Of a stretch of DNA of 64,000 bases, positions 1 through 64,000 are shown one piece after another. This stretch comes from Sphingobium sp. Lineage in GTDB: Bacteria > Pseudomonadota > Alphaproteobacteria > Sphingomonadales > Sphingomonadaceae. The stretch is taken from positions 434,001 to 498,000 of the forward strand of contig SPEL01000002.1 in assembly GCA_009360885.1 (NCBI GenBank). The letters run 5' to 3'. Position 1 is the first letter of the stretch, and every line of letters starts with the position of its first letter. The position numbers and the translations under genes are program-made. Under the pieces are notes generated by a model that was not told where the DNA came from, searched no databases, and saw only the letters and a list, made by a program, of their open reading frames with translations.

Positions 1-1
1 T

Positions 2-736
2 GCCGGGCGATTGCATCAGGTCATCGCCATCATGCAGCGAAATGCCGAAGAACGTGAGGAAATGCTGCAATTCCTCTCCCACGACATGCGATCCCCGCAG
101 GCGGCTATTATCGCCTTGTTAAAAAGCCACCCTGACGCAGCAAAAAACCCATCCTTGCGGGACCGGATATTGCGCTATGCCGAACATACTCTGCGTCTTG
201 CCGATGATTTTGTACAACTGGCGCGCATCCAATCCCGCCCATCTCCGAATGAGCCAATTGATGTGAGCGATGCTCTGGCGCAGGCAGCCGATATTATATG
301 GTCGCGGGCGCAGGCAAAGCATATCCAGATCATCCGCAATGAACAGGGTAGCGACACCGCACAGGATGAGGATTATTGGCCTGATCTGTGGATTAATGGC
401 GATCCCGGTGCGCTTGTTCGTGCCTTCACCAATCTGCTCAGCAATGCGGTACAAATGTCACCAGAAGGCAGCATCATAACATGTGAAGCCATTCGGGATG
501 GCGATTATGTGGTTGTCAGCGTCAGCGACAATGGCCCCGGCTTACCGATTGAGAGGCGGGACCACCCCTTTGCCCGCTTTGGCTATAGCAGCCCATCCAA
601 CAGCGCAGAAGGGCATGGGTCAGGCCTTGGCCTTGCTTATATAGAAGCGGTTGCCCATTATCATGGCGGCACCGCCCATTATACGGAAAATCCGGGTGGC
701 GGGGCATGCTTCTCGCTGCGCCTGCCGCTCGAATGA
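2..736 (+). CDS. Sensor histidine kinase, C-terminal part (cut by window edge)
   Basis: The reading frame is open from the first bases, so the gene starts outside the window; the TTG at 11 is only the first start-like codon visible. What remains is the catalytic core of a two-component sensor kinase, which autophosphorylates a histidine and passes the phosphate to a response regulator. The phospho-acceptor motif FLSHDMRSP puts the histidine about 24 residues after that TTG. The ATPase domain follows, with N-box NLLSNAVQ (about residue 142), DNGPGLP (about 173) and GHGSGLGLAY (about 203). The sensory domain is missing, so the signal is unknown. Family is certain; the partner is not. Confidence 0.9.
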   Translation, partial: AGRLHQVIAIMQRNAEEREEMLQFLSHDMRSPQAAIIALLKSHPDAAKNPSLRDRILRYAEHTLRLADDFVQLARIQSRPSPNEPIDVSDALAQAADIIWSRAQAKHIQIIRNEQGSDTAQDEDYWPDLWINGDPGALVRAFTNLLSNAVQMSPEGSIITCEAIRDGDYVVVSVSDNGPGLPIERRDHPFARFGYSSPSNSAEGHGSGLGLAYIEAVAHYHGGTAHYTENPGGGACFSLRLPLE

Positions 737-769
737 GTTGACTATGAGGTAAATGACACGCGTAATCGC

Positions 770-1357
770 CTATCTCTTGCGCTTGTTAATCAGCCGCTCA
801 CCAGAGGGTGTTTGCAAATCTTCCACCGCTTGCTCCGCCAATTGGCTGACCAATTGCTGACGGACTTTCTCTGTCGCCTTAGCGCAATAAGGTTCCTGCG
901 CGCTGCCATTGTAAAGCAGCTTACCGCTCGTCCCATCCACCATCGTGACGGTCAGGCGTAGCATCCGATTGCTACACGCCTGAAACAGCCGCCGACGCTT
1001 TGCCGGGGCAAGGGCTTTCCCTTCTTCCGTTTCCATATGAACTGCTGCCGGACGCTCCGACAATCCGGCAGAAAGAATGACCGTTCCCGCTTCAGGAGCA
1101 TCCTGTTCAGGCGCGGCCTCTGCAACAGAAAATCCACGCTGCGCCAGAACATCGCCAACGGCCCGATGCATCGCATTATAAGCTGCGCCTTTCGCCAGTT
1201 CCTCTGGCATGGTGGCCCACATTAAGGCGTGCCTGTCCTGCACCCCCGTACCATGCGATGCGATGTGGGTTTTCATACCCGCGCAGCCAGAAAGAGCCAG
1301 CCCTGAACAACACAGCGCCAGCCTGAAAGTTCGACGAATAGTTTGTGAAGCAATCAT
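770..1357 (-). CDS. Putative outer-membrane or periplasmic lipoprotein, DUF4136-like
   Basis: A 195-aa protein with a short positively charged N-terminus, a hydrophobic stretch and a lipobox LSGC at about residues 22-25, so it should be lipidated at that cysteine. The mature part has an aliphatic beta-rich middle and an alternating helical C-terminus (QQLVSQLAEQAVEDL), which recalls the DUF4136 family, but this is a weak match by eye. No catalytic motif is visible. It lies downstream of the suf operon on the same strand, with about 60 bases between, so read-through is possible. Function unknown. Confidence 0.7.
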   Translation of the reverse strand: MIASQTIRRTFRLALCCSGLALSGCAGMKTHIASHGTGVQDRHALMWATMPEELAKGAAYNAMHRAVGDVLAQRGFSVAEAAPEQDAPEAGTVILSAGLSERPAAVHMETEEGKALAPAKRRRLFQACSNRMLRLTVTMVDGTSGKLLYNGSAQEPYCAKATEKVRQQLVSQLAEQAVEDLQTPSGERLINKRKR

Positions 1358-1421
1358 GGGCAGAGGTCATAGCCGCAATGAGAGACGATAACCAGACAAG
1401 ACCTGCCCCCTATCCCATCTA

Positions 1422-1781
1422 TTAAACGGTGAAGCTCTCTCCGCATCCGCAAGCGCCAGTAGCGTTGGGGTTATTGAACACGAAACCGGCGGTGAAATCA
1501 TCTTCCTGCCAGTTCATCGTGCTACCAATCAGGTAGAGGACGGATGCACCATCAATATAGAATATACCGCCGGGCGTTTCTATTTTCTCATCCAGAGGCG
1601 CTTCCTCGCTGACATAATCAACCGAATAAGCAAGGCCGGAACATCCCCGACGCGGGGTAGATAGCTTAACCCCGATGGTGCCTTCAGGTGCCTTGGCCAG
1701 CAAATCGGCAATACGCTTTTCAGCCGATGGGGTCAGCGTTACAGCCGCCGGACGGGCACGCGTTACGGGCGAAGCAGTCAT
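1422..1781 (-). CDS. sufA: A-type iron-sulfur carrier SufA (HesB/IscA family)
   Basis: A small scaffold or carrier that receives Fe-S clusters from the SufBCD complex and passes them to apoproteins. The three family cysteines are present: one in RRGCSGLAY and two in the C-terminal CGCGESF. I place the start at the ATG at 1781 (119 aa), because AGGAAAAGG lies about 10 bases upstream. A longer form from the ATG at 1808 (128 aa) is possible, but that codon directly abuts a repeat and has no spaced ribosome site. It is the last gene of the suf operon, separated from sufT by a short gap that carries three 15-bp repeats. A second A-type carrier (ErpA-like) is at 48289-48615. Confidence 0.92.
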   Translation of the reverse strand: MTASPVTRARPAAVTLTPSAEKRIADLLAKAPEGTIGVKLSTPRRGCSGLAYSVDYVSEEAPLDEKIETPGGIFYIDGASVLYLIGSTMNWQEDDFTAGFVFNNPNATGACGCGESFTV

Positions 1782-1808
1782 AATATCCAAGCCTTTTCCT
1801 ACACTCAT

Positions 1809-1853
1809 CCCTATATGGGCCTTCCCTATATGGGCCTTCCCTATATGGGAAGG
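1809..1853. repeat. Three tandem 15-bp repeats between sufT and sufA
   Basis: The unit CCCTATATGGGCCTT occurs at 1809-1823, 1824-1838 and, with the last four bases changed, at 1839-1853. Each unit is a near-palindrome (CCC-TATAT-GGG). On the sense strand of the operon the array sits immediately upstream of sufA, inside the only real gap of an otherwise overlapping operon. Confidence 0.95.
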
Positions 1854-1892
1854 AAGCCGCCATTCACCAGATCCGCGCCGCCCATAAACGGA

Positions 1893-2414
1893 TCAGAGCA
1901 TACCCAGTTCAAGTTTCGCTTCATCACTCATCAGTTGCGGGTTCCATGGCGGGTCCCACACCAGATTAACCTCTGCCATACCAACGCCCGGCACGGAACC
2001 GACGCGCAACTCGACCTCACCGGGCATAGATTCCGCGACAGGGCAATGCGGCGTCGTCAGCGTCATGGTAACAACGGCATGGCCATCTTCGGTTACATCC
2101 ACACCGTAGATCAGGCCCAGATCATAAATATTGACCGGAATTTCCGGGTCATAAATTTCTTTGAGGGCCGTAACGATCCCTTCATAAAGCTCCCCGCCCG
2201 GCTCGCCGCTTTTCTGCTCCGTCGGGCTTTGAGAGAGGAAACCTTCGAGATAATCCCGCTTACGCTCCCCCTCTGGCGCCATATTGCCTTCGGCGGCTGT
2301 ATCGCTGCTGCCCATATCAAGCACATCCTGCACACGCGCCTTGGGCGGGGTATCAACCGCCGCCACTTCTTCCACGGTAAAGCTTTCCGCCGGGAATTTC
2401 GGTTCTTCGGTCAT
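1893..2414 (-). CDS. sufT: SufT, MIP18/DUF59-family Fe-S assembly protein
   Basis: A 173-aa protein with a DUF59 (MIP18) domain in its second half. Visible landmarks are DPEIPVNIYDLGLIY at about 89-103 and TLTTPHCPVA at about 117-126, whose cysteine is the conserved reactive residue of the family. The first 75 residues are acidic and low in complexity, a common extension in alphaproteobacterial SufT. Members help maturation of Fe-S proteins when demand is high. The ATG overlaps the sufS stop by 4 bases (ATGA), so the two are probably translationally coupled. Confidence 0.92.
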   Translation of the reverse strand: MTEEPKFPAESFTVEEVAAVDTPPKARVQDVLDMGSSDTAAEGNMAPEGERKRDYLEGFLSQSPTEQKSGEPGGELYEGIVTALKEIYDPEIPVNIYDLGLIYGVDVTEDGHAVVTMTLTTPHCPVAESMPGEVELRVGSVPGVGMAEVNLVWDPPWNPQLMSDEAKLELGML

Positions 2415-3619
2415 CCGAAAATCTTCCTCACTCGTTCAATTCCTCGCACCAGCGCCTCTATGTCGCTGCTGTCATTATACAGGCCGAAGCTGGCCCGCGC
2501 CGTCGCAGGCACGCCCAGATGGCCCATCAAAGGCTGGGCGCAATGATGCCCGGCGCGGATGGCTACGCCTTCTTCATCTAATATGGTGCCGACATCATGG
2601 GGATGCACCCCCTCCACCGCAAAGCTGACGATGCCTGCGCTGTTTTCCGGCCCCAGCACGCGCACACTGTTGATGGATTGCAGGGCGCGGCGCGCCTCCG
2701 CCACTAACGCGCCTTCATGGGCCGTGATAGCGTCCATGCCGATGCCATTAATATAATCCACCGCTGCCGCAAAACCGATTGCTTCGACGATGGCGGGCGT
2801 CCCGGCCTCAAAACGGGTAGGCGCGGGCGCATAAGTGGTCTTCGCGAAGGTCACACGGTCAATCATCGAACCGCCGCCCTGATAAGGGGGCATCCCGTCC
2901 AGCAATTGCTTACGCCCCCAGAGTGCCCCTATCCCCGTCGGCCCATAGAGCTTATGCGCGGAAAACACATAGAAATCGCAGCCCAGCGCCTGCACATCCA
3001 CGCCGAGGCGCGGCACGGCCTGACAACCGTCAATCAATATCGTCGCACCAACGCTGTGCGCAATATCACTGGCCCGCTTCACATCCAGCAGGCTGCCCAG
3101 CACATTGGAAACATGGGCCAACGCCACCAATTTGTACGCCGATGTAATCATCGCCGCCATCGCATCCAGATCAATCTGACCATCATCGGTCAGTGGCACC
3201 ACATCGATTTGCGCGCCGGTGCGCTCTGCCAGCAATTGCCATGGGACGATATTGCTATGATGTTCCAGTTGCGAGAGGAGAATACGATCACCCGCACGGA
3301 TATTCTCATTACCCCAACTGGACGCGACAAGGTTGATCGCCTCGGTCGCGCCGCGCACAAAGACGATTTCCTCATCCGACGCAGCGCCAATGAAGCCGGC
3401 AATCGTCCGCCGCGCAGCCTCATAAGCCAGCGTCATATTGGCGGAACGCGCATAAACACCGCGATGGACCGTGGCATAGTCCGCGCCAATGGCCCGCGTC
3501 ACCGCATCAATCACTGCCTGCGGCTTTTGCGATGTCGCCCCGGTATCGAGATAATGCCAATCCGCCCCGTCGGCGGTTCTCATACCCGGAAAATCAGCGC
3601 GCAGGTTCAGCATCGTCAC
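2411..3619 (-). CDS. sufS: Cysteine desulfurase SufS
   Basis: A PLP-dependent group II cysteine desulfurase (402 aa) that takes sulfur from L-cysteine as a persulfide and gives it to the SufBCD scaffold. The PLP lysine is K223 in SAHKLYGPTG and the catalytic cysteine is C360 in RAGHHCAQP. HSNIVPW near 121 is also a family motif. Length fits the family. It overlaps sufD upstream and sufT downstream by 4 bases each. No separate SufE or SufU partner gene is seen in the operon. Confidence 0.97.
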   Translation of the reverse strand: MTMLNLRADFPGMRTADGADWHYLDTGATSQKPQAVIDAVTRAIGADYATVHRGVYARSANMTLAYEAARRTIAGFIGAASDEEIVFVRGATEAINLVASSWGNENIRAGDRILLSQLEHHSNIVPWQLLAERTGAQIDVVPLTDDGQIDLDAMAAMITSAYKLVALAHVSNVLGSLLDVKRASDIAHSVGATILIDGCQAVPRLGVDVQALGCDFYVFSAHKLYGPTGIGALWGRKQLLDGMPPYQGGGSMIDRVTFAKTTYAPAPTRFEAGTPAIVEAIGFAAAVDYINGIGMDAITAHEGALVAEARRALQSINSVRVLGPENSAGIVSFAVEGVHPHDVGTILDEEGVAIRAGHHCAQPLMGHLGVPATARASFGLYNDSSDIEALVRGIERVRKIFG

Positions 3620-4398
3620 GCGCCCTCTCCCCCCGCATCACCACGATGGGCAAGGGCATCCAGCTTGGCAAGGGCCGCACTTTCGAAACGCTGACGGTCT
3701 TCCTCATCCGCTATGCCATCAAACACACCCGCGACAAAAGCCCGCAGCAGCAGACTCTGCGCCGCGCGCGGTTCCATCCCGCGCGATGCCATATAAAACA
3801 GCGCCTGCTTATCCAGTTCACCCACGGCACAGCCATGGGCGCATTTCACATCATCGGCGTAAATTTCCAGCTCTGGCTTGGCATTGGCCGTTGCGGTACG
3901 GTCCAGCAACATCGCCTTTACCGACTGGCTGGCGTCCGTTTTCTGGGCGTGGCGAGCAACCTCAATTCGGCCCAGATAGCTGCCCACGGCTTTCTCACCA
4001 AGGATGGAACGGATGACTTGTTCGCTGGTGCCATCAGGCTCAGCATGGGTAACGCTGGTGATGATTTCGAGAGTCTGCGTGCCCCCGCCGATCATCGCGC
4101 CATGCAGGCCAAAATGCGCGCCCTTCCCCAATGTCACGCGGAAGGTAACGCGGCCCAGCTTCCCGCCAATGTTGAGGAGATGGAAAATGCAGTTCCCGCC
4201 CGCCGCCACGTCAATCACATAGTCATGCACCGCGACGGAACCATCGGCAGCATCTTGCAGCAGCAAATGCGCCGCTTCCTCGCCTTCACCGACAGTAATA
4301 GCGGTCGGCTCCGGCAGCGGCCAGACAGAGGCAACCGCCTCTATATCGCTATAGCGCCAGTCCTCCTGACGCCGGGATGGAACAGGAAGTGCGCTCAC
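3616..4398 (-). CDS. sufD: SufD, Fe-S scaffold subunit (short form)
   Basis: A beta-helix subunit of the SufBC2D scaffold complex. At 260 aa it is much shorter than the roughly 420-aa enterobacterial protein; the missing part is the N-terminal region, while the core and the C-terminal helices (MASRGMEPRAAQSLLLRAFV) remain. Short SufD proteins are usual in this bacterial group, so I do not read it as a broken gene. It overlaps sufC and sufS by 4 bases each. Confidence 0.93.
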   Translation of the reverse strand: MSALPVPSRRQEDWRYSDIEAVASVWPLPEPTAITVGEGEEAAHLLLQDAADGSVAVHDYVIDVAAGGNCIFHLLNIGGKLGRVTFRVTLGKGAHFGLHGAMIGGGTQTLEIITSVTHAEPDGTSEQVIRSILGEKAVGSYLGRIEVARHAQKTDASQSVKAMLLDRTATANAKPELEIYADDVKCAHGCAVGELDKQALFYMASRGMEPRAAQSLLLRAFVAGVFDGIADEEDRQRFESAALAKLDALAHRGDAGGEGA

Positions 4399-5162
4399 GC
4401 CGACGCGCCCTCCGCTTCGACAATATGGGCATAGCCTTCGCGTTCCAGTTCCAGCGCCAGTTCTGGACCGCCGGATTTGACGATACGACCCGCCGCCAGC
4501 ACATGCACGAAATCGGGCTGCACATAATCGAGCAGACGCTGATAATGGGTGATGAGCAGCACCGCCTTATCAGGCTTGCGCATGATGCTATTGATGCCAT
4601 GACCAACAACGCGCAGCGCGTCGATATCGAGGCCAGAGTCCGTTTCATCGAGGATGGCGAGCTTGGGGTCTAATATGCCCATCTGCACCATTTCGTTGCG
4701 CTTCTTCTCGCCGCCGGAAAAGCCGACATTGACCGGACGTTTCAGCATTTCCATGTCGAGGCTGAGGAGGCCCGCCTTTTCCTTGGCGAGGCGAATAAAC
4801 TCCCCGCCGGACAGGGCTTCCTGACCACGGGCTTTGCGCTGATTATTCAGGCTCTCACGCAGAAATTGCAGGTTCGATACGCCGGGGATTTCCACCGGAT
4901 ATTGGAAACCGAGGAACAGGCCAGCCGCGGCGCGTTCATGCGGCTCCAGCTCCAACAGGTCTTTCCCATCAAACTCAACGGACCCGCCAGTTACATCATA
5001 GCCGGGCCGCCCGCCCAAAGTATAAGCGAGGGTCGATTTACCCGCACCATTCGGCCCCATGATCGCGTGGATTTCCCCCGCATTGATGGAGAGCGACAGA
5101 CCCTTGAGGATAGCTTTATCCCCGATGGCGTTAGAGAGATTTTCGATATTGAGAAGGGACAT
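4395..5162 (-). CDS. sufC: SufC, ABC-type ATPase of the SUF scaffold
   Basis: A 255-aa soluble ABC ATPase that powers the SufBC2D complex. Walker A is GPNGAGKST (36-44), the signature is FSGGEKKRNE, and Walker B is LAILDETDSGLD, the last being diagnostic for SufC compared with transporter ATPases. Its ATG overlaps the sufB stop by one base (TGATG), and its own stop overlaps the sufD start. Confidence 0.97.
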   Translation of the reverse strand: MSLLNIENLSNAIGDKAILKGLSLSINAGEIHAIMGPNGAGKSTLAYTLGGRPGYDVTGGSVEFDGKDLLELEPHERAAAGLFLGFQYPVEIPGVSNLQFLRESLNNQRKARGQEALSGGEFIRLAKEKAGLLSLDMEMLKRPVNVGFSGGEKKRNEMVQMGILDPKLAILDETDSGLDIDALRVVGHGINSIMRKPDKAVLLITHYQRLLDYVQPDFVHVLAAGRIVKSGGPELALELEREGYAHIVEAEGASA

Positions 5163-6643
5163 CAGCCCACACTTCCTTCCAGACTAATTCCAAGCAGTTT
5201 CTGTGCCTCAACGGCAAATTCCATCGGCAGTTGCTGCAATACTTCTTTGGCGAAACCGTTGACGATCAACGCCACCGCACTTTCCTGATCCAGCCCGCGC
5301 TGCATCGCGTAAAATAGCTGATCGTCGCTGATCTTGCTGGTCGTCGCTTCATGCTCGATGGTGGCACTGGGGTTGCGCACCTCGATATAGGGGACGGTAT
5401 GCGCCCCGCATTGGTCGCCCAGCAACAGGCTGTCACACTGAGTGAAGTTACGCACCCCTTCGGCTTGCGGCGCAACCCGCACAAGGCCACGATAAGTGTT
5501 GTCGCTGCGGCCCGCGCTGATACCCTTACTGATGATGGTCGATCGGCTGCCCTTGCCGTTATGGATCATCTTCGTGCCGGTATCGGCCTGCTGATAATTG
5601 TTGGTGACAGCGACAGAGTAAAACTCACCCACGCTATTTTCACCGTTCAGCACACAGCTTGGATATTTCCATGTAATCGCGCTGCCGGTTTCCACCTGCG
5701 TCCAGCTAACCTTGCTGTTCTTACCCTGACACAGCGCCCGCTTCGTCACAAAGTTGTATATGCCGCCCTTGCCTTCGGCATCACCGGGATACCAGTTTTG
5801 CACGGTCGAATATTTAATCTCAGCATCGTCGAGCGTCACCAGTTCAACCACAGCGGCATGAAGCTGATTTTCATCGCGCTGCGGCGCGGTGCAGCCTTCG
5901 AGATAAGAGACATAAGCGCCCTTATCCGCGACGATCAGCGTGCGTTCAAACTGCCCGGTATTCTCGGCATTGATACGGAAATAGGTGGAAAGCTCCATCG
6001 GGCAACGTACGCCCTCTGGCACATAAACGAAGGTGCCATCGGAAAAGACCGCGCAGTTAAGGGCCGCGAAATAATTGTCATGCATCGGCACGACCTTACC
6101 CAGCCATTTCTTAACCAGTTCCGGAAATTCGCGGATCGCCTCGCTGATGGAACGGAAGATAACGCCCGCATCTTCCAGCTCTTTGCGGAAGGTGGTGGCA
6201 ACCGATACGCTATCAAACACAGCATCCACAGCGACCTTGCGTGCGCCCTCTACGCCGGCGAGAACCTTCTGCTCCTCAATCGGGATGCCCAGTTTCTCAT
6301 ACACCCGCAAAATTTCAGGGTCTACTTCGTCCAGCGATTGCAGCTTATCCTTCTGCTTCGGCGCAGCATAATAATAAGCATCCTGATAATCGATCGGCGG
6401 AATATTGAGCTTGGCCCAGTCCGGCGTTTCCATCGTCAGCCAATAGCGATAGGCCTTCAGCCGCCATTCCAGCATCCATTCAGGTTCTTCTTTCTTCGCC
6501 GAAATGAAGCGTACCGTGTCTTCAGACAGGCCCTTGGGCGCAAATTCCTGCTCAATCTCAGAGGACCAGCCATGTTCATAATCCGCCACGCGGGCAGCGG
6601 CTGCGCGCGCCTCTGCGTCCCGGATTTCAACTTCCTCGCTCAT
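5162..6643 (-). CDS. sufB: SufB, Fe-S cluster scaffold subunit
   Basis: The main scaffold subunit on which the nascent cluster is built, 493 aa, matching the usual length. Family blocks are easily read: [41 protein letters not shown], the [13 protein letters not shown] block and the C-terminal [14 protein letters not shown]. The conserved cysteines in the last two blocks are candidates for cluster assembly. It is the first structural gene after the Rrf2 regulator and overlaps that gene by 4 bases, so regulator and operon are co-transcribed. Confidence 0.98.
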
Positions 6644-7077
6644 GCGCGTAACTCCGTTCCTCTTATTTTATTCGGCCCAGCAGACAGGCTGGCAAGGGAA
6701 ACATCCCCCAATGCCCCGCGCACCGCCTGATTAACGGCCGCCAAATGGGGCTGAACGGTGCAATTGCCCTGCAAATTGCAATCATGCCGCCCTGTTTCGG
6801 CGCAGGCCGTCAATGCAATCGGCCCTTCCACAGCCTCGATAATATCGGCGAGGCTGATGGCCGCCGATGGCCGGGCAAGCTTGATACCGCCGCCCTGCCC
6901 GCGCACCGAAACCAACAGGCCCGCACGAGTGAGCAGGCTGACCAGTTTCTGTGCAGTTGGCACCGGGATGCCGGTTTCCTCTGCCAGACATGCGGCATTG
7001 ACACGGGAACCGCCGCAATGACGCGCAGCCGCCCCCATCATCACAATCGCATAATCGGCAAGGCTCGACAGCCGCAC
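6640..7077 (-). CDS. Rrf2-family Fe-S-responsive regulator of the suf operon
   Basis: A winged-helix Rrf2-family repressor expected to sense Fe-S status and control its own suf operon. I choose the GTG at 7077 (146 aa): the product begins [14 protein letters not shown], exactly where family members begin, and TGGAG lies 8-9 bases upstream. An in-frame ATG at 7164 would add 29 residues unlike the family and would run through the palindrome at 7108-7134. Three cysteines near the middle ([15 protein letters not shown], spacing 7 and 5) are candidate cluster ligands, as in IscR relatives. IscR versus SufR type cannot be decided by eye. Confidence 0.9.
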
Positions 7078-7107
7078 GGTTTCAGCTCCATTATTGCACA
7101 TCAATCG

Positions 7108-7134
7108 CAAATCAGATTGATTCGCTCTGATTTG
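7108..7134. promoter_or_regulatory. 27-bp inverted repeat, likely Rrf2 operator
   Basis: Perfect 9-bp arms CAAATCAGA (7108-7116) and TCTGATTTG (7126-7134) around a 9-base spacer, 31 bases upstream of the GTG of the Rrf2 gene. Position and symmetry suit binding by a dimeric repressor, most simply autoregulation. It does not obviously match the published IscR type 1 or type 2 sites. Confidence 0.6.
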
Positions 7135-7177
7135 GCAAATGGCCCCGAACCCCGCAGAAATCAAGCCCTGAAGGGCA

Positions 7178-7192
7178 TGAGAATGACTCTCA
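7178..7192. promoter_or_regulatory. Candidate Fur box upstream of the suf operon
   Basis: TGAGAATGACTCTCA matches the 7-1-7 Fur consensus TGATAATnATTATCA at 11 of its 14 fixed positions and is itself nearly symmetric. It lies about 100 bases upstream of the Rrf2 start. Iron control of suf genes is well known in other bacteria; binding here is inference. Confidence 0.45.
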
Positions 7193-7217
7193 AATATATC
7201 GTAGATATTGAGAGAAA
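7190..7217. repeat. Inverted repeat between the AraC gene and the suf operon
   Basis: The arms CTCTCAA and TTGAGAG enclose an AT-rich centre of 14 bases. The left arm overlaps the Fur-like box. It could be part of a compound operator or a weak stem at the end of the AraC-type gene transcript; no T-run follows on the minus strand, so it is not a good intrinsic terminator. Confidence 0.4.
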
Positions 7218-7223
7218 GGCCGT

Positions 7224-8180
7224 TCAGCTAATTCGGTTCAGTTTTGTAATTCCGGTGAGAGCGCGACGTTGCAGGGTCAGGCGGCCCACAGCGCTGGGAT
7301 CAGACAGTAGCTGACTGGGTGTATGGCCCAGAAATTGCTTTATTTCGCGGATGAAGTGCGACTGGTCATAAAAACTGCCCTCATCGCATAATTCAATCCA
7401 GCTTTTCTTATCCAGCACAATTTGCGATGCACAGCGTAGCGCCCGATATTTGCGGGCCAGCAACTTGGGCGGCGCACCATAAAGGCGGTTCGTATAGCGT
7501 GTCACCTGCCGCGCAGACAGACCCGTTGCCGTCAGAAGATCCTCAATCCGGGGGGCGGGCTTATCCCCCAGCCAATGGTCAATCGCATTCACCAGTTCAA
7601 ACATCATTGGCGGTACAGGAGAAAGCTGCTGTTCCAGAAAGGCCCAGAGATGATTAACGCCCTCTTCCACATCCTCTTCTGTCAGATGCCGTAGGCGTTT
7701 GAACATATCTTCATATTGAGGACCATGCACCTCCGCCGCGTCATAAAGCCTGTCTACCCACCCTGCCGCGTCTTCACACCCCAACGCCTGCCAGCCCAGC
7801 GGTAACACCGAAACACCAAAGAGGCGCAGTACCCCATCAGCCGCATGAGCCGTAAAGCTGGTGGCCCCCATGGTCGGCCCCAATATGCAAATGCGCGGCG
7901 TTACAGCGCTGCGCCCATCCCAAAAATGATATTCCCCCTCAGTTGATAACATAAACCGCAATTGCGGCATATCTGCGCGGGTTCCATCCCGATAATGGGA
8001 TGCCTGAACACGAAAATAATAGATGGCACCGAAATAATAACGCAAATGATAAGGAGGTTCCCAATAGCGCAGGGATACGATACCCGCTTTTCGGCTATCC
8101 TGCGCCGGGACATGGGCATTTATCATGCCTTCGTCGCCTGACTGCGCGATTATTTTATCATCCATGATAGTTGCCTGCAC
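7224..8180 (-). CDS. AraC-family transcriptional regulator
   Basis: A 318-aa regulator. The C-terminal third carries the two helix-turn-helix motifs of the AraC/XylS family: IEDLLTATGLSARQVTRYTN (about 211-230) and the diagnostic FYDQSHFIREIKQFLGHTP (about 270-288). The N-terminal 190 residues are a probable ligand-sensing beta domain of unknown specificity. No metabolic gene sits beside it on the same strand, so its target cannot be read from context; a 16-bp palindrome 45 bases upstream is a candidate site. Confidence 0.88.
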   Translation of the reverse strand: MQATIMDDKIIAQSGDEGMINAHVPAQDSRKAGIVSLRYWEPPYHLRYYFGAIYYFRVQASHYRDGTRADMPQLRFMLSTEGEYHFWDGRSAVTPRICILGPTMGATSFTAHAADGVLRLFGVSVLPLGWQALGCEDAAGWVDRLYDAAEVHGPQYEDMFKRLRHLTEEDVEEGVNHLWAFLEQQLSPVPPMMFELVNAIDHWLGDKPAPRIEDLLTATGLSARQVTRYTNRLYGAPPKLLARKYRALRCASQIVLDKKSWIELCDEGSFYDQSHFIREIKQFLGHTPSQLLSDPSAVGRLTLQRRALTGITKLNRIS

Positions 8181-8224
8181 CCATTAAGGGTGGTCTTTGC
8201 CGAATCATGATACGCCCCTGTTAT

Positions 8225-8240
8225 TCGTTCATATGAACGA
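8225..8240. promoter_or_regulatory. Perfect 16-bp palindrome upstream of the AraC-type gene
   Basis: TCGTTCATATGAACGA is a perfect palindrome with no spacer. It lies 45 bases upstream of the AraC-type start and just beyond the minus-strand terminator at 8263-8296, so it is well placed as an operator for the AraC-type gene. Confidence 0.5.
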
Positions 8241-8262
8241 TCAGAGCGAGACAAAGCCATAG

Positions 8263-8296
8263 AAAAACGGCCCGAAAGCAAAATGCTAACGGGCCG
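8263..8296 (-). terminator. Intrinsic terminator reading leftward
   Basis: Outer stem CGGCCCG (8268-8274) with CGGGCCG (8290-8296), inner stem AGCA/TGCT with an AAA loop, and on the minus strand five T directly after the stem (AAAAA at 8263-8267 on the plus strand). On the plus strand no T-run follows, so it works leftward. No gene of normal size ends here, which implies a short transcript starting in the pyrD-araC gap. Confidence 0.8.
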
Positions 8297-8400
8297 CAGT
8301 TTATAAAGGTCCCTTCAGCCATATGACCAGAGAGCCCTTCGGGTCGCAGGTCTTCTGTAAATTATCATATGGTATGTTAATTGTATAAATTCGCCACAAC
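8263..8400 (-). ncRNA. Candidate small RNA or leader transcript between pyrD and the AraC-type gene
   Basis: The 8181-8516 gap holds no ordinary gene. On the minus strand an AT-rich, promoter-like stretch (around 8366-8400) is followed by about 100 bases rich in pairing options and then by the terminator above. GACC at 8325-8328 (plus strand) can pair with GGTC on either side (8309-8312 or 8348-8351), giving two mutually exclusive hairpins; CCCTTCGGG gives a small tight stem. A 17-codon ORF (8368-8315, product MIIYRRPATRRALWSYG) is open across it but has no ribosome site. Boundaries are estimates. Confidence 0.45.
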
Positions 8401-8516
8401 GAATAGTTTCATGGCAGAAACCGGCCAGTTTCTCTGTCTTACGCTGTCCATTTACACTTGTTTTCCGGTCAACAGAAGGCTTTGACGCAGGGGCTTTGTG
8501 CTGACATATCGCACTG

Positions 8517-9560
8517 ATGATCTACTCCCTGCTACGCCCAATATTTTTCCACCTTGATGCGGAAAAAGCCCATCATGCGACACTTAGCGCGCTGTCCTGC
8601 ATCCCATCCGGCACGCCAAAGGCCCCTGACCCGATGCTGAGCAGCACAGTCGCGGGCATATGCTTTCCCGGTCCCGTGGGGCTGGCGGCGGGCTTTGATA
8701 AGGACGGAAAAATCGCCCACAAAATGCACCATTTCGGATTTGGTTTTGCGGAACTGGGCACATTGACCCCTTTGCCGCAGGACGGAAACCCACGCCCTCG
8801 CCTGTTTCGCCTGGCAGAGGATCAGGCCGTTATCAACCGCATGGGCTTTAACAATGGCGGGCAACAGGATGCTGCGCGACGCCTTGCAACAATGCCGCGC
8901 GCAGGCCGCGTTATCGGCATTAACATCGGCGCGAATAAGGACGCTGCCGATCGCGTTGCCGATTATGTGACCGGCGTTCATGCCATGGGCCGTCTGGGCG
9001 ATTATCTTACGATCAACATATCCTCCCCCAATACGCCGGGGCTGCGCGCTTTACAAAGCAAAGCCGCGCTGGATGAACTGCTGTCCGCGATTACGCAGGC
9101 GCGAGGGGATAAGGCGATACCGCTGTTCCTAAAGGTTGCGCCGGATCTCGAACCCGCAGATAGGGAAGATATTGCCGCGTCGGTGCTGGACCATAAGATA
9201 GACGCCCTCATCATCTCCAACACCACAATCAGTCGCCCGCCCTTGCAATCATCCCTTGGCGGCGAAGGCGGTGGCCTATCCGGCGCGCCTCTTCATGATC
9301 TGGCGCTGGAACGACTGCGCCAGTTTCGCGCATTACTGGGCGACCAAATCCCGCTGATTGGCGCGGGTGGCATCAGCAATGCACAGCAAGCCTATGCGCG
9401 TATCCGCGCCGGTGCATCCCTCATCCAACTTTATAGCGCGATGGTGTATGAAGGGCCATATCTGGCCGCACGCATCAATGCGGGCCTGAAAAAATATCTG
9501 AAACGCGACGGTTTGACTAATATTACACAGGCGGTTGGCATAGACACACGCGCAGCATAA
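8517..9560 (+). CDS. pyrD: Dihydroorotate dehydrogenase (quinone), class 2
   Basis: Oxidises dihydroorotate to orotate in pyrimidine synthesis, with FMN as cofactor and electrons passed to membrane quinone. At 347 aa it has the N-terminal amphipathic helix region (LLRPIFFHLDAEKAHH) that marks the membrane-bound class 2 enzyme. AGFDKDG, NRMGFNN, INISSPNTPGLR (the catalytic serine region), KVAPDL and GAGGISNAQQA follow in the expected order. A weak promoter (TTGACG, 17 bases, CATATC at 8482-8510) would give an almost leaderless message. ggt follows after 9 bases. Confidence 0.97.
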   Translation: MIYSLLRPIFFHLDAEKAHHATLSALSCIPSGTPKAPDPMLSSTVAGICFPGPVGLAAGFDKDGKIAHKMHHFGFGFAELGTLTPLPQDGNPRPRLFRLAEDQAVINRMGFNNGGQQDAARRLATMPRAGRVIGINIGANKDAADRVADYVTGVHAMGRLGDYLTINISSPNTPGLRALQSKAALDELLSAITQARGDKAIPLFLKVAPDLEPADREDIAASVLDHKIDALIISNTTISRPPLQSSLGGEGGGLSGAPLHDLALERLRQFRALLGDQIPLIGAGGISNAQQAYARIRAGASLIQLYSAMVYEGPYLAARINAGLKKYLKRDGLTNITQAVGIDTRAA

Positions 9561-9569
9561 GATACCGGG

Positions 9570-11321
9570 ATGACTCGTCACCGCATCGCACCGTTCGCCC
9601 TGTTCGCCGCACCATTTTTAATGGCTTCGGCGGCACATATCCCTCTTGCCCATGCACAAAGCGCCGCTACGGCGCCCGCGACCGCGGCAGAAACGTCGCA
9701 GCATTTTGCTGGCACTATATCCTCAGCCCACCCGCTCGCGACACAGGCCGGGCAGGAAATATTGGCCAAGGGTGGCAGCGCCGCTGACGCCGCAATGGCG
9801 ATGATGCTGGTGCTAACAGTGGTAGAGCCTCAATCAAGCGGTATTGGCGGGGGTAGCTTCCTGCTGCATCATGACGGGAAAACCGGCCTCCTCGAAACCA
9901 TTGACGGGCGTGAAACGGCCCCAGCCTCCGCCTCACCATCGCTGTTCCTCACCCCCGACGGCCAGCCAATGCCCTTTGGTGAGGCCGTGCCGGGCGGTAA
10001 ATCCGTTGGCGTTCCCGCCAATATAGCGGTGATGAAGCGCGTCCATGACAAATGGGGCAAGCTGCCATGGGCGGATCTGTTCCTGCCCGCCATCGCTATT
10101 GCCCGCGATGGCTTCCCGGTCAGCCGCACATTAGCCGCCGCCCTAAAACGTGCGGAACCATTGTGGCGCGAAAGCTTCCCGGAGGCCCGCGCCCTCTATT
10201 GGGTGAATGATGCCCCGGCGAGCGAAGGGACCATCATCCGTAACCCTGCCCTCGCGGATTTCATGCAGAAAATGGCCGCCCAAGGCCCTGACGCCTTTTA
10301 CAAGGGCCAAGGAGCCGCCGCGATTGAACAAAGCGTTGGCCAGTCCAGCCGCAACCCCACGCAGTTAACGGCGCAGGACCTCGCCGCCTATCAGGCGAAG
10401 GAACGTCCTCCTATCTGCTCACCCTATCGTGAATATCGCATTTGCTCCATGGGGCCGCCATCCTCTGGCGCGATTGCCATCGCCCAGATATTGGGGATGA
10501 TCGAACGCTTTGACATGAAGAAGCTGGGCAAGGATAATCCGGTTAGCTGGCACCTCATCGGTGAGGCTATGCAGCTTGCTTATGCGGACCGCGGCAAATA
10601 TCTGGGCGACCGGGATTTTGTTACCGTGCCAATTGCTGGCCTGATTGACCCTGCCTATCTCCGCCATCGTTCCGCGCTGATCTCTCCCACAAAAACACGC
10701 AAAAGCTATGAACCCGGCACCCCGCCCGGTGCTGAGCCGCGCACAGCAACCCCGGCACGCGAAACGCCCGGCACCACCCATTTCGTCGCCATTGACGGGG
10801 ATGGGGATATAGTTTCGATGACCTCAACGGTTGAAGGGCCCTTTGGCAGCCAGCTTCTGGTCAATGGCTATTTCCTCAACAACGAACTCACTGATTTTGA
10901 TTTCGTACCGGAAAAGAATGGCGCACCCGTTGCCAACCGGGTGGAACCGGGCAAACGCCCCCGTTCCTCCATGTCACCTACCATCGTTTACGATGCGCAG
11001 AATAAGCCCGTTTTCGTTGTCGGCGCAGCGGGAGGTGCCACCATCATCATGCAGATCACCAAGGCGTTGATCGCGCATCTGGATTGGGGCCTCAGCGCCA
11101 AGGATTCGCTGGGCACCGGCCTTGTGTTCTTTAACAAAGATGGACTGGTGATTGAAAAGGACAGCAATATCACCGCGATGCAGGCCGGGCTGGAGAAACT
11201 GGGCCATAAGGTCAGCACCAGCACATTGCCGCTCAAGGCCAATGCGGCAGAGCGCCTAACTGATGGCACATGGCGCGGCGCGGCTGACCCACGCAGCATC
11301 GGGCTGGCTTTGCCCAATTAA
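9570..11321 (+). CDS. ggt: Gamma-glutamyltransferase (glutathione hydrolase) precursor
   Basis: A periplasmic N-terminal-nucleophile enzyme that cleaves gamma-glutamyl bonds of glutathione. The 583-aa precursor begins with a signal peptide (hydrophobic run, likely cut after AHAQS). The autoprocessing site is TTHFVAID; by homology the new N-terminal catalytic threonine is T402. PRSSMSPTIV and GAAGGATIIMQ in the small subunit are substrate-binding blocks. It probably shares a transcript with pyrD (9-base gap), though the two are metabolically unrelated. Confidence 0.95.
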   Translation: MTRHRIAPFALFAAPFLMASAAHIPLAHAQSAATAPATAAETSQHFAGTISSAHPLATQAGQEILAKGGSAADAAMAMMLVLTVVEPQSSGIGGGSFLLHHDGKTGLLETIDGRETAPASASPSLFLTPDGQPMPFGEAVPGGKSVGVPANIAVMKRVHDKWGKLPWADLFLPAIAIARDGFPVSRTLAAALKRAEPLWRESFPEARALYWVNDAPASEGTIIRNPALADFMQKMAAQGPDAFYKGQGAAAIEQSVGQSSRNPTQLTAQDLAAYQAKERPPICSPYREYRICSMGPPSSGAIAIAQILGMIERFDMKKLGKDNPVSWHLIGEAMQLAYADRGKYLGDRDFVTVPIAGLIDPAYLRHRSALISPTKTRKSYEPGTPPGAEPRTATPARETPGTTHFVAIDGDGDIVSMTSTVEGPFGSQLLVNGYFLNNELTDFDFVPEKNGAPVANRVEPGKRPRSSMSPTIVYDAQNKPVFVVGAAGGATIIMQITKALIAHLDWGLSAKDSLGTGLVFFNKDGLVIEKDSNITAMQAGLEKLGHKVSTSTLPLKANAAERLTDGTWRGAADPRSIGLALPN

Positions 11322-11399
11322 CATCATTATATCTCCGGCTACGGTGTCATTACAAAAGGGCGAAAACTAACGGCCCGAAAGGCACCCGCCGGAGAGACA

Positions 11400-13202
11400 A
11401 TGCCCATGTTCGACCATTTCCCCAACCTCGTCACCATGTTCTTTACCCGTGCGGAAGAATTGGGCGATGCGCCCTTTTTATGGCGCAAACAGGATGGGGA
11501 ATGGCATTCCCTTAGCTGGACAGAAACCGCCCGGCAGGTCGCCACATTGGCCGCCGCGCTCCGCGCAAAAGGAGTGCAAGCCGGAGATCGGGTGATGCTG
11601 GTTAGCGAAAACCGGCCCGAATTCTGCATTGCCGATCTCGCCATCATGGCTATTGGCGCGATAACAGTCCCCACCTACACAACCAACACGGTCCGCGACC
11701 ATAGCCATATCATCACCGATAGCGGCGCCAGCGCAGTCATCGTTTCCACCGCTAAACTCGCTAAAACGCTGATGCCCGCCATATTGGGGACAAACAGCGT
11801 CCGGCTCGTTATCGGCATAGAAGGTCTCCGCCCGATGCAATCCGGTGCGATCCGGCTATGCCAATGGGATGATGTACTACGGGATCATCGTCATGATCCG
11901 GCTTCCACTCCTTCAGCCTGCGCCGCAGCCATTACCGCCCGGCGCGATGACCTCGCCTGCCTCATCTATACCAGCGGCACCGGCGGCGCACCTCGCGGCG
12001 TGCGACAGCATCACGGCGCAATCCTTACTAATGTGGAAGGATGCGCCGATGTCATCATTGGCGATTTCGGCAAGGGGGATGAGGTTTTCCTCTCCTTCCT
12101 TCCGCTATCCCACGCCTATGAACATAGTGCCGGGCAATTTTTCCCCATCGGGCTGGGCGGCCAGATTTATTATGCCGAAGGGCTGGATAAGCTCGCCAGC
12201 AATATCGAGGAAGTGCGCCCAACCATCATGATTGTGGTTCCCCGCCTGTTCGAACTTCTTCGGTCCCGCGTGCTGAAGGCGGTGGAAAAACAGGGCAAGC
12301 TGCCTGCCTTCATGCTGCATCAGGCGCTACGTCTCGGCGCAATCCGTGCCAGCGGGAAAAGACTGATGCCATGGGACATGGCGCTCGACGCGGTGCTGGA
12401 AAAGACCATCCGCCCGAAAATTCGCGCCCGTTTCGGTGGCCGTATTAAGGCGCTGGTCTCTGGCGGCGCACCGCTCACCCCAGAGGTGGGTACATTTTTC
12501 AGCTCTCTGGGGCTGATGCTGCTCCAGGGCTATGGCCAGACAGAGGCCGGACCAGTTATCAGCGTGATGCGCCCGACGACCGGCCTTAAAATGGATACGG
12601 TCGGGACCCCGCTGAAGGATATTGAAGTGCGTATCGCCGATGATGGCGAAATATTAGTGCGCGGCGAAAATGTGATGCACGGCTATTGGCAGAATCCGAT
12701 GGAAAGCGCGCAGGCTTTACGAAATGGCTGGCTGCACACTGGCGATATCGGTGAATGGGACGAAGGGGGCCGCATCCGCATTACCGACCGCAAAAAAGAC
12801 CTGATCGTCAATGATAAGGGCGAGAATATTTCCCCTCAGCGCGTCGAGGGGATGCTGACATTGCAGGATGAAATCGCACAGGCGATGGTCAGTGGCGACA
12901 AGCGCCCCTATCTGGTGGGCGTCATCGTACCGGACGGGGAATGGGTGGCCGCATGGGCCAATAAGCGCGGCAAAGCCGGTGATATCCTGCTGTTAAAGGA
13001 TGACCCAGATTTCATCGCAGCGCTGAGAGACGCGGTGGATCGCGTAAACCGCGACCTCTCCGTTACCGAGAGGCTGCGCCAGTTCATCATCGCCGATGAA
13101 CCCTTTAGCATCGAAAATCAGATGCTAACGCCTTCCATCAAAATACGTCGCCATATCATCAAGCAGGTTTATCAGGAACGACTCGACAGCCTGTATAAAT
13201 AA
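11400..13202 (+). CDS. Long-chain acyl-CoA ligase (AMP-forming), FAA1/FadD15 type
   Basis: Activates fatty acids to acyl-CoA through an acyl-adenylate. The 600-aa protein has the P-loop YTSGTGGAPRGV at about 190, the GYGQTEAGP motif at about 379, and the LHTGDIGEWDE and ITDRKKDLIV blocks in the C-terminal half, typical of eukaryote-like long-chain synthetases. A GGAGAGAC stretch precedes the ATG. It could supply acyl-CoA for membrane lipid or sphingolipid synthesis, but it is 22 kb from the sphingolipid genes. Confidence 0.92.
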   Translation: MPMFDHFPNLVTMFFTRAEELGDAPFLWRKQDGEWHSLSWTETARQVATLAAALRAKGVQAGDRVMLVSENRPEFCIADLAIMAIGAITVPTYTTNTVRDHSHIITDSGASAVIVSTAKLAKTLMPAILGTNSVRLVIGIEGLRPMQSGAIRLCQWDDVLRDHRHDPASTPSACAAAITARRDDLACLIYTSGTGGAPRGVRQHHGAILTNVEGCADVIIGDFGKGDEVFLSFLPLSHAYEHSAGQFFPIGLGGQIYYAEGLDKLASNIEEVRPTIMIVVPRLFELLRSRVLKAVEKQGKLPAFMLHQALRLGAIRASGKRLMPWDMALDAVLEKTIRPKIRARFGGRIKALVSGGAPLTPEVGTFFSSLGLMLLQGYGQTEAGPVISVMRPTTGLKMDTVGTPLKDIEVRIADDGEILVRGENVMHGYWQNPMESAQALRNGWLHTGDIGEWDEGGRIRITDRKKDLIVNDKGENISPQRVEGMLTLQDEIAQAMVSGDKRPYLVGVIVPDGEWVAAWANKRGKAGDILLLKDDPDFIAALRDAVDRVNRDLSVTERLRQFIIADEPFSIENQMLTPSIKIRRHIIKQVYQERLDSLYK

Positions 13203-13281
13203 AGATGCGGGCTGGTCAGATAGGGCTGTGGGAACCTGATTGTCATTATGGGCTGGGGCCAATTGCCTCGAATACACGGCT

Positions 13282-13986
13282 TTATGGCGCGCACTGAATA
13301 GTCCCCACTCCGTTCTGGCTGATGGTGCATATGGGTTTTCCCGATATGGTGACATCGCCGGACCCGCTGGAAGCCCCCCTCACCGGGCCATGAACCATCA
13401 GCCGAATGGAACCGGACCCCGCATTGGTAACGACCGCCGCCCGTGCGCCCAACTCCTGAGCATCCAACGTGCCAGAGCCATTGACGGTGGCCTGCACATC
13501 GCGGGCCTTACCCTTCGCCGTCACCCGACCGCTACCCCCGATAAAAAGCGAAAGCCGCTCAACATCGGCACTTTCTATCACAATTTCTCCGCTGCCGTTT
13601 AATGCCACATCGGCTTCCAGCCCGGCAAGCTCCTTGATAATGAGCCCCCCACCGCCAATCACCGTTGCCCGGCGCAACTGCCCAGTAGACAGCATCAGGA
13701 GCGGCGCAGGGCTCTGCTTAGTATCAGCAAAGCCAGAAGCAGATTTTTCGTCCATCGTCACCGTCAGCACCCCACCGGAAACGGAGAGATTCACGCGATC
13801 AAGCACGTCTCTCTCCCCTTCCCCCATGGCGCTGACGCCGCTGCCGGTGGTGAGAATTATACGCACGGGGGCCTCAACCCTTATGGTTTCGAAACTCGTA
13901 ACGATGTAGCCACGCATCGCGGCATGAGCAGGCACCGCACACATCATGCACAATGCCGCCATGATAGCCGTGATACAGCGACGCAT
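13282..13986 (-). CDS. Secreted DUF2807 (GIN-domain) protein
   Basis: I choose the ATG at 13986 (234 aa), because it opens directly with a signal peptide ending at AHA; an ATG at 14031 would add 15 residues before it. The mature protein is built of repeated short beta segments with glycine turns (VALNGSGEIVI, FIGGSGRVTA, ATVNGSGTLDA, NAGSGSIRLM), as in the DUF2807 'head GIN' beta-helix family. Two cysteines near the C-terminus may form a disulfide. The function of the family is not established; cell-surface or periplasmic location is likely. Confidence 0.8.
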   Translation of the reverse strand: MRRCITAIMAALCMMCAVPAHAAMRGYIVTSFETIRVEAPVRIILTTGSGVSAMGEGERDVLDRVNLSVSGGVLTVTMDEKSASGFADTKQSPAPLLMLSTGQLRRATVIGGGGLIIKELAGLEADVALNGSGEIVIESADVERLSLFIGGSGRVTAKGKARDVQATVNGSGTLDAQELGARAAVVTNAGSGSIRLMVHGPVRGASSGSGDVTISGKPICTISQNGVGTIQCAP

Positions 13987-14108
13987 CACAAAGCCATCTA
14001 CTCTAAGAACCGCTCTACCCGCTTTATCCATGACGCGCCCTCATTTCACTAACATGCCCTTTTCCTGATCGAAGCGAGCCTATTACACTTCTTCAATACC
14101 ATCATATG

Positions 14109-14139
14109 AAAAAGGGCGCCGGATAATGGGCGCCCTTTT
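14109..14139 (-). terminator. Intrinsic terminator after carD (possibly bidirectional)
   Basis: An 11-bp stem AAAAGGGCGCC (14110-14120) with GGCGCCCTTTT (14129-14139) around an 8-base loop. On the minus strand the stem ends in a T-run of five, 43 bases after the carD stop. On the plus strand four T also follow, so it may act both ways. Confidence 0.85.
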
Positions 14140-14181
14140 CTCTTCATTCAGCAACGGAATATTCTTTATTCCATCGGGTAA

Positions 14182-14712
14182 TCATTCGGCCTTTTCACGG
14201 GCATATTGGGGCGCTGCTTCATTCAGCACCTCAAGAATTTTCTTGAGAGCGCCCGGCTCATCCGTGTCTTCCATTGCAGCAAGTTCACGGGCGAGGCGGC
14301 TGGAGGCGGCCTCAAAAATCTGACGTTCAGAATAGCTCTGTTCCGGCTGATCGTCGGCACGGAAAAGGTCACGCGTCACTTCGGCAATCGACACCAGATC
14401 ACCAGAGTTGATCTTCGCTTCATATTCCTGCGCCCGACGCGACCACATGGTGCGCTTCACCTTTGGCTTACCCTTCAGGGTTTCCATGGCTTCGCTCAGC
14501 GTTTTGTTAGAGGAAAGCTTGCGCATGCCGACACTTTCGGCCTTATTGGTCGGGACGCGCAGGGTCATCCGTTCCTTTTCAAAACGCAGCACATATAATT
14601 CCAGATCCATCCCGGCGATCTGTTGGCTTTGCAATTCGATAACACGCCCCACCCCATGTTTAGGGTAAACGACATAATCACCGACATCAAAGGACAGGGC
14701 TTTGCCAGCCAT
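14182..14712 (-). CDS. carD: CarD/CdnL-family RNA polymerase-binding regulator
   Basis: A 176-aa protein that binds the beta subunit of RNA polymerase and stabilises open promoter complexes, especially at rRNA promoters. The N-terminal RNA polymerase interaction domain reads FDVGDYVVYPKHGVGRVIEL (5-24). The helical C-terminal domain contains the MWSRRAQEYEAKINSGD segment with the conserved tryptophan thought to wedge into the promoter. It is single-copy here and has its own terminator. Confidence 0.95.
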   Translation of the reverse strand: MAGKALSFDVGDYVVYPKHGVGRVIELQSQQIAGMDLELYVLRFEKERMTLRVPTNKAESVGMRKLSSNKTLSEAMETLKGKPKVKRTMWSRRAQEYEAKINSGDLVSIAEVTRDLFRADDQPEQSYSERQIFEAASSRLARELAAMEDTDEPGALKKILEVLNEAAPQYAREKAE

Positions 14713-14937
14713 TGCAAACCTTTCTATCTTATCTTGAGGAGATCAACCCAGCACAGGAAAAAATATAATCCGGTTGCGTGCAGGCCGATACAAAGGGCAT
14801 TATAATACTCCATGACGGGTGCGACATCCCGCCGATCTGCCCTATTTAACAGATTCGTCACAAAAATTCCAGCCCACCCGTGCAAACAGGCGGTGGTTAT
14901 ATATAAACCTGCATTTCTAATGGGCTTAAATGGCGCG

Positions 14938-15276
14938 TCAGCTGCCTTCGCCGGGTTCAGGCGAGAAATATTTCTCCAGCTTGCCTTCTTCGCCGTTCAT
15001 TTCCTGCGCATCGGCGGGTGCCTCGCCCTTCAGCGTGATATTGGGCCATTCGGCAGAATATTTGGCGTTAAGCTCCAGCCATTGTTCAAGGCCACCCTCT
15101 GTATCCGGTAGAATCGCCTCTGCCGGGCATTCAGGCTCGCACACCCCGCAATCGATACATTCATTGGGGTTGATAACCAGCATATTCTCCCCCTCGTAGA
15201 AGCAATCTACGGGGCAGACTTCCACGCAATCCATGAACTTGCAGCGGATGCAGTTATCGGTGACAACATAGGCCAT
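14938..15276 (-). CDS. fdxA: 7Fe ferredoxin FdxA
   Basis: A 112-aa electron carrier with one [3Fe-4S] and one [4Fe-4S] cluster. Ligand cysteines are visible at C9, C17 and C21 of the first half and in [12 protein letters not shown] in the second. The acidic C-terminal tail is normal for the Azotobacter-type FdxA. It stands between carD and the S4 protein, all leftward, with gaps of more than 100 bases on both sides. Confidence 0.96.
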
Positions 15277-15395
15277 CGGAGTCTTTTTCCCTTACCGTCC
15301 CGGCGCCCTGATATAAAACGGGCATACTCTATTCCGGGCCCTGCTATTCGGGTGCGACGGGAAGGTCAATGATGCTGATGAGTGATTTTTCCTGT

Positions 15396-15797
15396 TCACG
15401 CACCAAGTTTCAGTTCTTCATAGCAATTTTGCGCTTCGCTCGCCGGGCCTCGGCGGTGTGGCAATTGCAGGATACGGATGACAATAATCCTATCCCCCTG
15501 CGGTAAAGTGAGCAAATCCCCCACGCGTACCGGACTATGTGCCCGGTCGATACGCCGACCGTTAAGGCGGATGATGCCTCTCTGCGCCATATTCTGGGCA
15601 ATAGAACGACTTTTTGTGAGCCGCACAAACCAAAGATATTTGTCGATACGTTGATTAGGCGCATGAGGCCCCGATAGGAAGGGGGCAGAATCAGATGATG
15701 AGCGACCAGATGCATGGTCCGGGTCATCACCCCGGAAAGAAAGAGGAACCGGCAAAGCAAAGGCATCGCCACTTTCTTCACATCTTCTGTTGCTCAA
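15396..15797 (-). CDS. S4-domain RNA-binding protein (Hsp15-like)
   Basis: The S4 fold is clear from about residue 50: RIDKYLWFVRLTKSRSIAQ, then QRGIIRLNGRRIDRAHSPVRVGD, as in heat-shock protein 15, which binds stalled 50S subunits carrying peptidyl-tRNA. The first 48 residues are serine- and proline-rich and unlike the family, whose members start at the RIDK block. There is no in-frame ATG nearer to it, so the extension is either real or the true start is a non-standard codon. It follows the helicase gene by 72 bases, an arrangement often seen in alphaproteobacteria. Confidence 0.82.
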   Translation of the reverse strand: MSNRRCEESGDAFALPVPLSFRGDDPDHASGRSSSDSAPFLSGPHAPNQRIDKYLWFVRLTKSRSIAQNMAQRGIIRLNGRRIDRAHSPVRVGDLLTLPQGDRIIVIRILQLPHRRGPASEAQNCYEELKLGA

Positions 15798-15869
15798 GCA
15801 TATCCCCCGAAATAAGCAGCCTCACAACAAAAAGGCGGGATATTAAATCACCCCGCCCCTTTCTATCCT

Positions 15870-18800
15870 TCAATCCTTGCGCCCCAGCAAAGTTGCCAGT
15901 TCTGCAAAAGCACCACCGCCAGCAGGCCGCTCCGGCTCACGCGAGCGATAGGTTGCTGGCTGATCCCGACGGCCACCATCTCCCTTGCGCGGACCTTTGC
16001 CTGAGCGATTATCGCGATTTTCACGATTATCCCGACCATCGCGCTGACCGCCTTTACCGCCGCGCGCATTGCGGGGGCCATCCTGCCCACGGTCATCCTG
16101 CCGGGCGTTATAACCAGCACCGCTATGACCACCCCGGTTACGATCTGCGCCATCACGACGCCCGCCTGCATAAGGTTCACGCGGCTTACGACGCCCGCGG
16201 AAAACCCAGTTCGCACCCTGCGGCGGCACAGCAGCGCTTTCTTCGGCATCAGCAGAGGCTGGAGTAGCTTCTGCATCCGCTGGTACCGCTTCGGATGCTG
16301 TTTCAGATGCAAGGGCCGGGGCATTATCTGCTGCTTCACCCGATGCATCATCCGGCGTTACATCTGTGGAGGGGCTGTCCGCCACCTCTACTTGAGTAGG
16401 TTCAATCTGCGCAGCATTTTCCTCAACCGCATCAGCTTGCGCCGCCGCTTCCTCAACGGAGGTATCGGCATCAGCGGGCTGAACTTCGGCGGGTGCAACG
16501 CTATCTTCTGCAACATTTGCAGCGCCCTCTTCTGCGACTACGGCCTCTGCCTGCACGCCATCCACCGGCGCGACTTCTGCTTCCTGCTCCTGAGCTACCG
16601 CAGCCTCTTCGGCTCTGGGTGTTATCTGACGGAAACCAGCGTTACGCATGATCGTGTTGAAAAGCTGTTCAGACAGGCCCAGCGATACGATGAAGGGCGA
16701 CAGAACGTCATAGCGTTCGTTTTTCGCTATCGCCTCATGGCCGCCGCGCGCAATGCGCTCCACCATGTCAATCCGGACCTGCGCATCGCCAAAGCCGCGA
16801 TAGCCCGCATGACGCGCACCCATTTGCGCTTCCCGTTCTGACAGGGTCAGCAGCACAGCGCCCGCCTGTGGCAGGGGTAGCATGGGCTTGTCGCGCTTAA
16901 CCGCCGACAGAGCCAGCCGCCACAGGCTCGCGCCCGGTTTCAGCAATGCATGATGATAAATATCGAGAACACCAATGGTAAAGCCCGCCTTGCGAACGAT
17001 CTGCCGCTGTTCTTTATCGAGGAGCGCCAGCGCATCATCAAGGTCCGTCCGGGCCATTATGCCGCCCGCATCCGCAAGCTGAATGAACAAGGCCCGCACC
17101 ACCGCTGGTGTTTCCGGCAGGCCTGCCTGTTCCAATATCCTGAGCAACGGCGCGAGGTGGCGTTCGTGCTGCGCCTTCATCCAGCCCTGAATGCGGGTAA
17201 CGACACTGTTTGCAATGTCCTGCCCCAATGCGGTGATGGCCTTATCCACCCGGATTTCCGGCGACAGCAAAGATGCCCCAGAGTGCAGGGTTGCAACCGG
17301 GTCTTCCCGCCATAATATTTGCGGGTTTGCGCCGGGGGCTGCATTCAGCGTCAATTCGCTATCAGGAGCAGCAATGAGTTCTTCAGCCTTCACCGTTAAC
17401 ATCTTTCCTAATCGCCGCTCCGCCGCGGCCAGCAATAATTTGCGGTCCCCACCCCTCGCCTGCGGATCAACGAGGAAACGAAATCCATGAAGCCTTCCTA
17501 GCGGCTCCCCATCGACATGGACAGTCCCATCTTCATCAAGATCAAAGGGTAAATCGTCCCGATTTCTGCCTATATCCCGAAGAAGCAAGGATGTGCGCCG
17601 GTCAACGAAGCGTTGCGTCAATGCGCTATGCAGGGCGTCAGAGAGTTTTTCTTCGATTTCGCGAGTGCGCTGCGCCATCTCTGCGGGCTTTTCCAGCCAG
17701 TCTGGCCGGTGCGCGATGTAAGACCATGTGCGCACCGCAGCGATTCGCCCGGACAGCGTATCCATATCCCCCTGCACAGTATCGAGCCGGGAGATGTTCT
17801 GCGCAAACCAGTCGCGCGGCACATATCCATTGCCTTCGCTGCGAAACTGCCACAGGCGCGATACCATGCGGGCGTGATGATCCGCGCCCAGTTTCTGAAA
17901 ATCAGGAAGGCCGCAGCAATCCCACAAGCGGCGCACAGCAGCAGGGTTGCGCACACGCTGGCGTACCAAAGGGTCGCCCGCCATGGTCTTGAGAACCGCC
18001 AGATCCGCCGATTGCGGCGCAGGGCGGAGTTGCGGCACGGTTGGGCGCGCCTCCAGCGCATCAATCAACCCATCAATGCTGCTCATGCTGGGCTGGCCGT
18101 CGCGCCAGTACAGGGATTCTATTGGCGAAAAACGATGATTCTCAATCGCGTCAATTTCTTCGGGGGTAAAGCCGCCCTCGCCATCCTCCCCACCCAGAGA
18201 GCCAAATGTGCCATCCTTGTGGTGTCGCCCGGCCCGCCCGGCGATTTGCGCCATTTCCATAACAGTCAGACGCCGCGTGCGCCTGCCGTCAAATTTCCTC
18301 AGCGAGGCAAAGGCAACATGGGTGACATCAAGATTAAGCCCCATGCCGATAGCGTCCGTGGCGACGAGATAATCTACATCACCATTCATGAACATTTCCA
18401 CCTGTGCATTACGGGTAGAGGGCGAAAGCGCGCCCATGACCACCGCCGCACCGCCGCGTAAACGACGTAGCATTTCGGCAACGGCATATACTTCCTCTGC
18501 CGAGAAAGCGACGATGGCAGAACGTTTGGGAAGGCGAGAAAGTTTTTTCGCGCCAGCATAGCTCAGCGTAGAAAAACGCGGGCGGGATATGATTTCAGCC
18601 TTGGGAAGCAACGCCTTCACCATCGGTGTGAGCGCAGCGCTCCCCAATATCATCGTTTCTTTGCGGCCCCGCGCCCGCAGCATCCGATCGGTAAAAATAT
18701 GCCCGCGTTCCGGGTCTATCCCCAATTGCGCTTCATCCAGCGCAACAAAGGCAAATTCTTTCTCCAGCGGCATGGATTCGGCGGTGCAGAGAAACCAGCG

Positions 18801-19022
18801 TGCACCCTCTGGCATAATTTTCTCTTCGCCGGTGATGAGGGCAACTTCCTTCGGCCCCTTGATGGCGACAACGCGATCATACACCTCCCGCGCCAGCAAG
18901 CGCAGCGGAAAGCCCATCATGCCGCTACTGTGCGCACAAAGGCGCTCTACCGCCAGATGGGTCTTGCCGGTATTGGTCGGGCCAAGCACCGCCGTTACAG
19001 GGGAACGGGAAAATTGCGACAT
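15870..19022 (-). CDS. Suv3-like DExH-box helicase with disordered RG-rich tail
   Basis: A 1050-aa superfamily 2 helicase. Walker A is GPTNTGKT (14-21), motif II is LDEAQLG (about 95) and motif VI is QIAGRAGRHH (about 264), the arrangement of mitochondrial SUV3 RNA helicases. The helicase core and C-terminal domain end near residue 790. The last 250 residues are of low complexity: an acidic Ala/Glu/Asp-rich part, then an Arg/Gly/Asp/Asn-rich part with many RG, RD and RN dipeptides, likely an RNA-binding disordered tail. Role in RNA degradation or ribosome metabolism is inferred. Confidence 0.92.
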   Translation of the reverse strand: MSQFSRSPVTAVLGPTNTGKTHLAVERLCAHSSGMMGFPLRLLAREVYDRVVAIKGPKEVALITGEEKIMPEGARWFLCTAESMPLEKEFAFVALDEAQLGIDPERGHIFTDRMLRARGRKETMILGSAALTPMVKALLPKAEIISRPRFSTLSYAGAKKLSRLPKRSAIVAFSAEEVYAVAEMLRRLRGGAAVVMGALSPSTRNAQVEMFMNGDVDYLVATDAIGMGLNLDVTHVAFASLRKFDGRRTRRLTVMEMAQIAGRAGRHHKDGTFGSLGGEDGEGGFTPEEIDAIENHRFSPIESLYWRDGQPSMSSIDGLIDALEARPTVPQLRPAPQSADLAVLKTMAGDPLVRQRVRNPAAVRRLWDCCGLPDFQKLGADHHARMVSRLWQFRSEGNGYVPRDWFAQNISRLDTVQGDMDTLSGRIAAVRTWSYIAHRPDWLEKPAEMAQRTREIEEKLSDALHSALTQRFVDRRTSLLLRDIGRNRDDLPFDLDEDGTVHVDGEPLGRLHGFRFLVDPQARGGDRKLLLAAAERRLGKMLTVKAEELIAAPDSELTLNAAPGANPQILWREDPVATLHSGASLLSPEIRVDKAITALGQDIANSVVTRIQGWMKAQHERHLAPLLRILEQAGLPETPAVVRALFIQLADAGGIMARTDLDDALALLDKEQRQIVRKAGFTIGVLDIYHHALLKPGASLWRLALSAVKRDKPMLPLPQAGAVLLTLSEREAQMGARHAGYRGFGDAQVRIDMVERIARGGHEAIAKNERYDVLSPFIVSLGLSEQLFNTIMRNAGFRQITPRAEEAAVAQEQEAEVAPVDGVQAEAVVAEEGAANVAEDSVAPAEVQPADADTSVEEAAAQADAVEENAAQIEPTQVEVADSPSTDVTPDDASGEAADNAPALASETASEAVPADAEATPASADAEESAAVPPQGANWVFRGRRKPREPYAGGRRDGADRNRGGHSGAGYNARQDDRGQDGPRNARGGKGGQRDGRDNRENRDNRSGKGPRKGDGGRRDQPATYRSREPERPAGGGAFAELATLLGRKD

Positions 19023-19240
19023 TATGCGCGCCTTGTTGGACGATCATCACCTGTGATGCAAGGCCGTTAGAACCCGACATTTGCTCAGGCGTCCACAACA
19101 CCCCGACATTCATCTGGCGCAGACCACGTCCTGCCTTGTTACGGCGTTATATTCTGTTGTTTCCTTGCATTAAATCGACTTTAACCTTCCTGCTTCACTA
19201 TGGGGCAACTATGGAGCGCAAAGCGGGCGCGTGAAGCATT

Positions 19241-20857
19241 ATGTTTCCTGGGGATTTCCGGTTGTTTGAACGATCTGAGTTTGATTCTTTTTCCAGTGGT
19301 GGAGCCGCTGGCGCAGCGAATCCTGCGGTGCGCTTCTTCAAGCCGCCCGTGGCCGAACAACGCCCCATAAGCTGGCGCGACCACAGCCGTATGTGGGCCG
19401 AAGATGTCAATCTGGTGCCTGATCTGGGCCAGAACATCGGCAGCCTTACATGGTTTCGCGGTCTTGGCACCTGCTTTGCCCTGTGTCTCACCGCCATCAG
19501 CCTGAAACCTGATTTCGCGCCGCTTCCGGCCACCACCGGCCCGGCGATGACCGCCGAAAATTATGACGAGATGCGTTCTCACATGGTAACATCGCTTGCC
19601 ATGGGTGCTGATAGTGGTCGCCATATGGGGCCAACCGACGCCGCAGCCCCGCTGACCAGTGCGCCGGAACGACCAAGCGTTACCCTGTCTGCCGCCATTG
19701 GTGCAGGCGACAGCCTGAGCCACGCGCTATCCCGCGCCGGGGTGAGTAGCGCTGATAGCAAACGGGTTATCGACCTCCTCAGCATGGATATAGCGCCGGG
19801 CGCTCTGGCCCCGGGAACAAGGCTGGATATTGTGCTGGGCCGCCGCGCCAGCCGCTCCGTACCGCGCCCGCTGGATCAGCTCAGCTTTCGCGCCCGCATG
19901 GACCTCGCCGTTGATATTAAGCGCGAGAATGGGACACTAACGCTTCGCCGTACCCCGATTGCGGTTGATAACACCCCATTGCGTATCAGGGGCATCGTTA
20001 CTGAAAGCCTGTACGAAGCCGCGCGAGCCGCAGGGGCGCTCCCCTCCACAATCCAGAGTTATCTACGTGTCATCGGCCAGCATGTGCCACTGTCCTCCAT
20101 TCGTCCCGGCACGAAATTCGACATTGTCGTTTCCCATCGCCGCGCTGCAACCGGAGAAACCGAAACCGGCGAATTAATTTATGGCGGCCTGCAACTCAGC
20201 AGCGGCAAAAAGGTCGATGTGCTGAAATGGGCGCAGGATGGCAAGCAACAATGGTTTGAAGCATCCGGTGTCGGCCAGAAGCGCCCCGGAATGGCCCGCC
20301 CGGTAGCGGCTGCGCGGCTATCATCTGGCTTTGGCATGCGCCGCCACCCAATATTGGGCTATTCCCGGCTCCATGCCGGGACGGATTATGCCGCGCCTAC
20401 AGGCACACCCATTTATGCTGTTTCTGATGGCCGGGTAGCCTTTGCCGGGCGTCATGGTGGCCATGGCAATTATGTGAAACTCTCCCATAATGGCAACCTC
20501 GCTACAGGCTATGCCCATATGAGCCGTATCGCAGTGCAGAGCGGGCAAGCTGTACGACGCGGTCAGGTCATTGGCTATGTAGGGTCAACCGGCCTCTCTA
20601 CCGGACCGCATCTGCACTATGAAGTGTATCGCAATGGCAGCCCGATCAACCCCGCATCGGTGAAGTTTGAACAAAGCCCTCAACTGGCCGGGAATGAATT
20701 ACAAGCATTCCGCAATCGCCTCGCCCAGATTAAGGCAATTACCAACAACCCCAGCGCGCAGGCCCAGCCAGCAGCAGCAACGGCAAGCCCTATGGCAATC
20801 GCTGGCCCATCGGAAAATAACAAACTGACAGACAGGCGCACCCTCTCCATGCGATAA
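19241..20857 (+). CDS. M23-family peptidoglycan endopeptidase or amidase activator, membrane-anchored
   Basis: A 538-aa cell-wall protein. A hydrophobic segment at about 70-92 (GLGTCFALCLTAISL) should anchor it in the inner membrane with the rest in the periplasm. The middle region resembles the OapA/LysM-like extension found before LytM domains. The LytM domain is C-terminal, with HAGTDYAAPTGTP at about 378 and HLHYE at about 456; the two zinc-ligand motifs (HxxxD and HxH) are intact, so it may be an active metalloprotease. A second, shorter M23 gene is at 48825-49607. Confidence 0.92.
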   Translation: MFPGDFRLFERSEFDSFSSGGAAGAANPAVRFFKPPVAEQRPISWRDHSRMWAEDVNLVPDLGQNIGSLTWFRGLGTCFALCLTAISLKPDFAPLPATTGPAMTAENYDEMRSHMVTSLAMGADSGRHMGPTDAAAPLTSAPERPSVTLSAAIGAGDSLSHALSRAGVSSADSKRVIDLLSMDIAPGALAPGTRLDIVLGRRASRSVPRPLDQLSFRARMDLAVDIKRENGTLTLRRTPIAVDNTPLRIRGIVTESLYEAARAAGALPSTIQSYLRVIGQHVPLSSIRPGTKFDIVVSHRRAATGETETGELIYGGLQLSSGKKVDVLKWAQDGKQQWFEASGVGQKRPGMARPVAAARLSSGFGMRRHPILGYSRLHAGTDYAAPTGTPIYAVSDGRVAFAGRHGGHGNYVKLSHNGNLATGYAHMSRIAVQSGQAVRRGQVIGYVGSTGLSTGPHLHYEVYRNGSPINPASVKFEQSPQLAGNELQAFRNRLAQIKAITNNPSAQAQPAAATASPMAIAGPSENNKLTDRRTLSMR

Positions 20858-20888
20858 GGATGAGGGCATCGCCCACCATGAAGCGTAA

Positions 20889-21278
20889 TCAGTTCGCCCC
20901 GCCGAAATAGACAAAGCTCATTTTGTTGCCGTCCAGATCACGGACATAGGCACCATAGAAATTAGGCCCATATTGAGGTCGCGGCCCCGGCGCGCCTTCA
21001 TCACTACCGCCCGCCGCCAGAGCCGCTGCATGGGCCGCCTGCACTTCTTCTTCATTCTCACACAGCAACCCTACCATATTGCCATTGCCGGGCGTTGCAG
21101 CTTCCTTGTTGAAGGGTGGCGTCACCCAGATGCGTCCACCCCCGCGCAACCCATAGCAAAAACCATGGGGCATAAATTCCATCACCACCGCCCCACCAAT
21201 CAGCGGCAAGACGGCATCATAATAAGCCCGCGCGGCGGCAACATCGTTGGAGCCAATCATCACATAATTTAAGGACAT
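20889..21278 (-). CDS. VOC-family (glyoxalase/bleomycin-resistance fold) protein
   Basis: A 129-aa single vicinal-oxygen-chelate protein. The ATG at 21278 is chosen because the product opens with MSLNYVMIGSNDVAAARAYY, the standard first beta-alpha unit, and GGAG lies 6-10 bases upstream. The open frame extends 60 codons further upstream, but that part is a hydrophobic shadow of intergenic DNA. The C-terminal YVRDLDGNKMSFVYF is the usual closing motif. Substrate unknown. Confidence 0.88.
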   Translation of the reverse strand: MSLNYVMIGSNDVAAARAYYDAVLPLIGGAVVMEFMPHGFCYGLRGGGRIWVTPPFNKEAATPGNGNMVGLLCENEEEVQAAHAAALAAGGSDEGAPGPRPQYGPNFYGAYVRDLDGNKMSFVYFGGAN

Positions 21279-21456
21279 ATCCACTCCACAGAGATAAGAA
21301 CATATGATGAACAAATAGCCCGCAATCGCATAATAGGCAAGCCCAATTCCTACATAAATCACATACCAACACAGGCCCCACCCTCCCCGCCATGGACATT
21401 CTGCCCATCGCCGACATGCTTGCGATGAAGAGGGTACAGGCCTAAAGCTGCGGACC

Positions 21457-22461
21457 ATGACTCAGACCATCGCCCACGCCGCTTACCCTGCCCTTCGCCT
21501 GCGCCGTACCCGCCTTTCAGGCTGGAGCCGCGCCATGCACGCTGAAAACCGCCTGCACCCCAGTGACCTAATCTGGCCCTTATTCGTAACAGAGGGGCAA
21601 GGCATCGAAGAACCCATTAGCGCGCTGCCCGGCGTATCCCGCTGGTCGGTCGATTTGATGGTCAAACGCGCGCAAGAAGCCCGTGACGCTGGCATAGCCT
21701 GTCTAGCCTTATTCCCCAATACGCAGGCAGAGCGGCGCAGTGACGATGGCAAAGAAGCGCTCAACCCCGATAATCTGATGTGCCGCGCCATTCGCGCTAT
21801 CAAGGACGCCGTGCCAGACATCGGTATCCTCACCGATGTAGCGCTTGATCCTTATACCGCCCATGGTCAAGACGGCCTTGTCAGCGAAAATGGCGAGATA
21901 TTGAATGATGAAACCATTGAATTGCTGATCGGTCAGTCGCTTAATCAGGCCAATGCCGGGGCGGACATCATCGCCCCCAGCGACATGATGGACGGGCGCA
22001 TCGGGGCCATTCGCACGGCCCTTGAGCAAAATGGCCATAAGAATGTACAAATCATGGCCTATTCCGCCAAATATGCGAGCGCCTTTTACGGCCCGTTCCG
22101 CGATGCCGTTGGTTCGCGTGGGTTATTGAAGGGTGATAAGAAAAGCTATCAGATGGACCCAGCCAATAGCGAGGAAGCCCTGCGCGAAGTCGCGCTGGAT
22201 CTTGCTGAAGGGGCCGACAGCGTGATGGTGAAACCGGGCTTGCCCTATCTCGACATTGTTCGCGCAGTGAAGGACCGTTTCGCTGTCCCCGTCTATGCTT
22301 ATCAGGTATCCGGCGAATATGCGATGATAGAGGCCGCCGTCGCCGCTGGTGCGGGGGATAGAGATGCGTTGGTCCTCGAAACATTATTGGCGTTCAAACG
22401 GGCCGGAGCAAGCGGCGTGCTGACCTATCACGCCCTCCATGCGGCGCGGCTGATCGGGTAG
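21457..22461 (+). CDS. hemB: Delta-aminolevulinic acid dehydratase (porphobilinogen synthase)
   Basis: Condenses two 5-aminolevulinate molecules to porphobilinogen in haem synthesis. The two active-site lysines lie in MAYSAKYASAFYGPFRD (about residue 204) and MVKPGLPYLD (K259). The metal region reads DVALDPYTAHGQDGLV, lacking the cysteine triad of zinc enzymes, so it should be of the magnesium-dependent type. Length of 334 aa is normal. Confidence 0.97.
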   Translation: MTQTIAHAAYPALRLRRTRLSGWSRAMHAENRLHPSDLIWPLFVTEGQGIEEPISALPGVSRWSVDLMVKRAQEARDAGIACLALFPNTQAERRSDDGKEALNPDNLMCRAIRAIKDAVPDIGILTDVALDPYTAHGQDGLVSENGEILNDETIELLIGQSLNQANAGADIIAPSDMMDGRIGAIRTALEQNGHKNVQIMAYSAKYASAFYGPFRDAVGSRGLLKGDKKSYQMDPANSEEALREVALDLAEGADSVMVKPGLPYLDIVRAVKDRFAVPVYAYQVSGEYAMIEAAVAAGAGDRDALVLETLLAFKRAGASGVLTYHALHAARLIG

Positions 22462-22577
22462 CGAGTGGGCGGGAACTGATACTACTGTTCAGGGGGCATG
22501 TCTTTGCGCTGGCAATAGCATCCGCATGTAATCATATTGCGGACACGACCTGCCCCCCATAAACACCCTTTTGATTT

Positions 22578-24176
22578 TCACAGATTGATCTCCCGGTCAT
22601 ATCCGGCAGCATCCAGAAAAGCGCGATCATGGCTAACCATGAGCAGTGCGCCATCCCATTGCCTCAACGTGTGTTCCAGAATTTCGACAGTCTCGATATC
22701 CAGATGATTAGTGGGTTCATCCAGCACCAATAATTGCGGTGCAACCGGCCCGCCCATTACCATGGCAAGCCCCGCCCGCAGCCTCTCGCCCCCGCTCAGG
22801 CCGCCCGCCGGGCGCAGCGCATCACGGTTACGAAAGGCGAAACGCGCCAGCACATCATGCGCCCTCCCCACACTCATATCCGGATAGCGGGCCTGCATAT
22901 TTTCCAACAGAGTAAGCCCCGGATCAATCAGCGAAACATGCTGATCTAGCATAGCGGACATACCCTCTGCCCTGAATATTGTGCCGGACGAAGGTTGCTC
23001 CTGCCCCATGATGATGCGCAATAAACTGCTTTTCCCGCTGCCATTAGAGCCGCTGATGATAATGCGCTGCGGCCCGGTGATAACAAGGGACAAGGGGCCA
23101 AAAAGACGCCGCCCATGCCCCTCATTTCCTGCGGCGCGATCACAGATCACATCTTCCATCCGCAACAAAATGCGGCCAGCTGGCAAGACCGATGACGGCA
23201 GATCAATATGGAGCGGCGTTACAACTTCAATCTGGCGGCGCGCCTCATCTCGGATATGCTGCGCCTGCTCCGTCCGCCTTACGCCATCATCACGCCCGCG
23301 TCCGGCGGTGCGCTGCGCCCTGTTGGCCTGCGCGTCCAACAGGATTTTGGGCGCATCCCCCTTTGCCCTTTTCGCGCGACCAGCTTTATCCCGCCGCGCC
23401 TGACGCTCTGCCTGTTCCTGAACCGACAGGATAAGCTGCTTGGCGTTCCGTTCTGCCACGCGAAGGTCAGCAGCAGCCCTTTCCCTTGCGGCATCCCGCG
23501 CCGCCACGAAATCACTCCATCCGCCGCCGAATATATCAACCTCTACGGGTGATAAATGAATGATAGCGTCCATTTCCTCCAGCAAGGCCCGATCATGGCT
23601 GGCTACCAATGCGCCGCCGCGCCAGCCCTTCAGCAGGTTTATCACAAGGGCGCGGCCTTCCACATCCATGTCATTGGTCGGCTCATCAAGCAGCAGAACG
23701 TCAGGTTGGCACAGCAGCAGTGCAGATATAGCGAGGCGCATCCTCTCCCCACCACTCAGCCCGGCAACAGACATGTTAAGGTCCAGACCATCCAACCCCA
23801 TTTGCCTCAGAATATCATCAATGCGGCCTTCCAATGTCCAGTCCGCCAGCGCGGCGTCCGCAGGGCTGCCCAGACCGACCTCCATCCGGCGTAGCAATTC
23901 CAGCGCCTCCGCCACGCCCAACGCCTCTGCAACAGAACCAGATGCAGCGCGAACCTGCCTCAGCAAAGCGACGTGCCCATGGCGGGTGATGTGACCAGAG
24001 GCCGCCTCCCGGTCCCCCGCCAGAACGGACAGCAATGTCGATTTGCCGCAACCATTGCGCCCGACAAGGCCAATGACCTCACGGTTCAGAACAAAACTGA
24101 GATCAGAAAATAAGGGCTTACCGTCAGCCGTAGCGACAGAAAGATGATCGACTGTGAGAAAGGCAGGCATGAACAA
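22578..24176 (-). CDS. ABC-F family ATPase
   Basis: A 532-aa protein with two ABC ATPase domains and no membrane segments. Walker A motifs are GRNGCGKST (about 38-46) and GSNGSGKSS in the second half; signatures LSGGERMRLA and LSGGERLRAG; Walker B followed by DEPTNDMD and DEPTNHLD. A charged linker (about 215-290, rich in Arg, Ala and Lys) separates them, as in ABC-F proteins that act on ribosomes. Start may be the ATG at 24176 or 24170 (MPAFLTVDHLS). It lies downstream of the cardiolipin synthase gene on the same strand. Subfamily (Uup, EttA or resistance type) is not clear by eye. Confidence 0.92.
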   Translation of the reverse strand: MFMPAFLTVDHLSVATADGKPLFSDLSFVLNREVIGLVGRNGCGKSTLLSVLAGDREAASGHITRHGHVALLRQVRAASGSVAEALGVAEALELLRRMEVGLGSPADAALADWTLEGRIDDILRQMGLDGLDLNMSVAGLSGGERMRLAISALLLCQPDVLLLDEPTNDMDVEGRALVINLLKGWRGGALVASHDRALLEEMDAIIHLSPVEVDIFGGGWSDFVAARDAARERAAADLRVAERNAKQLILSVQEQAERQARRDKAGRAKRAKGDAPKILLDAQANRAQRTAGRGRDDGVRRTEQAQHIRDEARRQIEVVTPLHIDLPSSVLPAGRILLRMEDVICDRAAGNEGHGRRLFGPLSLVITGPQRIIISGSNGSGKSSLLRIIMGQEQPSSGTIFRAEGMSAMLDQHVSLIDPGLTLLENMQARYPDMSVGRAHDVLARFAFRNRDALRPAGGLSGGERLRAGLAMVMGGPVAPQLLVLDEPTNHLDIETVEILEHTLRQWDGALLMVSHDRAFLDAAGYDREINL

Positions 24177-24295
24177 TTCCGGCGCAATGGAGAGACAAAC
24201 TATGTTCCAATGTCCGGTTGTTCATGATGAATGGTCCTTCAAAAATCAGTCAGGGTGCAAGATAGGCAATGCCCCGACTTTAGCAAGCCCCTCCC

Positions 24296-25717
24296 TTATA
24301 GCAGCGAATTCACCAGCCGCGCCCCATTTTCCAACATCCTCCGGTGGAATGGGCGCTGCGCCCATTCATCCGACCGCAGGCGTGTAGAAACGTCGAGATA
24401 GCCCTGTTGAATTGCTTTTACCCGCGCAATCGAATCAGCATCATAAAGCAGCAAACTCGCCTCTTCGTTCAGTTGGAATGAACGAATATCCACATTGCTC
24501 GACCCCACAATGGCAAGCCGGTCATCAATGCTGAGGTTCTTGGCGTGGAGAAGATGGCGTGGATAGAGGTTGATATGAACCCCGGCGTCCAGCAAATCCG
24601 CGTAGAAAGAACTCTGCGAGAGATGCACCAAAGGCTGGTCCACCACCTCTGACACGACGAGGTCCACATGCACCCCTCGCGCAACAGCCGCCGCCATTGC
24701 CCCCAACACGTCATCATCCGGGATGAAATAAGGCGTGGCAATAATCACATGGCTCTGTGCCTGATGGATTTGCCAGACCAGCAACGTCTGGAAACCCTCC
24801 AGCGGATAAGCCGCACCGCTGGGCAATAGCTGCACCCGCGCATTGGCCAGCGGTTCAGGCGTAATGGGGCTATGCGTTGGATAATCGCCGGTTTCCATAT
24901 TCCAGTCGCCGCGCACCAGTGCATCCATGCTGGCGACGACCGGGCCGGTCACGCGGGCCACCAGTTCATGATTATAAATGCCGGGGCGAAATTCCGGATC
25001 AACGATATTCTGCGACCCCGCATAGCCCACGCATCCATCAATCACGAACAGTTTGCGATGATTGCGCATATCGCGCCGTGTCCGCCCGCGGATGAAACGG
25101 AAAGGCAGCGCCTCCCTCACATGGACACCGCGCGTGCGCAATAACCGATCCGTATTACGCCACCAGCGATAGGAACCAACCGGATCTACCATCACCCGCA
25201 CATCCACTCCGCGACGAACAGCCCCGCCCAGAGCATCGATCACCCGCCGACCGGTGGCATCATCCGCGAAAATATAGACGAGGATGTGAACAGAACGGGT
25301 CGCGCCGTCTATGTCGGCAATCAACCGATCGATCAGCCCCTCATAATCATCTATGAGGTCGAGATGATTGCCCCCGGTTGCAGGCATTTGGCCTAATGTT
25401 TCGGCAAGGTCTGCTATAGGCGTCGCATCACCCAGATGGGCAGCAAAAGGGCGCTGGCTTTCTGCCGTTTCCGCAAAGAACGGGCGCAATCGATGAAAAC
25501 GCTCCATCCGCCATTCGGGAAATTTCGGGCTACCGATCATCCAGAACAGAAATAAACCCGCCCACGGAAGGAAGAAAATGAGAAGCAACCACCCACGCGC
25601 TGCCGCAGGCGAACGCCGCAAAGGTATAATCGCCAGCGCACCAAGACGAATCACCCATTCGCTGGCGTAGAATAATGTATCCGTGTCAAACCAAAGCGGG
25701 GGCATGGAGCCCACCAT
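24296..25717 (-). CDS. cls: Cardiolipin synthase, phospholipase D type
   Basis: Joins two phosphatidylglycerols, or PG with another phospholipid, at the inner membrane. The 473-aa protein has two N-terminal membrane helices (about 17-34 and 43-63) and two HKD motifs: HRKLFVIDGCVGYAGSQN (about 216-233) and HAKNLSIDDRLAIVGSSN (about 394-411). The second motif reads HxKxxxxD, as required. The gap of about 120 bases to the ABC-F gene has no terminator. Confidence 0.95.
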   Translation of the reverse strand: MVGSMPPLWFDTDTLFYASEWVIRLGALAIIPLRRSPAAARGWLLLIFFLPWAGLFLFWMIGSPKFPEWRMERFHRLRPFFAETAESQRPFAAHLGDATPIADLAETLGQMPATGGNHLDLIDDYEGLIDRLIADIDGATRSVHILVYIFADDATGRRVIDALGGAVRRGVDVRVMVDPVGSYRWWRNTDRLLRTRGVHVREALPFRFIRGRTRRDMRNHRKLFVIDGCVGYAGSQNIVDPEFRPGIYNHELVARVTGPVVASMDALVRGDWNMETGDYPTHSPITPEPLANARVQLLPSGAAYPLEGFQTLLVWQIHQAQSHVIIATPYFIPDDDVLGAMAAAVARGVHVDLVVSEVVDQPLVHLSQSSFYADLLDAGVHINLYPRHLLHAKNLSIDDRLAIVGSSNVDIRSFQLNEEASLLLYDADSIARVKAIQQGYLDVSTRLRSDEWAQRPFHRRMLENGARLVNSLL

Positions 25718-25809
25718 AGCCCGGATAAGCAGATAGTCCTAATAGCTTATTCAGGCCGAAGAAACACCGCCCGCAGACCCACATATCGCACCATATCTGG
25801 CGATGGGGA

Positions 25810-26373
25810 TTACGGCTTTTTCAAGGCAGCCTTTAACCCGTCAACCTGGTCATTCTGGTCATCAACAATCGCCAGCGCCTGCTTACGCGCCCGATCAATA
25901 TCAGCGATGCCGCCCGATGCCATTCCGGTTTCCACCGCCTGCATCCGCCCCGCATACAGCGTATCAAGGCTGGCCAGCGCATAGACGCTATCATATCGGG
26001 CCTGCTCCAGCCGGGACAGGTTCATCTGCGCGGCCACCCATGCCTCGCTCGATACCGCCGCGCTTCTTGTAACGCGAATCGGCCCGGCCACCTCCTGATA
26101 CAGGCGGTCAAATTTCGTTTTACCCTGCTGCGCCTTGCCCAGAAGATCGGCCAGTTGCTGTTTCAGGGCAGCATCAGCCTCCTGGGTTTCTCCAGCCTCG
26201 CTTACAGATGCCGTATCAGGTGCAGCATCTGCTTCCTCCAGCCCACGCAGTTCAACCGTTCTTTTCGCCAATGATGGGTATGTGCGCCCATCAGAGCCTA
26301 AGCCAGCGCAGGCGGATAACAGAAAAGTGGCAGGGCCAATGGCCGCCAAAACAAGGGAAAGGCGCTTTATCAT
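25810..26373 (-). CDS. Putative lipoprotein of unknown function
   Basis: Start chosen at the ATG at 26373 (187 aa), because it opens a lipoprotein signal (MIKRLSLVLAAIG) ending in the lipobox LLSAC and follows a G-rich ribosome site; the open frame upstream is not protein-like. The mature part is alanine- and glutamate-rich and probably mostly helical, with a predicted coiled coil around the middle (ADAALKQQLADLLGKAQQGK). No known domain recognised. The 276 bases upstream, to the AEC gene at 26650, show no other feature. Confidence 0.75.
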   Translation of the reverse strand: MIKRLSLVLAAIGPATFLLSACAGLGSDGRTYPSLAKRTVELRGLEEADAAPDTASVSEAGETQEADAALKQQLADLLGKAQQGKTKFDRLYQEVAGPIRVTRSAAVSSEAWVAAQMNLSRLEQARYDSVYALASLDTLYAGRMQAVETGMASGGIADIDRARKQALAIVDDQNDQVDGLKAALKKP

Positions 26374-26649
26374 ACCACCCCCCATAAAAGGGCGTGAGGC
26401 CGGTTGCAACGGTTCGCAGGGGTTTAGCGCCTCCGCCTCTCGTTCATATGGTCTCGTCATAACATCCCCTGCGCCTGTTTCTGTTCCACCATAGCCCGAT
26501 GCCTCAGCATTGCCGCCAGCCTCGTACACATAAACGGCGAACAGCCCCTATCTGGCGATGATTTTGCCCATCACAACCATCCTGCTGCAAAAAGATATAG
26601 TTTCTAAAAAGGCTGTGATTTTATTGTGCAACCATAATAAGAAGCAGCC

Positions 26650-27588
26650 ATGTTCAGTAATTTCATCAGCATTTTGCCGGTTTTCATCGTAATATTGACA
26701 GGTTATGTTGCCGCCCGGCTGAAAATCGTCCCTGCCACGGCCAGCAATGATCTCAACCGCTTTGTGTTGTGGATCGCCCTTCCAGCCATGTTATTTCACA
26801 TTGTTGCGACCACAGACTGGGCCAATATGTGGGATGGCGATTTTGTCATCGCATCCCTGTTGGGCAGCCTCATCACTTTTGGTGCAGGCGCGCTGATAGG
26901 GCGCTTTCGGGGCGTTTCTCTTGCCGACAGTGCCATAGATGGCCTCAGCACCGGCTTTGCCAATACCGCCTATATCGGCCTCCCTCTATTCCTGCTGGCC
27001 CTCGGACCTGTCAGCACCCCCTATGTCGTGATCGGCGCGACCGTGACACTAACAGCCCTTTCCACCTGCGCGATTGTAATGATAGAATGGGCCAGCCACC
27101 GACATCTGGGTGCCGGAGTGGCACTCAGCAAGGCCTCCGTCGGGGTGATTCGCAACCCGGTTGTCCTCGCGCCTTTGCTGGGCATGATCTGGTGGATGAC
27201 GGGATGGCCACTCCCGGATGTGGTGGAACGTTCTACCGACCTTCTAGGCATGGCCGCCAGCCCCACCGCATTAGTAGCCATTGGCCTGTTTCTAGCCGAC
27301 CGCCCTCTCATCGAATCACTCACCAGTCGCGCTGCATTGGGCTTGAGCGCAACCAAGCTCTTCCTCCACCCCATCATCACCGCCATCATCGTATGGCCGA
27401 TACTGGGCATGGGGCAGTTTACCGGCGTTATGGCCATAGCAATAGCCGCTTTGCCAACGGGCACCGGTCCGTTCATGATCGCCGCTTATTATGGCCGGGA
27501 TAACCGGGTTGCATCAGGCGCGGTCCTCATTTCCACCCTGTTTTCCGCCATTAGCATCAGTGCGATACTCAGCCTGTTACCGCACTGA
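26650..27588 (+). CDS. AEC-family transporter (auxin efflux carrier fold)
   Basis: A 312-aa inner-membrane protein with about ten hydrophobic segments in two inverted halves. Typical family features include an opening FISILPVFIVILTGYVAARL, the RFVLWIALPAMLFH segment and PTGTGPFMIAAYYG near the C-terminus. Members export or import small organic acids; the substrate here cannot be told. No linked regulator. Confidence 0.88.
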   Translation: MFSNFISILPVFIVILTGYVAARLKIVPATASNDLNRFVLWIALPAMLFHIVATTDWANMWDGDFVIASLLGSLITFGAGALIGRFRGVSLADSAIDGLSTGFANTAYIGLPLFLLALGPVSTPYVVIGATVTLTALSTCAIVMIEWASHRHLGAGVALSKASVGVIRNPVVLAPLLGMIWWMTGWPLPDVVERSTDLLGMAASPTALVAIGLFLADRPLIESLTSRAALGLSATKLFLHPIITAIIVWPILGMGQFTGVMAIAIAALPTGTGPFMIAAYYGRDNRVASGAVLISTLFSAISISAILSLLPH

Positions 27589-27661
27589 CAGACAGCCTAC
27601 GGTAATGGTGACATCGGGGCCGAATAAATTGCATTAATGTTGCAAAACTGGCCTGAAACTG

Positions 27662-27690
27662 TTGACATATACCCGACCTTAAACTAGGGC
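27662..27690 (+). promoter_or_regulatory. Probable housekeeping promoter of rplU-rpmA
   Basis: A consensus -35 TTGACA (27662-27667) is followed by a 17-base spacer and a GC-type -10 TAGGGC (27685-27690). This gives an untranslated leader of about 70 bases before the rplU start at 27770. The -10 is a poor match to TATAAT, so the call rests on the perfect -35 and the position. Confidence 0.45.
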
Positions 27691-27769
27691 GCGGCTTTCC
27701 GCGTAAGGTGTCATTGGGTCCGCCCGGTGGTTTTGCGTTAAAGCAGTTTTGAAAAGAAGAGATAAAGCC

Positions 27770-28069
27770 ATGTTCGCTGTCGTGCGTACGGGCGGCAAGC
27801 AGTATCGCGTTGCCGCAGGAGACAAGATAGTTGTCGAGAAGCTGGCGGGTGAAGCCGGTGAAACGATCACCCTGGATGATGTCCTGCTGGCTGGCGAAGG
27901 CAGCGAGCTGAAGGACACTAAGGGCCTGACCGTTTCTGCCGAAATCATCGCGCAGGCCAAAGCTGATAAGGTGATCGTGTTCAAAAAACGCCGTCGCCAC
28001 AATTATCGCCGCCGCAATGGTCATCGTCAGCGTCATACGATCCTCAAGATCGTATCCATCGGCGCCTGA
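27770..28069 (+). CDS. rplU: 50S ribosomal protein L21
   Basis: Start set at the ATG at 27770, giving [14 protein letters not shown], the standard L21 N-terminus; an upstream in-frame start would add MKRRDKA. The 99-residue protein has the lysine/arginine-rich rRNA-binding block [18 protein letters not shown]. It is co-transcribed with rpmA (28-base gap). Confidence 0.98.
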
Positions 28070-28097
28070 TCGGTCAGAATTTAGGGAGTCATAGACA

Positions 28098-28367
28098 ATG
28101 GCACATAAAAAAGCCGGCGGTTCATCGCGTAACGGCCGTGATTCAGAAAGCAAACGCCTTGGCGTGAAGAAGTTCGGCGGTCAGGAAGTGATCGGCGGCA
28201 ACATCATCATCCGCCAGCGTGGCACCCGCGTATATCCGGGCCGCAATGTCGGTATCGGCAAAGACCACACTCTTTTTGCACTGGGTGAAGGCCGCGTGGT
28301 ATTCCACACCGGTAAACTTGGCCGCAAATATGTGTCGGTCGATGCGATGGCCGAAGCCGCAGAATAA
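28098..28367 (+). CDS. rpmA: 50S ribosomal protein L27
   Basis: An 89-aa ribosomal protein near the peptidyl transferase centre. It opens [17 protein letters not shown] and contains [20 protein letters not shown], both typical. The N-terminus starts directly with the mature form, without the cleavable extension found in Firmicutes. A second gene of the L21-L27 operon, followed by two terminators. Confidence 0.98.
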
Positions 28368-28377
28368 AAGGACAATC

Positions 28378-28413
28378 ATGCAGAAGGGTTGTCCAACGGG
28401 CACCCCGATGTAA
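28378..28413 (+). CDS. Possible 11-codon ORF after rpmA
   Basis: ATG CAG AAG ... ATG TAA encodes MQKGCPTGTPM. It is preceded by AAAGGA with 5-6 bases of spacing, a good ribosome site, and ends just before the first terminator stem. It may be real, or simply a chance ORF in the 3' region of the operon. Confidence 0.2.
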   Translation: MQKGCPTGTPM

Positions 28414-28415
28414 TG

Positions 28416-28452
28416 AAAATTCCTGACAAATATTTGTCGAATCTGAATTTTT
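28416..28452 (+). terminator. First terminator of the rplU-rpmA operon
   Basis: Two-step AT-rich hairpin: outer arms AAAATTC (28416-28422) and GAATTTT (28445-28451), and an inner perfect palindrome GACAAATATTTGTC (28425-28438), ending in a T-run. A second, GC-rich terminator follows directly. Confidence 0.65.
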
Positions 28453-28453
28453 C

Positions 28454-28490
28454 AAAAACGGGGCGCCCGCAATCGGGCTGCCCCGTTTTT
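28454..28490 (+). terminator. Second terminator of the rplU-rpmA operon
   Basis: AAAAACGGGG stems with CCCCGTTTTT, with an additional CCCG/CGGG inner pair and a short CAAT loop; five T close the structure. A strong intrinsic terminator that can also act on the opposite strand. The rest of the gap to 28730 holds nothing recognisable. Confidence 0.9.
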
Positions 28491-28729
28491 GCGTCATCAG
28501 AACCAATGGGCCGGAACCATGGCCGCCCATTATTCGTCGCAGCGGGGAAGTTCACTCCGAAACATTCATGAACGGCAGAAAATGATAATTCGCCTGAAAT
28601 GATGCTTCACCAACAGTTAAAGTGCGCTCGCTAAAAAGATTTTACGGTGCGTGCTTTGAAAATTCCCCCGCATGTCGTCGGCATGTCACAAAAACAGGCC
28701 AAAGGCGCGACCATAGAGGATTTGATACA

Positions 28730-29302
28730 ATGTTTTCACGGACCAAGAGATTATTACTGAGGCCGGGCTGGGCAGAAGATACCGCCCCGCTGCATCAGTT
28801 ATGGAGCGAGGAAGCGATTTCCCGCAATCTGCCAGACCTGCCCCCTATGCTGACTCAGGCAAAGACGGCAGAGTTTCTGATGCGGGAACGGGATGTGCTG
28901 GCTCCTTATTTCCTGCTGTTTTCCCGCACGGGCGGTGCCCCACGCCTCATCGGCGGCTGCGGGATCAGCATCGGTTGTAGCGAACGCCCTGAGTTGAGTT
29001 TCTGGATTGGCCGCCCATTCTGGGGTCTGGGTTTTGCGACAGAGGCTGCCCGCGCAGCCACCCGCATCGCCCGTGCATCAGGGCTTGACCGGTTAACCGC
29101 CCGCCCGATGATTGGCAATCGCGCTGGCATCAACGTGCTGGAAAAGCTGGGTTTTCGTCCGACTGGCCAGTGCGAGAAGCGCATCAGCGCAGCGTGCGGC
29201 GGCACCGCCACCTGTGTTCTTTACGAGGATAGCGGCGAAGCACCGATGCGCAGTGATAGCGCGATGGAATTATACAGAGACGGCACCCCAATCGCCGCCT
29301 GA
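28730..29302 (+). CDS. GNAT-family N-acetyltransferase (RimJ/RimL-like)
   Basis: The ATG at 28730 (190 aa) is chosen because AGAGGA lies 8 bases upstream and the product opens MFSRTKRLLLRPGWAED, the usual start of RimJ/RimL-type acetyltransferases. The acetyl-CoA loop is RPFWGLGFATEAARAA and the closing block is NVLEKLGFRPTG. Substrate (an amino group on a protein, antibiotic or metabolite) is unknown. It lies between the ribosomal operon and obgE and has its own terminator. Confidence 0.85.
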   Translation: MFSRTKRLLLRPGWAEDTAPLHQLWSEEAISRNLPDLPPMLTQAKTAEFLMRERDVLAPYFLLFSRTGGAPRLIGGCGISIGCSERPELSFWIGRPFWGLGFATEAARAATRIARASGLDRLTARPMIGNRAGINVLEKLGFRPTGQCEKRISAACGGTATCVLYEDSGEAPMRSDSAMELYRDGTPIAA

Positions 29303-29315
29303 TGACCAGATACAA

Positions 29316-29352
29316 AATGAGGCGCAGCTCTCACCTTTTCCTGCGCCTCATT
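29316..29352 (+). terminator. Hairpin after the GNAT gene
   Basis: A perfect 12-bp stem AATGAGGCGCAG / CTGCGCCTCATT with a 13-base loop, starting 14 bases after the GNAT stop. The T-run after the stem is poor, so it may be a factor-aided terminator or an mRNA-stabilising stem. Confidence 0.6.
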
Positions 29353-29387
29353 CATCAATGATAGAATATCCCTCTTCCTCCCCCCCT

Positions 29388-29450
29388 GCCTGCTCCCTGT
29401 TTCCGCGCTCTTCCCCCTCCCCCTATAGCGCGAAGGGAGCAGGCCTCTTT
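29388..29450 (+). terminator. Large composite hairpin with T-run in the obgE upstream region
   Basis: Outer perfect 10-bp arms GCCTGCTCCC (29388-29397) and GGGAGCAGGC (29435-29444); inner 6-bp arms CGCGCT (29404-29409) and AGCGCG (29427-29432); a pyrimidine-rich loop; then CTCTTTTTCC. It lies 36 bases after another strong hairpin. It may end a short separate transcript or act as an attenuator before obgE (start 29576). Confidence 0.55.
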
Positions 29451-29575
29451 TTCCTCACGCACGAATGTTCTCAGGCATATTTGCCTTTTGCTGTTTCCGC
29501 ATCTGTTCCCAACGGATGATACGCATGAGTCTTTCTTTGCTGGCTAAAGCGCGCGGAGCAAGATAAACGGCCAGC

Positions 29576-30649
29576 ATGCATTTTCTTGATCAAGCTAAAA
29601 TCTATATCCGTTCCGGCGCGGGCGGCCCCGGTGCCGTCAGTTTCCGTCGTGAAAAATATGTTGAATATGGCGGCCCTGATGGCGGCTATGGCGGCAAAGG
29701 CGGGGATATTATTTTTGAGGCTGTAGCTGGCCTCAATACCCTTATTGACTTTCGCTATGCCCAGCATTTCAAAGCCCAGCGCGGTATGCCCGGCATGGGC
29801 AAAAACCGCTACGGTGCTGGCGGCGATGATCTGGTGGTGAAGGTGCCGGTAGGCACGCAAGTCATTTCCGACGAAGATGGCGAAATATTAGCGGACTTCA
29901 CCAAAGTCGGCCAGCGGCAGGTCTTCCTACGTGGCGGCGATGGTGGCCGCGGGAATATGAGCTATAAAACTAGCACCAACCGCGCCCCCCGTCAGCATGG
30001 CACGGGCTGGCCCGGTGCAGAAATGTGGGTGTGGCTGCGCCTTAAATTGCTGGCCGATGTCGGGTTGGTTGGCCTGCCGAATGCCGGAAAATCTACCTTT
30101 ATCAATCAGGTGACGAATACCAAGGCAAAGGTCGGCGCTTATCCCTTCACCACATTACGCCCACAACTGGGCGTCGTGTCCCATCGCGACCGCGAATTTG
30201 TGCTGGCGGATATTCCCGGACTGATTGAGGGTGCCGCCGAAGGCGTTGGCATTGGCGACCGTTTTCTGGGCCATATTGAACGCTGTCGGGTCCTTATCCA
30301 CCTGATCGACGCAACCGGCGATGATCCTGTCAAGGCATGGGAAATCGTTCAGGGTGAGCTAGAAGCCTATGGCGCGGATTTGGAGGATAAGCCGCAGGTG
30401 GTAGCCCTTAACAAAGGCGATCTTCTGGGGCAGGAACTGATGGATGATGTCGCCGCTCAGTTGCGTGATGCAGGGGTCGAGACAATTTTCACCATTTCCG
30501 GGGCCACCGGGCAAGGCGTCTCAGAAATGATGGACGCGCTATTACCGCTGATTGATGCCGGGCATGATGCGGTAGAGGCATTGGGTGATGGCATGGACCC
30601 GGATGATGACGCCCCCGCTGAGGAGGTAAAGCCTTGGTCACCAATCTGA
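29576..30649 (+). CDS. obgE: Obg-family GTPase (ribosome assembly and stress)
   Basis: A 357-aa essential GTPase acting in late 50S assembly and growth control. The glycine-rich Obg domain fills residues 1-158 (GGPDGGYGGKGGD and related turns). The G domain has G1 GLPNAGKST, G3 ADIPGLIEGA, G4 NKGD and G5 SGATGQG. The C-terminus is short and acidic. The next gene begins inside its last codons, so the two are probably translated together. Confidence 0.97.
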   Translation: MHFLDQAKIYIRSGAGGPGAVSFRREKYVEYGGPDGGYGGKGGDIIFEAVAGLNTLIDFRYAQHFKAQRGMPGMGKNRYGAGGDDLVVKVPVGTQVISDEDGEILADFTKVGQRQVFLRGGDGGRGNMSYKTSTNRAPRQHGTGWPGAEMWVWLRLKLLADVGLVGLPNAGKSTFINQVTNTKAKVGAYPFTTLRPQLGVVSHRDREFVLADIPGLIEGAAEGVGIGDRFLGHIERCRVLIHLIDATGDDPVKAWEIVQGELEAYGADLEDKPQVVALNKGDLLGQELMDDVAAQLRDAGVETIFTISGATGQGVSEMMDALLPLIDAGHDAVEALGDGMDPDDDAPAEEVKPWSPI

Positions 30650-32427
30650 CGGTAGATTCGGCCCCTTCATCGCCGAATCCCCATCAGCTTCTTGATTATC
30701 ATCAGGATGACTGGCCCGCCAGACGCTGGATTCTGGCGCTTTTAGGCGCAATTTGCGGCGTCATCATCTATTTTCTGGCCAAAAAACATGATGACTATGG
30801 CTGGGTAGAAGATACGCTGCGCCTGTCTCTCGCTACATATGTGGGCATCGGCGCGGCGGCCTTCGCCTTTGTGCTGGAACGCGGGAAAATACGCGGCAGC
30901 ATAGTGTTCGCGCTCCTTTCCGGGCTGATAGTGGCCTCTGTCCTCTATTTCAGCGGAAACATAAAATCATGGGAGCCATGGCGACTGCTGAGCGCAGCGC
31001 TGACCATCATCATCGCCGCGCCGTTATTTCAGGGGTGGCGGGATGGACAGACCGGCACCGCATCTACCCAAACAGACAATGCTGCCGATACGGCGGGCCG
31101 CACCCTCTTTGGCCGTTATTATTTCCCCTATCGCGCCACCCATGACCGGGCATGGACGAATATTTGCCTGTGGGGTGCTGCATGGCTGTTCGTGGGCATC
31201 TCCTTCATGCTCGCATGGTTGCTGGCAACCCTGTTCGATCTTATCGGCATAGACTGGCTGAAACGCGCGCTTAATCAGGAATATTTCACTCTGCCTCTCA
31301 TCGGCGCGGCCTTTGGCGGCGCGGTAGGGATTTTGAGGGACCGGGAACGCACGCTCGCTCTGCTACAAAAAATAGTGATGATGGTGCTTTCCGTGCTGGC
31401 CCCGGTGCTGGCGGTAGGACTCGCGCTGTTTCTGCTAGCCCTGCCCTTTACGGGCCTTCATGCGCTGTGGGACACTACCAAATCCACCACGCCAATATTA
31501 CTGAGTTGCATCATTGGCGCGCTCATCCTCGCTAATGCTGTCATTGGTGACAGCCATGAAGACGAAGCCCGCATGCCCATATTGCGGTGGAGCGCAATGG
31601 TGCTGGGCGCAGTAATGCTACCGCTCGCCGCCATTGCCGCTTATTCCACCAGCCTGCGCATTGGCCAATATGGCTTTACACCCACAAGGCTGTGGGCGGC
31701 GACCTTCACCTTCATCGCCTGCGCCTATGGGGTGGCGTATTGCGTGGCATTGGTCCGTGCCCGCGGGACAGGTTGGTCATCCCATGTACGCCCGCTCAAT
31801 CTGCGTCTCGCCATTGGCCTGTGTGCATTGGCCTTTTTGCTCTCTACGCCAGTCATCAGCTTTGGCGGCATTGCCGCAAAGGATCAGGTAAACCGTCTGC
31901 TCAGCGGCAAGGTGAAGGCCGAACAATTTGACTGGGTCGCTATGCGCTTTGATTATGGTCCAGCCGGGGTGGAAGCGTTGAAGAGGCTGGTCCGCAGTGA
32001 TGCACCCGCCCCTATCCGCAAGACCGCAGAAGAATATCTGAAGCGTGAAGAACGCTATGCCGCCACGCAGGAACAGGAAAAGCAGGAGGTCGCTGGCAAT
32101 CTGGTGGTCCGGCCTACAGGAACGGCTCTTCCTGCTGCGCTGAAGGAACGCCTCACCGGCACAGATGCCTGTCGTAATATGCGCCCCTGCAATGTCATTT
32201 ATGACGCTAAAGCGCAGGAAGCCATAATATTTCAGGTTTACGGCCCGACAGTATTACGCCTTGTAGAAGGCAGGTGGAACATTATCCCAAAACAACCACA
32301 ACAAACCATGGCGGAAGGCATAGACAAGTTAAACTCATCCTTCCAAAAGGGTGAAGTAGAGATCCGTTCGGTAACCCGCCGTCAGATATTTATAGATGGC
32401 AAAGCTGCTGGGGAGGTATTTGAATGA
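30634..32427 (+). CDS. DUF4153-family multi-pass membrane protein
   Basis: A 597-aa protein with about eleven to twelve hydrophobic segments in the first 415 residues and a soluble C-terminal part of about 180 residues. The start is an unusual TTG at 30634, supported by a perfect AGGAGG seven bases upstream; it overlaps the obgE 3' end by 16 bases in a different frame. The membrane part looks like DUF4153. The C-terminal part has two cysteines (ACRNMRPC) that may pair. Function of the family is unknown. Confidence 0.82.
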   Translation: MVTNLTVDSAPSSPNPHQLLDYHQDDWPARRWILALLGAICGVIIYFLAKKHDDYGWVEDTLRLSLATYVGIGAAAFAFVLERGKIRGSIVFALLSGLIVASVLYFSGNIKSWEPWRLLSAALTIIIAAPLFQGWRDGQTGTASTQTDNAADTAGRTLFGRYYFPYRATHDRAWTNICLWGAAWLFVGISFMLAWLLATLFDLIGIDWLKRALNQEYFTLPLIGAAFGGAVGILRDRERTLALLQKIVMMVLSVLAPVLAVGLALFLLALPFTGLHALWDTTKSTTPILLSCIIGALILANAVIGDSHEDEARMPILRWSAMVLGAVMLPLAAIAAYSTSLRIGQYGFTPTRLWAATFTFIACAYGVAYCVALVRARGTGWSSHVRPLNLRLAIGLCALAFLLSTPVISFGGIAAKDQVNRLLSGKVKAEQFDWVAMRFDYGPAGVEALKRLVRSDAPAPIRKTAEEYLKREERYAATQEQEKQEVAGNLVVRPTGTALPAALKERLTGTDACRNMRPCNVIYDAKAQEAIIFQVYGPTVLRLVEGRWNIIPKQPQQTMAEGIDKLNSSFQKGEVEIRSVTRRQIFIDGKAAGEVFE

Positions 32428-32487
32428 ATATTTCCTTGCTGCACTTTTCCCCTTTTTGTCCTTCCAAAACAGCCTGAGCCAAGCCCT

Positions 32488-33630
32488 GTGTTTAATCATG
32501 ATTCTGCGCCCTCCCCCGGCTTTCCTGCTTCCTCCGTGGGGCGGCTGGTCATCAAAATCGGCTCCGCCCTGCTGGTGGACCCGGATGGTGCCATCCGTAT
32601 TGATTGGTTGCGGGGCGTTATAGAGGATATTGCCCAACGCCACGCAGCTGGCCAGCAGATCATTGTCGTGTCATCCGGCGCGATCGCATTGGGCGCGCGT
32701 CGTCTCAGCCTTCCCAAGGGCGGGCGTGGGTCACTGGATGATGCGCAGGCCGCTGCGGCAGTCGGGCAGATTGCGCTATCCCACCATTGGGCAGGTTTAC
32801 TGAAGGATCAGGGCATTACCGCTGGGCAAATGTTGCTGACGCTGGATGATCTGGAGCATCGCCGCCGCTATCTCAATGCCGCCGCCACGCTGGAAAGGCT
32901 GATGGCTTTGCGCGTCGTTCCTGTCATCAATGAGAATGACAGCGTGGCAACAACCGAAATCCGCTTTGGCGACAATGATCGTCTCGCCGCCCGTATCGCA
33001 CAGGCCGCTAAGGCCGATGCTGTGGCGCTGCTTTCCGACGTAGATGGCCTCTACACCGCTAATCCACATAGCAACCCTGATGCGAAACTGGTGCGGGATG
33101 TACGCAAGATAGACGCCCATATCACGGACATGGCTGATGGAGGTTCCGGTTCTGGCATGGGATCGGGCGGCATGGCGTCGAAAATCGCGGCAGCGAAAAT
33201 CGCGACCAGCGCAGGGGCACATCTTGCCATACTATCGGGCCTGCCAGAGCGTCCGTTATCCGCATGGGAAAATGGCGCAAACGGCACAATTTTCCACGCG
33301 CAGCCCAGTAAAGGCGCGCGGCAGAACTGGCTGGCGGGAAGGCTGACGAGCAAAGGCCGCATTATGGTGGATGCAGGCGCAGAAAACGCCCTGCGCGATG
33401 GCCGCAGCCTGCTGCCTGCTGGCGTCACGCAAGTGGAGGGACGCTTTGTGCGCGGCGACGTGGTGGACATTATCGGCACAGATGGCCGCCTCATTGCCCG
33501 TGGTCTCATTGAATATGATGCGGAAGAAACCACGCTCATTGCGGGTAAACGTAAAAGCGACATAGCGGAACTGTTGGGCCAGCCCGTGCGTCCTGCCCTC
33601 ATCCACCGCAATCATATGGTGCTGTTATGA
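32488..33630 (+). CDS. proB: Glutamate 5-kinase
   Basis: Phosphorylates glutamate to gamma-glutamyl phosphate, the first step of proline synthesis. The amino-acid kinase domain opens with RLVIKIGSALLV and contains VVSSGAIALGARR and VINENDSVATTE; a PUA domain occupies the last 80-90 residues. The start used is GTG at 32488 (380 aa), which gives a short N-terminal extension; a GTG at 32536 just before the kinase domain is the alternative. The stop overlaps the next gene (ATGA), an odd partner in metabolic terms. Confidence 0.95.
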   Translation: MFNHDSAPSPGFPASSVGRLVIKIGSALLVDPDGAIRIDWLRGVIEDIAQRHAAGQQIIVVSSGAIALGARRLSLPKGGRGSLDDAQAAAAVGQIALSHHWAGLLKDQGITAGQMLLTLDDLEHRRRYLNAAATLERLMALRVVPVINENDSVATTEIRFGDNDRLAARIAQAAKADAVALLSDVDGLYTANPHSNPDAKLVRDVRKIDAHITDMADGGSGSGMGSGGMASKIAAAKIATSAGAHLAILSGLPERPLSAWENGANGTIFHAQPSKGARQNWLAGRLTSKGRIMVDAGAENALRDGRSLLPAGVTQVEGRFVRGDVVDIIGTDGRLIARGLIEYDAEETTLIAGKRKSDIAELLGQPVRPALIHRNHMVLL

Positions 33631-34592
33631 GCGTTCTGTCCCCTGATGAAGCCGCGAATGTTCGCACTATTTTACCGCGCCCGACGCCCGCCCGCATTAT
33701 CGCCATCACTGGCGCGACCGGCTTTGTCGGGACGGAAACGCTGGAACAGCTATTGGCAGCAGACTTTTCCGTGCGTGCGCTCACCCGCCGCCCACAACAG
33801 GAGCGCGATAGCGTAATATGGGTGGAGGGCGCGCTTGATCGGCCCGAAACGCTCGACGAACTCGTAACCGGCGCGGATGTCGTCCTCCATATCGCAGGGG
33901 TGGTGAATGCGCTGGATCGTGCCGGATTCGCCGCCGGAAATATTAGCGGCACCCAAAATGTCATCGCCGCGATGGAAAAGGCAGGAGTAAACCGCCTCAT
34001 CCATATTTCATCACTGGCCGCCCGCAACCGCGACCTTTCCAACTATTGCTGGTCAAAGGCGCTGGCAGAAGACGCCGTGCTTGCCTCCTCGCTCGCATCG
34101 ACAATCATCCGTCCTCCCGCCATTTATGGCCCGCGTGATACGGAGTTCAGCGAATTGCTGCGGATCGCCCGCTATGGTGTGCTGCCGGTGCCTGCTATAG
34201 GTCGCGCTTCGCTCCTCCACGTGCGGGACCTTGCGCGCCTGCTCGTCAAATTGTGCGGAAATGAGGGCGACAAATATATCGGCGCATTATGGGAAGTGGA
34301 TGACGGCACGCCCGGTGGCCTCTCTCATAAGGAACTGGCTGCCGCATTTGGCCGCGCGTTTGGAAAGAAAATACGCGCCCTTCCCGTGCCATCTGCCGCT
34401 ATCATGGGCATAGCCGGGCTGGACCGCTTCATTCGCAAACAGGGCGCCAAACTGACGCCAGACCGAGCCCGCTATATGTGCTTTCCGGACTGGGTCGCCA
34501 ACACCGCCCGTACGCCCCCGGCGGATTTCTGGGCCGCCACCATCACGCCCGATATTGGCCTTGCCGAAATTGCGGCCCCGTTTCGCCAGTAA
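33627..34592 (+). CDS. NAD(P)-dependent epimerase/dehydratase, CerR-like ceramide reductase candidate
   Basis: An extended short-chain dehydrogenase (321 aa). The Rossmann motif is ITGATGFVG (about 24-32), and the catalytic YxxxK appears as YCWSK at about 138-142. In Caulobacter an epimerase-annotated protein next to spt and its ACP reduces the 3-keto group during ceramide formation (CerR), and the order here, SDR then ACP then SPT, matches that neighbourhood. It starts inside the proB stop (ATGA), so it may be expressed from the proB transcript. Assignment to ceramide reduction is by context. Confidence 0.8.
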   Translation: MSVLSPDEAANVRTILPRPTPARIIAITGATGFVGTETLEQLLAADFSVRALTRRPQQERDSVIWVEGALDRPETLDELVTGADVVLHIAGVVNALDRAGFAAGNISGTQNVIAAMEKAGVNRLIHISSLAARNRDLSNYCWSKALAEDAVLASSLASTIIRPPAIYGPRDTEFSELLRIARYGVLPVPAIGRASLLHVRDLARLLVKLCGNEGDKYIGALWEVDDGTPGGLSHKELAAAFGRAFGKKIRALPVPSAAIMGIAGLDRFIRKQGAKLTPDRARYMCFPDWVANTARTPPADFWAATITPDIGLAEIAAPFRQ

Positions 34593-34724
34593 AAAACGCA
34601 ACTGCCGCCTATAGAGCCAAATACAGCGTCTTTTGGGCCATATACTGCCCTTTTCCCGCCTTATTCCCTTGCCAAATGAGCGTCAGCAGGCGCATATCGC
34701 CCATCCCATCAGAAAGAGAAGAGC

Positions 34725-34970
34725 ATGACCGACCGCCAGCAAATTTTTGACCAGATTGCCGCGCAAATCGCGCCTTTCAACAAAAAGGAAGTGGCCCTCA
34801 GTGACGCCACCACCTTCGCCGGTGATCTGGAATGGGACAGCCTGACTGTGATGGATTTCGTCGCCGCTATTGAGGATGAGTTTGACATCATCATCACAAT
34901 GAACATGCAGGCCGAAATCGAAACCGTAGGCCAGTTGGTGGATGCCGTGGAAAAGCTGCGCGCCGCCTGA
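34725..34970 (+). CDS. Dedicated acyl carrier protein for serine palmitoyltransferase
   Basis: An 81-aa acyl carrier protein with the phosphopantetheine serine S39 in the EWDSLTVMDF motif and the usual acidic helix II (AAIEDEFDI). It lies 80 bases upstream of spt on the same strand. Such ACPs near spt are known to supply the acyl group in Sphingomonas and Caulobacter. A purine-rich AGAGAAGAG precedes the ATG. Confidence 0.93.
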   Translation: MTDRQQIFDQIAAQIAPFNKKEVALSDATTFAGDLEWDSLTVMDFVAAIEDEFDIIITMNMQAEIETVGQLVDAVEKLRAA

Positions 34971-35050
34971 AACCATCTTTTCCGGCGGTATCATTCAGCG
35001 CCCCTTCATACCCCGGTTCATAATTCGCGCCCATATTTATAAGGGACCCC

Positions 35051-36262
35051 ATGAAAATGGCTGATCTGTTTAGCAAATTCGACCCCCTGATCGCAGAGCG
35101 TGAGGCACTGCTGGCCACCGGCGTGCGGGATCCGTTCGCCATCGTGATGGAGGAGGTGAAATCCCCCACCCTTGCGGTTATCAAGGGCAAGGAAACCATC
35201 CTGCTGGGCACCTATAACTATATGGGCATGACCTTTGACCCGGATGTAGTGCAGGCGGGCAAGGATGCTCTGGATAATTACGGCGCTGGCACGACCGGCA
35301 GCCGGGTTTTGAACGGCACCTATCAGGGCCATAAAGAGGTTGAGGATGCGCTGAAGGAATTTTACGGCACCTCCTCCGCCATGGTGTTCTCCACCGGTTA
35401 TCAGGCCAATCTGGGCATGATCTCCACCCTGGCTGGCAAGGGCGATTATGTGGTGCTGGACGCCGACAGCCATGCCTCCATCTATGATGGCTGCTTCCTT
35501 GGTGATGCAGAAATCGTGCGTTTCCGTCACAATAGCGTCGAAGACCTCGACAAGCGCCTTGGCCGCCTGCCTGCCGATGCGCAGAAGCTCGTCGTGCTGG
35601 AAGGCGTCTATTCGATGCTGGGCGATATCGCGCCGCTGCCCGAAATGGTTGCCGCCATCCGTAAGCATCCCAATTGCATGATCCTCGTTGACGAAGCGCA
35701 CGGGATGGGCTTTTTCGGCCCGAATGGTCGCGGCGTTTATGAGGAACAGGGCGTTGAGAAGGACATCGACTTTGTCGTCGGCACTTTCTCGAAATCCGTC
35801 GGCACAGTGGGCGGCTTCTGCGTTTCCAACCACCCGAAGTTTGAGGTCATGCGCCTCGTTTGCCGCCCTTATGTGTTCACCGCCTCGCTGCCACCCAGTG
35901 TCGTAGCGACTGCCGCCACCTCCATCCGCAAGCTGATGCACGCAGGTGAAAAGCGCGCCCATCTGTGGGAAAACAGCAAGCGCCTGCATAAAGGGCTGGT
36001 TGATCTGGGCTTTAAACTGGGGACAGACAGCCCACAATCGGCCATTATCGCCGTTATCCTGACAGACCAGACACAGGCCGTGGCCATGTGGCAGGCGCTG
36101 TTGGAATTGGGCCTCTATGTTAACATGGCCCGCCCGCCAGCAACGCCCGCTGGCACATTCCTGCTGCGCTGCTCGCTCTGCGCCGAACATAGCAGTGAAC
36201 AGGTCGGACAAATCCTCAGCATATTTGAGGCAGCAGGCAAAGCCACCGGCGCGATTGCCTGA
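35051..36262 (+). CDS. spt: Serine palmitoyltransferase
   Basis: A PLP-dependent alpha-oxoamine synthase that condenses serine with an acyl thioester to 3-ketosphinganine, the committed step of sphingolipid synthesis. The PLP lysine is K248 in GTFSKSVGTVGG; NYMGMTFDPDV, YGAGTTGSRVLNGT and DEAHGMGFFGPNGRG match the soluble homodimeric bacterial enzyme. The N-terminal MKMADLFSKFDPL is typical for Sphingomonas SPT rather than for KBL or BioF. It is the strongest marker that the organism makes sphingolipids in place of, or beside, LPS. Confidence 0.95.
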   Translation: MKMADLFSKFDPLIAEREALLATGVRDPFAIVMEEVKSPTLAVIKGKETILLGTYNYMGMTFDPDVVQAGKDALDNYGAGTTGSRVLNGTYQGHKEVEDALKEFYGTSSAMVFSTGYQANLGMISTLAGKGDYVVLDADSHASIYDGCFLGDAEIVRFRHNSVEDLDKRLGRLPADAQKLVVLEGVYSMLGDIAPLPEMVAAIRKHPNCMILVDEAHGMGFFGPNGRGVYEEQGVEKDIDFVVGTFSKSVGTVGGFCVSNHPKFEVMRLVCRPYVFTASLPPSVVATAATSIRKLMHAGEKRAHLWENSKRLHKGLVDLGFKLGTDSPQSAIIAVILTDQTQAVAMWQALLELGLYVNMARPPATPAGTFLLRCSLCAEHSSEQVGQILSIFEAAGKATGAIA

Positions 36263-36273
36263 ATGGAGCGCTA

Positions 36274-36306
36274 AGCGGGGCTGGTCAATCAACGGACCGC
36301 CCCGCT
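36274..36306 (+). terminator. Hairpin after spt
   Basis: Arms AGCGGGGC (36274-36281) and GCCCCGCT (36299-36306), with a further GGTC/GACC inner pair, start 11 bases after the spt stop; TTTCCC follows. A likely transcription end for the SDR-ACP-SPT group. Confidence 0.7.
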
Positions 36307-36385
36307 TTCCCAAATCGGTGGTCAGGAGAAGCGGCTCGCCGCTCTATTCCCACACTTCCTTAACAGATAATATTGCATTACTAAG

Positions 36386-38443
36386 GTGAACATGGCGTTC
36401 ACACTGTCAGATGAGCAGGAAGCCCCCTTCTGGCGGCGAAAAATAGACCGGGCGATGCCTTTCTTTATCGGCAGCGCGCTCATCGTTGCTATGATGGCGC
36501 TCCTCTATTTCGCCAGCATGGCCTCCCGTTATCAAAGCGATGCCTTACAACAGCAGCAACGCAGCTATGAAGTTGCTGCCGTTGCCCGCCGCCTTGATAG
36601 CCTGATCGCCAAGGCGGAATCTTCGCTCGCGCGCTATGTTATCAGCATGGATAAAGATATTGGCCGCCAATATCAGGACCAATGGGCCAAGGCCGGAAAG
36701 GAACTGGCGACCCTGCGACGGGAAACCCGGCATGACCCGGTGCAACAACCGCTGATCCAGCAACTGGGCCAAGCCTATCATCAACGCGGCGCTACACTAT
36801 CGGAAATTGCGCTGCGCACTACGTACGATCAGAAAAGTGCTTCGCTCGGCAAATTTTACGAGGCCAGCCGCGCTGACAGCCTGACGCGCATTAATGCTCT
36901 GCTGGAACAGGTTATCCGCACCGAAAATGACCGGTTACGTCGATATAATCGCAATGTCGCCATTGCGGGCAATAGCGTGCAACAGATGGATAACACATAT
37001 CGCATGGTCGGCATCATCCTGATAATGATGATATTGCTGCTCATCTGGTTTGCCCGCACCATCATCCACGAACGGCGGCAAGAACAGCGGATAATCGACG
37101 ATGAATATTTCCGGGCGCTAAAGCTGGAGGCCGCTGTGGCCGACCGCACCACCGAATTGCAACTCGCTTATGCCAAGCTGCAACGCGAAACTGAGGAGCG
37201 CGCACGCGCCGAACAGAGCCTGCGTCAGGCACAAAAAATGGAGGCAGTGGGCCAGCTAACCGGCGGTATTGCTCATGATTTCAATAACATGTTGGCAATT
37301 GTTGTCGGCGGGCTGGAACTGGCGAAACTACGCGCCAAGGGGCAGGATGAAGTTATCCGCCATATCAACAATGCTATGGAGGGTGCGAACCGCGCCACCG
37401 CCCTCACCCGCCGCTTGCTGGCCTTTGCCCGTGCAGAGCCAAATCTGCCTGCCGTGCTCGATCCGGATGACCTCATCCGTGACATGAAGGAATTACTCGA
37501 CCGTTCGATAGGCGATCAGATTAAGGTACAGCTCGATCTGTCGGCCGGAGACTGGACCATTCATGCCGATCAGCATCAGCTCGAAAATGCGCTGCTCAAT
37601 CTGGCGGTCAATGGCCGGGATGCAATGGAAGGACGCGGTCTGCTGTTGCTGCGCACAAGGCAGGAACGGCTGCGCGCTGGCGAGATTGAGAAATGTCCGG
37701 CGGGTGAATATGTTTGCCTATCGGTAACGGATGATGGTTGCGGGATGACACCCGAAGTACTGGAACGCGCCTTTGACCCCTTTTTCACGACCAAAGCACT
37801 GGGTAAAGGAACCGGCCTTGGTCTCAGCCAGATTTTCGGCTTTGTCGGGCAGGCCGGCGGGGGCATTCGCATCCTTTCCAAGCCAGCAATGGGTACAGAG
37901 GTTCAGCTTTACCTGCCACGCCACCGCAGCAGAGCCACCGCAGAAAGAAAAAGCACCTATACAGCAGTCAGCAAAGCCGTCTTGCCGCCACAATTCTCCC
38001 CTCCGGCGCGTGACGACACCCTGCCCCCTGCAAAAGAGCCATCAGCCAGTTCGGTCTACCCACCCCGCGCCGGACGGCATATATTGCTGGTTGAGGATGA
38101 CCCCCGCGTTCTGGCGCAAACCCGCTCTGCCTTGATTGAGCTAGGGTATCAGGTTGTTAGTTGTGACCACCCTGCCAAGGCAGAAGCCCTGCTGCGCGAC
38201 AATAGCAATATTGAGATCATCCTCAGCGACGTATTAATGCCGGACATGAGCGGCCCTGAAATGGTTGCCGCCTTGCCCAGCGAATATCGTGGTATTCCCG
38301 TAGTCTTTGCCACTGGTTATGCGGGCGACGTAACGGATAACAGCATGTTTGCGGGCCATAGCATATTACGCAAGCCCTATACCCTCAAAGCGCTGGAACA
38401 GAAGCTGATAGAAGCATTGGCCGCCTCTGCCCCATCACTCTGA
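36386..38443 (+). CDS. Hybrid sensor histidine kinase with C-terminal receiver
   Basis: A 685-aa membrane kinase. Two membrane helices (about 26-46 and 208-225) flank a helical periplasmic domain of some 160 residues, probably a four-helix CHASE3-like sensor. The HisKA motif GGIAHDFNNML puts the histidine at about 297; the ATPase domain has DDGCGM and KGTGLGLSQ; a receiver domain fills the last 120 residues with the aspartate in ILSDVLMPDMSG. The start may be GTG at 36386 or, with better spacing from AAGG, ATG at 36392. It sits between spt and the lipid-kinase operon, but a role in lipid control is a guess. Confidence 0.92.
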   Translation: MNMAFTLSDEQEAPFWRRKIDRAMPFFIGSALIVAMMALLYFASMASRYQSDALQQQQRSYEVAAVARRLDSLIAKAESSLARYVISMDKDIGRQYQDQWAKAGKELATLRRETRHDPVQQPLIQQLGQAYHQRGATLSEIALRTTYDQKSASLGKFYEASRADSLTRINALLEQVIRTENDRLRRYNRNVAIAGNSVQQMDNTYRMVGIILIMMILLLIWFARTIIHERRQEQRIIDDEYFRALKLEAAVADRTTELQLAYAKLQRETEERARAEQSLRQAQKMEAVGQLTGGIAHDFNNMLAIVVGGLELAKLRAKGQDEVIRHINNAMEGANRATALTRRLLAFARAEPNLPAVLDPDDLIRDMKELLDRSIGDQIKVQLDLSAGDWTIHADQHQLENALLNLAVNGRDAMEGRGLLLLRTRQERLRAGEIEKCPAGEYVCLSVTDDGCGMTPEVLERAFDPFFTTKALGKGTGLGLSQIFGFVGQAGGGIRILSKPAMGTEVQLYLPRHRSRATAERKSTYTAVSKAVLPPQFSPPARDDTLPPAKEPSASSVYPPRAGRHILLVEDDPRVLAQTRSALIELGYQVVSCDHPAKAEALLRDNSNIEIILSDVLMPDMSGPEMVAALPSEYRGIPVVFATGYAGDVTDNSMFAGHSILRKPYTLKALEQKLIEALAASAPSL

Positions 38444-38477
38444 AATCTGAATTCTGAACAAAAATTGACCGTTTAAC

Positions 38478-38543
38478 GCATCGTTTGATGCTTAGAGCAG
38501 TTTCAGATTCATCTAATGACCCAATCTGCTTGGGAAATTGCTC
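38478..38543. repeat. REP-like double hairpin between convergent genes
   Basis: A small stem GCATC-GTTT-GATGC is followed by a larger one with arms GAGCAGTTTC (38495-38504) and GAAATTGCTC (38534-38543) and an inner AGATT/AATCT pair. It lies between the convergent hybrid kinase and Tam41-like genes. The GAGCAGTTTCAGATT type of sequence is common in alphaproteobacterial intergenic repeats, but only one copy is seen here. Confidence 0.5.
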
Positions 38544-38555
38544 CAGAGCCGGCCC

Positions 38556-39476
38556 CTAGCGGACAGCCTTGCTACGCATCAGTTTTGGCACCAGCGTTAC
38601 CGCCGCCAGTAACGGATGGCGCCGCTGCCATGGGGTGATTTCAATCTGAGTGCCAGCATGGCGGTTGATCTTCCATGCCAGATAATCAATGCCACCAGCA
38701 AAGGTGAAGCTGGCCTTGGCGAGCCGCGCAACACTCAGCCTTTTCCCACGGCGCTGCAATAACCGCCATCGTCTGGCGTTGTCGGTACGCTGCGCCTCAC
38801 TGACCGGTGCGGCAGGCCTCACCACTTCATCGGCCACCGCAGCATTAAACAGCGCCTGATAGGCTTCCGGTGCGCTATCAACGATGGAGGCATTACGTCC
38901 TTTGCGCTCAGCGCGTAATTCCGCGCCATAGGTCATCGCGAAACCAGCCTCGAACAAGGCGCGGCTGTTATGCCGATCCTGCGCCCCCACCAACGGCAGA
39001 GCAAGATTCAGCAAAGTCGGCGCGGCTTGCGCTACGGCCTGTGCCGTTTTTTCCCGCGCCGCATCATCCGCCGCCCAGACGAGCCGGGACGGCTGCGCAA
39101 AGCGCGCCCAGACGGAAACATTATCTGCCTCTGGTCCGCACAGGCGTGTAAAATCATCCTCGCTCAGCACCGCATATTTGGCGCTTAAGCCTTTATATTC
39201 CATTGGAAAAACATTGGGCGGAATGAGTCTATTCGCCCGCGCCAGCCATGATTTATCATAAGCCGCTTCATAATCCGAAACGATCAGATAAAAATCGAGC
39301 ATCAGCCCATCAAGCTGCTTTTCCCGCAGGCAGCTACCATAAAACAGCACCGATCGGGCCGCCTGAGGATGCCGCGCCGCAACCGCCGCCGCCATTTCGG
39401 TGACTTTCGGGTCAACCGGCTGCGTCATTTCCGCCGTCACAGTGCGCGGAAGCACCTTTCCTGCCAGCCCCGTCAC
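38556..39476 (-). CDS. Tam41/MMP37-like cytidylyltransferase candidate
   Basis: A 306-aa soluble protein. It carries a nucleotidyltransferase-like FYGSCLRE followed by MLDFYLIVSD, then AKYAVLSEDDF, ARFAQPSRLVW and, near 190-215, MTYGAELRAERKGRNASIV. This order resembles the mitochondrial phosphatidate cytidylyltransferase Tam41, which makes CDP-diacylglycerol from phosphatidate and CTP. It is read by eye, so remote similarity is the limit of the claim. The gene starts at GTG 39476, 17 bases after the lipid kinase. Kinase followed by cytidylyltransferase suggests that a phosphorylated lipid is activated with CTP. Confidence 0.6.
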   Translation of the reverse strand: MTGLAGKVLPRTVTAEMTQPVDPKVTEMAAAVAARHPQAARSVLFYGSCLREKQLDGLMLDFYLIVSDYEAAYDKSWLARANRLIPPNVFPMEYKGLSAKYAVLSEDDFTRLCGPEADNVSVWARFAQPSRLVWAADDAAREKTAQAVAQAAPTLLNLALPLVGAQDRHNSRALFEAGFAMTYGAELRAERKGRNASIVDSAPEAYQALFNAAVADEVVRPAAPVSEAQRTDNARRWRLLQRRGKRLSVARLAKASFTFAGGIDYLAWKINRHAGTQIEITPWQRRHPLLAAVTLVPKLMRSKAVR

Positions 39477-39493
39477 AGATTATACCACTTCAA

Positions 39494-40453
39494 TTAAGCA
39501 GCAAGGCGCAGGAACGGCACCGGCGGCGTGGATTTCAGTACGATCGGACGGCCATTATCCGCTTCGAAAATCTCGCCATCCAATATGACGCTGCTATGTT
39601 CGCCCTCTATGCGGATGACATCCCCCTGCTCCAGATGGATGCCCTGCACTTCCTTTGAACCAAAGCGACCCAGCAGGCTCATGAACAACATGCGCAGCAC
39701 CGCAGACGGGCTGTTATCTACCGCCATCAGCTTCAATCCGCCACCAGAAGGCTTTGCCCCCAGCAGCAATCGTTCCAACGTGGTAACAATCAGAACCGAA
39801 AAACGCCCGGCCAGTTGATCGTTCCGAATCATCGAAATGGAAACTGGCCGCGCCGCAGGTGGCATATATTTACCGCGGATACCGAAAATCACCGATGCCA
39901 GCACCGCTATCGCCGTCAGCACATGGGAAATGGTGTTGGAAAGACCCAGCGGATAAATTTTATTCCGGCAATAGAGGATAGAATCAGCCAGCCCCGCGCC
40001 ACCGAGGAACATGCCCAATACCGGGCGGCTGGTCGCCTCACCATCGGATAAAGCGATTAGTTCACGCGAAACGACATGGCCCTCGACGCCATTTTTGGCG
40101 ATGTCCACAATACGTTCCAACGCCTTGATAGGGTCCCCCCTGCTACCCAGATCAAGCGCGATCAGATTCGTTTTGCCATTTGGCAACACCGCAACAGGGG
40201 GAACCTGCCCATCAAAATGGTTGCTGTGATACAGTTCCGTAAGGGTGGTCTGAACTGTCCCATCCCCTCCGTTTATGACGATGACGGTCGGCTTAACATG
40301 CGCGATCATCTGCATCGCCCGGCCAATCTGTTCCACCGATTCCACTTCATAATGGAAAATATCGGGGTGATTGGCGCAAAAACTGCGCACACGCGGCAAC
40401 AACTGGCGGTTGCCGGTGGAACGCGGATTCGAAAGGAGAGCGACAGCTACCAT
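39494..40453 (-). CDS. Diacylglycerol/sphingoid-base kinase family lipid kinase
   Basis: A 319-aa member of the DAGK catalytic family (with YegS and sphingosine kinases), which transfers phosphate from ATP to a lipid hydroxyl. It opens MVAVALLSNPRSTGNR and has the nucleotide motif NGGDGTVQTTL at 61-71 and VLPNGKTNLIALDLG, a variant of the GTxNDF block. The ATG at 40453 overlaps the upstream stop (TAATG), so it is coupled to the DUF2141 gene; longer open frame upstream is noise. The Caulobacter ceramide kinase CpgB belongs to this superfamily, and the setting near spt makes ceramide or a sphingoid base a plausible substrate. Confidence 0.88.
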   Translation of the reverse strand: MVAVALLSNPRSTGNRQLLPRVRSFCANHPDIFHYEVESVEQIGRAMQMIAHVKPTVIVINGGDGTVQTTLTELYHSNHFDGQVPPVAVLPNGKTNLIALDLGSRGDPIKALERIVDIAKNGVEGHVVSRELIALSDGEATSRPVLGMFLGGAGLADSILYCRNKIYPLGLSNTISHVLTAIAVLASVIFGIRGKYMPPAARPVSISMIRNDQLAGRFSVLIVTTLERLLLGAKPSGGGLKLMAVDNSPSAVLRMLFMSLLGRFGSKEVQGIHLEQGDVIRIEGEHSSVILDGEIFEADNGRPIVLKSTPPVPFLRLAA

Positions 40454-40968
40454 TATGGTTTCAACGGCCTGATGACCGTTCCCTTGCGATAGTTCATATA
40501 CACGTCGATTTTCTGGGTCTTCCACCCAATGGTCATCACAACCTTGTTGTAATCGGGCTGAAGACTGAAAATAGAGAGCGAGGGGTTGCGCGAAAAACCG
40601 CCACCATCGCTCCATCCGGATTTACCGTTACCATCAACATCATGGCGCACAGCAATGGCGTAATGATCGGCTTTAGGCAGGGCGACGCACACTTCCATCG
40701 GCCCACTGGCGGTCACGGGCAAGTCCACTCGTTTCAGATATTTGCCCTTAGCGAGAAAATCTGCCGAATTATTGCCATAAACCTGAACACGTAAATTGCC
40801 AGTGCGCGCCTTCAACGCAGGAACCCGCACCAGCACGGATGGCGAATCACCTTTGGCGCAGATATTGGCGTCTGGCCCTAATATCGTGGCAGAAGCAGGA
40901 GCTGTCGTCAGCGCCATTACGGCAAGAGCCGCAGCAAAGCTGGAACCGACAACCGAAAAATTCAACAT
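40453..40968 (-). CDS. Exported DUF2141 protein
   Basis: Start at ATG 40968 or 40977, giving about 171-174 aa. A signal peptide (hydrophobic run ending TAPASA) is followed by a single DUF2141 domain: LRVQVYGNNSADFLAKGKYLKRVDLPV, then CVALPKADHYAIAVRHDVDGNGK and the closing GFSRNP. The fold is a small periplasmic beta-sandwich of unknown role. It heads the operon with the lipid kinase and Tam41-like gene and is divergent from lptF, across about 120 bases. Confidence 0.88.
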   Translation of the reverse strand: MLNFSVVGSSFAAALAVMALTTAPASATILGPDANICAKGDSPSVLVRVPALKARTGNLRVQVYGNNSADFLAKGKYLKRVDLPVTASGPMEVCVALPKADHYAIAVRHDVDGNGKSGWSDGGGFSRNPSLSIFSLQPDYNKVVMTIGWKTQKIDVYMNYRKGTVIRPLKP

Positions 40969-41096
40969 GACCAGCACACTCCTCGAAGCTATAGCCCATT
41001 CAGTGCATTATATGCCGAATGGGAGGCTCCCCTGCTTTCCTGATCTTGATATGGGCTTCATTTGCGGCCAAAACATGGTGACGGGACGACGATAAG

Positions 41097-42350
41097 TTGA
41101 AACTATTGAGCGCAACTGACCGCTATATAGCCCGGCTGATTGCCGTTCCGCTTGCCGGGACGCTTGTTGTCGCCGCGATGCTACTGATTCTTGATAAGAT
41201 GCTGCGTCTGTTCGATTTTGTCGCGGCACAGGGCGGGCCAGTCAGCGTCGTATGGCGCATGCTGGCCAATATGATTCCCGAATATCTCTCGCTTGGCATT
41301 CCCATCGGGGTGATGCTGGGGATATTGCTGGCCTTTCGTCGACTCGCCCTTTCCTCAGAACTCGATGTGCTTCGCGGTGTGGGCTTGTCGCCCACACGAC
41401 TGATGAAGGTTCCCTATATCTTCACCATCGCTTTCGCCCTTATCAATCTGGCAATTGTCGGCTTCATCCAGCCTTATTCCCGCTATGCCTATGAAGGGCT
41501 GCAATATGAATTGCGTTCTGGGGCGCTGGGGGCATCCATCAAGGTTGGTGAATTCACCAATCTGGGCAAGGGCATGACCCTGCGTATAGAGGAAAGCAGA
41601 GACCGGGGCCGCGATCTTCACGGCATATTTGTGCGGGTTGATAAGATGAACAGCCTTGCCGAAGGGGAAGGTCAGGTACAAAATAAGATTAAGGATCAAT
41701 CCCTTGCAGTGACAGCAGCGCGGGGAACCTTCATGGCGACGGATGACCCGGATGTCATCATTTTACGCCTGACAGATGGCGTTATGGTCCAACGATCAGA
41801 TAAGATCGCCACCCCACGCATTCTCAGTTTCTCCAGCCATGATCTGCCCATTGACCTACCCAAGATCGAGAATTTCCGGGGCCGGGGTGATGCGGACCGC
41901 GAACTGACCCTGCCGGAACTGGTACGGCTGAGCGCAGCGCCCGGAACCGATCTGGCGATGCGGTATGAAATGCGCGCCAATTTCCATTTCCGTATGGCAG
42001 AAGTAGCCATGATGCTCCTGCTGCCGCTGGCCGCGCTGGCCTTTGCGATTCCTCCCAAGCGCTCTACCTCGGCGCTGGGCGTCTTCCTCTCCATCGTGTT
42101 CATCGTTACCTATCATAAGGTCAATCAATATGCCGAGGATATGGGGGCCGCCGGACGTATTGACCCGATAATCGCCTTATGGGTGCCCTTCTTTGCATTC
42201 GGCGCACTGATTTGCTGGATGTATTATGTCGTCGCGTACAAGCCCGGCGGACAACCTATCAGCGCGCTGGAAGCCGTGTTTTCCAAAACCACGCGCTGGG
42301 TCGTCAAGGGTTTGCAATCTGTCCGCAAGCGCCTTGGGCATAAGATTTAA
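41097..42350 (+). CDS. lptF: LptF-like permease subunit (YjgP/YjgQ family)
   Basis: A 417-aa inner-membrane protein with three N-terminal helices, a central periplasmic beta-jellyroll (about 140-285) and three C-terminal helices, as in LptF of the LptB2FG complex that extracts LPS from the inner membrane. SLGIPIGVMLGILLAFRRL and the coupling segment SELDVLRGVGLSPTRLM are typical. The start is TTG at 41097; the frame closes 18 bases upstream, and no better start exists near the first membrane helix. Sphingomonads usually lack LPS, so the cargo may be a glycosphingolipid. Confidence 0.92.
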   Translation: MKLLSATDRYIARLIAVPLAGTLVVAAMLLILDKMLRLFDFVAAQGGPVSVVWRMLANMIPEYLSLGIPIGVMLGILLAFRRLALSSELDVLRGVGLSPTRLMKVPYIFTIAFALINLAIVGFIQPYSRYAYEGLQYELRSGALGASIKVGEFTNLGKGMTLRIEESRDRGRDLHGIFVRVDKMNSLAEGEGQVQNKIKDQSLAVTAARGTFMATDDPDVIILRLTDGVMVQRSDKIATPRILSFSSHDLPIDLPKIENFRGRGDADRELTLPELVRLSAAPGTDLAMRYEMRANFHFRMAEVAMMLLLPLAALAFAIPPKRSTSALGVFLSIVFIVTYHKVNQYAEDMGAAGRIDPIIALWVPFFAFGALICWMYYVVAYKPGGQPISALEAVFSKTTRWVVKGLQSVRKRLGHKI

Positions 42351-42368
42351 GGGAAAGAAACAGCCTTC

Positions 42369-43469
42369 ATGCTGCATCAATTTTTTCCATCCCGCCGTCT
42401 GGCCCTTTATATGGCACGGACCTTCCTCATCCGCAGTTTTGCGGTGCTGGCAATGCTGGTCATTGTGCTGATGACTCTGGACCTTTTGGGTGAGAGCGGC
42501 ACTGTTCTCGCTTATCCGGGTAATGGCGAAGCTGAATTATGGCGCTATGTTGGCCTGCGTGCGCCACAGATTGTTGCCCGATTTCTGCCTTTTTCGGTTC
42601 TGCTTGGCACTTTGCTTACCCTGACGACAATGAACCAGAATAGCGAGATCATCTCGATGAAGGCGGCGGGCCTTTCCGCGCATCAGATATTGGCGCCGCT
42701 TATTCTTGCCGCGCTCGGTATTGCGGGGATTAGCTACACATTTAACGAGCGCATCGTTACCCGCGCAAGCGCCACGCTGGATGCATGGGAATCGGTCGAT
42801 TTTGGCCCCATCCCCCGCGATAGCGGCATTAAAACCAATGTGTGGGTGCGGGATGGTAACAACCTCATTACCGCTGGTGTCATAACTGGTCGGGGCGACC
42901 AGGTGGTGTTGCGCGATGTCGAAATATTTAACCGGGTGAACAACCAACTGGTCAATATCGTTCGCGGGCAGACCGCCCGATATGATCCGCAAAATCATGA
43001 CTGGATATTGGAAAAGGCCAGTAATTTTGACGTCAATCGGGGAACGATACAGGAAATCCAGTCTGCGCGGGGCGGGAAGAACATTCGGCCTGAACAGTTC
43101 ACACTGGCCAAGGTAGACCCGGACGGATTGACCTTCATGGAACTTCGCGCAGCCATTGCTGATCTAAAAGATGCAGGGCGGCCCACATTGTCGTTAGAGG
43201 CCAGCCTGTGGCATAAAATCTCCGGCCCGCTCTCTGCGTTGTTGATGCCGATCTTGGGTTCAGTCGCAGCTTTTGGCCTTGCGCGCTCTGGTCAGCTTTT
43301 TGTACGCGCTGTCATGGGTATGGCGCTGGGCTTTGCCTATTTTGTGGTGGATAATTTCGCACTCGCTATGGGCAATCTGGGGGCTTACCCCCCCTATCTC
43401 GCCGCATGGGCACCCTTCTTCCTATTCTTCTTGCTAGGGGAAACGGTGCTGGTGCGTACAGAGGAATAA
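42369..43469 (+). CDS. lptG: LptG-like permease subunit (YjgP/YjgQ family)
   Basis: A 366-aa partner of LptF with the same six-helix plus jellyroll layout. FLPFSVLLGTLLTLTTMNQNSE and ISMKAAGLSAHQI contain the groove-lining helix and the coupling helix that contacts the LptB ATPase. It follows lptF by 18 bases. No lptA, lptB, lptC or lptD is seen in the window. Confidence 0.93.
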   Translation: MLHQFFPSRRLALYMARTFLIRSFAVLAMLVIVLMTLDLLGESGTVLAYPGNGEAELWRYVGLRAPQIVARFLPFSVLLGTLLTLTTMNQNSEIISMKAAGLSAHQILAPLILAALGIAGISYTFNERIVTRASATLDAWESVDFGPIPRDSGIKTNVWVRDGNNLITAGVITGRGDQVVLRDVEIFNRVNNQLVNIVRGQTARYDPQNHDWILEKASNFDVNRGTIQEIQSARGGKNIRPEQFTLAKVDPDGLTFMELRAAIADLKDAGRPTLSLEASLWHKISGPLSALLMPILGSVAAFGLARSGQLFVRAVMGMALGFAYFVVDNFALAMGNLGAYPPYLAAWAPFFLFFLLGETVLVRTEE

Positions 43470-43497
43470 GCGCCTCACCCACCCCGCCACCGCCCAC

Positions 43498-43534
43498 AAA
43501 AAAGGCCGCTTCCACATCCGGGCGCGGCCTTTTT
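43498..43534. terminator. Bidirectional terminator between lptG and the desaturase-like gene
   Basis: Arms AAAAAGGCCGC and GCGGCCTTTTT with a 14-base loop. A- and T-runs at both ends allow it to stop transcripts from both convergent genes. Confidence 0.9.
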
Positions 43535-43556
43535 GATATGTAGATCAGGGCTAGGA

Positions 43557-44657
43557 TCAACCCTGTTTATGGCCACCCATGGTCGCCTTAGCGAGACGCC
43601 CCACCAACATAAACAAACCCGGATAGCTTGCCTGCTCATAGGTAGAATTCAACCCCAGACGCTCCTCAAGCCGGCGGTGCGCCAACCCCAGAGAGTGATA
43701 AGGCAGGCTAGGCAGCAAATGGTGCAGAGCATGATAGCGCAGGCCTACAGGAGCCCATAAAGGCGCCAGTAACGAAGGAGGCGGCACATTCACCGAGTCG
43801 AGATATTGGGCGGTGACGGTCATCGCCTCCCCTTCATTTTCCCATAAATGCGCGACCAGCGTGCGAAGCTGGTTCAATACCGCCACGCCCGAAAGCACCG
43901 CAGCCCAGACCAGCAGCGGCTTCCAACCAACAAAGGCCACGCTGGACATCAGCACAATCGCCCAGACCATGCTGGCGCCCTCCTGCCAGAACCATTGCTG
44001 CTTCAGCGCACCTTCTGCCGGGCGACGGCGAAAGGCCGGGTTAATCGACAGGGCCGAATATTTTTCGGCCACCAGACGGCGAAAAGGCGGAAAAATCAGG
44101 CCCAGCGGCGTCAATATGCCGAAACGCAACAGCACACCCACCGGGGCCAGCAACGCCACGAGGATAAACACCGGCAGCGACCATGGCTTCATCAGAGCGA
44201 GGGGGAGATATTCCGGATCCTCCACCGTGCCATAACGGATGCGCTGATGGTGCAACGTATGCACCCCTTCATAAAGGAAAGAAGGAATGAGCAGCGGCAC
44301 ACCCACGAGCGCGTTCCAGCCGAAACGGAAACCGGGCAGCGCCCCGTTACGCACATGGGTTAACTCATGGATGAAGCCCAGCGCCCGATAGAGGCCCAGA
44401 ACCGCCACCACACCACACAGCAGCGCCAATGCCCAGTTATCAGCCAGTATCGCACCGGCCAGCCCGATATAGCCAATAAAGGCCGATGCCAGCATATCCG
44501 GCCAGTAAATTTCTGGCCTTGCCTTTGATATATCGCGCGTCAACTCTGCGGCGGCGCGCAGCATCGTCACATCATCGGGGATGGAGGAAAGCGGCGGCTT
44601 TGCGGCTTGCTCCATCGCATCCGGAGTGGAGGCATTGATCCTGTTATAAGCTGTCAT
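43557..44657 (-). CDS. Fatty-acid desaturase-family membrane di-iron enzyme
   Basis: A 366-aa membrane protein with about six hydrophobic segments and the three histidine boxes of the desaturase/hydroxylase superfamily: HELTH (97-101), HTLHH (near 135) and HALHH (near 320). These bind two irons that activate oxygen to desaturate or hydroxylate an acyl chain. It is divergent from the ceramide-synthase-like gene and shares a 274-base gap with dense inverted repeats. Substrate is unknown; sphingomonad ceramides carry 2-hydroxy acids and unsaturated bases, so a ceramide precursor is conceivable. Confidence 0.88.
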   Translation of the reverse strand: MTAYNRINASTPDAMEQAAKPPLSSIPDDVTMLRAAAELTRDISKARPEIYWPDMLASAFIGYIGLAGAILADNWALALLCGVVAVLGLYRALGFIHELTHVRNGALPGFRFGWNALVGVPLLIPSFLYEGVHTLHHQRIRYGTVEDPEYLPLALMKPWSLPVFILVALLAPVGVLLRFGILTPLGLIFPPFRRLVAEKYSALSINPAFRRRPAEGALKQQWFWQEGASMVWAIVLMSSVAFVGWKPLLVWAAVLSGVAVLNQLRTLVAHLWENEGEAMTVTAQYLDSVNVPPPSLLAPLWAPVGLRYHALHHLLPSLPYHSLGLAHRRLEERLGLNSTYEQASYPGLFMLVGRLAKATMGGHKQG

Positions 44658-44718
44658 TGGCGTTCGTCCTGAAGGGCTTTTGCCCTCCCATATCCTTCAT
44701 CATGTCATTTGCCGAGGC

Positions 44719-44764
44719 GTCAGATGGTCCTATCTGACATTTCTGACATTTGCCTCAGAATGTC
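44719..44764. promoter_or_regulatory. Dense operator-like repeats in the desaturase / GNAT divergent gap
   Basis: Within 46 bases there are an inverted repeat GTCAGAT-6-ATCTGAC (44719-44738), a tandem direct repeat of TCTGACATT (44733-44741 and 44742-44750), and a second inverted repeat GACATT-8-AATGTC (44745-44764). The overlapping symmetry suggests a shared binding site for a regulator of both flanking genes. No other feature is seen in the gap 44658-44931. Confidence 0.55.
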
Positions 44765-44931
44765 CGTTAAAATCTAAATGTGCGCAGATCATGGCGTTAC
44801 TATGATAAATCTGAACCCACACTGATGCTGCCTGTGTTCACCCTTCGATTTGCTTTTCGCATAGATGGCTTGACAAGCTACCCCGAAAATACGCACTGCT
44901 ATCGCCCTTTCCGCATGAAAAAGGCACGAGC

Positions 44932-46089
44932 GTGACGCATAATGATCTGGTGATTACCCCCGTTTCCGGCAAGGCCGATCTGCGTGCTTTTGTCGATTTT
45001 GCATGGGACGTGTATCGGGATGATCCCCATTGGGTGCCGCCGCTGAAAAGCGAAGTGTACGGCATCATTCTGCCAGAAAAAAACCCGTGGTTTGAACATG
45101 GTGAGGCGCAATATTTCCTCGCCCGCCGGGGTGGCCGGGTAACAGGGCGGATTTCTGCGCATATCGACCGACTGGTCCTTTCCATGCCCCCTGAACAGGG
45201 CATGGGCCCCGGCACCGGCAATTTCGGCTTTTTCGAGGCACTGGACGAAGAAAGCGGGCAGGCTCTCATCACCGAGGCTGAGAAATGGCTGCGCGGTAAA
45301 GGCATGACACGGGTGATGGGGCCGATTTCCCTATCTATCTGGGAGGAGCCCGGCTTGCTCACCAAAGGGCATGACCATTCCCCCACCGTGATGATGGGCC
45401 ATCATCAACCGCGTTATGAAGGCTGGATAAAGAATGCCGGTTACAGCCCGATCAAAGAACTGCGTACCTATGAACTGGACATCACTAAGGATTTCCCGCC
45501 CCTCATTCAGCGTATCGTCCAATCGGGTGAAAAGAGTGACCGCATCACTATTCGCCGGGTCAATAAGAACAAATTTGATGCAGAGGCCGCTATCATCTTG
45601 CGTATATTGAACGACGCATGGGGCGAAAATTGGGGCTTTGTTCCGATTACCGACCATGAAGTCGCACATTTTGGCAAGCAATTGAAACCCATTGTGTTTG
45701 AGGATCTCATCCGCATTGCCGAATTGGATGGTGAACCTGTCGCGTTCATGATGACACTACCGGACCTGAATGAGGCCACGGCCTCTTTGAACGGTTCGCT
45801 CTTCCCCTTTGGCTGGGCCAAGCTACTGTGGTGGCTCCGTAAACCACAGGTTCGCACAATGCGCGTGCCGCTCATGGGTGTGGTAAAAAAATTGCAAGCA
45901 TCACGCATGGCCAGCCAGCTTGCCTTCATGATGATCGAATATATCCGCCGGGACGCCATCAGCAAATTTGGCTCAACACGCGGTGAAATTGGCTGGGTGC
46001 TGGATGATAATCAGGGCATGAACGCCATTGCCGATGCGATCGATAGCCATATCAACAAAATTTACACCATCTATGAGAAACCGCTGTAA
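44932..46089 (+). CDS. Large GNAT-fold acyltransferase, candidate bacterial ceramide synthase
   Basis: A 385-aa protein of the GNAT type that resembles E. coli YghO. The N-terminal domain contains FAWDVYRDDPHWVPPLKSE and FLARRGGRVTGRISAHID; the end reads FMMIEYIRRD and EIGWVLDDNQGMN. In Caulobacter the N-acyltransferase of ceramide synthesis (bCerS) is annotated as a protein of this kind, and this copy lies 9 kb from spt. It would N-acylate the sphingoid base with acyl-CoA. Start is GTG 44932 with AAAGG 8-12 bases upstream. The family is well supported; the substrate is inference. Confidence 0.72.
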   Translation: MTHNDLVITPVSGKADLRAFVDFAWDVYRDDPHWVPPLKSEVYGIILPEKNPWFEHGEAQYFLARRGGRVTGRISAHIDRLVLSMPPEQGMGPGTGNFGFFEALDEESGQALITEAEKWLRGKGMTRVMGPISLSIWEEPGLLTKGHDHSPTVMMGHHQPRYEGWIKNAGYSPIKELRTYELDITKDFPPLIQRIVQSGEKSDRITIRRVNKNKFDAEAAIILRILNDAWGENWGFVPITDHEVAHFGKQLKPIVFEDLIRIAELDGEPVAFMMTLPDLNEATASLNGSLFPFGWAKLLWWLRKPQVRTMRVPLMGVVKKLQASRMASQLAFMMIEYIRRDAISKFGSTRGEIGWVLDDNQGMNAIADAIDSHINKIYTIYEKPL

Positions 46090-46116
46090 ACGCCTTGTTT
46101 TACAATGGTTGTTATT

Positions 46117-46143
46117 AAAAAAGGGGGCCAGCAGCCCCCTTTC
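46117..46143 (-). terminator. Terminator between the GNAT gene and yqhA-like gene
   Basis: AAAGGGGGC and GCCCCCTTT stem around CAGCA; on the minus strand six T follow, so it chiefly ends the leftward YqhA-like transcript, and may also stop the rightward GNAT transcript. Confidence 0.8.
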
Positions 46144-46166
46144 TCATGCCCGTATAGCGTTCATTT

Positions 46167-46712
46167 TCAATGTTTGGCGGGCGGGTTCGTCATTCGATCT
46201 ACATAGGCAATACCTATAGCGGAAACGATGAAAATCGCGTGGATAATCACCTGCCACATCACTCCCTGCTCCGTTACACGGGCAGCCGGTGTGCCCAGCG
46301 CATTCGCCTCAATGAAGGTCCGCAGCAAATGAATCGATGAAATGCCGATAATCGCCATCGCCAGCTTCACCTTCAGTACACCAGCATTTACATGGCTCAG
46401 CCATTCCGGCTGATCCTTATGACCATTAAGGCCAAGGCGCGACACGAAGGTTTCATACCCACCCACAATCACCATGATGAGCAGGTTAGAAATCATCACC
46501 ACATCAATCAGGCCCAATACCATCAGCATGATCTGCTGTTCGGTAAATTCAAAGGCATGAAGTGTAAGGTGCCATAGCTCCTTCAGGAACAGAAATACAT
46601 AGACGCACTGGGCAACAATCAGGCCGAGATACAGCGGTAGCTGTAACCAACGTGAACTGAAAATAAGCAGCGGAAGAGGCCGAAGAGGCGCATTTGCAGG
46701 ATCATCATTCAT
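46167..46712 (-). CDS. UPF0114 (YqhA) family inner-membrane protein
   Basis: A 181-aa protein with four hydrophobic segments: about 24-44, 60-85, 113-133 and 152-172. The block [20 protein letters not shown] and the following FVSRL are characteristic of UPF0114. Function not established. It is alone on its strand, with a terminator at its 3' end. Confidence 0.9.
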
Positions 46713-46802
46713 GCCCCGGCCCCTAACGCATTTTTATGACAGAGAAAACCGCGTCTTCGAGCAAATTACAAGATATGGCTTTCCGGCCTTCCCGTATATC
46801 CT

Positions 46803-47357
46803 TCATGCAGGCATGGCAAAAGCGGGTTGCGCCAGCCGGCTGGAATGATCCCGAATATCAGCAGGCCACCCAGATATAGCAGCGGCAAAAGCGGCTTCAT
46901 CACCCGTGTAAAGCGCTCGCATAGCTCCTTCATAACCGGGTAGATTTCCAGCCATCGCCATTGAAAACGCATAAGAGGCATCCATCGCCTGCCGCGCGGC
47001 TAAGCCGGGGTCTTCCTGTTTGCTGGCAGCCTCCACCAACTTGCGTAATGTGACCGATGCACCACCTTTTTGCGTAGCAAGCCACTCCCAATGACGCGGC
47101 AATAATGTGACCTCTCGCGCCCTCACTCCCAGATTAGGGCGACCGCGACCGCGCGGTGCAGCCGCCTTCCCCTGAGCGGCATCCGTAGGCGCAGAATCCT
47201 CGCGCAGATCAATATCGACCTGCTTGCCATTCTCATCATCGAACAACAAGGCTGCCTGCGCGCTCTCCCCCATGGAACGCAAAGCAGTGCGAACCTCATC
47301 CTCGCTACCGGATAGGATTTTCTTATCCCCGACAAAGATGGTCATATTGGTCATCAT
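46803..47357 (-). CDS. DUF2239 protein, possible ribbon-helix-helix repressor
   Basis: Start at the ATG 47357 (184 aa), preceded by AAGGA at good spacing; the frame upstream is the promoter read as protein. The N-terminal 50 residues (MTIFVGDKKILSGSEDEV) form a small acidic domain, followed by an alanine/arginine linker with RGRGRPNLGVRAREVTLLPR. The segment VTLLPRHWEWLATQKGG-ASVTLRKLVEAA looks like the strand-helix-helix pattern of a ribbon-helix-helix DNA-binding domain. The function of DUF2239 is unknown; the fold is inference. Confidence 0.8.
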   Translation of the reverse strand: MMTNMTIFVGDKKILSGSEDEVRTALRSMGESAQAALLFDDENGKQVDIDLREDSAPTDAAQGKAAAPRGRGRPNLGVRAREVTLLPRHWEWLATQKGGASVTLRKLVEAASKQEDPGLAARQAMDASYAFSMAMAGNLPGYEGAMRALYTGDEAAFAAAISGWPADIRDHSSRLAQPAFAMPA

Positions 47358-47377
47358 TTTCTTCCTTTCGGAGGAAA

Positions 47378-47417
47378 ATAATATACCCGGATAAAATAAA
47401 GTCAATATCACCCGGGT
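47378..47417 (-). promoter_or_regulatory. Sigma-70 promoter with two CCGGGT elements upstream of the DUF2239 gene
   Basis: On the minus strand, TTGACT (47405-47400), a 16-base spacer and TATTAT (47383-47378) form a near-consensus promoter about 20 bases upstream of the start. CCGGGT occurs twice in the same orientation, at 47415-47410 (within the palindrome ACCCGGGT) and at 47390-47385 (in the spacer), 25 bases apart and each followed by an AT-rich ATATT. This is the layout of a repressor site over a strong promoter. Confidence 0.6.
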
Positions 47418-47439
47418 AATTTATTCAGGTCAGAAAAAG

Positions 47440-48213
47440 CTAATCGCGTAGTTCCACCCAGACCGGCGCATGATCGCTCGCTTTTTCCCGGCCACGATGG
47501 TCCTTATCTACCTGAGCCGTCACCAAACGATCTGCCGCGACAGGAGAAAGCAACAAATGGTCGATGCGAAAGCCCGCATTGCGTGGCCATGCACCGGCCT
47601 GATAATCCCAATAGGTCCACACCCCGCCCGCCGGGTGAATACTGGCAAGGGCATCTGTCCACCCATCACCTAACATCGCCCGATAAGCAGTGCGGCTCTC
47701 CGGCTGCATCAGCGCGTCATCCTGCATTGCCTGTGTCGCATAAACATCTCTGTCATAGGGAATGACATTATAATCGCCTGCGAGAATCGTTGGAACTTCT
47801 TCTGCCCAAATCGCTGCGGCCCGGTCCCGCAGGCGCTTCATCCAACGGAGCTTATAATCAAATTTCGGCCCCGGGCAGGGATTGCCATTGGGGAGATAAA
47901 TCGACGCGACCCTTACGCCTTTCGCATCTGCTTCCAGATAGCGACTATGCTCGTCTTCAGCTTCGCCGGGCAGGCCACGCAATATCTCTACTGGCTGTTC
48001 ACCGCGCGCAAGGATAGCAACACCGTTAAATCCCTTTTGCCCATGCCACAGCGCACCATAGCCAGCCCCCTCAATATCTTTAATCGGGAAACTGTCATCA
48101 GAGGTTTTAATCTCCTGAAGGCAAGCAATATCAGGCTGAGTTTCCTCCAGCCATTCAATGAGACGCGGCAAACGGGCTTTGATACCGTTAATGTTAAATG
48201 TGGCTATACGCAT
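47440..48213 (-). CDS. xth: Exodeoxyribonuclease III (AP endonuclease)
   Basis: A 257-aa exonuclease/endonuclease/phosphatase-fold enzyme that cuts DNA at abasic sites and trims 3' ends. It opens MRIATFNINGIKARLPRL with the active-site asparagine, then CLQEIKTSDD (the metal-binding glutamate), AGDYNVIPYDRDVY and the closing SDHAPVWVEL with the catalytic Asp-His pair. Normal length. Confidence 0.96.
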   Translation of the reverse strand: MRIATFNINGIKARLPRLIEWLEETQPDIACLQEIKTSDDSFPIKDIEGAGYGALWHGQKGFNGVAILARGEQPVEILRGLPGEAEDEHSRYLEADAKGVRVASIYLPNGNPCPGPKFDYKLRWMKRLRDRAAAIWAEEVPTILAGDYNVIPYDRDVYATQAMQDDALMQPESRTAYRAMLGDGWTDALASIHPAGGVWTYWDYQAGAWPRNAGFRIDHLLLSPVAADRLVTAQVDKDHRGREKASDHAPVWVELRD

Positions 48214-48288
48214 AGGCCATCAGGAAGCGGAAACGGTCCGCCTCGTCAAGTAGCCAGCATCAAGGAACCCACAATCTAATAGCGAAAA

Positions 48289-48615
48289 TCAAACCGCGAA
48301 GCTGGTTCCGCAACCACAGCCCGCAACGGCATTGGGATTCGTCACTTTAAAGGCTGCGCCGCCCAGCTCTTCGACATAATCAACCGCCGATCCGCGAACC
48401 AGATCAAGGCTGAACGGATCGACAACTAATGTCACGCCATCGGTTTCTACCGAGAGGTCATCCCCTTCCGCCGCATCGGCCAGACCAAAACGATATTGAA
48501 AGCCAGAGCAGCCGCCCCCTTCCACCGATAATCGTAATATTGCTGGCTTTGCTTGCTTTTGGGCAATCCATGCGACGCGCGCCGCGGCGGATGAAGTGAG
48601 CGTGATGTCAGTCAT
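48289..48615 (-). CDS. erpA: ErpA-like A-type iron-sulfur carrier
   Basis: A 108-aa A-type carrier starting at ATG 48615 (MTDITLTSSAAARV). The three ligand cysteines are present in GGGCSGFQYRF and CGCGTSF. The frame runs on upstream to 48801, but that part is unlike the family. The ATG lacks a clear purine-rich ribosome site, so translation may be weak or leaderless. It is distinct from SufA (1422-1781) by lineage motifs such as SGFQYRFGLAD. Confidence 0.9.
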   Translation of the reverse strand: MTDITLTSSAAARVAWIAQKQAKPAILRLSVEGGGCSGFQYRFGLADAAEGDDLSVETDGVTLVVDPFSLDLVRGSAVDYVEELGGAAFKVTNPNAVAGCGCGTSFAV

Positions 48616-48771
48616 GAAGGGAAGATAGGCGTCCCGCCCCTGCATCACAAGCCCCTGCATCACGGGGAGCGACCACCAACAGCGCCCATTGGTGCAACCA
48701 GCCTGTTTCGATCCACGCTCCCACATGGGGAAGAACTTCGCCATAGGCCGCGCTGACAGCAGACAGACATG

Positions 48772-48793
48772 AAAAAGGCGCCCCGCAGGCGCC
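48772..48793 (-). terminator. Terminator after the M23 peptidase gene
   Basis: On the minus strand a stem of GGCGCC with GGCGCC around a 5-base loop is followed by five T, 32 bases after the stop at 48825. Confidence 0.85.
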
Positions 48794-48824
48794 TCATCCA
48801 TTTTCAGTGAGTGTGAACGGCTTA

Positions 48825-49607
48825 TTATTTCGAAGCCATTTTCTCTTCACGACCAGTCGGCCCGCCTAAGGCAACCGCACCAGCGCTATTAAGCGCCATT
48901 GCACGCTCGCTACCGGTGATGAACGGTTCCGGATTGATCGCAACGCCAGCCACGCGGATTTCATAATGCAAATGGCTGCCGGTGGAACGCCCCGTAGACC
49001 CCATCAAGCCAATGAGCTGACCGCGACGAACGCGCTCATTCGGCTTTACCAGCAATTTGGAAAGATGGCCGTAGCGCGTTGCTGTGTCATTACCATGATT
49101 GATTTCGATAAGGTTGCCATAGCCGTTCATCCACTGCGAACGATTGATGATACCGTCAGCGGCCGCATAAATGGGGGTTCCAACCGGGCCACGGATATCC
49201 AGCCCCTTGTGCATGCGTACACGACCGTTGAACGGATCATTACGCGCACCAAAATTGCTTGTCAGGCTAAGGCTATCAACCGGGCGGCCTGTGGGAATGT
49301 AAATAGTCGCACGGGCAGCAGGCATGCCGCCATTATCAAGGCGCTTCCAACTGGAGTGCAAATTGGCGAAGGTCGCATCTTCACCCTTGAATACCGGACG
49401 GTCTGCCAGACCAAGATCATCACTGAACGGATCATCATCATTATCAACGGCCATTTCCGCTGGTTTCTGCACCGTATCGGCCTTGGCAGGAACCGCAGCA
49501 GCGCACAAAGCTGCGGCGAAGATGGCAAATGCTGTTTTGATTTTTCTTGCGGAAGGATGGAACCGACCAAAGCCGAAATCATTATATTCTGCGTTAGTCT
49601 TAACCAT
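48825..49607 (-). CDS. M23-family (LytM-domain) peptidase, secreted
   Basis: Start at ATG 49607 (260 aa); an in-frame stretch upstream to 49706 has no signal-like features. A hydrophobic segment (about 21-41, ending AKA) should be a signal peptide or anchor. The LytM domain has HKGLDIRGPVGTPIYA with the first two zinc ligands and HLHYEIR with the third, so it can be active. It hydrolyses peptidoglycan cross-links or activates amidases. A paralogue of different architecture lies at 19241-20857. Confidence 0.9.
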   Translation of the reverse strand: MVKTNAEYNDFGFGRFHPSARKIKTAFAIFAAALCAAAVPAKADTVQKPAEMAVDNDDDPFSDDLGLADRPVFKGEDATFANLHSSWKRLDNGGMPAARATIYIPTGRPVDSLSLTSNFGARNDPFNGRVRMHKGLDIRGPVGTPIYAAADGIINRSQWMNGYGNLIEINHGNDTATRYGHLSKLLVKPNERVRRGQLIGLMGSTGRSTGSHLHYEIRVAGVAINPEPFITGSERAMALNSAGAVALGGPTGREEKMASK

Positions 49608-49709
49608 GCGACCCCATTTCTGCACCGAATTTTGCGACCCGGCGGATTTGAAAATCATTAATAAATGCAGATACATCTGCCCCGTAGCCATGTTTCTGCC
49701 ACACAAACC

Positions 49710-50642
49710 TTAATAGGCAAGCGGCATATAATAATCCCGCGTTAAACCGGCCTCGTGGCGCGCTGAGTCGTTGAACGGAGGTTTCAAACGCCCCCTAAAG
49801 TGACGATTAACGAGGGCCTGATAATGCTCAGCCGGTACGAATCCCCGGCTTTTTGTGCCATATTCGAACCATTTCGTGCCAAAATGAACATGGCGAATTT
49901 CATCGCGCACTATGCGCCCCAGCATTTTCGCCGAAATAGCATCACCGGCCTGTGTAAATTTTTCTATCGTGACCGGGGTGATGTCGAGCGCACGAGCCTC
50001 CAGCACCATTGGCACAATAGCGAGCCGAGCCAGAACATCATGGGCCGTTTCATCCGCCGACTGCCACAATCCGCCATGGGCTGGCAACGCTCCGTAATGA
50101 CTGCCCAGTTGCGCCAGACGCCGATCCAGCAGCGCGAAATGCATTGCTTCATCTGCGCCAACACTCAACCAGTCATCCACAAAATCACGCGGCATTCCGG
50201 CCCCGAACCTTCCGACCATGTCAAAGGCCAGATCAATGGCGATAAATTCAATATGGGCCAGAGCATGCAGTATCGTGATCCGCGACCGATCTGACCCACC
50301 CTTGCCGCGCCGGGGCATCTGACTGGGGGGCAGTAATTCGGGCCGGTCCGGCCATGCAGGCTGATCCGGCATCGCAACATCGAAGCAATGTTCATACCGC
50401 CCCAGCCGCCACCCCCGCGTGATCTGCCGCGCGACCATCAGTTTCTCACGAGGATCAGCGGTCAGCAGCACCCGGCGACAGGCGGAGGCGATTGATTCCT
50501 GCGCCCGCAAACATGCCGACGGGTTTTCTCGCAGCTCCTGCAAACATGCCGACGCGCTTTCTGTCCGCTCTGGCAAACATGCCGACGCGCTTTCTGTCCG
50601 CTCTGGCAAACATGCCGACGCGGATACCCCCCCGCCCTTCAT
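49710..50642 (-). CDS. DUF455 ferritin-like protein with tandem-repeat N-terminus
   Basis: A 310-aa protein if started at the ATG 50642, which has a G-rich site in front; a TTG at 50654 is the alternative. From about residue 45 the sequence is a DUF455 ferritin-like helical protein: WRLGRYEHCFDV, HALAHIEFIAIDLAFDM, DEAMHFALLDRRL and VRDEIRHVHFG carry the Glu/His ligands of a di-iron site, reminiscent of MiaE-like hydroxylases. The N-terminal 45-50 residues are five 11-residue units (ASACLPERTES-like), encoded by the 33-bp repeat. Function unknown. Confidence 0.85.
   Translation of the reverse strand: MKGGGVSASACLPERTESASACLPERTESASACLQELRENPSACLRAQESIASACRRVLLTADPREKLMVARQITRGWRLGRYEHCFDVAMPDQPAWPDRPELLPPSQMPRRGKGGSDRSRITILHALAHIEFIAIDLAFDMVGRFGAGMPRDFVDDWLSVGADEAMHFALLDRRLAQLGSHYGALPAHGGLWQSADETAHDVLARLAIVPMVLEARALDITPVTIEKFTQAGDAISAKMLGRIVRDEIRHVHFGTKWFEYGTKSRGFVPAEHYQALVNRHFRGRLKPPFNDSARHEAGLTRDYYMPLAY
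50507..50619. repeat. 33-bp tandem repeat inside the DUF455 gene
   Basis: The core GCAAACATGCCGAC recurs at 50507, 50540, 50573 and 50606, exactly 33 bases apart; the 19 bases after it are identical in the second and third copies and diverged in the first. Thirty-three bases is 11 codons, so copy number can change without a frameshift. Confidence 0.95.
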
Positions 50643-50654
50643 TATCCCCCACAA

Positions 50655-51116
50655 TCAAAGCGCCTTTGCCGCCTCCAGCACTTCAGCAGCATGGCCTTTA
50701 ACCTTCACCTTAGGCCATACATGGCGAACCACCCCAGTCGCATCGATCAGGAAAGTGGCACGGGCAATGCCCATATAGGTGCGGCCATACATGCTTTTCT
50801 CAACCCATGTGCCGAATGCCTCACACACAGCGCCTTCCTCGTCAGAGGCTAACAGCACGGATAGGCCATATTTATCGCGAAATTTCGCTAATCTGGCGGG
50901 TTTATCCTTCGACACGCCAATAACCGTCACACCAGCAGCGGAAAATTCCCCTGCCAGTTCGGTGAAGTCCTTCGCTTCATTGGTGCAACCCGGCGTATCC
51001 GCCTTCGGATAGAAATAGACCACCAGCTTCTGCCCGCTATAGCGCGACAAAGGAAATGCCCCGCCATCAGCATCCACCAATGTCACATTAGGGGTCGCCT
51101 CGCCTGTTTCGAGCAT
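50655..51116 (-). CDS. bcp: Thiol peroxidase of the BCP/PrxQ type
   Basis: A 153-aa peroxiredoxin reducing hydroperoxides. The peroxidatic cysteine lies in YPKADTPGCTNEAKDF (about residue 45). In many PrxQ proteins a resolving cysteine follows five residues later; here that position is lysine, so it should work as a 1-Cys type or use another cysteine (one lies at about residue 99, in GAVCEAFGTW). It lies 3 bases after glnE and directly upstream of the DUF455 gene, forming a run of leftward genes. Confidence 0.95.
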   Translation of the reverse strand: MLETGEATPNVTLVDADGGAFPLSRYSGQKLVVYFYPKADTPGCTNEAKDFTELAGEFSAAGVTVIGVSKDKPARLAKFRDKYGLSVLLASDEEGAVCEAFGTWVEKSMYGRTYMGIARATFLIDATGVVRHVWPKVKVKGHAAEVLEAAKAL

Positions 51117-51119
51117 GGT

Positions 51120-53834
51120 TCAGTCTTCCTTATCCGAAACGCTGGCGACAACCGCGCCCCAGCTTTGCGCAATGCTTTGCCGCGCTTCTGCCAGCATATC
51201 AAGCAGTTCGCTCCAGCTCTTCGCCCCACAACGCTGCGCCACCAGCAATTGCGTCGCCTCTGGCGGCTCGGTGGAACCGGGCGACACCAGCCGTGACACG
51301 ATGAGATAACGCGTCAGCAAATCATATGCCCCGATGAGGGAGGCGGGCAATAACCCGGCCTGTATCAAACCAGCCACTGCCCCGCCCAGATCAGGGTCAA
51401 ACGCCGTGCGCCCGGTGAGCTGCATCACCTGCACCAGAAACTCCAGATCGACCAGACCTCCCGGAGCGAGCTTCACGTCCAGCGGCCCTGCCGGCTGCTT
51501 ATGCGCCGATATGGTGGCGCGCATCTCCACCGCCTGACGCCGCAATTCTGCAGCATCTCTGGGTTCCAGCAATACCGTGTCGATGACCTGCTGCACCGCC
51601 GCCCGCGCCGCGTCAGAGCCGAAAATGGGCCGGGCGCGGGTCAATGCCAGATGCTCCCAGGTCCAGGCATTATCCTGCTGATAGCGGGCAAAGCTGGTCA
51701 CACTGGCGGCAATCAGCCCCTGCGCCCCGAAAGGCCGCAAACGCGTATCCACCTCATAAAGCGGGCCAGAAGCCGTTGGCACCGATAGTGCATTACCAAT
51801 GCGCTGGGCCAGACGATTGAAATATTGCGTCGCCCCCAGTGGCTTGCGCCCATCTGATTCCGTCTCATGATCGCCCGTGAAGAGGTAAATAAGATCAAGA
51901 TCAGAGGCATGGGTCAGTGCCCCGCCGCCCAGCCGCCCCAGAGCAACAATGACCAGTTCACCGCCCGACACAGTGCCATGGCTATTGGCAAACTCCCTCT
52001 GCGTTGCCTGCGCCAGCACCTCTACCGCGCCGCGCGCCAGACGGCCATAACCGCGCCCAACCTCCAGCGGATCCACCGCCCCGCACACAATCTGCGCACC
52101 AAGGGCAAAACGCCGCTCACCAATTTTCTGCCGCACCCTGTCCAGCACGGTCTGATAATCATCACCCTGTTCGGACCGGCCCAACCAACGCGTCAGCACA
52201 TCCAGCGCCGGTATAGGCTCCAGCGCGCTCGCATCAATCAAACCATCCAGCAGTTCGGCTCGCCTTGCCAGATCATCCGCCAGCACCGGCGCATGAGATA
52301 ATATCTCCACCAGCATCGTGACCAGAGCAGGTCGCGCCGCCAACAATTTGAAGAAATTAATCGCACTGGGCAGGCGCTGGATCATGTCATCCAGCCGGTT
52401 GAGCGCAGCCACCGGGTCTGGCGCGCTGGCAAGGCCCGCAAAGAGGACGGGCAACAATTCTTCCAGTGCCTCCCTCGCCCCGGCGCTCCGCAAGGCGCGT
52501 GCGTCACCCGCACGCCAGCGGGTAATGCGCGCCGCTACCACGCTGGCATCGGGGAAGCCCATATCGGTAAGTTGCCCGATCAGACCATCCGTGTCGGTTG
52601 AGAGATGAGCGCCTTCTTTTTCCGGGGCGAGCTGATCGTAGTTACGCCCCACCCATGTTACATGTGGCCGCAATGTTGCGATGAGCGCTTCTCCGTCTGC
52701 CAATCCATGCAGATGCGCCACATTAGACAGCGCGGCGTCAGCAGCGGGCAATTCATGCGTCTGGCGATCATCCACCATTTGCAGACGATGCTCAATCGTA
52801 CGGAAAAGAACATAGGCCTCATCCAGATTGCCCGCGACATCGGCACTGATAATCCCCGCGTCACGCAGTGCCACCAAAGCATCACGCGTCGCGCCCACAC
52901 GCAAATCGGGCTGACGCCCGCCATGGATGAGCTGATGCACCTGCGCGAAAAACTCAACCTCTCTTATACCGCCGCGACCTCGTTTCAGATCATAGCCGGG
53001 GCCAAAAGCCTGCCCCCCGGCATAATGGTCCCTTATGCGGCGGCTAATGTCCAAAATCGCATCAATCGCGCCGAAGTCCAGCGAACGCCGCCACACAAAG
53101 GGCCGGATGGAGTTCAGGAAATACTCACCCAGCGTCCTGTCCCCCGCGCAAATGCGGGAACGAATAAAGGCCGCCTGCTCCCAGCCCAGCGCCATGCTCT
53201 CATAATAGCTGATCGCGGCCTCCACCGGCAAGGCGATGGGCGTGGCCTCTGGCGACGGACGCAGGCGCAAATCCACCCGGAACACATATCCATCACCATC
53301 ACGGGCAGAGAGGATTTCACTCATCCGGCGCCCTAGCCGCACAGCAGCCTCCACCGGTTCTTCCCGCGCCCGGCGAGGCAGGGTTTGCGGGTCGAATATC
53401 AATATCGGGTCAATATCAGAGCTGTAATTGAGTTCGCGGCTGCCATGTTTACCCAGTGCAATCACCGCAAATCCGCGTGGTTCCTCATCGGGGTAACGCT
53501 CGGCAAAGGCAGCCATCAGAGCCGTCTCTACGGCTTCGTCGGCGAAATCAGAAAGGGTGCGGGTGACACGGTTAAAATCCCACGCCCCGGCGAGGTCGGC
53601 TACTGCCGTTACCAGCGCCAATGCACCGCGCTTGCGCCGCAACGCCTGCACCACAGAAGATGCACCATCGCCTGCTTGCTCCACCAACGCCCACGCGCCA
53701 GCGTCATCTCCTGCGGCCAGCAGCGTAGAAATTTCGGGATAACGTGCCTCCATCCCGGACAAAAACGGGGCGAAACTACATGCCCGTTCCAGTCCACCTG
53801 CCCAATCCACCCTGCCCTTTTCGCCCATTATCAT
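51120..53834 (-). CDS. glnE: Bifunctional glutamine synthetase adenylyltransferase/deadenylyltransferase
   Basis: A 904-aa enzyme that adds AMP to, or removes it from, glutamine synthetase in response to PII status. Two nucleotidyltransferase domains are present: the N-terminal one with ELNYSSDIDPILIFD and the C-terminal one with GGGALTHASDLDLIYLF. A helical linker and the KRGRGGIREVEFFAQ block between them are typical, as is the closing LAPGGLVDLEFLVQ. Length is slightly shorter than in E. coli. Confidence 0.97.
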   Translation of the reverse strand: MIMGEKGRVDWAGGLERACSFAPFLSGMEARYPEISTLLAAGDDAGAWALVEQAGDGASSVVQALRRKRGALALVTAVADLAGAWDFNRVTRTLSDFADEAVETALMAAFAERYPDEEPRGFAVIALGKHGSRELNYSSDIDPILIFDPQTLPRRAREEPVEAAVRLGRRMSEILSARDGDGYVFRVDLRLRPSPEATPIALPVEAAISYYESMALGWEQAAFIRSRICAGDRTLGEYFLNSIRPFVWRRSLDFGAIDAILDISRRIRDHYAGGQAFGPGYDLKRGRGGIREVEFFAQVHQLIHGGRQPDLRVGATRDALVALRDAGIISADVAGNLDEAYVLFRTIEHRLQMVDDRQTHELPAADAALSNVAHLHGLADGEALIATLRPHVTWVGRNYDQLAPEKEGAHLSTDTDGLIGQLTDMGFPDASVVAARITRWRAGDARALRSAGAREALEELLPVLFAGLASAPDPVAALNRLDDMIQRLPSAINFFKLLAARPALVTMLVEILSHAPVLADDLARRAELLDGLIDASALEPIPALDVLTRWLGRSEQGDDYQTVLDRVRQKIGERRFALGAQIVCGAVDPLEVGRGYGRLARGAVEVLAQATQREFANSHGTVSGGELVIVALGRLGGGALTHASDLDLIYLFTGDHETESDGRKPLGATQYFNRLAQRIGNALSVPTASGPLYEVDTRLRPFGAQGLIAASVTSFARYQQDNAWTWEHLALTRARPIFGSDAARAAVQQVIDTVLLEPRDAAELRRQAVEMRATISAHKQPAGPLDVKLAPGGLVDLEFLVQVMQLTGRTAFDPDLGGAVAGLIQAGLLPASLIGAYDLLTRYLIVSRLVSPGSTEPPEATQLLVAQRCGAKSWSELLDMLAEARQSIAQSWGAVVASVSDKED

Positions 53835-53874
53835 GCCCTTAACGCTCTATATCCATCTATTCATCGATTCTGAT

Positions 53875-53899
53875 GGAACCATGCCGTAGCGTCAGCGTC
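53875..53899 (+). promoter_or_regulatory. Candidate EcfG promoter of the second nepR
   Basis: GGAAC (53875-53879), 16 bases, then CGTC (53896-53899): one base from the EcfG consensus GGAAC-N16/17-CGTT. Transcription would begin about 10 bases later, almost at the ATG 53909, giving a leaderless message. Confidence 0.55.
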
Positions 53900-53908
53900 T
53901 TTCCTAGC

Positions 53909-54190
53909 ATGAATAAGAAGGACGCATATTTCGGGTCATCAGACGACCGGTCAAAGGGTTCTCCCTCAGCCCGGCCTGCTGCCGACCTAAAGGGGGCAGG
54001 GCCTGTCAGGGCACAAACCCGCGCTCCCCGCTTTCGCCCTGTCTTTACTCCTAGGCCTTATGAGGCCGTGGGGCGGGCACTCAGCACCGCTTATTCAGCC
54101 GTAGGCCAGAACAGCCTTCCCGATGACATGCTTTCTTTGCTACGCCAATTGGATGAAGTTCCGGCCCGATCCGACGGGAAATGCGGATAA
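53909..54190 (+). CDS. NepR-like anti-sigma factor, second copy
   Basis: The C-terminal block VGRALSTAYSAVGQNSLPDDMLSLLRQLDE matches the two short helices of NepR, the anti-sigma factor that holds EcfG until PhyR~P takes it away. The N-terminal 55 residues are basic and disordered. I set the start at ATG 53909 (93 aa), just downstream of an EcfG-like promoter; ATG 53873 would overlap that promoter. It converges on ecfG. Sphingomonads are known to have two NepR proteins; this is the more diverged one. Confidence 0.8.
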   Translation: MNKKDAYFGSSDDRSKGSPSARPAADLKGAGPVRAQTRAPRFRPVFTPRPYEAVGRALSTAYSAVGQNSLPDDMLSLLRQLDEVPARSDGKCG

Positions 54191-54268
54191 TAATAGTGCC
54201 GGAGAGGCCAATATCCAGTATCAGATACGGTAATTACCGTACGATCAGGATATTTTAAGGTAAGATTT

Positions 54269-54910
54269 CTATTGAATATCGGATGATGTCGCGCTGGCTA
54301 CTTCAACGCTCAGGCGGTCAACATCAGCCATGATGTCGGCAAGCGGGCCTTCCTCTGAAACCGCCTCTCCCCTACGTGACGGAAGCACTCCTTCCTCCAT
54401 CATCTGCTCCAGAGCCGTACGGCCACGCGCCACGCGGCTTTTGATCGTTCCAACGGCAACGCCGCATATCTCCGCGGCTTCCTCATAAGCGAAACCTCCA
54501 GCGCCGACGAGAATCAACGCTTCCCTCTGGGATTGGGGAAGTTGCAGCAACGCACGTTGTAAATCACCCAGTTCAATCTGCTTATCCTGCCCGGCAGGCG
54601 CAGAAAGCAAGCGATCCGCCACAAGCTCATCCCACTCCCCACGGAAGCGGGATCGACGCATTTGCGACAGGAAATGATTGCGAAGGATGATGAAAGTCCA
54701 TGCCCGCATATTGGTGCCAGCCTGAAAGCGTGATCGCGCCGCCCATGCCTTTAACATGGTTTCTTGCACCAGATCGTCCGCAACATCACGAGAACCCGAA
54801 AGCGACCGGCCAAAGGCGCGCAGATGCGGAATTACAGCAGTCAGTTCCCGCTTAAATTCAGCATCGCTCAGATGTATATGGCCGTCAGGCCCGCCCTCAT
54901 TCTCGCTCAT
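54269..54910 (-). CDS. ecfG: EcfG-type ECF sigma factor of the general stress response
   Basis: A 213-aa sigma factor. Region 2 is at about 35-100 (DDLVQETMLKAWAARSRFQ, MRAWTFIILRNHFLSQMRR) and region 4 is at about 125-175 (LPQSQREALILVGAGGFAYEE, VGTIKSRVARGRTAL), as in the EcfG (ECF15) group. It directs transcription of stress genes once freed from NepR. Its own upstream region carries a perfect EcfG promoter. It lies downstream of phyR on the same strand rather than after nepR. Confidence 0.95.
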   Translation of the reverse strand: MSENEGGPDGHIHLSDAEFKRELTAVIPHLRAFGRSLSGSRDVADDLVQETMLKAWAARSRFQAGTNMRAWTFIILRNHFLSQMRRSRFRGEWDELVADRLLSAPAGQDKQIELGDLQRALLQLPQSQREALILVGAGGFAYEEAAEICGVAVGTIKSRVARGRTALEQMMEEGVLPSRRGEAVSEEGPLADIMADVDRLSVEVASATSSDIQ

Positions 54911-55040
54911 CCATATCCCCCGGAGCCTCGCAGAGCAAAAATGCCTGTCATCAGCTTCATGCTATTAGAGCATTTGTCCTGACACCTCGCCCTGACAAAT
55001 TGCTTTGCCTACCAGCGAGGACCCCGACTTGCCTACTGCT

Positions 55041-55065
55041 AACGCTTAATAGTCCGCCCGGTTCC
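55041..55065 (-). promoter_or_regulatory. EcfG-dependent promoter of ecfG
   Basis: On the minus strand GGAAC (55065-55061), a 16-base spacer and CGTT (55044-55041) match the EcfG consensus exactly. It lies about 130 bases upstream of the ecfG start and after phyR, so ecfG would be positively autoregulated. Confidence 0.85.
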
Positions 55066-55155
55066 ATTTTTCCTCGCCCAATCTCGTCCTTTCTATCCAT
55101 ATTATCAACCCCGGAAATGCATTATTACCGCGCAATACTCTCGCGCCAGCCCCTT

Positions 55156-55956
55156 TCACACGGGGCTGGTTGCGGCATCAAAAAACAACGCCTGTGCAAT
55201 TGCCGCCTTCGCTGTGCTATGTTGGAACGGTTTGGTGATGAGGAAAGTCGGCTCTGGCCGCTCCCCGGTCAGCAAACGCTCAGGGAAAGCCGTGATGAAA
55301 ATAACAGGCACAGCAAATTCCGCCAATATATCCTTAACAGCATCAATCCCGCTGGAATCATCGGCCAGTTGAATATCTGCCAGAACAAGGCCGGGGCGCT
55401 TGGCCTGCGCCAGTTGCACCGCCTCATCCCGTGTAACAGCAATGCCGGTAACATCATGGCCCATATCCCGGACGACCATTTCTATGTCCATCGCGATAAT
55501 TGGTTCATCCTCGATGATGAGAACATCCGCCCTTGTCTGGCGATCGATTTCACTCAACGCCTCAGCAACGAGACGCTCTATCTCTTCAACAGGTCGGCCC
55601 ATTAACCATGCGGTTTCCTTGTCGCCGAACCCCTCCATCGCCGTCAGTAACAGAGCCTGACGAGACAAAGGCGCCACCCGTGCCAACCGCGCACGAGCAA
55701 TAGCCTGACGATTATCCTCATCACCATCAACGGCAGGATGATCTTCCTCCAGCCGCGCTGTTTCCCACATTATATGGAAGATGCGATACAAACCCAGACG
55801 AGCATCAATATCCACAGGAAAATCTTCTGGTGCAGCAACGATGGTTTCCAACGTAGCGCGAACATAAGCATCGCCCTGCTTCTGGCTACCGGTCAGGGCC
55901 CGGGCATAACGCCGAAGAAAAGGAAGATGTGGCTGGAGCTGCTGGCCCAATGACAT
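55156..55956 (-). CDS. phyR: PhyR, anti-anti-sigma response regulator of the general stress response
   Basis: A 266-aa protein with an N-terminal sigma-like domain (1-130) that mimics EcfG and a C-terminal receiver domain (about 143-260) starting DVLIIEDEPIIAMD; the phospho-acceptor aspartate lies in GLVLADIQLADDSSG and KPF ends the fold. When phosphorylated, it binds NepR and frees EcfG. It is divergent from nepR across about 430 bases. Confidence 0.97.
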   Translation of the reverse strand: MSLGQQLQPHLPFLRRYARALTGSQKQGDAYVRATLETIVAAPEDFPVDIDARLGLYRIFHIMWETARLEEDHPAVDGDEDNRQAIARARLARVAPLSRQALLLTAMEGFGDKETAWLMGRPVEEIERLVAEALSEIDRQTRADVLIIEDEPIIAMDIEMVVRDMGHDVTGIAVTRDEAVQLAQAKRPGLVLADIQLADDSSGIDAVKDILAEFAVPVIFITAFPERLLTGERPEPTFLITKPFQHSTAKAAIAQALFFDAATSPV

Positions 55957-56163
55957 GTAATATTCTCCCTATATCCTGTTGACGCCGGAGCGAACGACAT
56001 ATGTCATACAACCCGTTGGCTTATGTTGGGCAACGATGCCATAACTGACCGCCCAAAAGCCAGCATCATTATAAAGCACCTTATGGGAAGCCCCCACATA
56101 TAACTGCCCAACCTTCTGTTATTACGCAATTTTATATCTTGCAGATAAGAATGGATAGAAAAG

Positions 56164-56188
56164 GGAACAAATGAGGCGGCAATTGGTT
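56164..56188 (+). promoter_or_regulatory. Weaker EcfG-like site upstream of nepR
   Basis: GGAAC (56164-56168), 16 bases, then GGTT (56185-56188); one base off the -10 consensus. It would give nepR a leader of about 190 bases. Confidence 0.3.
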
Positions 56189-56296
56189 TCCTGCTTGTGG
56201 TTTTTTATCATATCGCAGCAGGAAGCATTATCGGAAGGAATATTATCTGCTTTTGTTCTCTTGCATCTATGGGCAAGAGCCTATTAGGATGACCCA

Positions 56297-56330
56297 CCTG
56301 CCAGAATATGTTGGCTGGGGGTCTGGCAGG
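56297..56330 (+). promoter_or_regulatory. Leader hairpin upstream of nepR
   Basis: Perfect 9-bp arms CCTGCCAGA (56297-56305) and TCTGGCAGG (56322-56330) with a 16-base loop, 60 bases before the nepR start. The rest of the 434-base gap between phyR and nepR contains a 10-bp palindrome GACATATGTC (55996-56005) and no gene. Confidence 0.45.
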
Positions 56331-56390
56331 GCAGATCGCAATAATATTTGGGCGCGAAAAATACGCTGTTAAGGCGCGAGGGAAGCAGGG

Positions 56391-56591
56391 ATGATCGACG
56401 ACGACAGGGATACGGCGGCCGACATAAATTATCAGCCCAACCCACAGGAAAAACCTAATACTATCACAACTGGTCTGCCCATCACCAATGAAGAGGCAGA
56501 CCTCGGCAATGCTTTGCGCGCCATATACCGGCAAACGGTTGATGAGGAAGTACCCGATGAAATGCTCGATCTGCTTAGTAGGCTAGGCTAA
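56391..56591 (+). CDS. nepR: NepR, anti-sigma factor of EcfG
   Basis: A 66-aa NepR with the full canonical core: LGNALRAIYRQTVDEEVPDEMLDLLSRLG. Its two helices bind EcfG, and in stress are captured by PhyR~P. The N-terminal 35 residues are disordered, as usual. It precedes a HisKA_2 kinase gene by 71 bases. Confidence 0.95.
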   Translation: MIDDDRDTAADINYQPNPQEKPNTITTGLPITNEEADLGNALRAIYRQTVDEEVPDEMLDLLSRLG

Positions 56592-56662
56592 ATCATGGCA
56601 TTTGCCCGGCGCTGCGCATTGCCCTGCTATTTCTCCGCCTGACCTCAGGCCGGAGCCACAAC

Positions 56663-58321
56663 ATGCCGTCATCCCCCTCACCGGCAGAAATACCGTCAGA
56701 CAATGGGCCTGGCAGCCACGCGCCTGCAACGAATAAAAACGCATGGATGAGAGGAACAGCCAGCAAGGCCTTTTTCATCATGATGCTAGCGCTGCTGCCG
56801 CTGGCGCTGGCCAGCATGGCTTCCAGCATCTGGTCATTACGTAGCTCTGCGCAGGAAAGATATGATTTCCTTGCCGCTGCCGCCCGGCAGGATGCAGGCC
56901 GGCTCAGCACCGACATTCAGACAATCCGTACCGCGCTCAGAATGACATCCGGCGTGCTGGTAACCGATAATAGCAGCGGCGATATATGCGCCAGACTGCA
57001 AAATCTGTTCGCCGCGATGACCCTGCCAGAGGGAATCAATGTCGCCATTTTCGACCGCGACGGCAAAGTTCGTTGCCAGTCCACTTATGATGCTGGCATG
57101 ATGATTGATGCATGGAAGAAGCATCGGCCCGTCATGGATCAGGAGATGGGGGATATAATGCTATCCCCCGAACTCAATGGCTTGCTCATTCGCTCCGCAA
57201 GCAGGGATGGCTCCTTTTTGGCGCTGGCACTCTATCGCCACAAAGCCTTGCAACAGCTAACCCATGATTATCATGAACAACCGTCCCAAAATAGGCATGG
57301 CCAGTCCCTTGCCCTCCTGCATGGAGGGGCTTTTCTACCGATAACGCCTCTCATCAATTCAAAAGATAATGCCCCTGTCACGACCATCGATGCCCCCGTG
57401 GCGGACACGCAACTTATTTTGCGCCTGCAAAGCACCAATATCGTAACACTTAACAGCCAATGGATCTGGCTGCTGATGCCCCTGTTCTTATGGGTTGCCG
57501 CCGTCTTTCTGGGCTGGCTGGTGGTACGCTGGCTCCTCATCAAGCCATTAATGGCATTGAACCATGAAGTGGCTGCTTATGTGCCCGGCCAGATTCTTCA
57601 CCCCCCTCATTTGTCCCGTCTCGCCTCGGGAGAGATTATCGAACTAGGCAATCATTTCCATATGATGAGCCACAGCGTGGCCGCACATGAGGAACAGATG
57701 CAGAGCGCGCTGGACCGCCAAACACGGCTTACACGCGAAGTCCATCACCGGGTGAAGAATAACCTACAGATTATTTCCAGCCTCATCAGCCTGCATTGGC
57801 GCGCCGCATCAGATCCGCAGGCCGCCGATGCTTATCTTTCCATCCAGCGCCGCGTTGATGCCCTCGCCGTTGTGCAGCGGAACCATTATGCCGGACTGGA
57901 TGAAGAGCTGGGCCTGCGCGCCCGGCCTATGATGAATGAAATTGCATCCGCCCTCAAAATGTCAGCGCGAGTACAAAGCGGGCAGGCAATTGATATTGCA
58001 GTGGATTGCGATGATATCACACTGCATCAGGATGTTGCCGCCCCCATCGCGTTCATGACAGCGGAACTGGCCGATCAAGTCATTGAACATGCCCCGGAAG
58101 GTCTTTTCACCTTATCCCTCCTGCGGCTGGAGAATGACCAGAGCCGCGCCCGTTTCGCACTAAGCGCCCCGGTATTTCGCCGCGCTGAAGAGACAGAGAA
58201 TGCCAGCCCCACAGAACTATATGAGCGGGTGCTGACCGGCCTCGCCCGGCAACTGCGCACACCATTGGGGTATAATGCCGAGGCAGGCGAATATCATCTC
58301 CTCGTGCCGATAACCGGGTAA
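56663..58321 (+). CDS. HisKA_2-type sensor kinase of the stress locus (PhyK/PhyP-like)
   Basis: A 552-aa membrane sensor. Two helices (about 37-57 and 270-293) flank a periplasmic domain of about 210 residues. The HisKA_2 dimerisation motif reads LTREVHHRVKNNLQIISSL (about residue 353-371), the H-R-x-x-N type that signals to PhyR. The ATPase part is short, and the classical G-box glycines are hard to find, so it may act chiefly as a phosphatase, as reported for PhyP of Sphingomonas melonis. Which activity dominates cannot be read from sequence. Confidence 0.85.
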   Translation: MPSSPSPAEIPSDNGPGSHAPATNKNAWMRGTASKAFFIMMLALLPLALASMASSIWSLRSSAQERYDFLAAAARQDAGRLSTDIQTIRTALRMTSGVLVTDNSSGDICARLQNLFAAMTLPEGINVAIFDRDGKVRCQSTYDAGMMIDAWKKHRPVMDQEMGDIMLSPELNGLLIRSASRDGSFLALALYRHKALQQLTHDYHEQPSQNRHGQSLALLHGGAFLPITPLINSKDNAPVTTIDAPVADTQLILRLQSTNIVTLNSQWIWLLMPLFLWVAAVFLGWLVVRWLLIKPLMALNHEVAAYVPGQILHPPHLSRLASGEIIELGNHFHMMSHSVAAHEEQMQSALDRQTRLTREVHHRVKNNLQIISSLISLHWRAASDPQAADAYLSIQRRVDALAVVQRNHYAGLDEELGLRARPMMNEIASALKMSARVQSGQAIDIAVDCDDITLHQDVAAPIAFMTAELADQVIEHAPEGLFTLSLLRLENDQSRARFALSAPVFRRAEETENASPTELYERVLTGLARQLRTPLGYNAEAGEYHLLVPITG

Positions 58322-58351
58322 CCAAATTATCCCGGTCGGCAAAATGCCGAT

Positions 58352-58581
58352 AACCGGTGCCCGCTTTTTGGCGCGATGCTCAGCGCTTTTCTATTGGTCG
58401 CATCGCGAAAAGCCAAAAACCGGTGCCCGCTTTTTGGCGCGATGCTCAGCGCTTTTCTATTGGTCGCATCGCGAAAAGCCAAAAACCGGTACCCACTTTT
58501 TGGCGCGATGCTCGGCGCTTTTCTATTTGTCGCATCGCGAAAAGCCAAAAACCGGTGCCCGCTTTTTGGCGCGATGCTTCC

Positions 58582-58583
<2 letters not shown>
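58352..58583. repeat. 66-bp tandem repeat, about 3.5 copies, each a hairpin
   Basis: AACCGGTGCCCGC-type unit starts at 58352, 58418, 58484 and 58550, exactly 66 bases apart; the third copy has several changes. Each full unit holds TTTTTGGC and CGCGATGC on one side and GCATCGCG and GCCAAAAA on the other, so each RNA copy can fold into a stem of about 15 bp with a GAAAA bulge. The array lies between the convergent kinase and tgt genes and runs a base or two into the tgt stop. Confidence 0.95.
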
Positions 58584-59727
<1,144 letters not shown>

Positions 59728-59829
59728 TTAAAGCGTGCCGGGCAAGGATGCCAGCCCCCTAATATTCGATGCCCTACCCTGACCGCTGTTTAGCTTAGGC
59801 CCGACATGGCTATGGGATAAGGCTATAGA

Positions 59830-60021
59830 TCAGGCGATATGCCCCGGTAGAAAATGCAGGAATCCCGTTGGTGGTCCGAAATTTTCTACACGGCGGTAAC
59901 GACCAATGAAAATCGCGCAGTCAGCGGATAGACGCAGCGGCCAATGTTCCCCGGCGTCCGTTTGCAGGATCAGGGTGACAACTGTCTTATCTCTGCGTCG
60001 CTCTGTCATTGCATGCACCAT
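59830..60021 (-). CDS. Possible small protein of unknown function
   Basis: A 63-codon ORF (or 59 from the inner ATG, MTERRRDKTVVTL) between tgt and the GGDEF-EAL gene. The sequence has a mixed, protein-like composition (VVTLILQTDAGEHWPLRLS) and might be a minimal beta-barrel, but there is no good ribosome site. The remainder of the 59719-60090 gap shows nothing else. Confidence 0.35.
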   Translation of the reverse strand: MVHAMTERRRDKTVVTLILQTDAGEHWPLRLSADCAIFIGRYRRVENFGPPTGFLHFLPGHIA

Positions 60022-60090
60022 AATGCGAAAAGGTTAGCAAATGGTTCGCCGCGCCCACCACAATACGCCCGCCCCTTGCATCATCGCGCA

Positions 60091-62088
60091 TCATGCGCAG
60101 CGCGCGCGTATTTCATCCCGGCGGCGGGCCATCGCGTCCTTGATCCTGATTCCCTGTGCGATCATCTCCATCACCTCATCCGCGGTGCGTGCCGGAGACA
60201 TTAAAAAGCCCTGCACATTATGGATGCCTGCAAGGCGAACATAATCAAGCTGCTCGATCGTTTCGATCCCTTCGGCCACAATTTCCATATCCAGCGCATC
60301 CGCCATATGGCCCACGGCACGAACAATCGCCTGATCTTCCCGGCTGGTGACAATACCGCGGAGAAAACACCGGTCAATTTTGATGCTGTCAAAGCGGTAA
60401 GAGCGTAAGTAGCTAAGCGAAGAATAGCCCGTACCAAAATCATCCAGCACCATTCGCAAGCCGATTTTCTGCAAATCCTGCAACATTTGATGGGTTTGCC
60501 CGTCATCATGAAGGAAGATGGATTCCGTCACCTCCAACTCCAGCCGCGATGGTGCCAGTCCACTTTCCAGCAAGGCGGAAATAATCGCGCTAGGCAACTC
60601 ACCCGATCGCAGAGAAATCGGTGAGATATTTACCGCAACCCGCACATCCTCTGGCCAGTTCACCGCTTCCCGGCAGGCCTGACGGATAACATAATGGGTA
60701 ATCGCCTCAATGAGGCCCATGCTTTCCGCAATCGGAATAAACTCACCGGGGGAAACAGCTCCCAACACCGGATGACGCCAGCGAAGCAAAGCCTCACAAA
60801 TATGAATCTGGCCCGATTGCACATCAAATATCGGCTGGAACCAGACGGCCAGTTCCTCCTGCTCCAGCGCCAGCCGCAGACCACGCTCTATCTCATGAAT
60901 GCGATTAAACCGTTCCTTCATAACTCGTGCAAAAGGCACGGCGCAATTGCGCCCTCTTGTCTTTGCCTCATACAATGCCAGATCAGCATGTTGCAGCAAT
61001 TCATCAACATCCTGCCCATCCTGCGGGCCAACAGCGATACCGATTGATGCAGTCACCGGCAGATGATGCGGGCCAACATCCACCCCGCAACCAAAGGTCG
61101 CTAATATATCATCCGCAAGAGGCTGCGCCTCCTTCAACCCAACACCGGGGCACAGAATCACAAATTCATCACCGCCAAAACGCGCGACATATCCCCGTCC
61201 GGCCAGCAAAGCGCTTATCTTTTCCGCCACCGTAATCAGCAGAGCATCGCCCATCATATGGCCCTGCGAATCATTCACTTCCTTAAAGCGATCAAGGTCC
61301 ATCCATAATACAGCCAGCCTGTCTTGCGGACTATCACTGGCATCAAAGGCATCCCGCAGCCTGATCTGCATCGCCATCCGATTTTCAATACCAGTCAGGC
61401 TGTCTTGTCGGGCGAGGCGTTCATATTTTGTCGCAAGCAGGCTTTTTTGCCTTTTACCGCGCAGGGCCTCCACCACGATACGGTGCGTCGTTCGGCTGAT
61501 TTCTGCCATGCCCAGCACCATGACCAATAAAATAACGGCAAGAACATGATAGCCCTGCCCCCCTGCCAACCAAAGCCCGGCGGCGGTGGGAAGCAGGGCA
61601 AGGCAAACCTGCCCAACTGCAATCTCAACCCGGCCTGCATTGCGTCCGGCAATGCCCGCCGCATACCCCACCGCCAATAATACCGATAACATATGAATGG
61701 CCGGATCATCGAAACGGATCAGTGTGACAAAGGCCTGTACCCCCAACATAGCCGCATAGGCCCATGCGCCCAGCTCATAAACATTACCCCAGAAATGATA
61801 GGAGGCACTCTCCTGACTGCGCTTTTGCCGGTAATAATAAACCGCCGAAATGATACGCCCCAACGCAATTAGAGAGATCATCCCGGCACTGATCCAGACC
61901 AGAAGATCGCGCGAAATGAAAGCCATGGTCATGCTAATGACAAGGCCTGCCAGCGCACCAATGGCCAGAGATGCGGGAGATGCATAAAGCGTTTCTACAA
62001 GCGCGCGGTGAATATCCGCCTCTTGCACCTTACGGTTTGCAACAACCATCATCAGCTTTTTATAGATAGTGCGCAAATGCCACTCCAC
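60091..62088 (-). CDS. Membrane GGDEF-EAL protein (cyclic-di-GMP turnover)
   Basis: A 665-aa protein with about five to six membrane helices in the first 210 residues, then a GGDEF domain with the intact RFGGDEFVIL and an EAL domain with CEALLRWRHP. Both active-site motifs look intact, so it may make and degrade cyclic di-GMP. The start may be GTG 62088 or the ATG pair near 62052 (MMVVANRKV); the ribosome sites are weak. It sits between queA and tgt and is not related to queuosine. Confidence 0.92.
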   Translation of the reverse strand: MEWHLRTIYKKLMMVVANRKVQEADIHRALVETLYASPASLAIGALAGLVISMTMAFISRDLLVWISAGMISLIALGRIISAVYYYRQKRSQESASYHFWGNVYELGAWAYAAMLGVQAFVTLIRFDDPAIHMLSVLLAVGYAAGIAGRNAGRVEIAVGQVCLALLPTAAGLWLAGGQGYHVLAVILLVMVLGMAEISRTTHRIVVEALRGKRQKSLLATKYERLARQDSLTGIENRMAMQIRLRDAFDASDSPQDRLAVLWMDLDRFKEVNDSQGHMMGDALLITVAEKISALLAGRGYVARFGGDEFVILCPGVGLKEAQPLADDILATFGCGVDVGPHHLPVTASIGIAVGPQDGQDVDELLQHADLALYEAKTRGRNCAVPFARVMKERFNRIHEIERGLRLALEQEELAVWFQPIFDVQSGQIHICEALLRWRHPVLGAVSPGEFIPIAESMGLIEAITHYVIRQACREAVNWPEDVRVAVNISPISLRSGELPSAIISALLESGLAPSRLELEVTESIFLHDDGQTHQMLQDLQKIGLRMVLDDFGTGYSSLSYLRSYRFDSIKIDRCFLRGIVTSREDQAIVRAVGHMADALDMEIVAEGIETIEQLDYVRLAGIHNVQGFLMSPARTADEVMEMIAQGIRIKDAMARRRDEIRARCA

Positions 62089-62290
62089 ATTGCCACATGT
62101 GGACCATAAAAGATGATCTTTTATAATCTATTAATGCAGGATTCTAAGCCTACCAGTCAGGCTCAGGACCTAAACCAAAGAAAAATCCATCCGCTTTACT
62201 CAGCCAACCCGTCACCATTTTGCCATAAAGCGTAGCATACAAAATTTACCGATTTTCCATTTCTGGCTGATATTATTCAAGCCAGTCAAT

Positions 62291-63460
62291 ATGTGGAATG
62301 ATATGATGAAACCGTCCAATTATTATAATATTATTTTATGGGTCGGCTCATTTTTGTTATCTTCCACATTATTTCTTTTTGATTACAATCAGATTGATGG
62401 TCTTTTTTTAAAAAAATCTATGGTTGTTATAGGAAGAGATTTCCTAAATGTTTGGAGTGGAGGCAATATCGCCCTCAGTGGCAATCTCGATCGCCTTTAT
62501 GATTATGATATGTACAGATCATATATTGCAGAAATATTTGGTCCATTAGCACCTTATAATTACTCATACCCGCCCCATAGCCTGTTTATTGCCGTATTTT
62601 TCGCAGAGTTACCTTATGCAACGTCCCTCCTGCTCTGGACTATTCTAGGTATAATATTCTTCATATGGGCAGCCCGTCCCTTCATGCCGTCCAATTTATT
62701 ACCGATATTCGCAATACTTACCCCAGCCGCGTTGGTGAATATATGGGCAGGTCATTATGGTTTCGTAATTGGCGGCTTATGGTTTTTATTCTTCTCTACG
62801 ATGGAACATCATCCCAAACGAAGCGGCATCTATGCAGGACTACTGACGCTAAAGCCCCATTTAGGGTTACTGATCGCTTTCACCCTCGCCTATCGCAAAA
62901 TGGGTACGTCTATCGCCATTGCTATCGCTACAACCCTATTATTGGTAGGAGCAAGCGGAGTGATATTCGGCTTCGACCTCTGGCGGTCATGGATTGTTGA
63001 TACATCCGCCCTTCAGGCGAGGATCATGACCGATCCCAATCCCAATTTCTACTACCGCATGATGGTGTCGCCCTATATCGCATTCAGGGGAATGACTGAC
63101 CCAATGAGGCTTTGTATACATCTTCTCATCGCGGTATCAGCGCTCTCCGTATTCTGGAAAGCACGCAACGCACATCCTCATGATCTAGCGTTTATATCCT
63201 CATCCACTACAGCACTGATATTGCCTTATATTTTTAATTATGATCTGACGGTTGCCTGCTTAGGATTCGCAGTCTTCCTGTATAAACGCTGGCCAATTTC
63301 CAAAAGTTACGAGAGGATCGCCCTATGGCTTGCCTTCATGGCCCCGCTAGTGGTCATGTTTGTTGATTTCGTTGCGCCATTTTGCTTGCTGGCGGGGCTA
63401 TGTGCGCAGGTTAACCAGATCATACGCGAAGAACAGACGAAACAGGCTATTCTCGCCTGA
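62291..63460 (+). CDS. GT87-family (DUF2029) membrane glycosyltransferase, AT-rich
   Basis: A 389-aa inner-membrane protein with about nine to ten hydrophobic segments. The blocks VIGRDFLNVWSGG and YNYSYPPHSL are typical of GT87 enzymes that use polyprenyl-phosphate sugars. The first 400 bases are clearly richer in A and T than the rest of the window, with runs such as TTTTTTTAAAAAAATC, which suggests recent transfer. It is the only rightward gene between queA and tgt. Acceptor unknown. Confidence 0.85.
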   Translation: MWNDMMKPSNYYNIILWVGSFLLSSTLFLFDYNQIDGLFLKKSMVVIGRDFLNVWSGGNIALSGNLDRLYDYDMYRSYIAEIFGPLAPYNYSYPPHSLFIAVFFAELPYATSLLLWTILGIIFFIWAARPFMPSNLLPIFAILTPAALVNIWAGHYGFVIGGLWFLFFSTMEHHPKRSGIYAGLLTLKPHLGLLIAFTLAYRKMGTSIAIAIATTLLLVGASGVIFGFDLWRSWIVDTSALQARIMTDPNPNFYYRMMVSPYIAFRGMTDPMRLCIHLLIAVSALSVFWKARNAHPHDLAFISSSTTALILPYIFNYDLTVACLGFAVFLYKRWPISKSYERIALWLAFMAPLVVMFVDFVAPFCLLAGLCAQVNQIIREEQTKQAILA

Positions 63461-63466
63461 TTCCAA

Positions 63467-64000
63467 TCACTGTTGCGGCAACAACAGGCTGCCATCGCCA
63501 TAAGAATAAAAGCGATAACCATTTTCTATCGCATGGGCATAAGCGGCCTGCATCACATCCCGCCCCATTAGCGCGCTCACCAGCATGAACAGAGTAGACC
63601 GTGGCAGATGGAAATTCGTCATCAGCCCGTCAATAGCCCGGAATTTATAGCCGGGAGTGATGAAAATACGGGTTTCATCAGACCATGGCCGGATCACCCC
63701 ATTTTCACCTGCGGCGCTTTCCAACACGCGCAGCGAAGTGGTGCCAACTGCAATCACACGCCCACCAGCCCCCCGCACAGCATTCAGAAACGCGGCGGTC
63801 TGTGCATCTATGCTGCCCCATTCGGCATGCATATGGTGGTCTTTGGTGTCATCCGCCTTGACCGGCAGAAATGTGCCTGCCCCGACATGCAGCGTTACCT
63901 TGGCAGTGAGGACCCCCGCCTGCCCCAGCGCTTGCATCAGCTCTGGCGTAAAATGCAGAGCAGCCGTTGGAGCCGCCACCGCACCGTCTTTTTGTGCAAA
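63467..64000 (-). CDS. queA: S-adenosylmethionine:tRNA ribosyltransferase-isomerase, C-terminal part
   Basis: The frame is open to the right edge of the window ([18 protein letters not shown]), so the gene is cut and only about 177 residues are seen. It converts preQ1-tRNA to epoxyqueuosine-tRNA. Landmarks are [60 protein letters not shown] and the closing [16 protein letters not shown]. It ends 6 bases from the stop of the GT87 gene. Confidence 0.97.

Follow-up and report, generated by a model that had tools for sequence, protein, structure and literature searches.

A candidate locus for sphingolipid synthesis and export in Sphingobium sp., with an spt-linked LptFG pair

The sphingolipid region of Caulobacter crescentus spans CC_1168-CC_1152, and ceramide phosphoglycerate formation there depends on two of its genes, CC_1160 and CC_1161 (PMC11324152). 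The idea of a sphingolipid block is not new, as it was already proposed for Caulobacter in that account, whose available part also lists S. wittichii and Zymomonas orthologues. In Sphingomonas wittichii, cerR, acpR, spt and cerS fall within 12 locus tags (Swit_3897-3908), but the orthologues overall are said to be scattered across six regions (PMC9386255, PMC11324152); aasR is reported to lie at a distance from the locus in Sphingomonadaceae (PMC9386255). Escherichia coli BL21 carries yghO, aas-cerR-acp-spt and lptG-lptF, that is, a second LptFG pair beside sphingolipid genes. How sphingolipids reach the outer membrane was stated as unknown in the parts available of two 2024 accounts (PMC11324152, PMC11087976). 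Among the matches listed from a literature mostly without subscription papers, PMC11324152 was the only direct precedent.

The locus described here occupies 33627..46089 of a 64,000-nucleotide stretch of Sphingobium sp. DNA (contig SPEL01000002.1, assembly GCA_009360885.1; hereafter the window). We read it, with a probability of roughly 0.78, as a sphingolipid synthesis and export locus, including the reactions and Lpt cargo proposed below. By the available description it corresponds to Caulobacter CC_1164-CC_1154, with cerR, acpR, spt, the CDP-DAG-synthase-like CpgC, the kinase CpgB, LptF2/LptG2 and cerS in corresponding order (PMC11324152). Unlike Caulobacter, the window has a hybrid histidine kinase gene after spt and an FA_desaturase-family gene before bcerS. 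The 24 ORFs translated between 28.6 and 53.8 kb (19 of them scanned against Pfam) included no recognisable candidate for cpgA (CC_1159), aasR, the phosphoesterase CC_1158, CC_1153/CC_1152 or cpgD, and no known headgroup transferase was recognised at the locus. Caulobacter also keeps LPS, unlike the lineage of the window.

Candidate genes for ceramide synthesis lie at both ends of the block. A CerR-type SDR (33627..34592, + strand; Pfam NAD_binding_10/Epimerase), a candidate oxo-ceramide or 3-ketosphinganine reductase, has GxxGxxG at residue 29 and aligns with E. coli BL21 CerR at 32.4% identity over 299 amino acids (BLAST, E 2e-41). Among 80 named loci, 43 have it ahead of the ACP-SPT genes, and its homology to a protein of a known cluster, together with its linkage to acpR-spt, marks it as a putative CerR. 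The acyl carrier protein (34725..34970, +; Pfam PP-binding) contains the DSL motif and precedes spt in all 80 loci; its phosphopantetheine serine and position suggest a dedicated AcpR. Serine palmitoyltransferase itself (35051..36262, +) scores 786.3 bits on NF047603 (equivalog cut-off 670), is 46.6% identical to BL21 SPT and is the one SPT match in its genome at E 1e-150. At the far end, a 385-residue protein (44932..46089, +) matches BL21 YghO at 41.6% identity over 380 aligned positions (E 3e-95), a full-length homology that makes it a candidate bCerS; bcerS adjoins lptFG in all four of the Sphingomonadaceae regions fetched in which spt is located elsewhere. The ceramide-type identity that the first-pass annotation had given the GNAT and the SDR is thus borne out by BLAST matches rather than by trees.

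Between these ends, a CHASE3 hybrid histidine kinase (36386..38443, +; HATPase_c, Response_reg and CHASE3) separates spt from the minus-strand genes and has a homologue in 71 of the 80 loci. The lipid kinase gene (39494..40453, -; DAGK_cat, PF00781) probably starts at 40453, giving 319 amino acids directly after a DUF2141 gene (40453..40977, -; PF09912); the PF00781 match was scored on a longer ORF reaching 40615. The DUF2141 gene, directly upstream of the kinase, is found in 19 named loci and the kinase in only 20; DUF2141 is present in other families too. With a DAGK_cat domain in an spt-linked position, the kinase fits the ceramide kinase CpgB/CC_1160 as a positional equivalent with putative ceramide activity, and its earlier assignment to the ceramide type stands as far as domain and position carry it. 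Every gene of the first-pass list (CerR-type SDR, AcpR, SPT, lipid kinase, Tam41-like enzyme, LptF/LptG, lipid oxidase and YghO-type gene) was otherwise confirmed at the coordinates given; the list had omitted two genes, the conserved one for the CHASE3 histidine kinase and that for DUF2141.

The Tam41-like protein (38556..39476, -; 306 amino acids), the positional equivalent of CpgC/CC_1161 and a candidate CDP-ceramide synthase, belongs to no Pfam or NCBIfam family and gave no useful match to the PDB by sequence; its gene is found in 49 of the named loci. The AlphaFold2 model (pLDDT 87) has Tam41 as its top PDB match (7ecd, E 7.6e-7, TM 0.53/0.58), followed by a group of aminoglycoside nucleotidyltransferases at a TM of about 0.31. 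A Tam41 fold is accordingly predicted, as had been guessed at first pass, and in the set formed by the window protein and 32 homologues the residues YGS, D61, F62 and others are at least 95% conserved. The CDP-diacylglycerol synthase Tam41 (PDB 7ecd, 6ig4, 6ig2) is the closest fold, but identity over the structural alignment is 14%, and the Tam41 profile matched none of 20 members at a maximum E of 5 (HMMER filters drop most matches above 0.1). Because a Tam41 sequence-profile match is lacking, we count the protein only as working like Tam41.

Together, these proteins suggest a pathway. SPT would condense serine with an AcpR-carried acyl group, bCerS would N-acylate the product, and the CerR-type SDR would reduce it to dihydroceramide. 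The DAGK-type kinase may then form ceramide 1-phosphate, from which, with CTP, the Tam41-like enzyme would most likely make CDP-ceramide as a headgroup donor; the term 'CDP-ceramide' was not found in the literature searched, which was mostly without subscription papers. The oxidase may desaturate or hydroxylate the ceramide, and the spt-linked LptF-LptG pair would lift the finished lipid from the inner membrane and load it on the Lpt bridge that leads to LptD. We infer these reactions in Sphingobium sp., as well as the CDP-ceramide intermediate, the oxidase substrate and the Lpt cargo. The same gene order recurs in SPT-bearing Sphingomonadaceae among the named loci and in other alphaproteobacterial families, as the first-pass annotation had anticipated for other sphingolipid producers. 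The co-location therefore exceeds chance, and this recurrence supports a block that would synthesise and phosphorylate ceramide lipids and probably export them.

The case for export begins with the permeases. LptF (41097..42350, +; TIGR04407, 237.5 bits, cut-off 230) and LptG (42369..43469, +; TIGR04408, 290.9 bits, cut-off 240) both pass their NCBIfam equivalog cut-offs. In a careful tree, the window pair falls with spt-linked pairs of other families and apart from LPS-type LptFG (support 100/100). That tree was built without the long branches L115, L090, L107, L136, L129, L128 and L122; in a quick tree that included long branches, L107, L132 and L136 joined the spt-linked clade, with L115 on its own. 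No tree includes the split genes (L133 and L134, from G135), a second pair (L137, from G131), a single gene (L117, from G469), three loci with no LptFG (L108, L111, L116) or 20 of the 40 Sphingomonadales loci that were fetched. Among the LPS-contact residues compared, only LptG positions 37, 40 and 41 separate the clades; E. coli K34 and R136 do not. LPS-type alphaproteobacterial LptG proteins mostly have E, R and R there, whereas spt-linked ones mostly do not and the window has G, G and T (numbering checked against residues cited in the literature). The E. coli/Shigella equivalents in LptB2FG, D37, K40 and K41, are reported to touch the lipid A sugar, 4'-phosphate and core (PMC6744409). Since E. 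coli with the K40E/K41E double mutation shows normal growth by the available account (PMC5548808), the difference is a correlation.

A genome survey places the pair in a lineage with no sign of lipid A synthesis. Across 118 Sphingomonadales genomes, including that of the window, LpxC and LpxB were each found in none, SPT and LptD each in 116, and LptFG in 115, with exactly two genes in 101; PF03739 matched more than twice in 13. The window's own genome, an assembly 79.6% complete, yielded no LptD. One Sphingomonadales genome yielded an SPT fragment of 387 bits (G076) and another no SPT (G014), and in three with SPT no LptFG was detected (G009, G021, G037). Of the 108 Sphingomonadales genomes with both listed, 77 have the LptFG start no more than 13 kb from spt, among them 50 of the 52 outside Sphingomonadaceae. 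In 37 of the 80 named loci, LptFG is missing from the fetched stretch.

Among 389 alphaproteobacteria surveyed, LpxC occurred in 2 of 23 SPT-positive genomes at a strict SPT cut-off (E 1e-150). This cut-off proved too strict: at a relaxed E of 1e-80, which an E. coli control also passed, 17 of the 28 LpxC-negative genomes that had at first counted as SPT-negative became positive. On NF047603, the 19 newly positive alphaproteobacteria (these 17 plus G133 and G134) scored 440-502 bits, against 269 bits for E. coli K-12 Kbl (E 7e-80) and 428 for the genuine BL21 SPT, and in all 19 the gene adjoins a homologue of the ACP or the SDR. Four alphaproteobacteria with both LpxC and SPT were found, each with two LptFG pairs (one of G134's cut by a contig end). 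The second pairs of G133 and G134 had fallen in the spt-linked clade while both genomes were still scored SPT-negative; LptFG pairs found later in the flanks of newly positive genomes are in no tree, and G133's pair there is L136.

The best reading of these comparisons is that the window LptFG exports a sphingolipid, not LPS. The pair might instead be ordinary LPS machinery placed here by chance, or the exporter of another glycolipid or polysaccharide, and NCBIfam does name both proteins LPS export permeases. A single pair is also normal in LPS producers (exactly two LptFG genes in 15 of 17 LpxC-positive genomes in which no SPT was found, 16 of the 17 having been tested at the relaxed cut-off). 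SPT-bearing genomes without LptFG nearby or at all are known as well: G320 has SPT and bCerS with neither LpxC nor LptFG, and the 19 kb around spt contain no LptFG in G164, G379, G431 and G479, of the same family (f55), or in G261, G288, G456 and G488. Sphingolipid producers with no linked or detected Lpt permease therefore exist. Yet the lipid A pathway that an LPS exporter would need gave no LpxC or LpxB match in any of the 118 Sphingomonadales, and each of the four genomes found with both LpxC and SPT retains a second pair. The missing matches and the tree, which splits the two types, led us to reject an ordinary LPS pair as the preferred reading; we regard this alternative, in either form, as very unlikely. 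The spt-linked pair would then usually be the sole Lpt permease pair of an order without the lipid A pathway. The first-pass claim of ceramide-lipid export has support from comparative genomics.

The enzymes invite similar doubts. DAGK_cat and Tam41 are glycerolipid-enzyme families, and the kinase/Tam41-like pair lies outside the spt block in many loci, so that the two might convert diacylglycerol to phosphatidic acid and CDP-diacylglycerol. However, their homologues stand beside spt in other alphaproteobacterial families and their Caulobacter equivalents are the two genes required for ceramide phosphoglycerate, and a glycerolipid role seems quite unlikely. The oxidase (43557..44657, -; PF00487 FA_desaturase), a candidate membrane diiron desaturase or hydroxylase with His boxes HELTH, HTLHH and HALHH, belongs to a broad family and could act on phospholipids or free fatty acids, its linkage being accidental. 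Its model is poor (pLDDT 66.8), with no PDB fold match at E 0.001 and no useful PDB match by sequence, and one of its two homologues outside Sphingomonadales (G184) is on a different contig from spt. Against this, the oxidase occupies the lptG-bcerS gap in all 23 of the 80 named loci in which it turned up, as well as in 17 of the 18 Sphingomonadaceae intervals chosen, and an FA_hydroxylase gene fills the same slot in other families. Outside the order, homologues (E 1e-8) were present in 2 of 29 SPT-positive genomes versus 0 of 25 others, one of them between spt and the Tam41-like gene. Action on other lipids, with accidental linkage, is possible but unlikely.

More broadly, we think it somewhat probable that alphaproteobacteria have two old types of Lpt permease, serving LPS and sphingolipid respectively, that lipid A was lost mainly in lineages with sphingolipid genes, and that Sphingomonadales usually keep the sphingolipid type alone, exporting a ceramide lipid to the outer membrane, with CDP-ceramide made by a Tam41-fold enzyme. 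If so, Sphingomonadales, without lipid A genes, offer a clean test of sphingolipid export, since usually no LPS-type pair would mask the phenotype. The automatic label 'LPS export permease' would then give the wrong cargo throughout the order, and a route to lipid A loss would suggest itself, in which export of a substitute amphiphile was already in place beforehand. The export evidence goes beyond the published accounts found, in a literature mostly without subscription papers; the available parts of the S. wittichii accounts (PMC9386255, PMC11324152) do not contain the argument from LpxC/LpxB and the LptFG clade. Unlike the window pair, the second LptFG pair of E. coli BL21 clusters with the canonical E. 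coli proteins (SH-aLRT 99). A topology that places it with the alphaproteobacterial clade instead had a p-AU of 0.02, a weak test on a long branch, and the grouping suggests that the BL21 pair was recruited separately.

The genes of the sphingolipid block (33627-46089) were found where the first-pass annotation had placed them. The product of spt scored 786 bits against NF047603 (cut-off 670) and is 46.6% identical to the SPT of E. coli BL21; identities to the BL21 counterparts are 32% for the CerR-type SDR and 28% for the ACP. The GNAT-like bCerS (44932-46089, forward strand) is 41.6% identical to BL21 YghO over 380 positions, and at E 0.001 it matched neither a Pfam nor an NCBIfam model. Two genes were missing from the earlier list. 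A CHASE3 hybrid histidine kinase (HK) with a receiver domain (36386-38443) follows spt and is a possible regulator of the block. A small DUF2141 protein (40453-40977) lies directly upstream of the lipid kinase gene, for which 40453 is the more likely start. Sphingomonadales and some other families keep this DUF2141 gene in the gap that separates lptF from the ceramide-kinase candidate, and its product is a candidate periplasmic component.

Published work already covers the five-gene pathway to ceramide, the kinase, the Caulobacter cluster and the S. wittichii orthologues, and proposes LptC2, LptF2 and LptG2 as transporters (PMC11324152, PMC9386255, PMC12275187); a glycosphingolipid in place of LPS has been described for Sphingomonas (PMC11087976). 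In a literature search covering part of the relevant journals, no paper was found that reports an order-wide absence of LpxC and LpxB together with LptFG type and SPT linkage. Across 118 Sphingomonadales genomes, requested at ≥90% completeness and including the window's own at 79.6%, LpxC was detected in none (0/118), nor was LpxB (0/118); the E. coli and Caulobacter controls were positive for LpxC, LpxB, LptD and LptFG. SPT (at E 1e-150) and LptD were each present in 116 of the 118, and LptF/LptG (PF03739) in 115. Exactly two PF03739 matches were seen in 101 genomes, more than two in 13, one in a single genome (G077) and none in three (G009, G021 and G037), all of which have SPT. The window's own genome has two, equal to the number within the window, and LptD was not found in this 79.6% complete assembly. 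Among the matches listed, the start of SPT and that of an LptFG gene are less than 13 kb apart on one contig in 77 of 108 genomes (27/56 Sphingomonadaceae; 50/52 from other families). In all four fetched Sphingomonadaceae genomes with a distant SPT (G012, G018, G023 and G027), bCerS adjoins LptFG.

A wider sample comprised 389 alphaproteobacteria, of which 340 have LpxC and 23 have SPT at E 1e-150. LpxC was present in 2 of the 23 SPT-positive genomes (G468 and G476), versus 338 of the 366 others (Fisher p 3e-19, a test that, like the one below, ignores shared ancestry). Relaxing the SPT cut-off to E 1e-80 revealed SPT in 17 of 28 LpxC-negative genomes earlier called SPT-negative, bringing the LpxC-negative genomes with SPT to 38 of 49; of the 340 LpxC-positive genomes, 27 were tested at this cut-off and two were positive (G133 and G134; Fisher p 2e-9). 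The E. coli control was positive at E 1e-80, with K-12 Kbl scoring 269 bits and BL21 SPT 428 bits against NF047603. All 19 newly positive SPTs scored 440-502 bits, and an ACP or SDR homologue adjoins each of them (19/19). The LpxC-negative, SPT-positive genomes span 13 family codes, and LpxC-positive genomes occur as well in five of these (f26, f32, f65, f67 and f75); LpxC was therefore likely lost several separate times. Eleven LpxC-negative genomes lack a detected SPT, ten of them of ≤2.7 Mb and one (G447) of 3.9 Mb.

LptFG copy number was compared in 36 genomes. The four carrying both LpxC and SPT (G468, G476, G133 and G134) have 4, 4, 4 and 5 PF03739 matches, or two pairs each, one pair of G134 being cut by a contig end. 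Among 14 SPT-positive genomes without LpxC, exactly two matches above the cut-off were found in 11, four in G367, one in G420 (at a contig end) and none in G320. Among 17 LpxC-positive genomes in which SPT was not found (16 at the relaxed cut-off, G121 at the strict cut-off only), 15 have two matches, G131 four and G137 one. The last of the 36, G122, lacks both LpxC and LptFG.

A tree of concatenated LptF and LptG (56 pairs: the window, 20 of the 40 fetched Sphingomonadales loci, and others) placed 37 rows, the window's included, in an spt-linked clade (SH-aLRT 100) and 16 in an LPS-type clade (99). The spt-linked clade held pairs from G133 and G134, then scored SPT-negative; SPT was later detected in both, and the divergent SPT of G133 was found because its pair had already fallen in this clade. 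G133 (L136 and L178) has LpxC, and its second LptFG pair lies about 3 kb from that SPT. A more careful tree of 49 rows, with seven long rows left out, split 35 spt-linked-type from 13 LPS-type pairs with support of 100/100 and in 100% of 200 bootstrap trees; G468 has one pair on each side of the split. In E. coli BL21 the second LptF/LptG pair (9921-12067 of the fetched locus L090) directly adjoins spt and clusters with canonical E. coli LptFG. A topology constrained to place the BL21 pair in the alphaproteobacterial clade was weakly rejected (p-AU 0.02, with a long branch), and together with its grouping this hints that LptFG was recruited to spt independently in BL21.

The two clades were compared at LptG residues. 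In cryo-EM, E. coli LptG D37, K40 and K41 contact the lipid A sugar, 4'-phosphate and core (PMC6744409). Position 37 is acidic in 15/16 LPS-type alphaproteobacterial rows versus 2/34 spt-linked rows, position 40 is basic in 14/16 versus 1/34, and position 41 is basic in 14/16 versus 8/34. K34 and R136 did not separate the clades, the K34 position being acidic in 50/50 rows. E. coli tolerates LptG K40E/K41E (PMC5548808).

The link between spt and LptFG is not universal. LptFG was found in 9 of the 19 regions around the newly detected SPTs (G133, G141, G214, G232, G253, G259, G307, G350 and G405) and was absent from the other 10, the G174 and G134 regions being contigs of <6 kb. In four of those 10, all from family f55 (G164, G379, G431 and G479), bCerS adjoins spt, as it does in G320, whose whole genome yielded no LptFG. 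Five f55 loci (L116 from G320; L180, L190, L192 and L194) come from SPT-positive, LpxC-negative genomes and carry bCerS, SDR and ACP beside spt, with no LptFG in the stretch.

Gene order was compared over the top 80 out of at least 596 loci from a scan of genome contigs with SPT, nearly all of them from Sphingomonadaceae to judge by record title. Homologue counts in the fetched stretches are lower bounds, since contig ends cut some stretches: ACP 80, SPT 80, histidine kinase 71, Tam41-like 49, SDR 43, LptF 43, LptG 43, obg 42, proB 39, bCerS 38, oxidase 23, kinase 20 and DUF2141 19. Where present, the genes run obg-proB-SDR-ACP-SPT-HK / Tam41-like-kinase-DUF2141 / LptF-LptG / oxidase / bCerS. 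LptFG fell outside the fetched stretch at 37 of the 80 loci, many Sphingobium loci keep just ACP-SPT-HK-Tam41-like as a group, and L075 and L086 have LptFG upstream and inverted. A tandem pair of SPT-like genes in L195 (G488) adjoins ACP, SDR, Tam41-like, kinase and bCerS homologues. A record titled Bacillus sp. 2B10 (L058) carries a Sphingomonadaceae-like obg-proB-SDR-ACP-SPT stretch and is probably contamination or mislabelled. Other alphaproteobacterial families share this order except that the histidine kinase is missing. In L105, a locus of this kind, the stretch from kinase to LptF additionally encodes a CDP-alcohol phosphatidyltransferase and a phosphoesterase of calcineurin-like type, which fit CC_1159 and CC_1158 as described for Caulobacter (PMC11324152); because of this fit, the window's Tam41-like protein corresponds by position to CC_1161 (CpgC) and its kinase to CC_1160 (CpgB).

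The Tam41-like protein (38556-39476, reverse strand) gave no match to the Tam41 profile in any of 20 members at a maximum E of 5, with filters that discard most weak matches, and a PDB sequence search returned nothing useful. An AlphaFold2 model built from 20 sequences (pLDDT 87) found Tam41 as its best PDB fold match (7ecd, E 7.6e-7, TM 0.53/0.58), followed by 6ig4 and 6ig2; aminoglycoside nucleotidyltransferases ranked below Tam41 (TM about 0.31). Y46 G47 S48, D61 F62, P86-V89 and K100 are conserved at ≥95% across the window protein and 32 homologues. For CC_1161 an InterPro hint of CDP-DAG-synthase has been noted, and an NDP-activated ceramide has been speculated about (PMC11324152). The product of the Tam41-like protein would be CDP-ceramide, a term for which a literature search covering part of the relevant journals found no paper.

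The slot between LptG and bCerS was surveyed in chosen loci with such an interval (18 Sphingomonadaceae, 17 other Sphingomonadales and 10 other SPT-positive alphaproteobacteria). The FA_desaturase-family oxidase of the window (43557-44657, reverse strand) has its type in 17/18 Sphingomonadaceae intervals, the remaining one holding an FA_hydroxylase-like gene; no flippase-like gene was seen in these 18. FA_hydroxylase-like genes occupy all 10 intervals of the other alphaproteobacteria, 3 of which additionally carry a flippase-like gene, and the other Sphingomonadales have flippase-like genes in 12/17 and FA_hydroxylase-like genes in 6/17. Pfam scans found FA_hydroxylase in 4/4 of the hydroxylase-like proteins and Polysacc_synt in one of two flippase-like proteins (L103, 11603-13171; no match for L160, 11391-12911). 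Both flippase-like genes lie between lptG and bcerS, and the flippase-like gene of this slot is a candidate sphingolipid flippase. Among 54 genomes outside the order, homologues of the window-type oxidase (E 1e-8) occur in 2/29 with SPT and 0/25 others. That of G184 is on a different contig from spt; that of G170 (L100) has spt on one side and the Tam41-like gene on the other. L100 has an FA_hydroxylase-like gene too, and the two enzymes may therefore catalyse different reactions.
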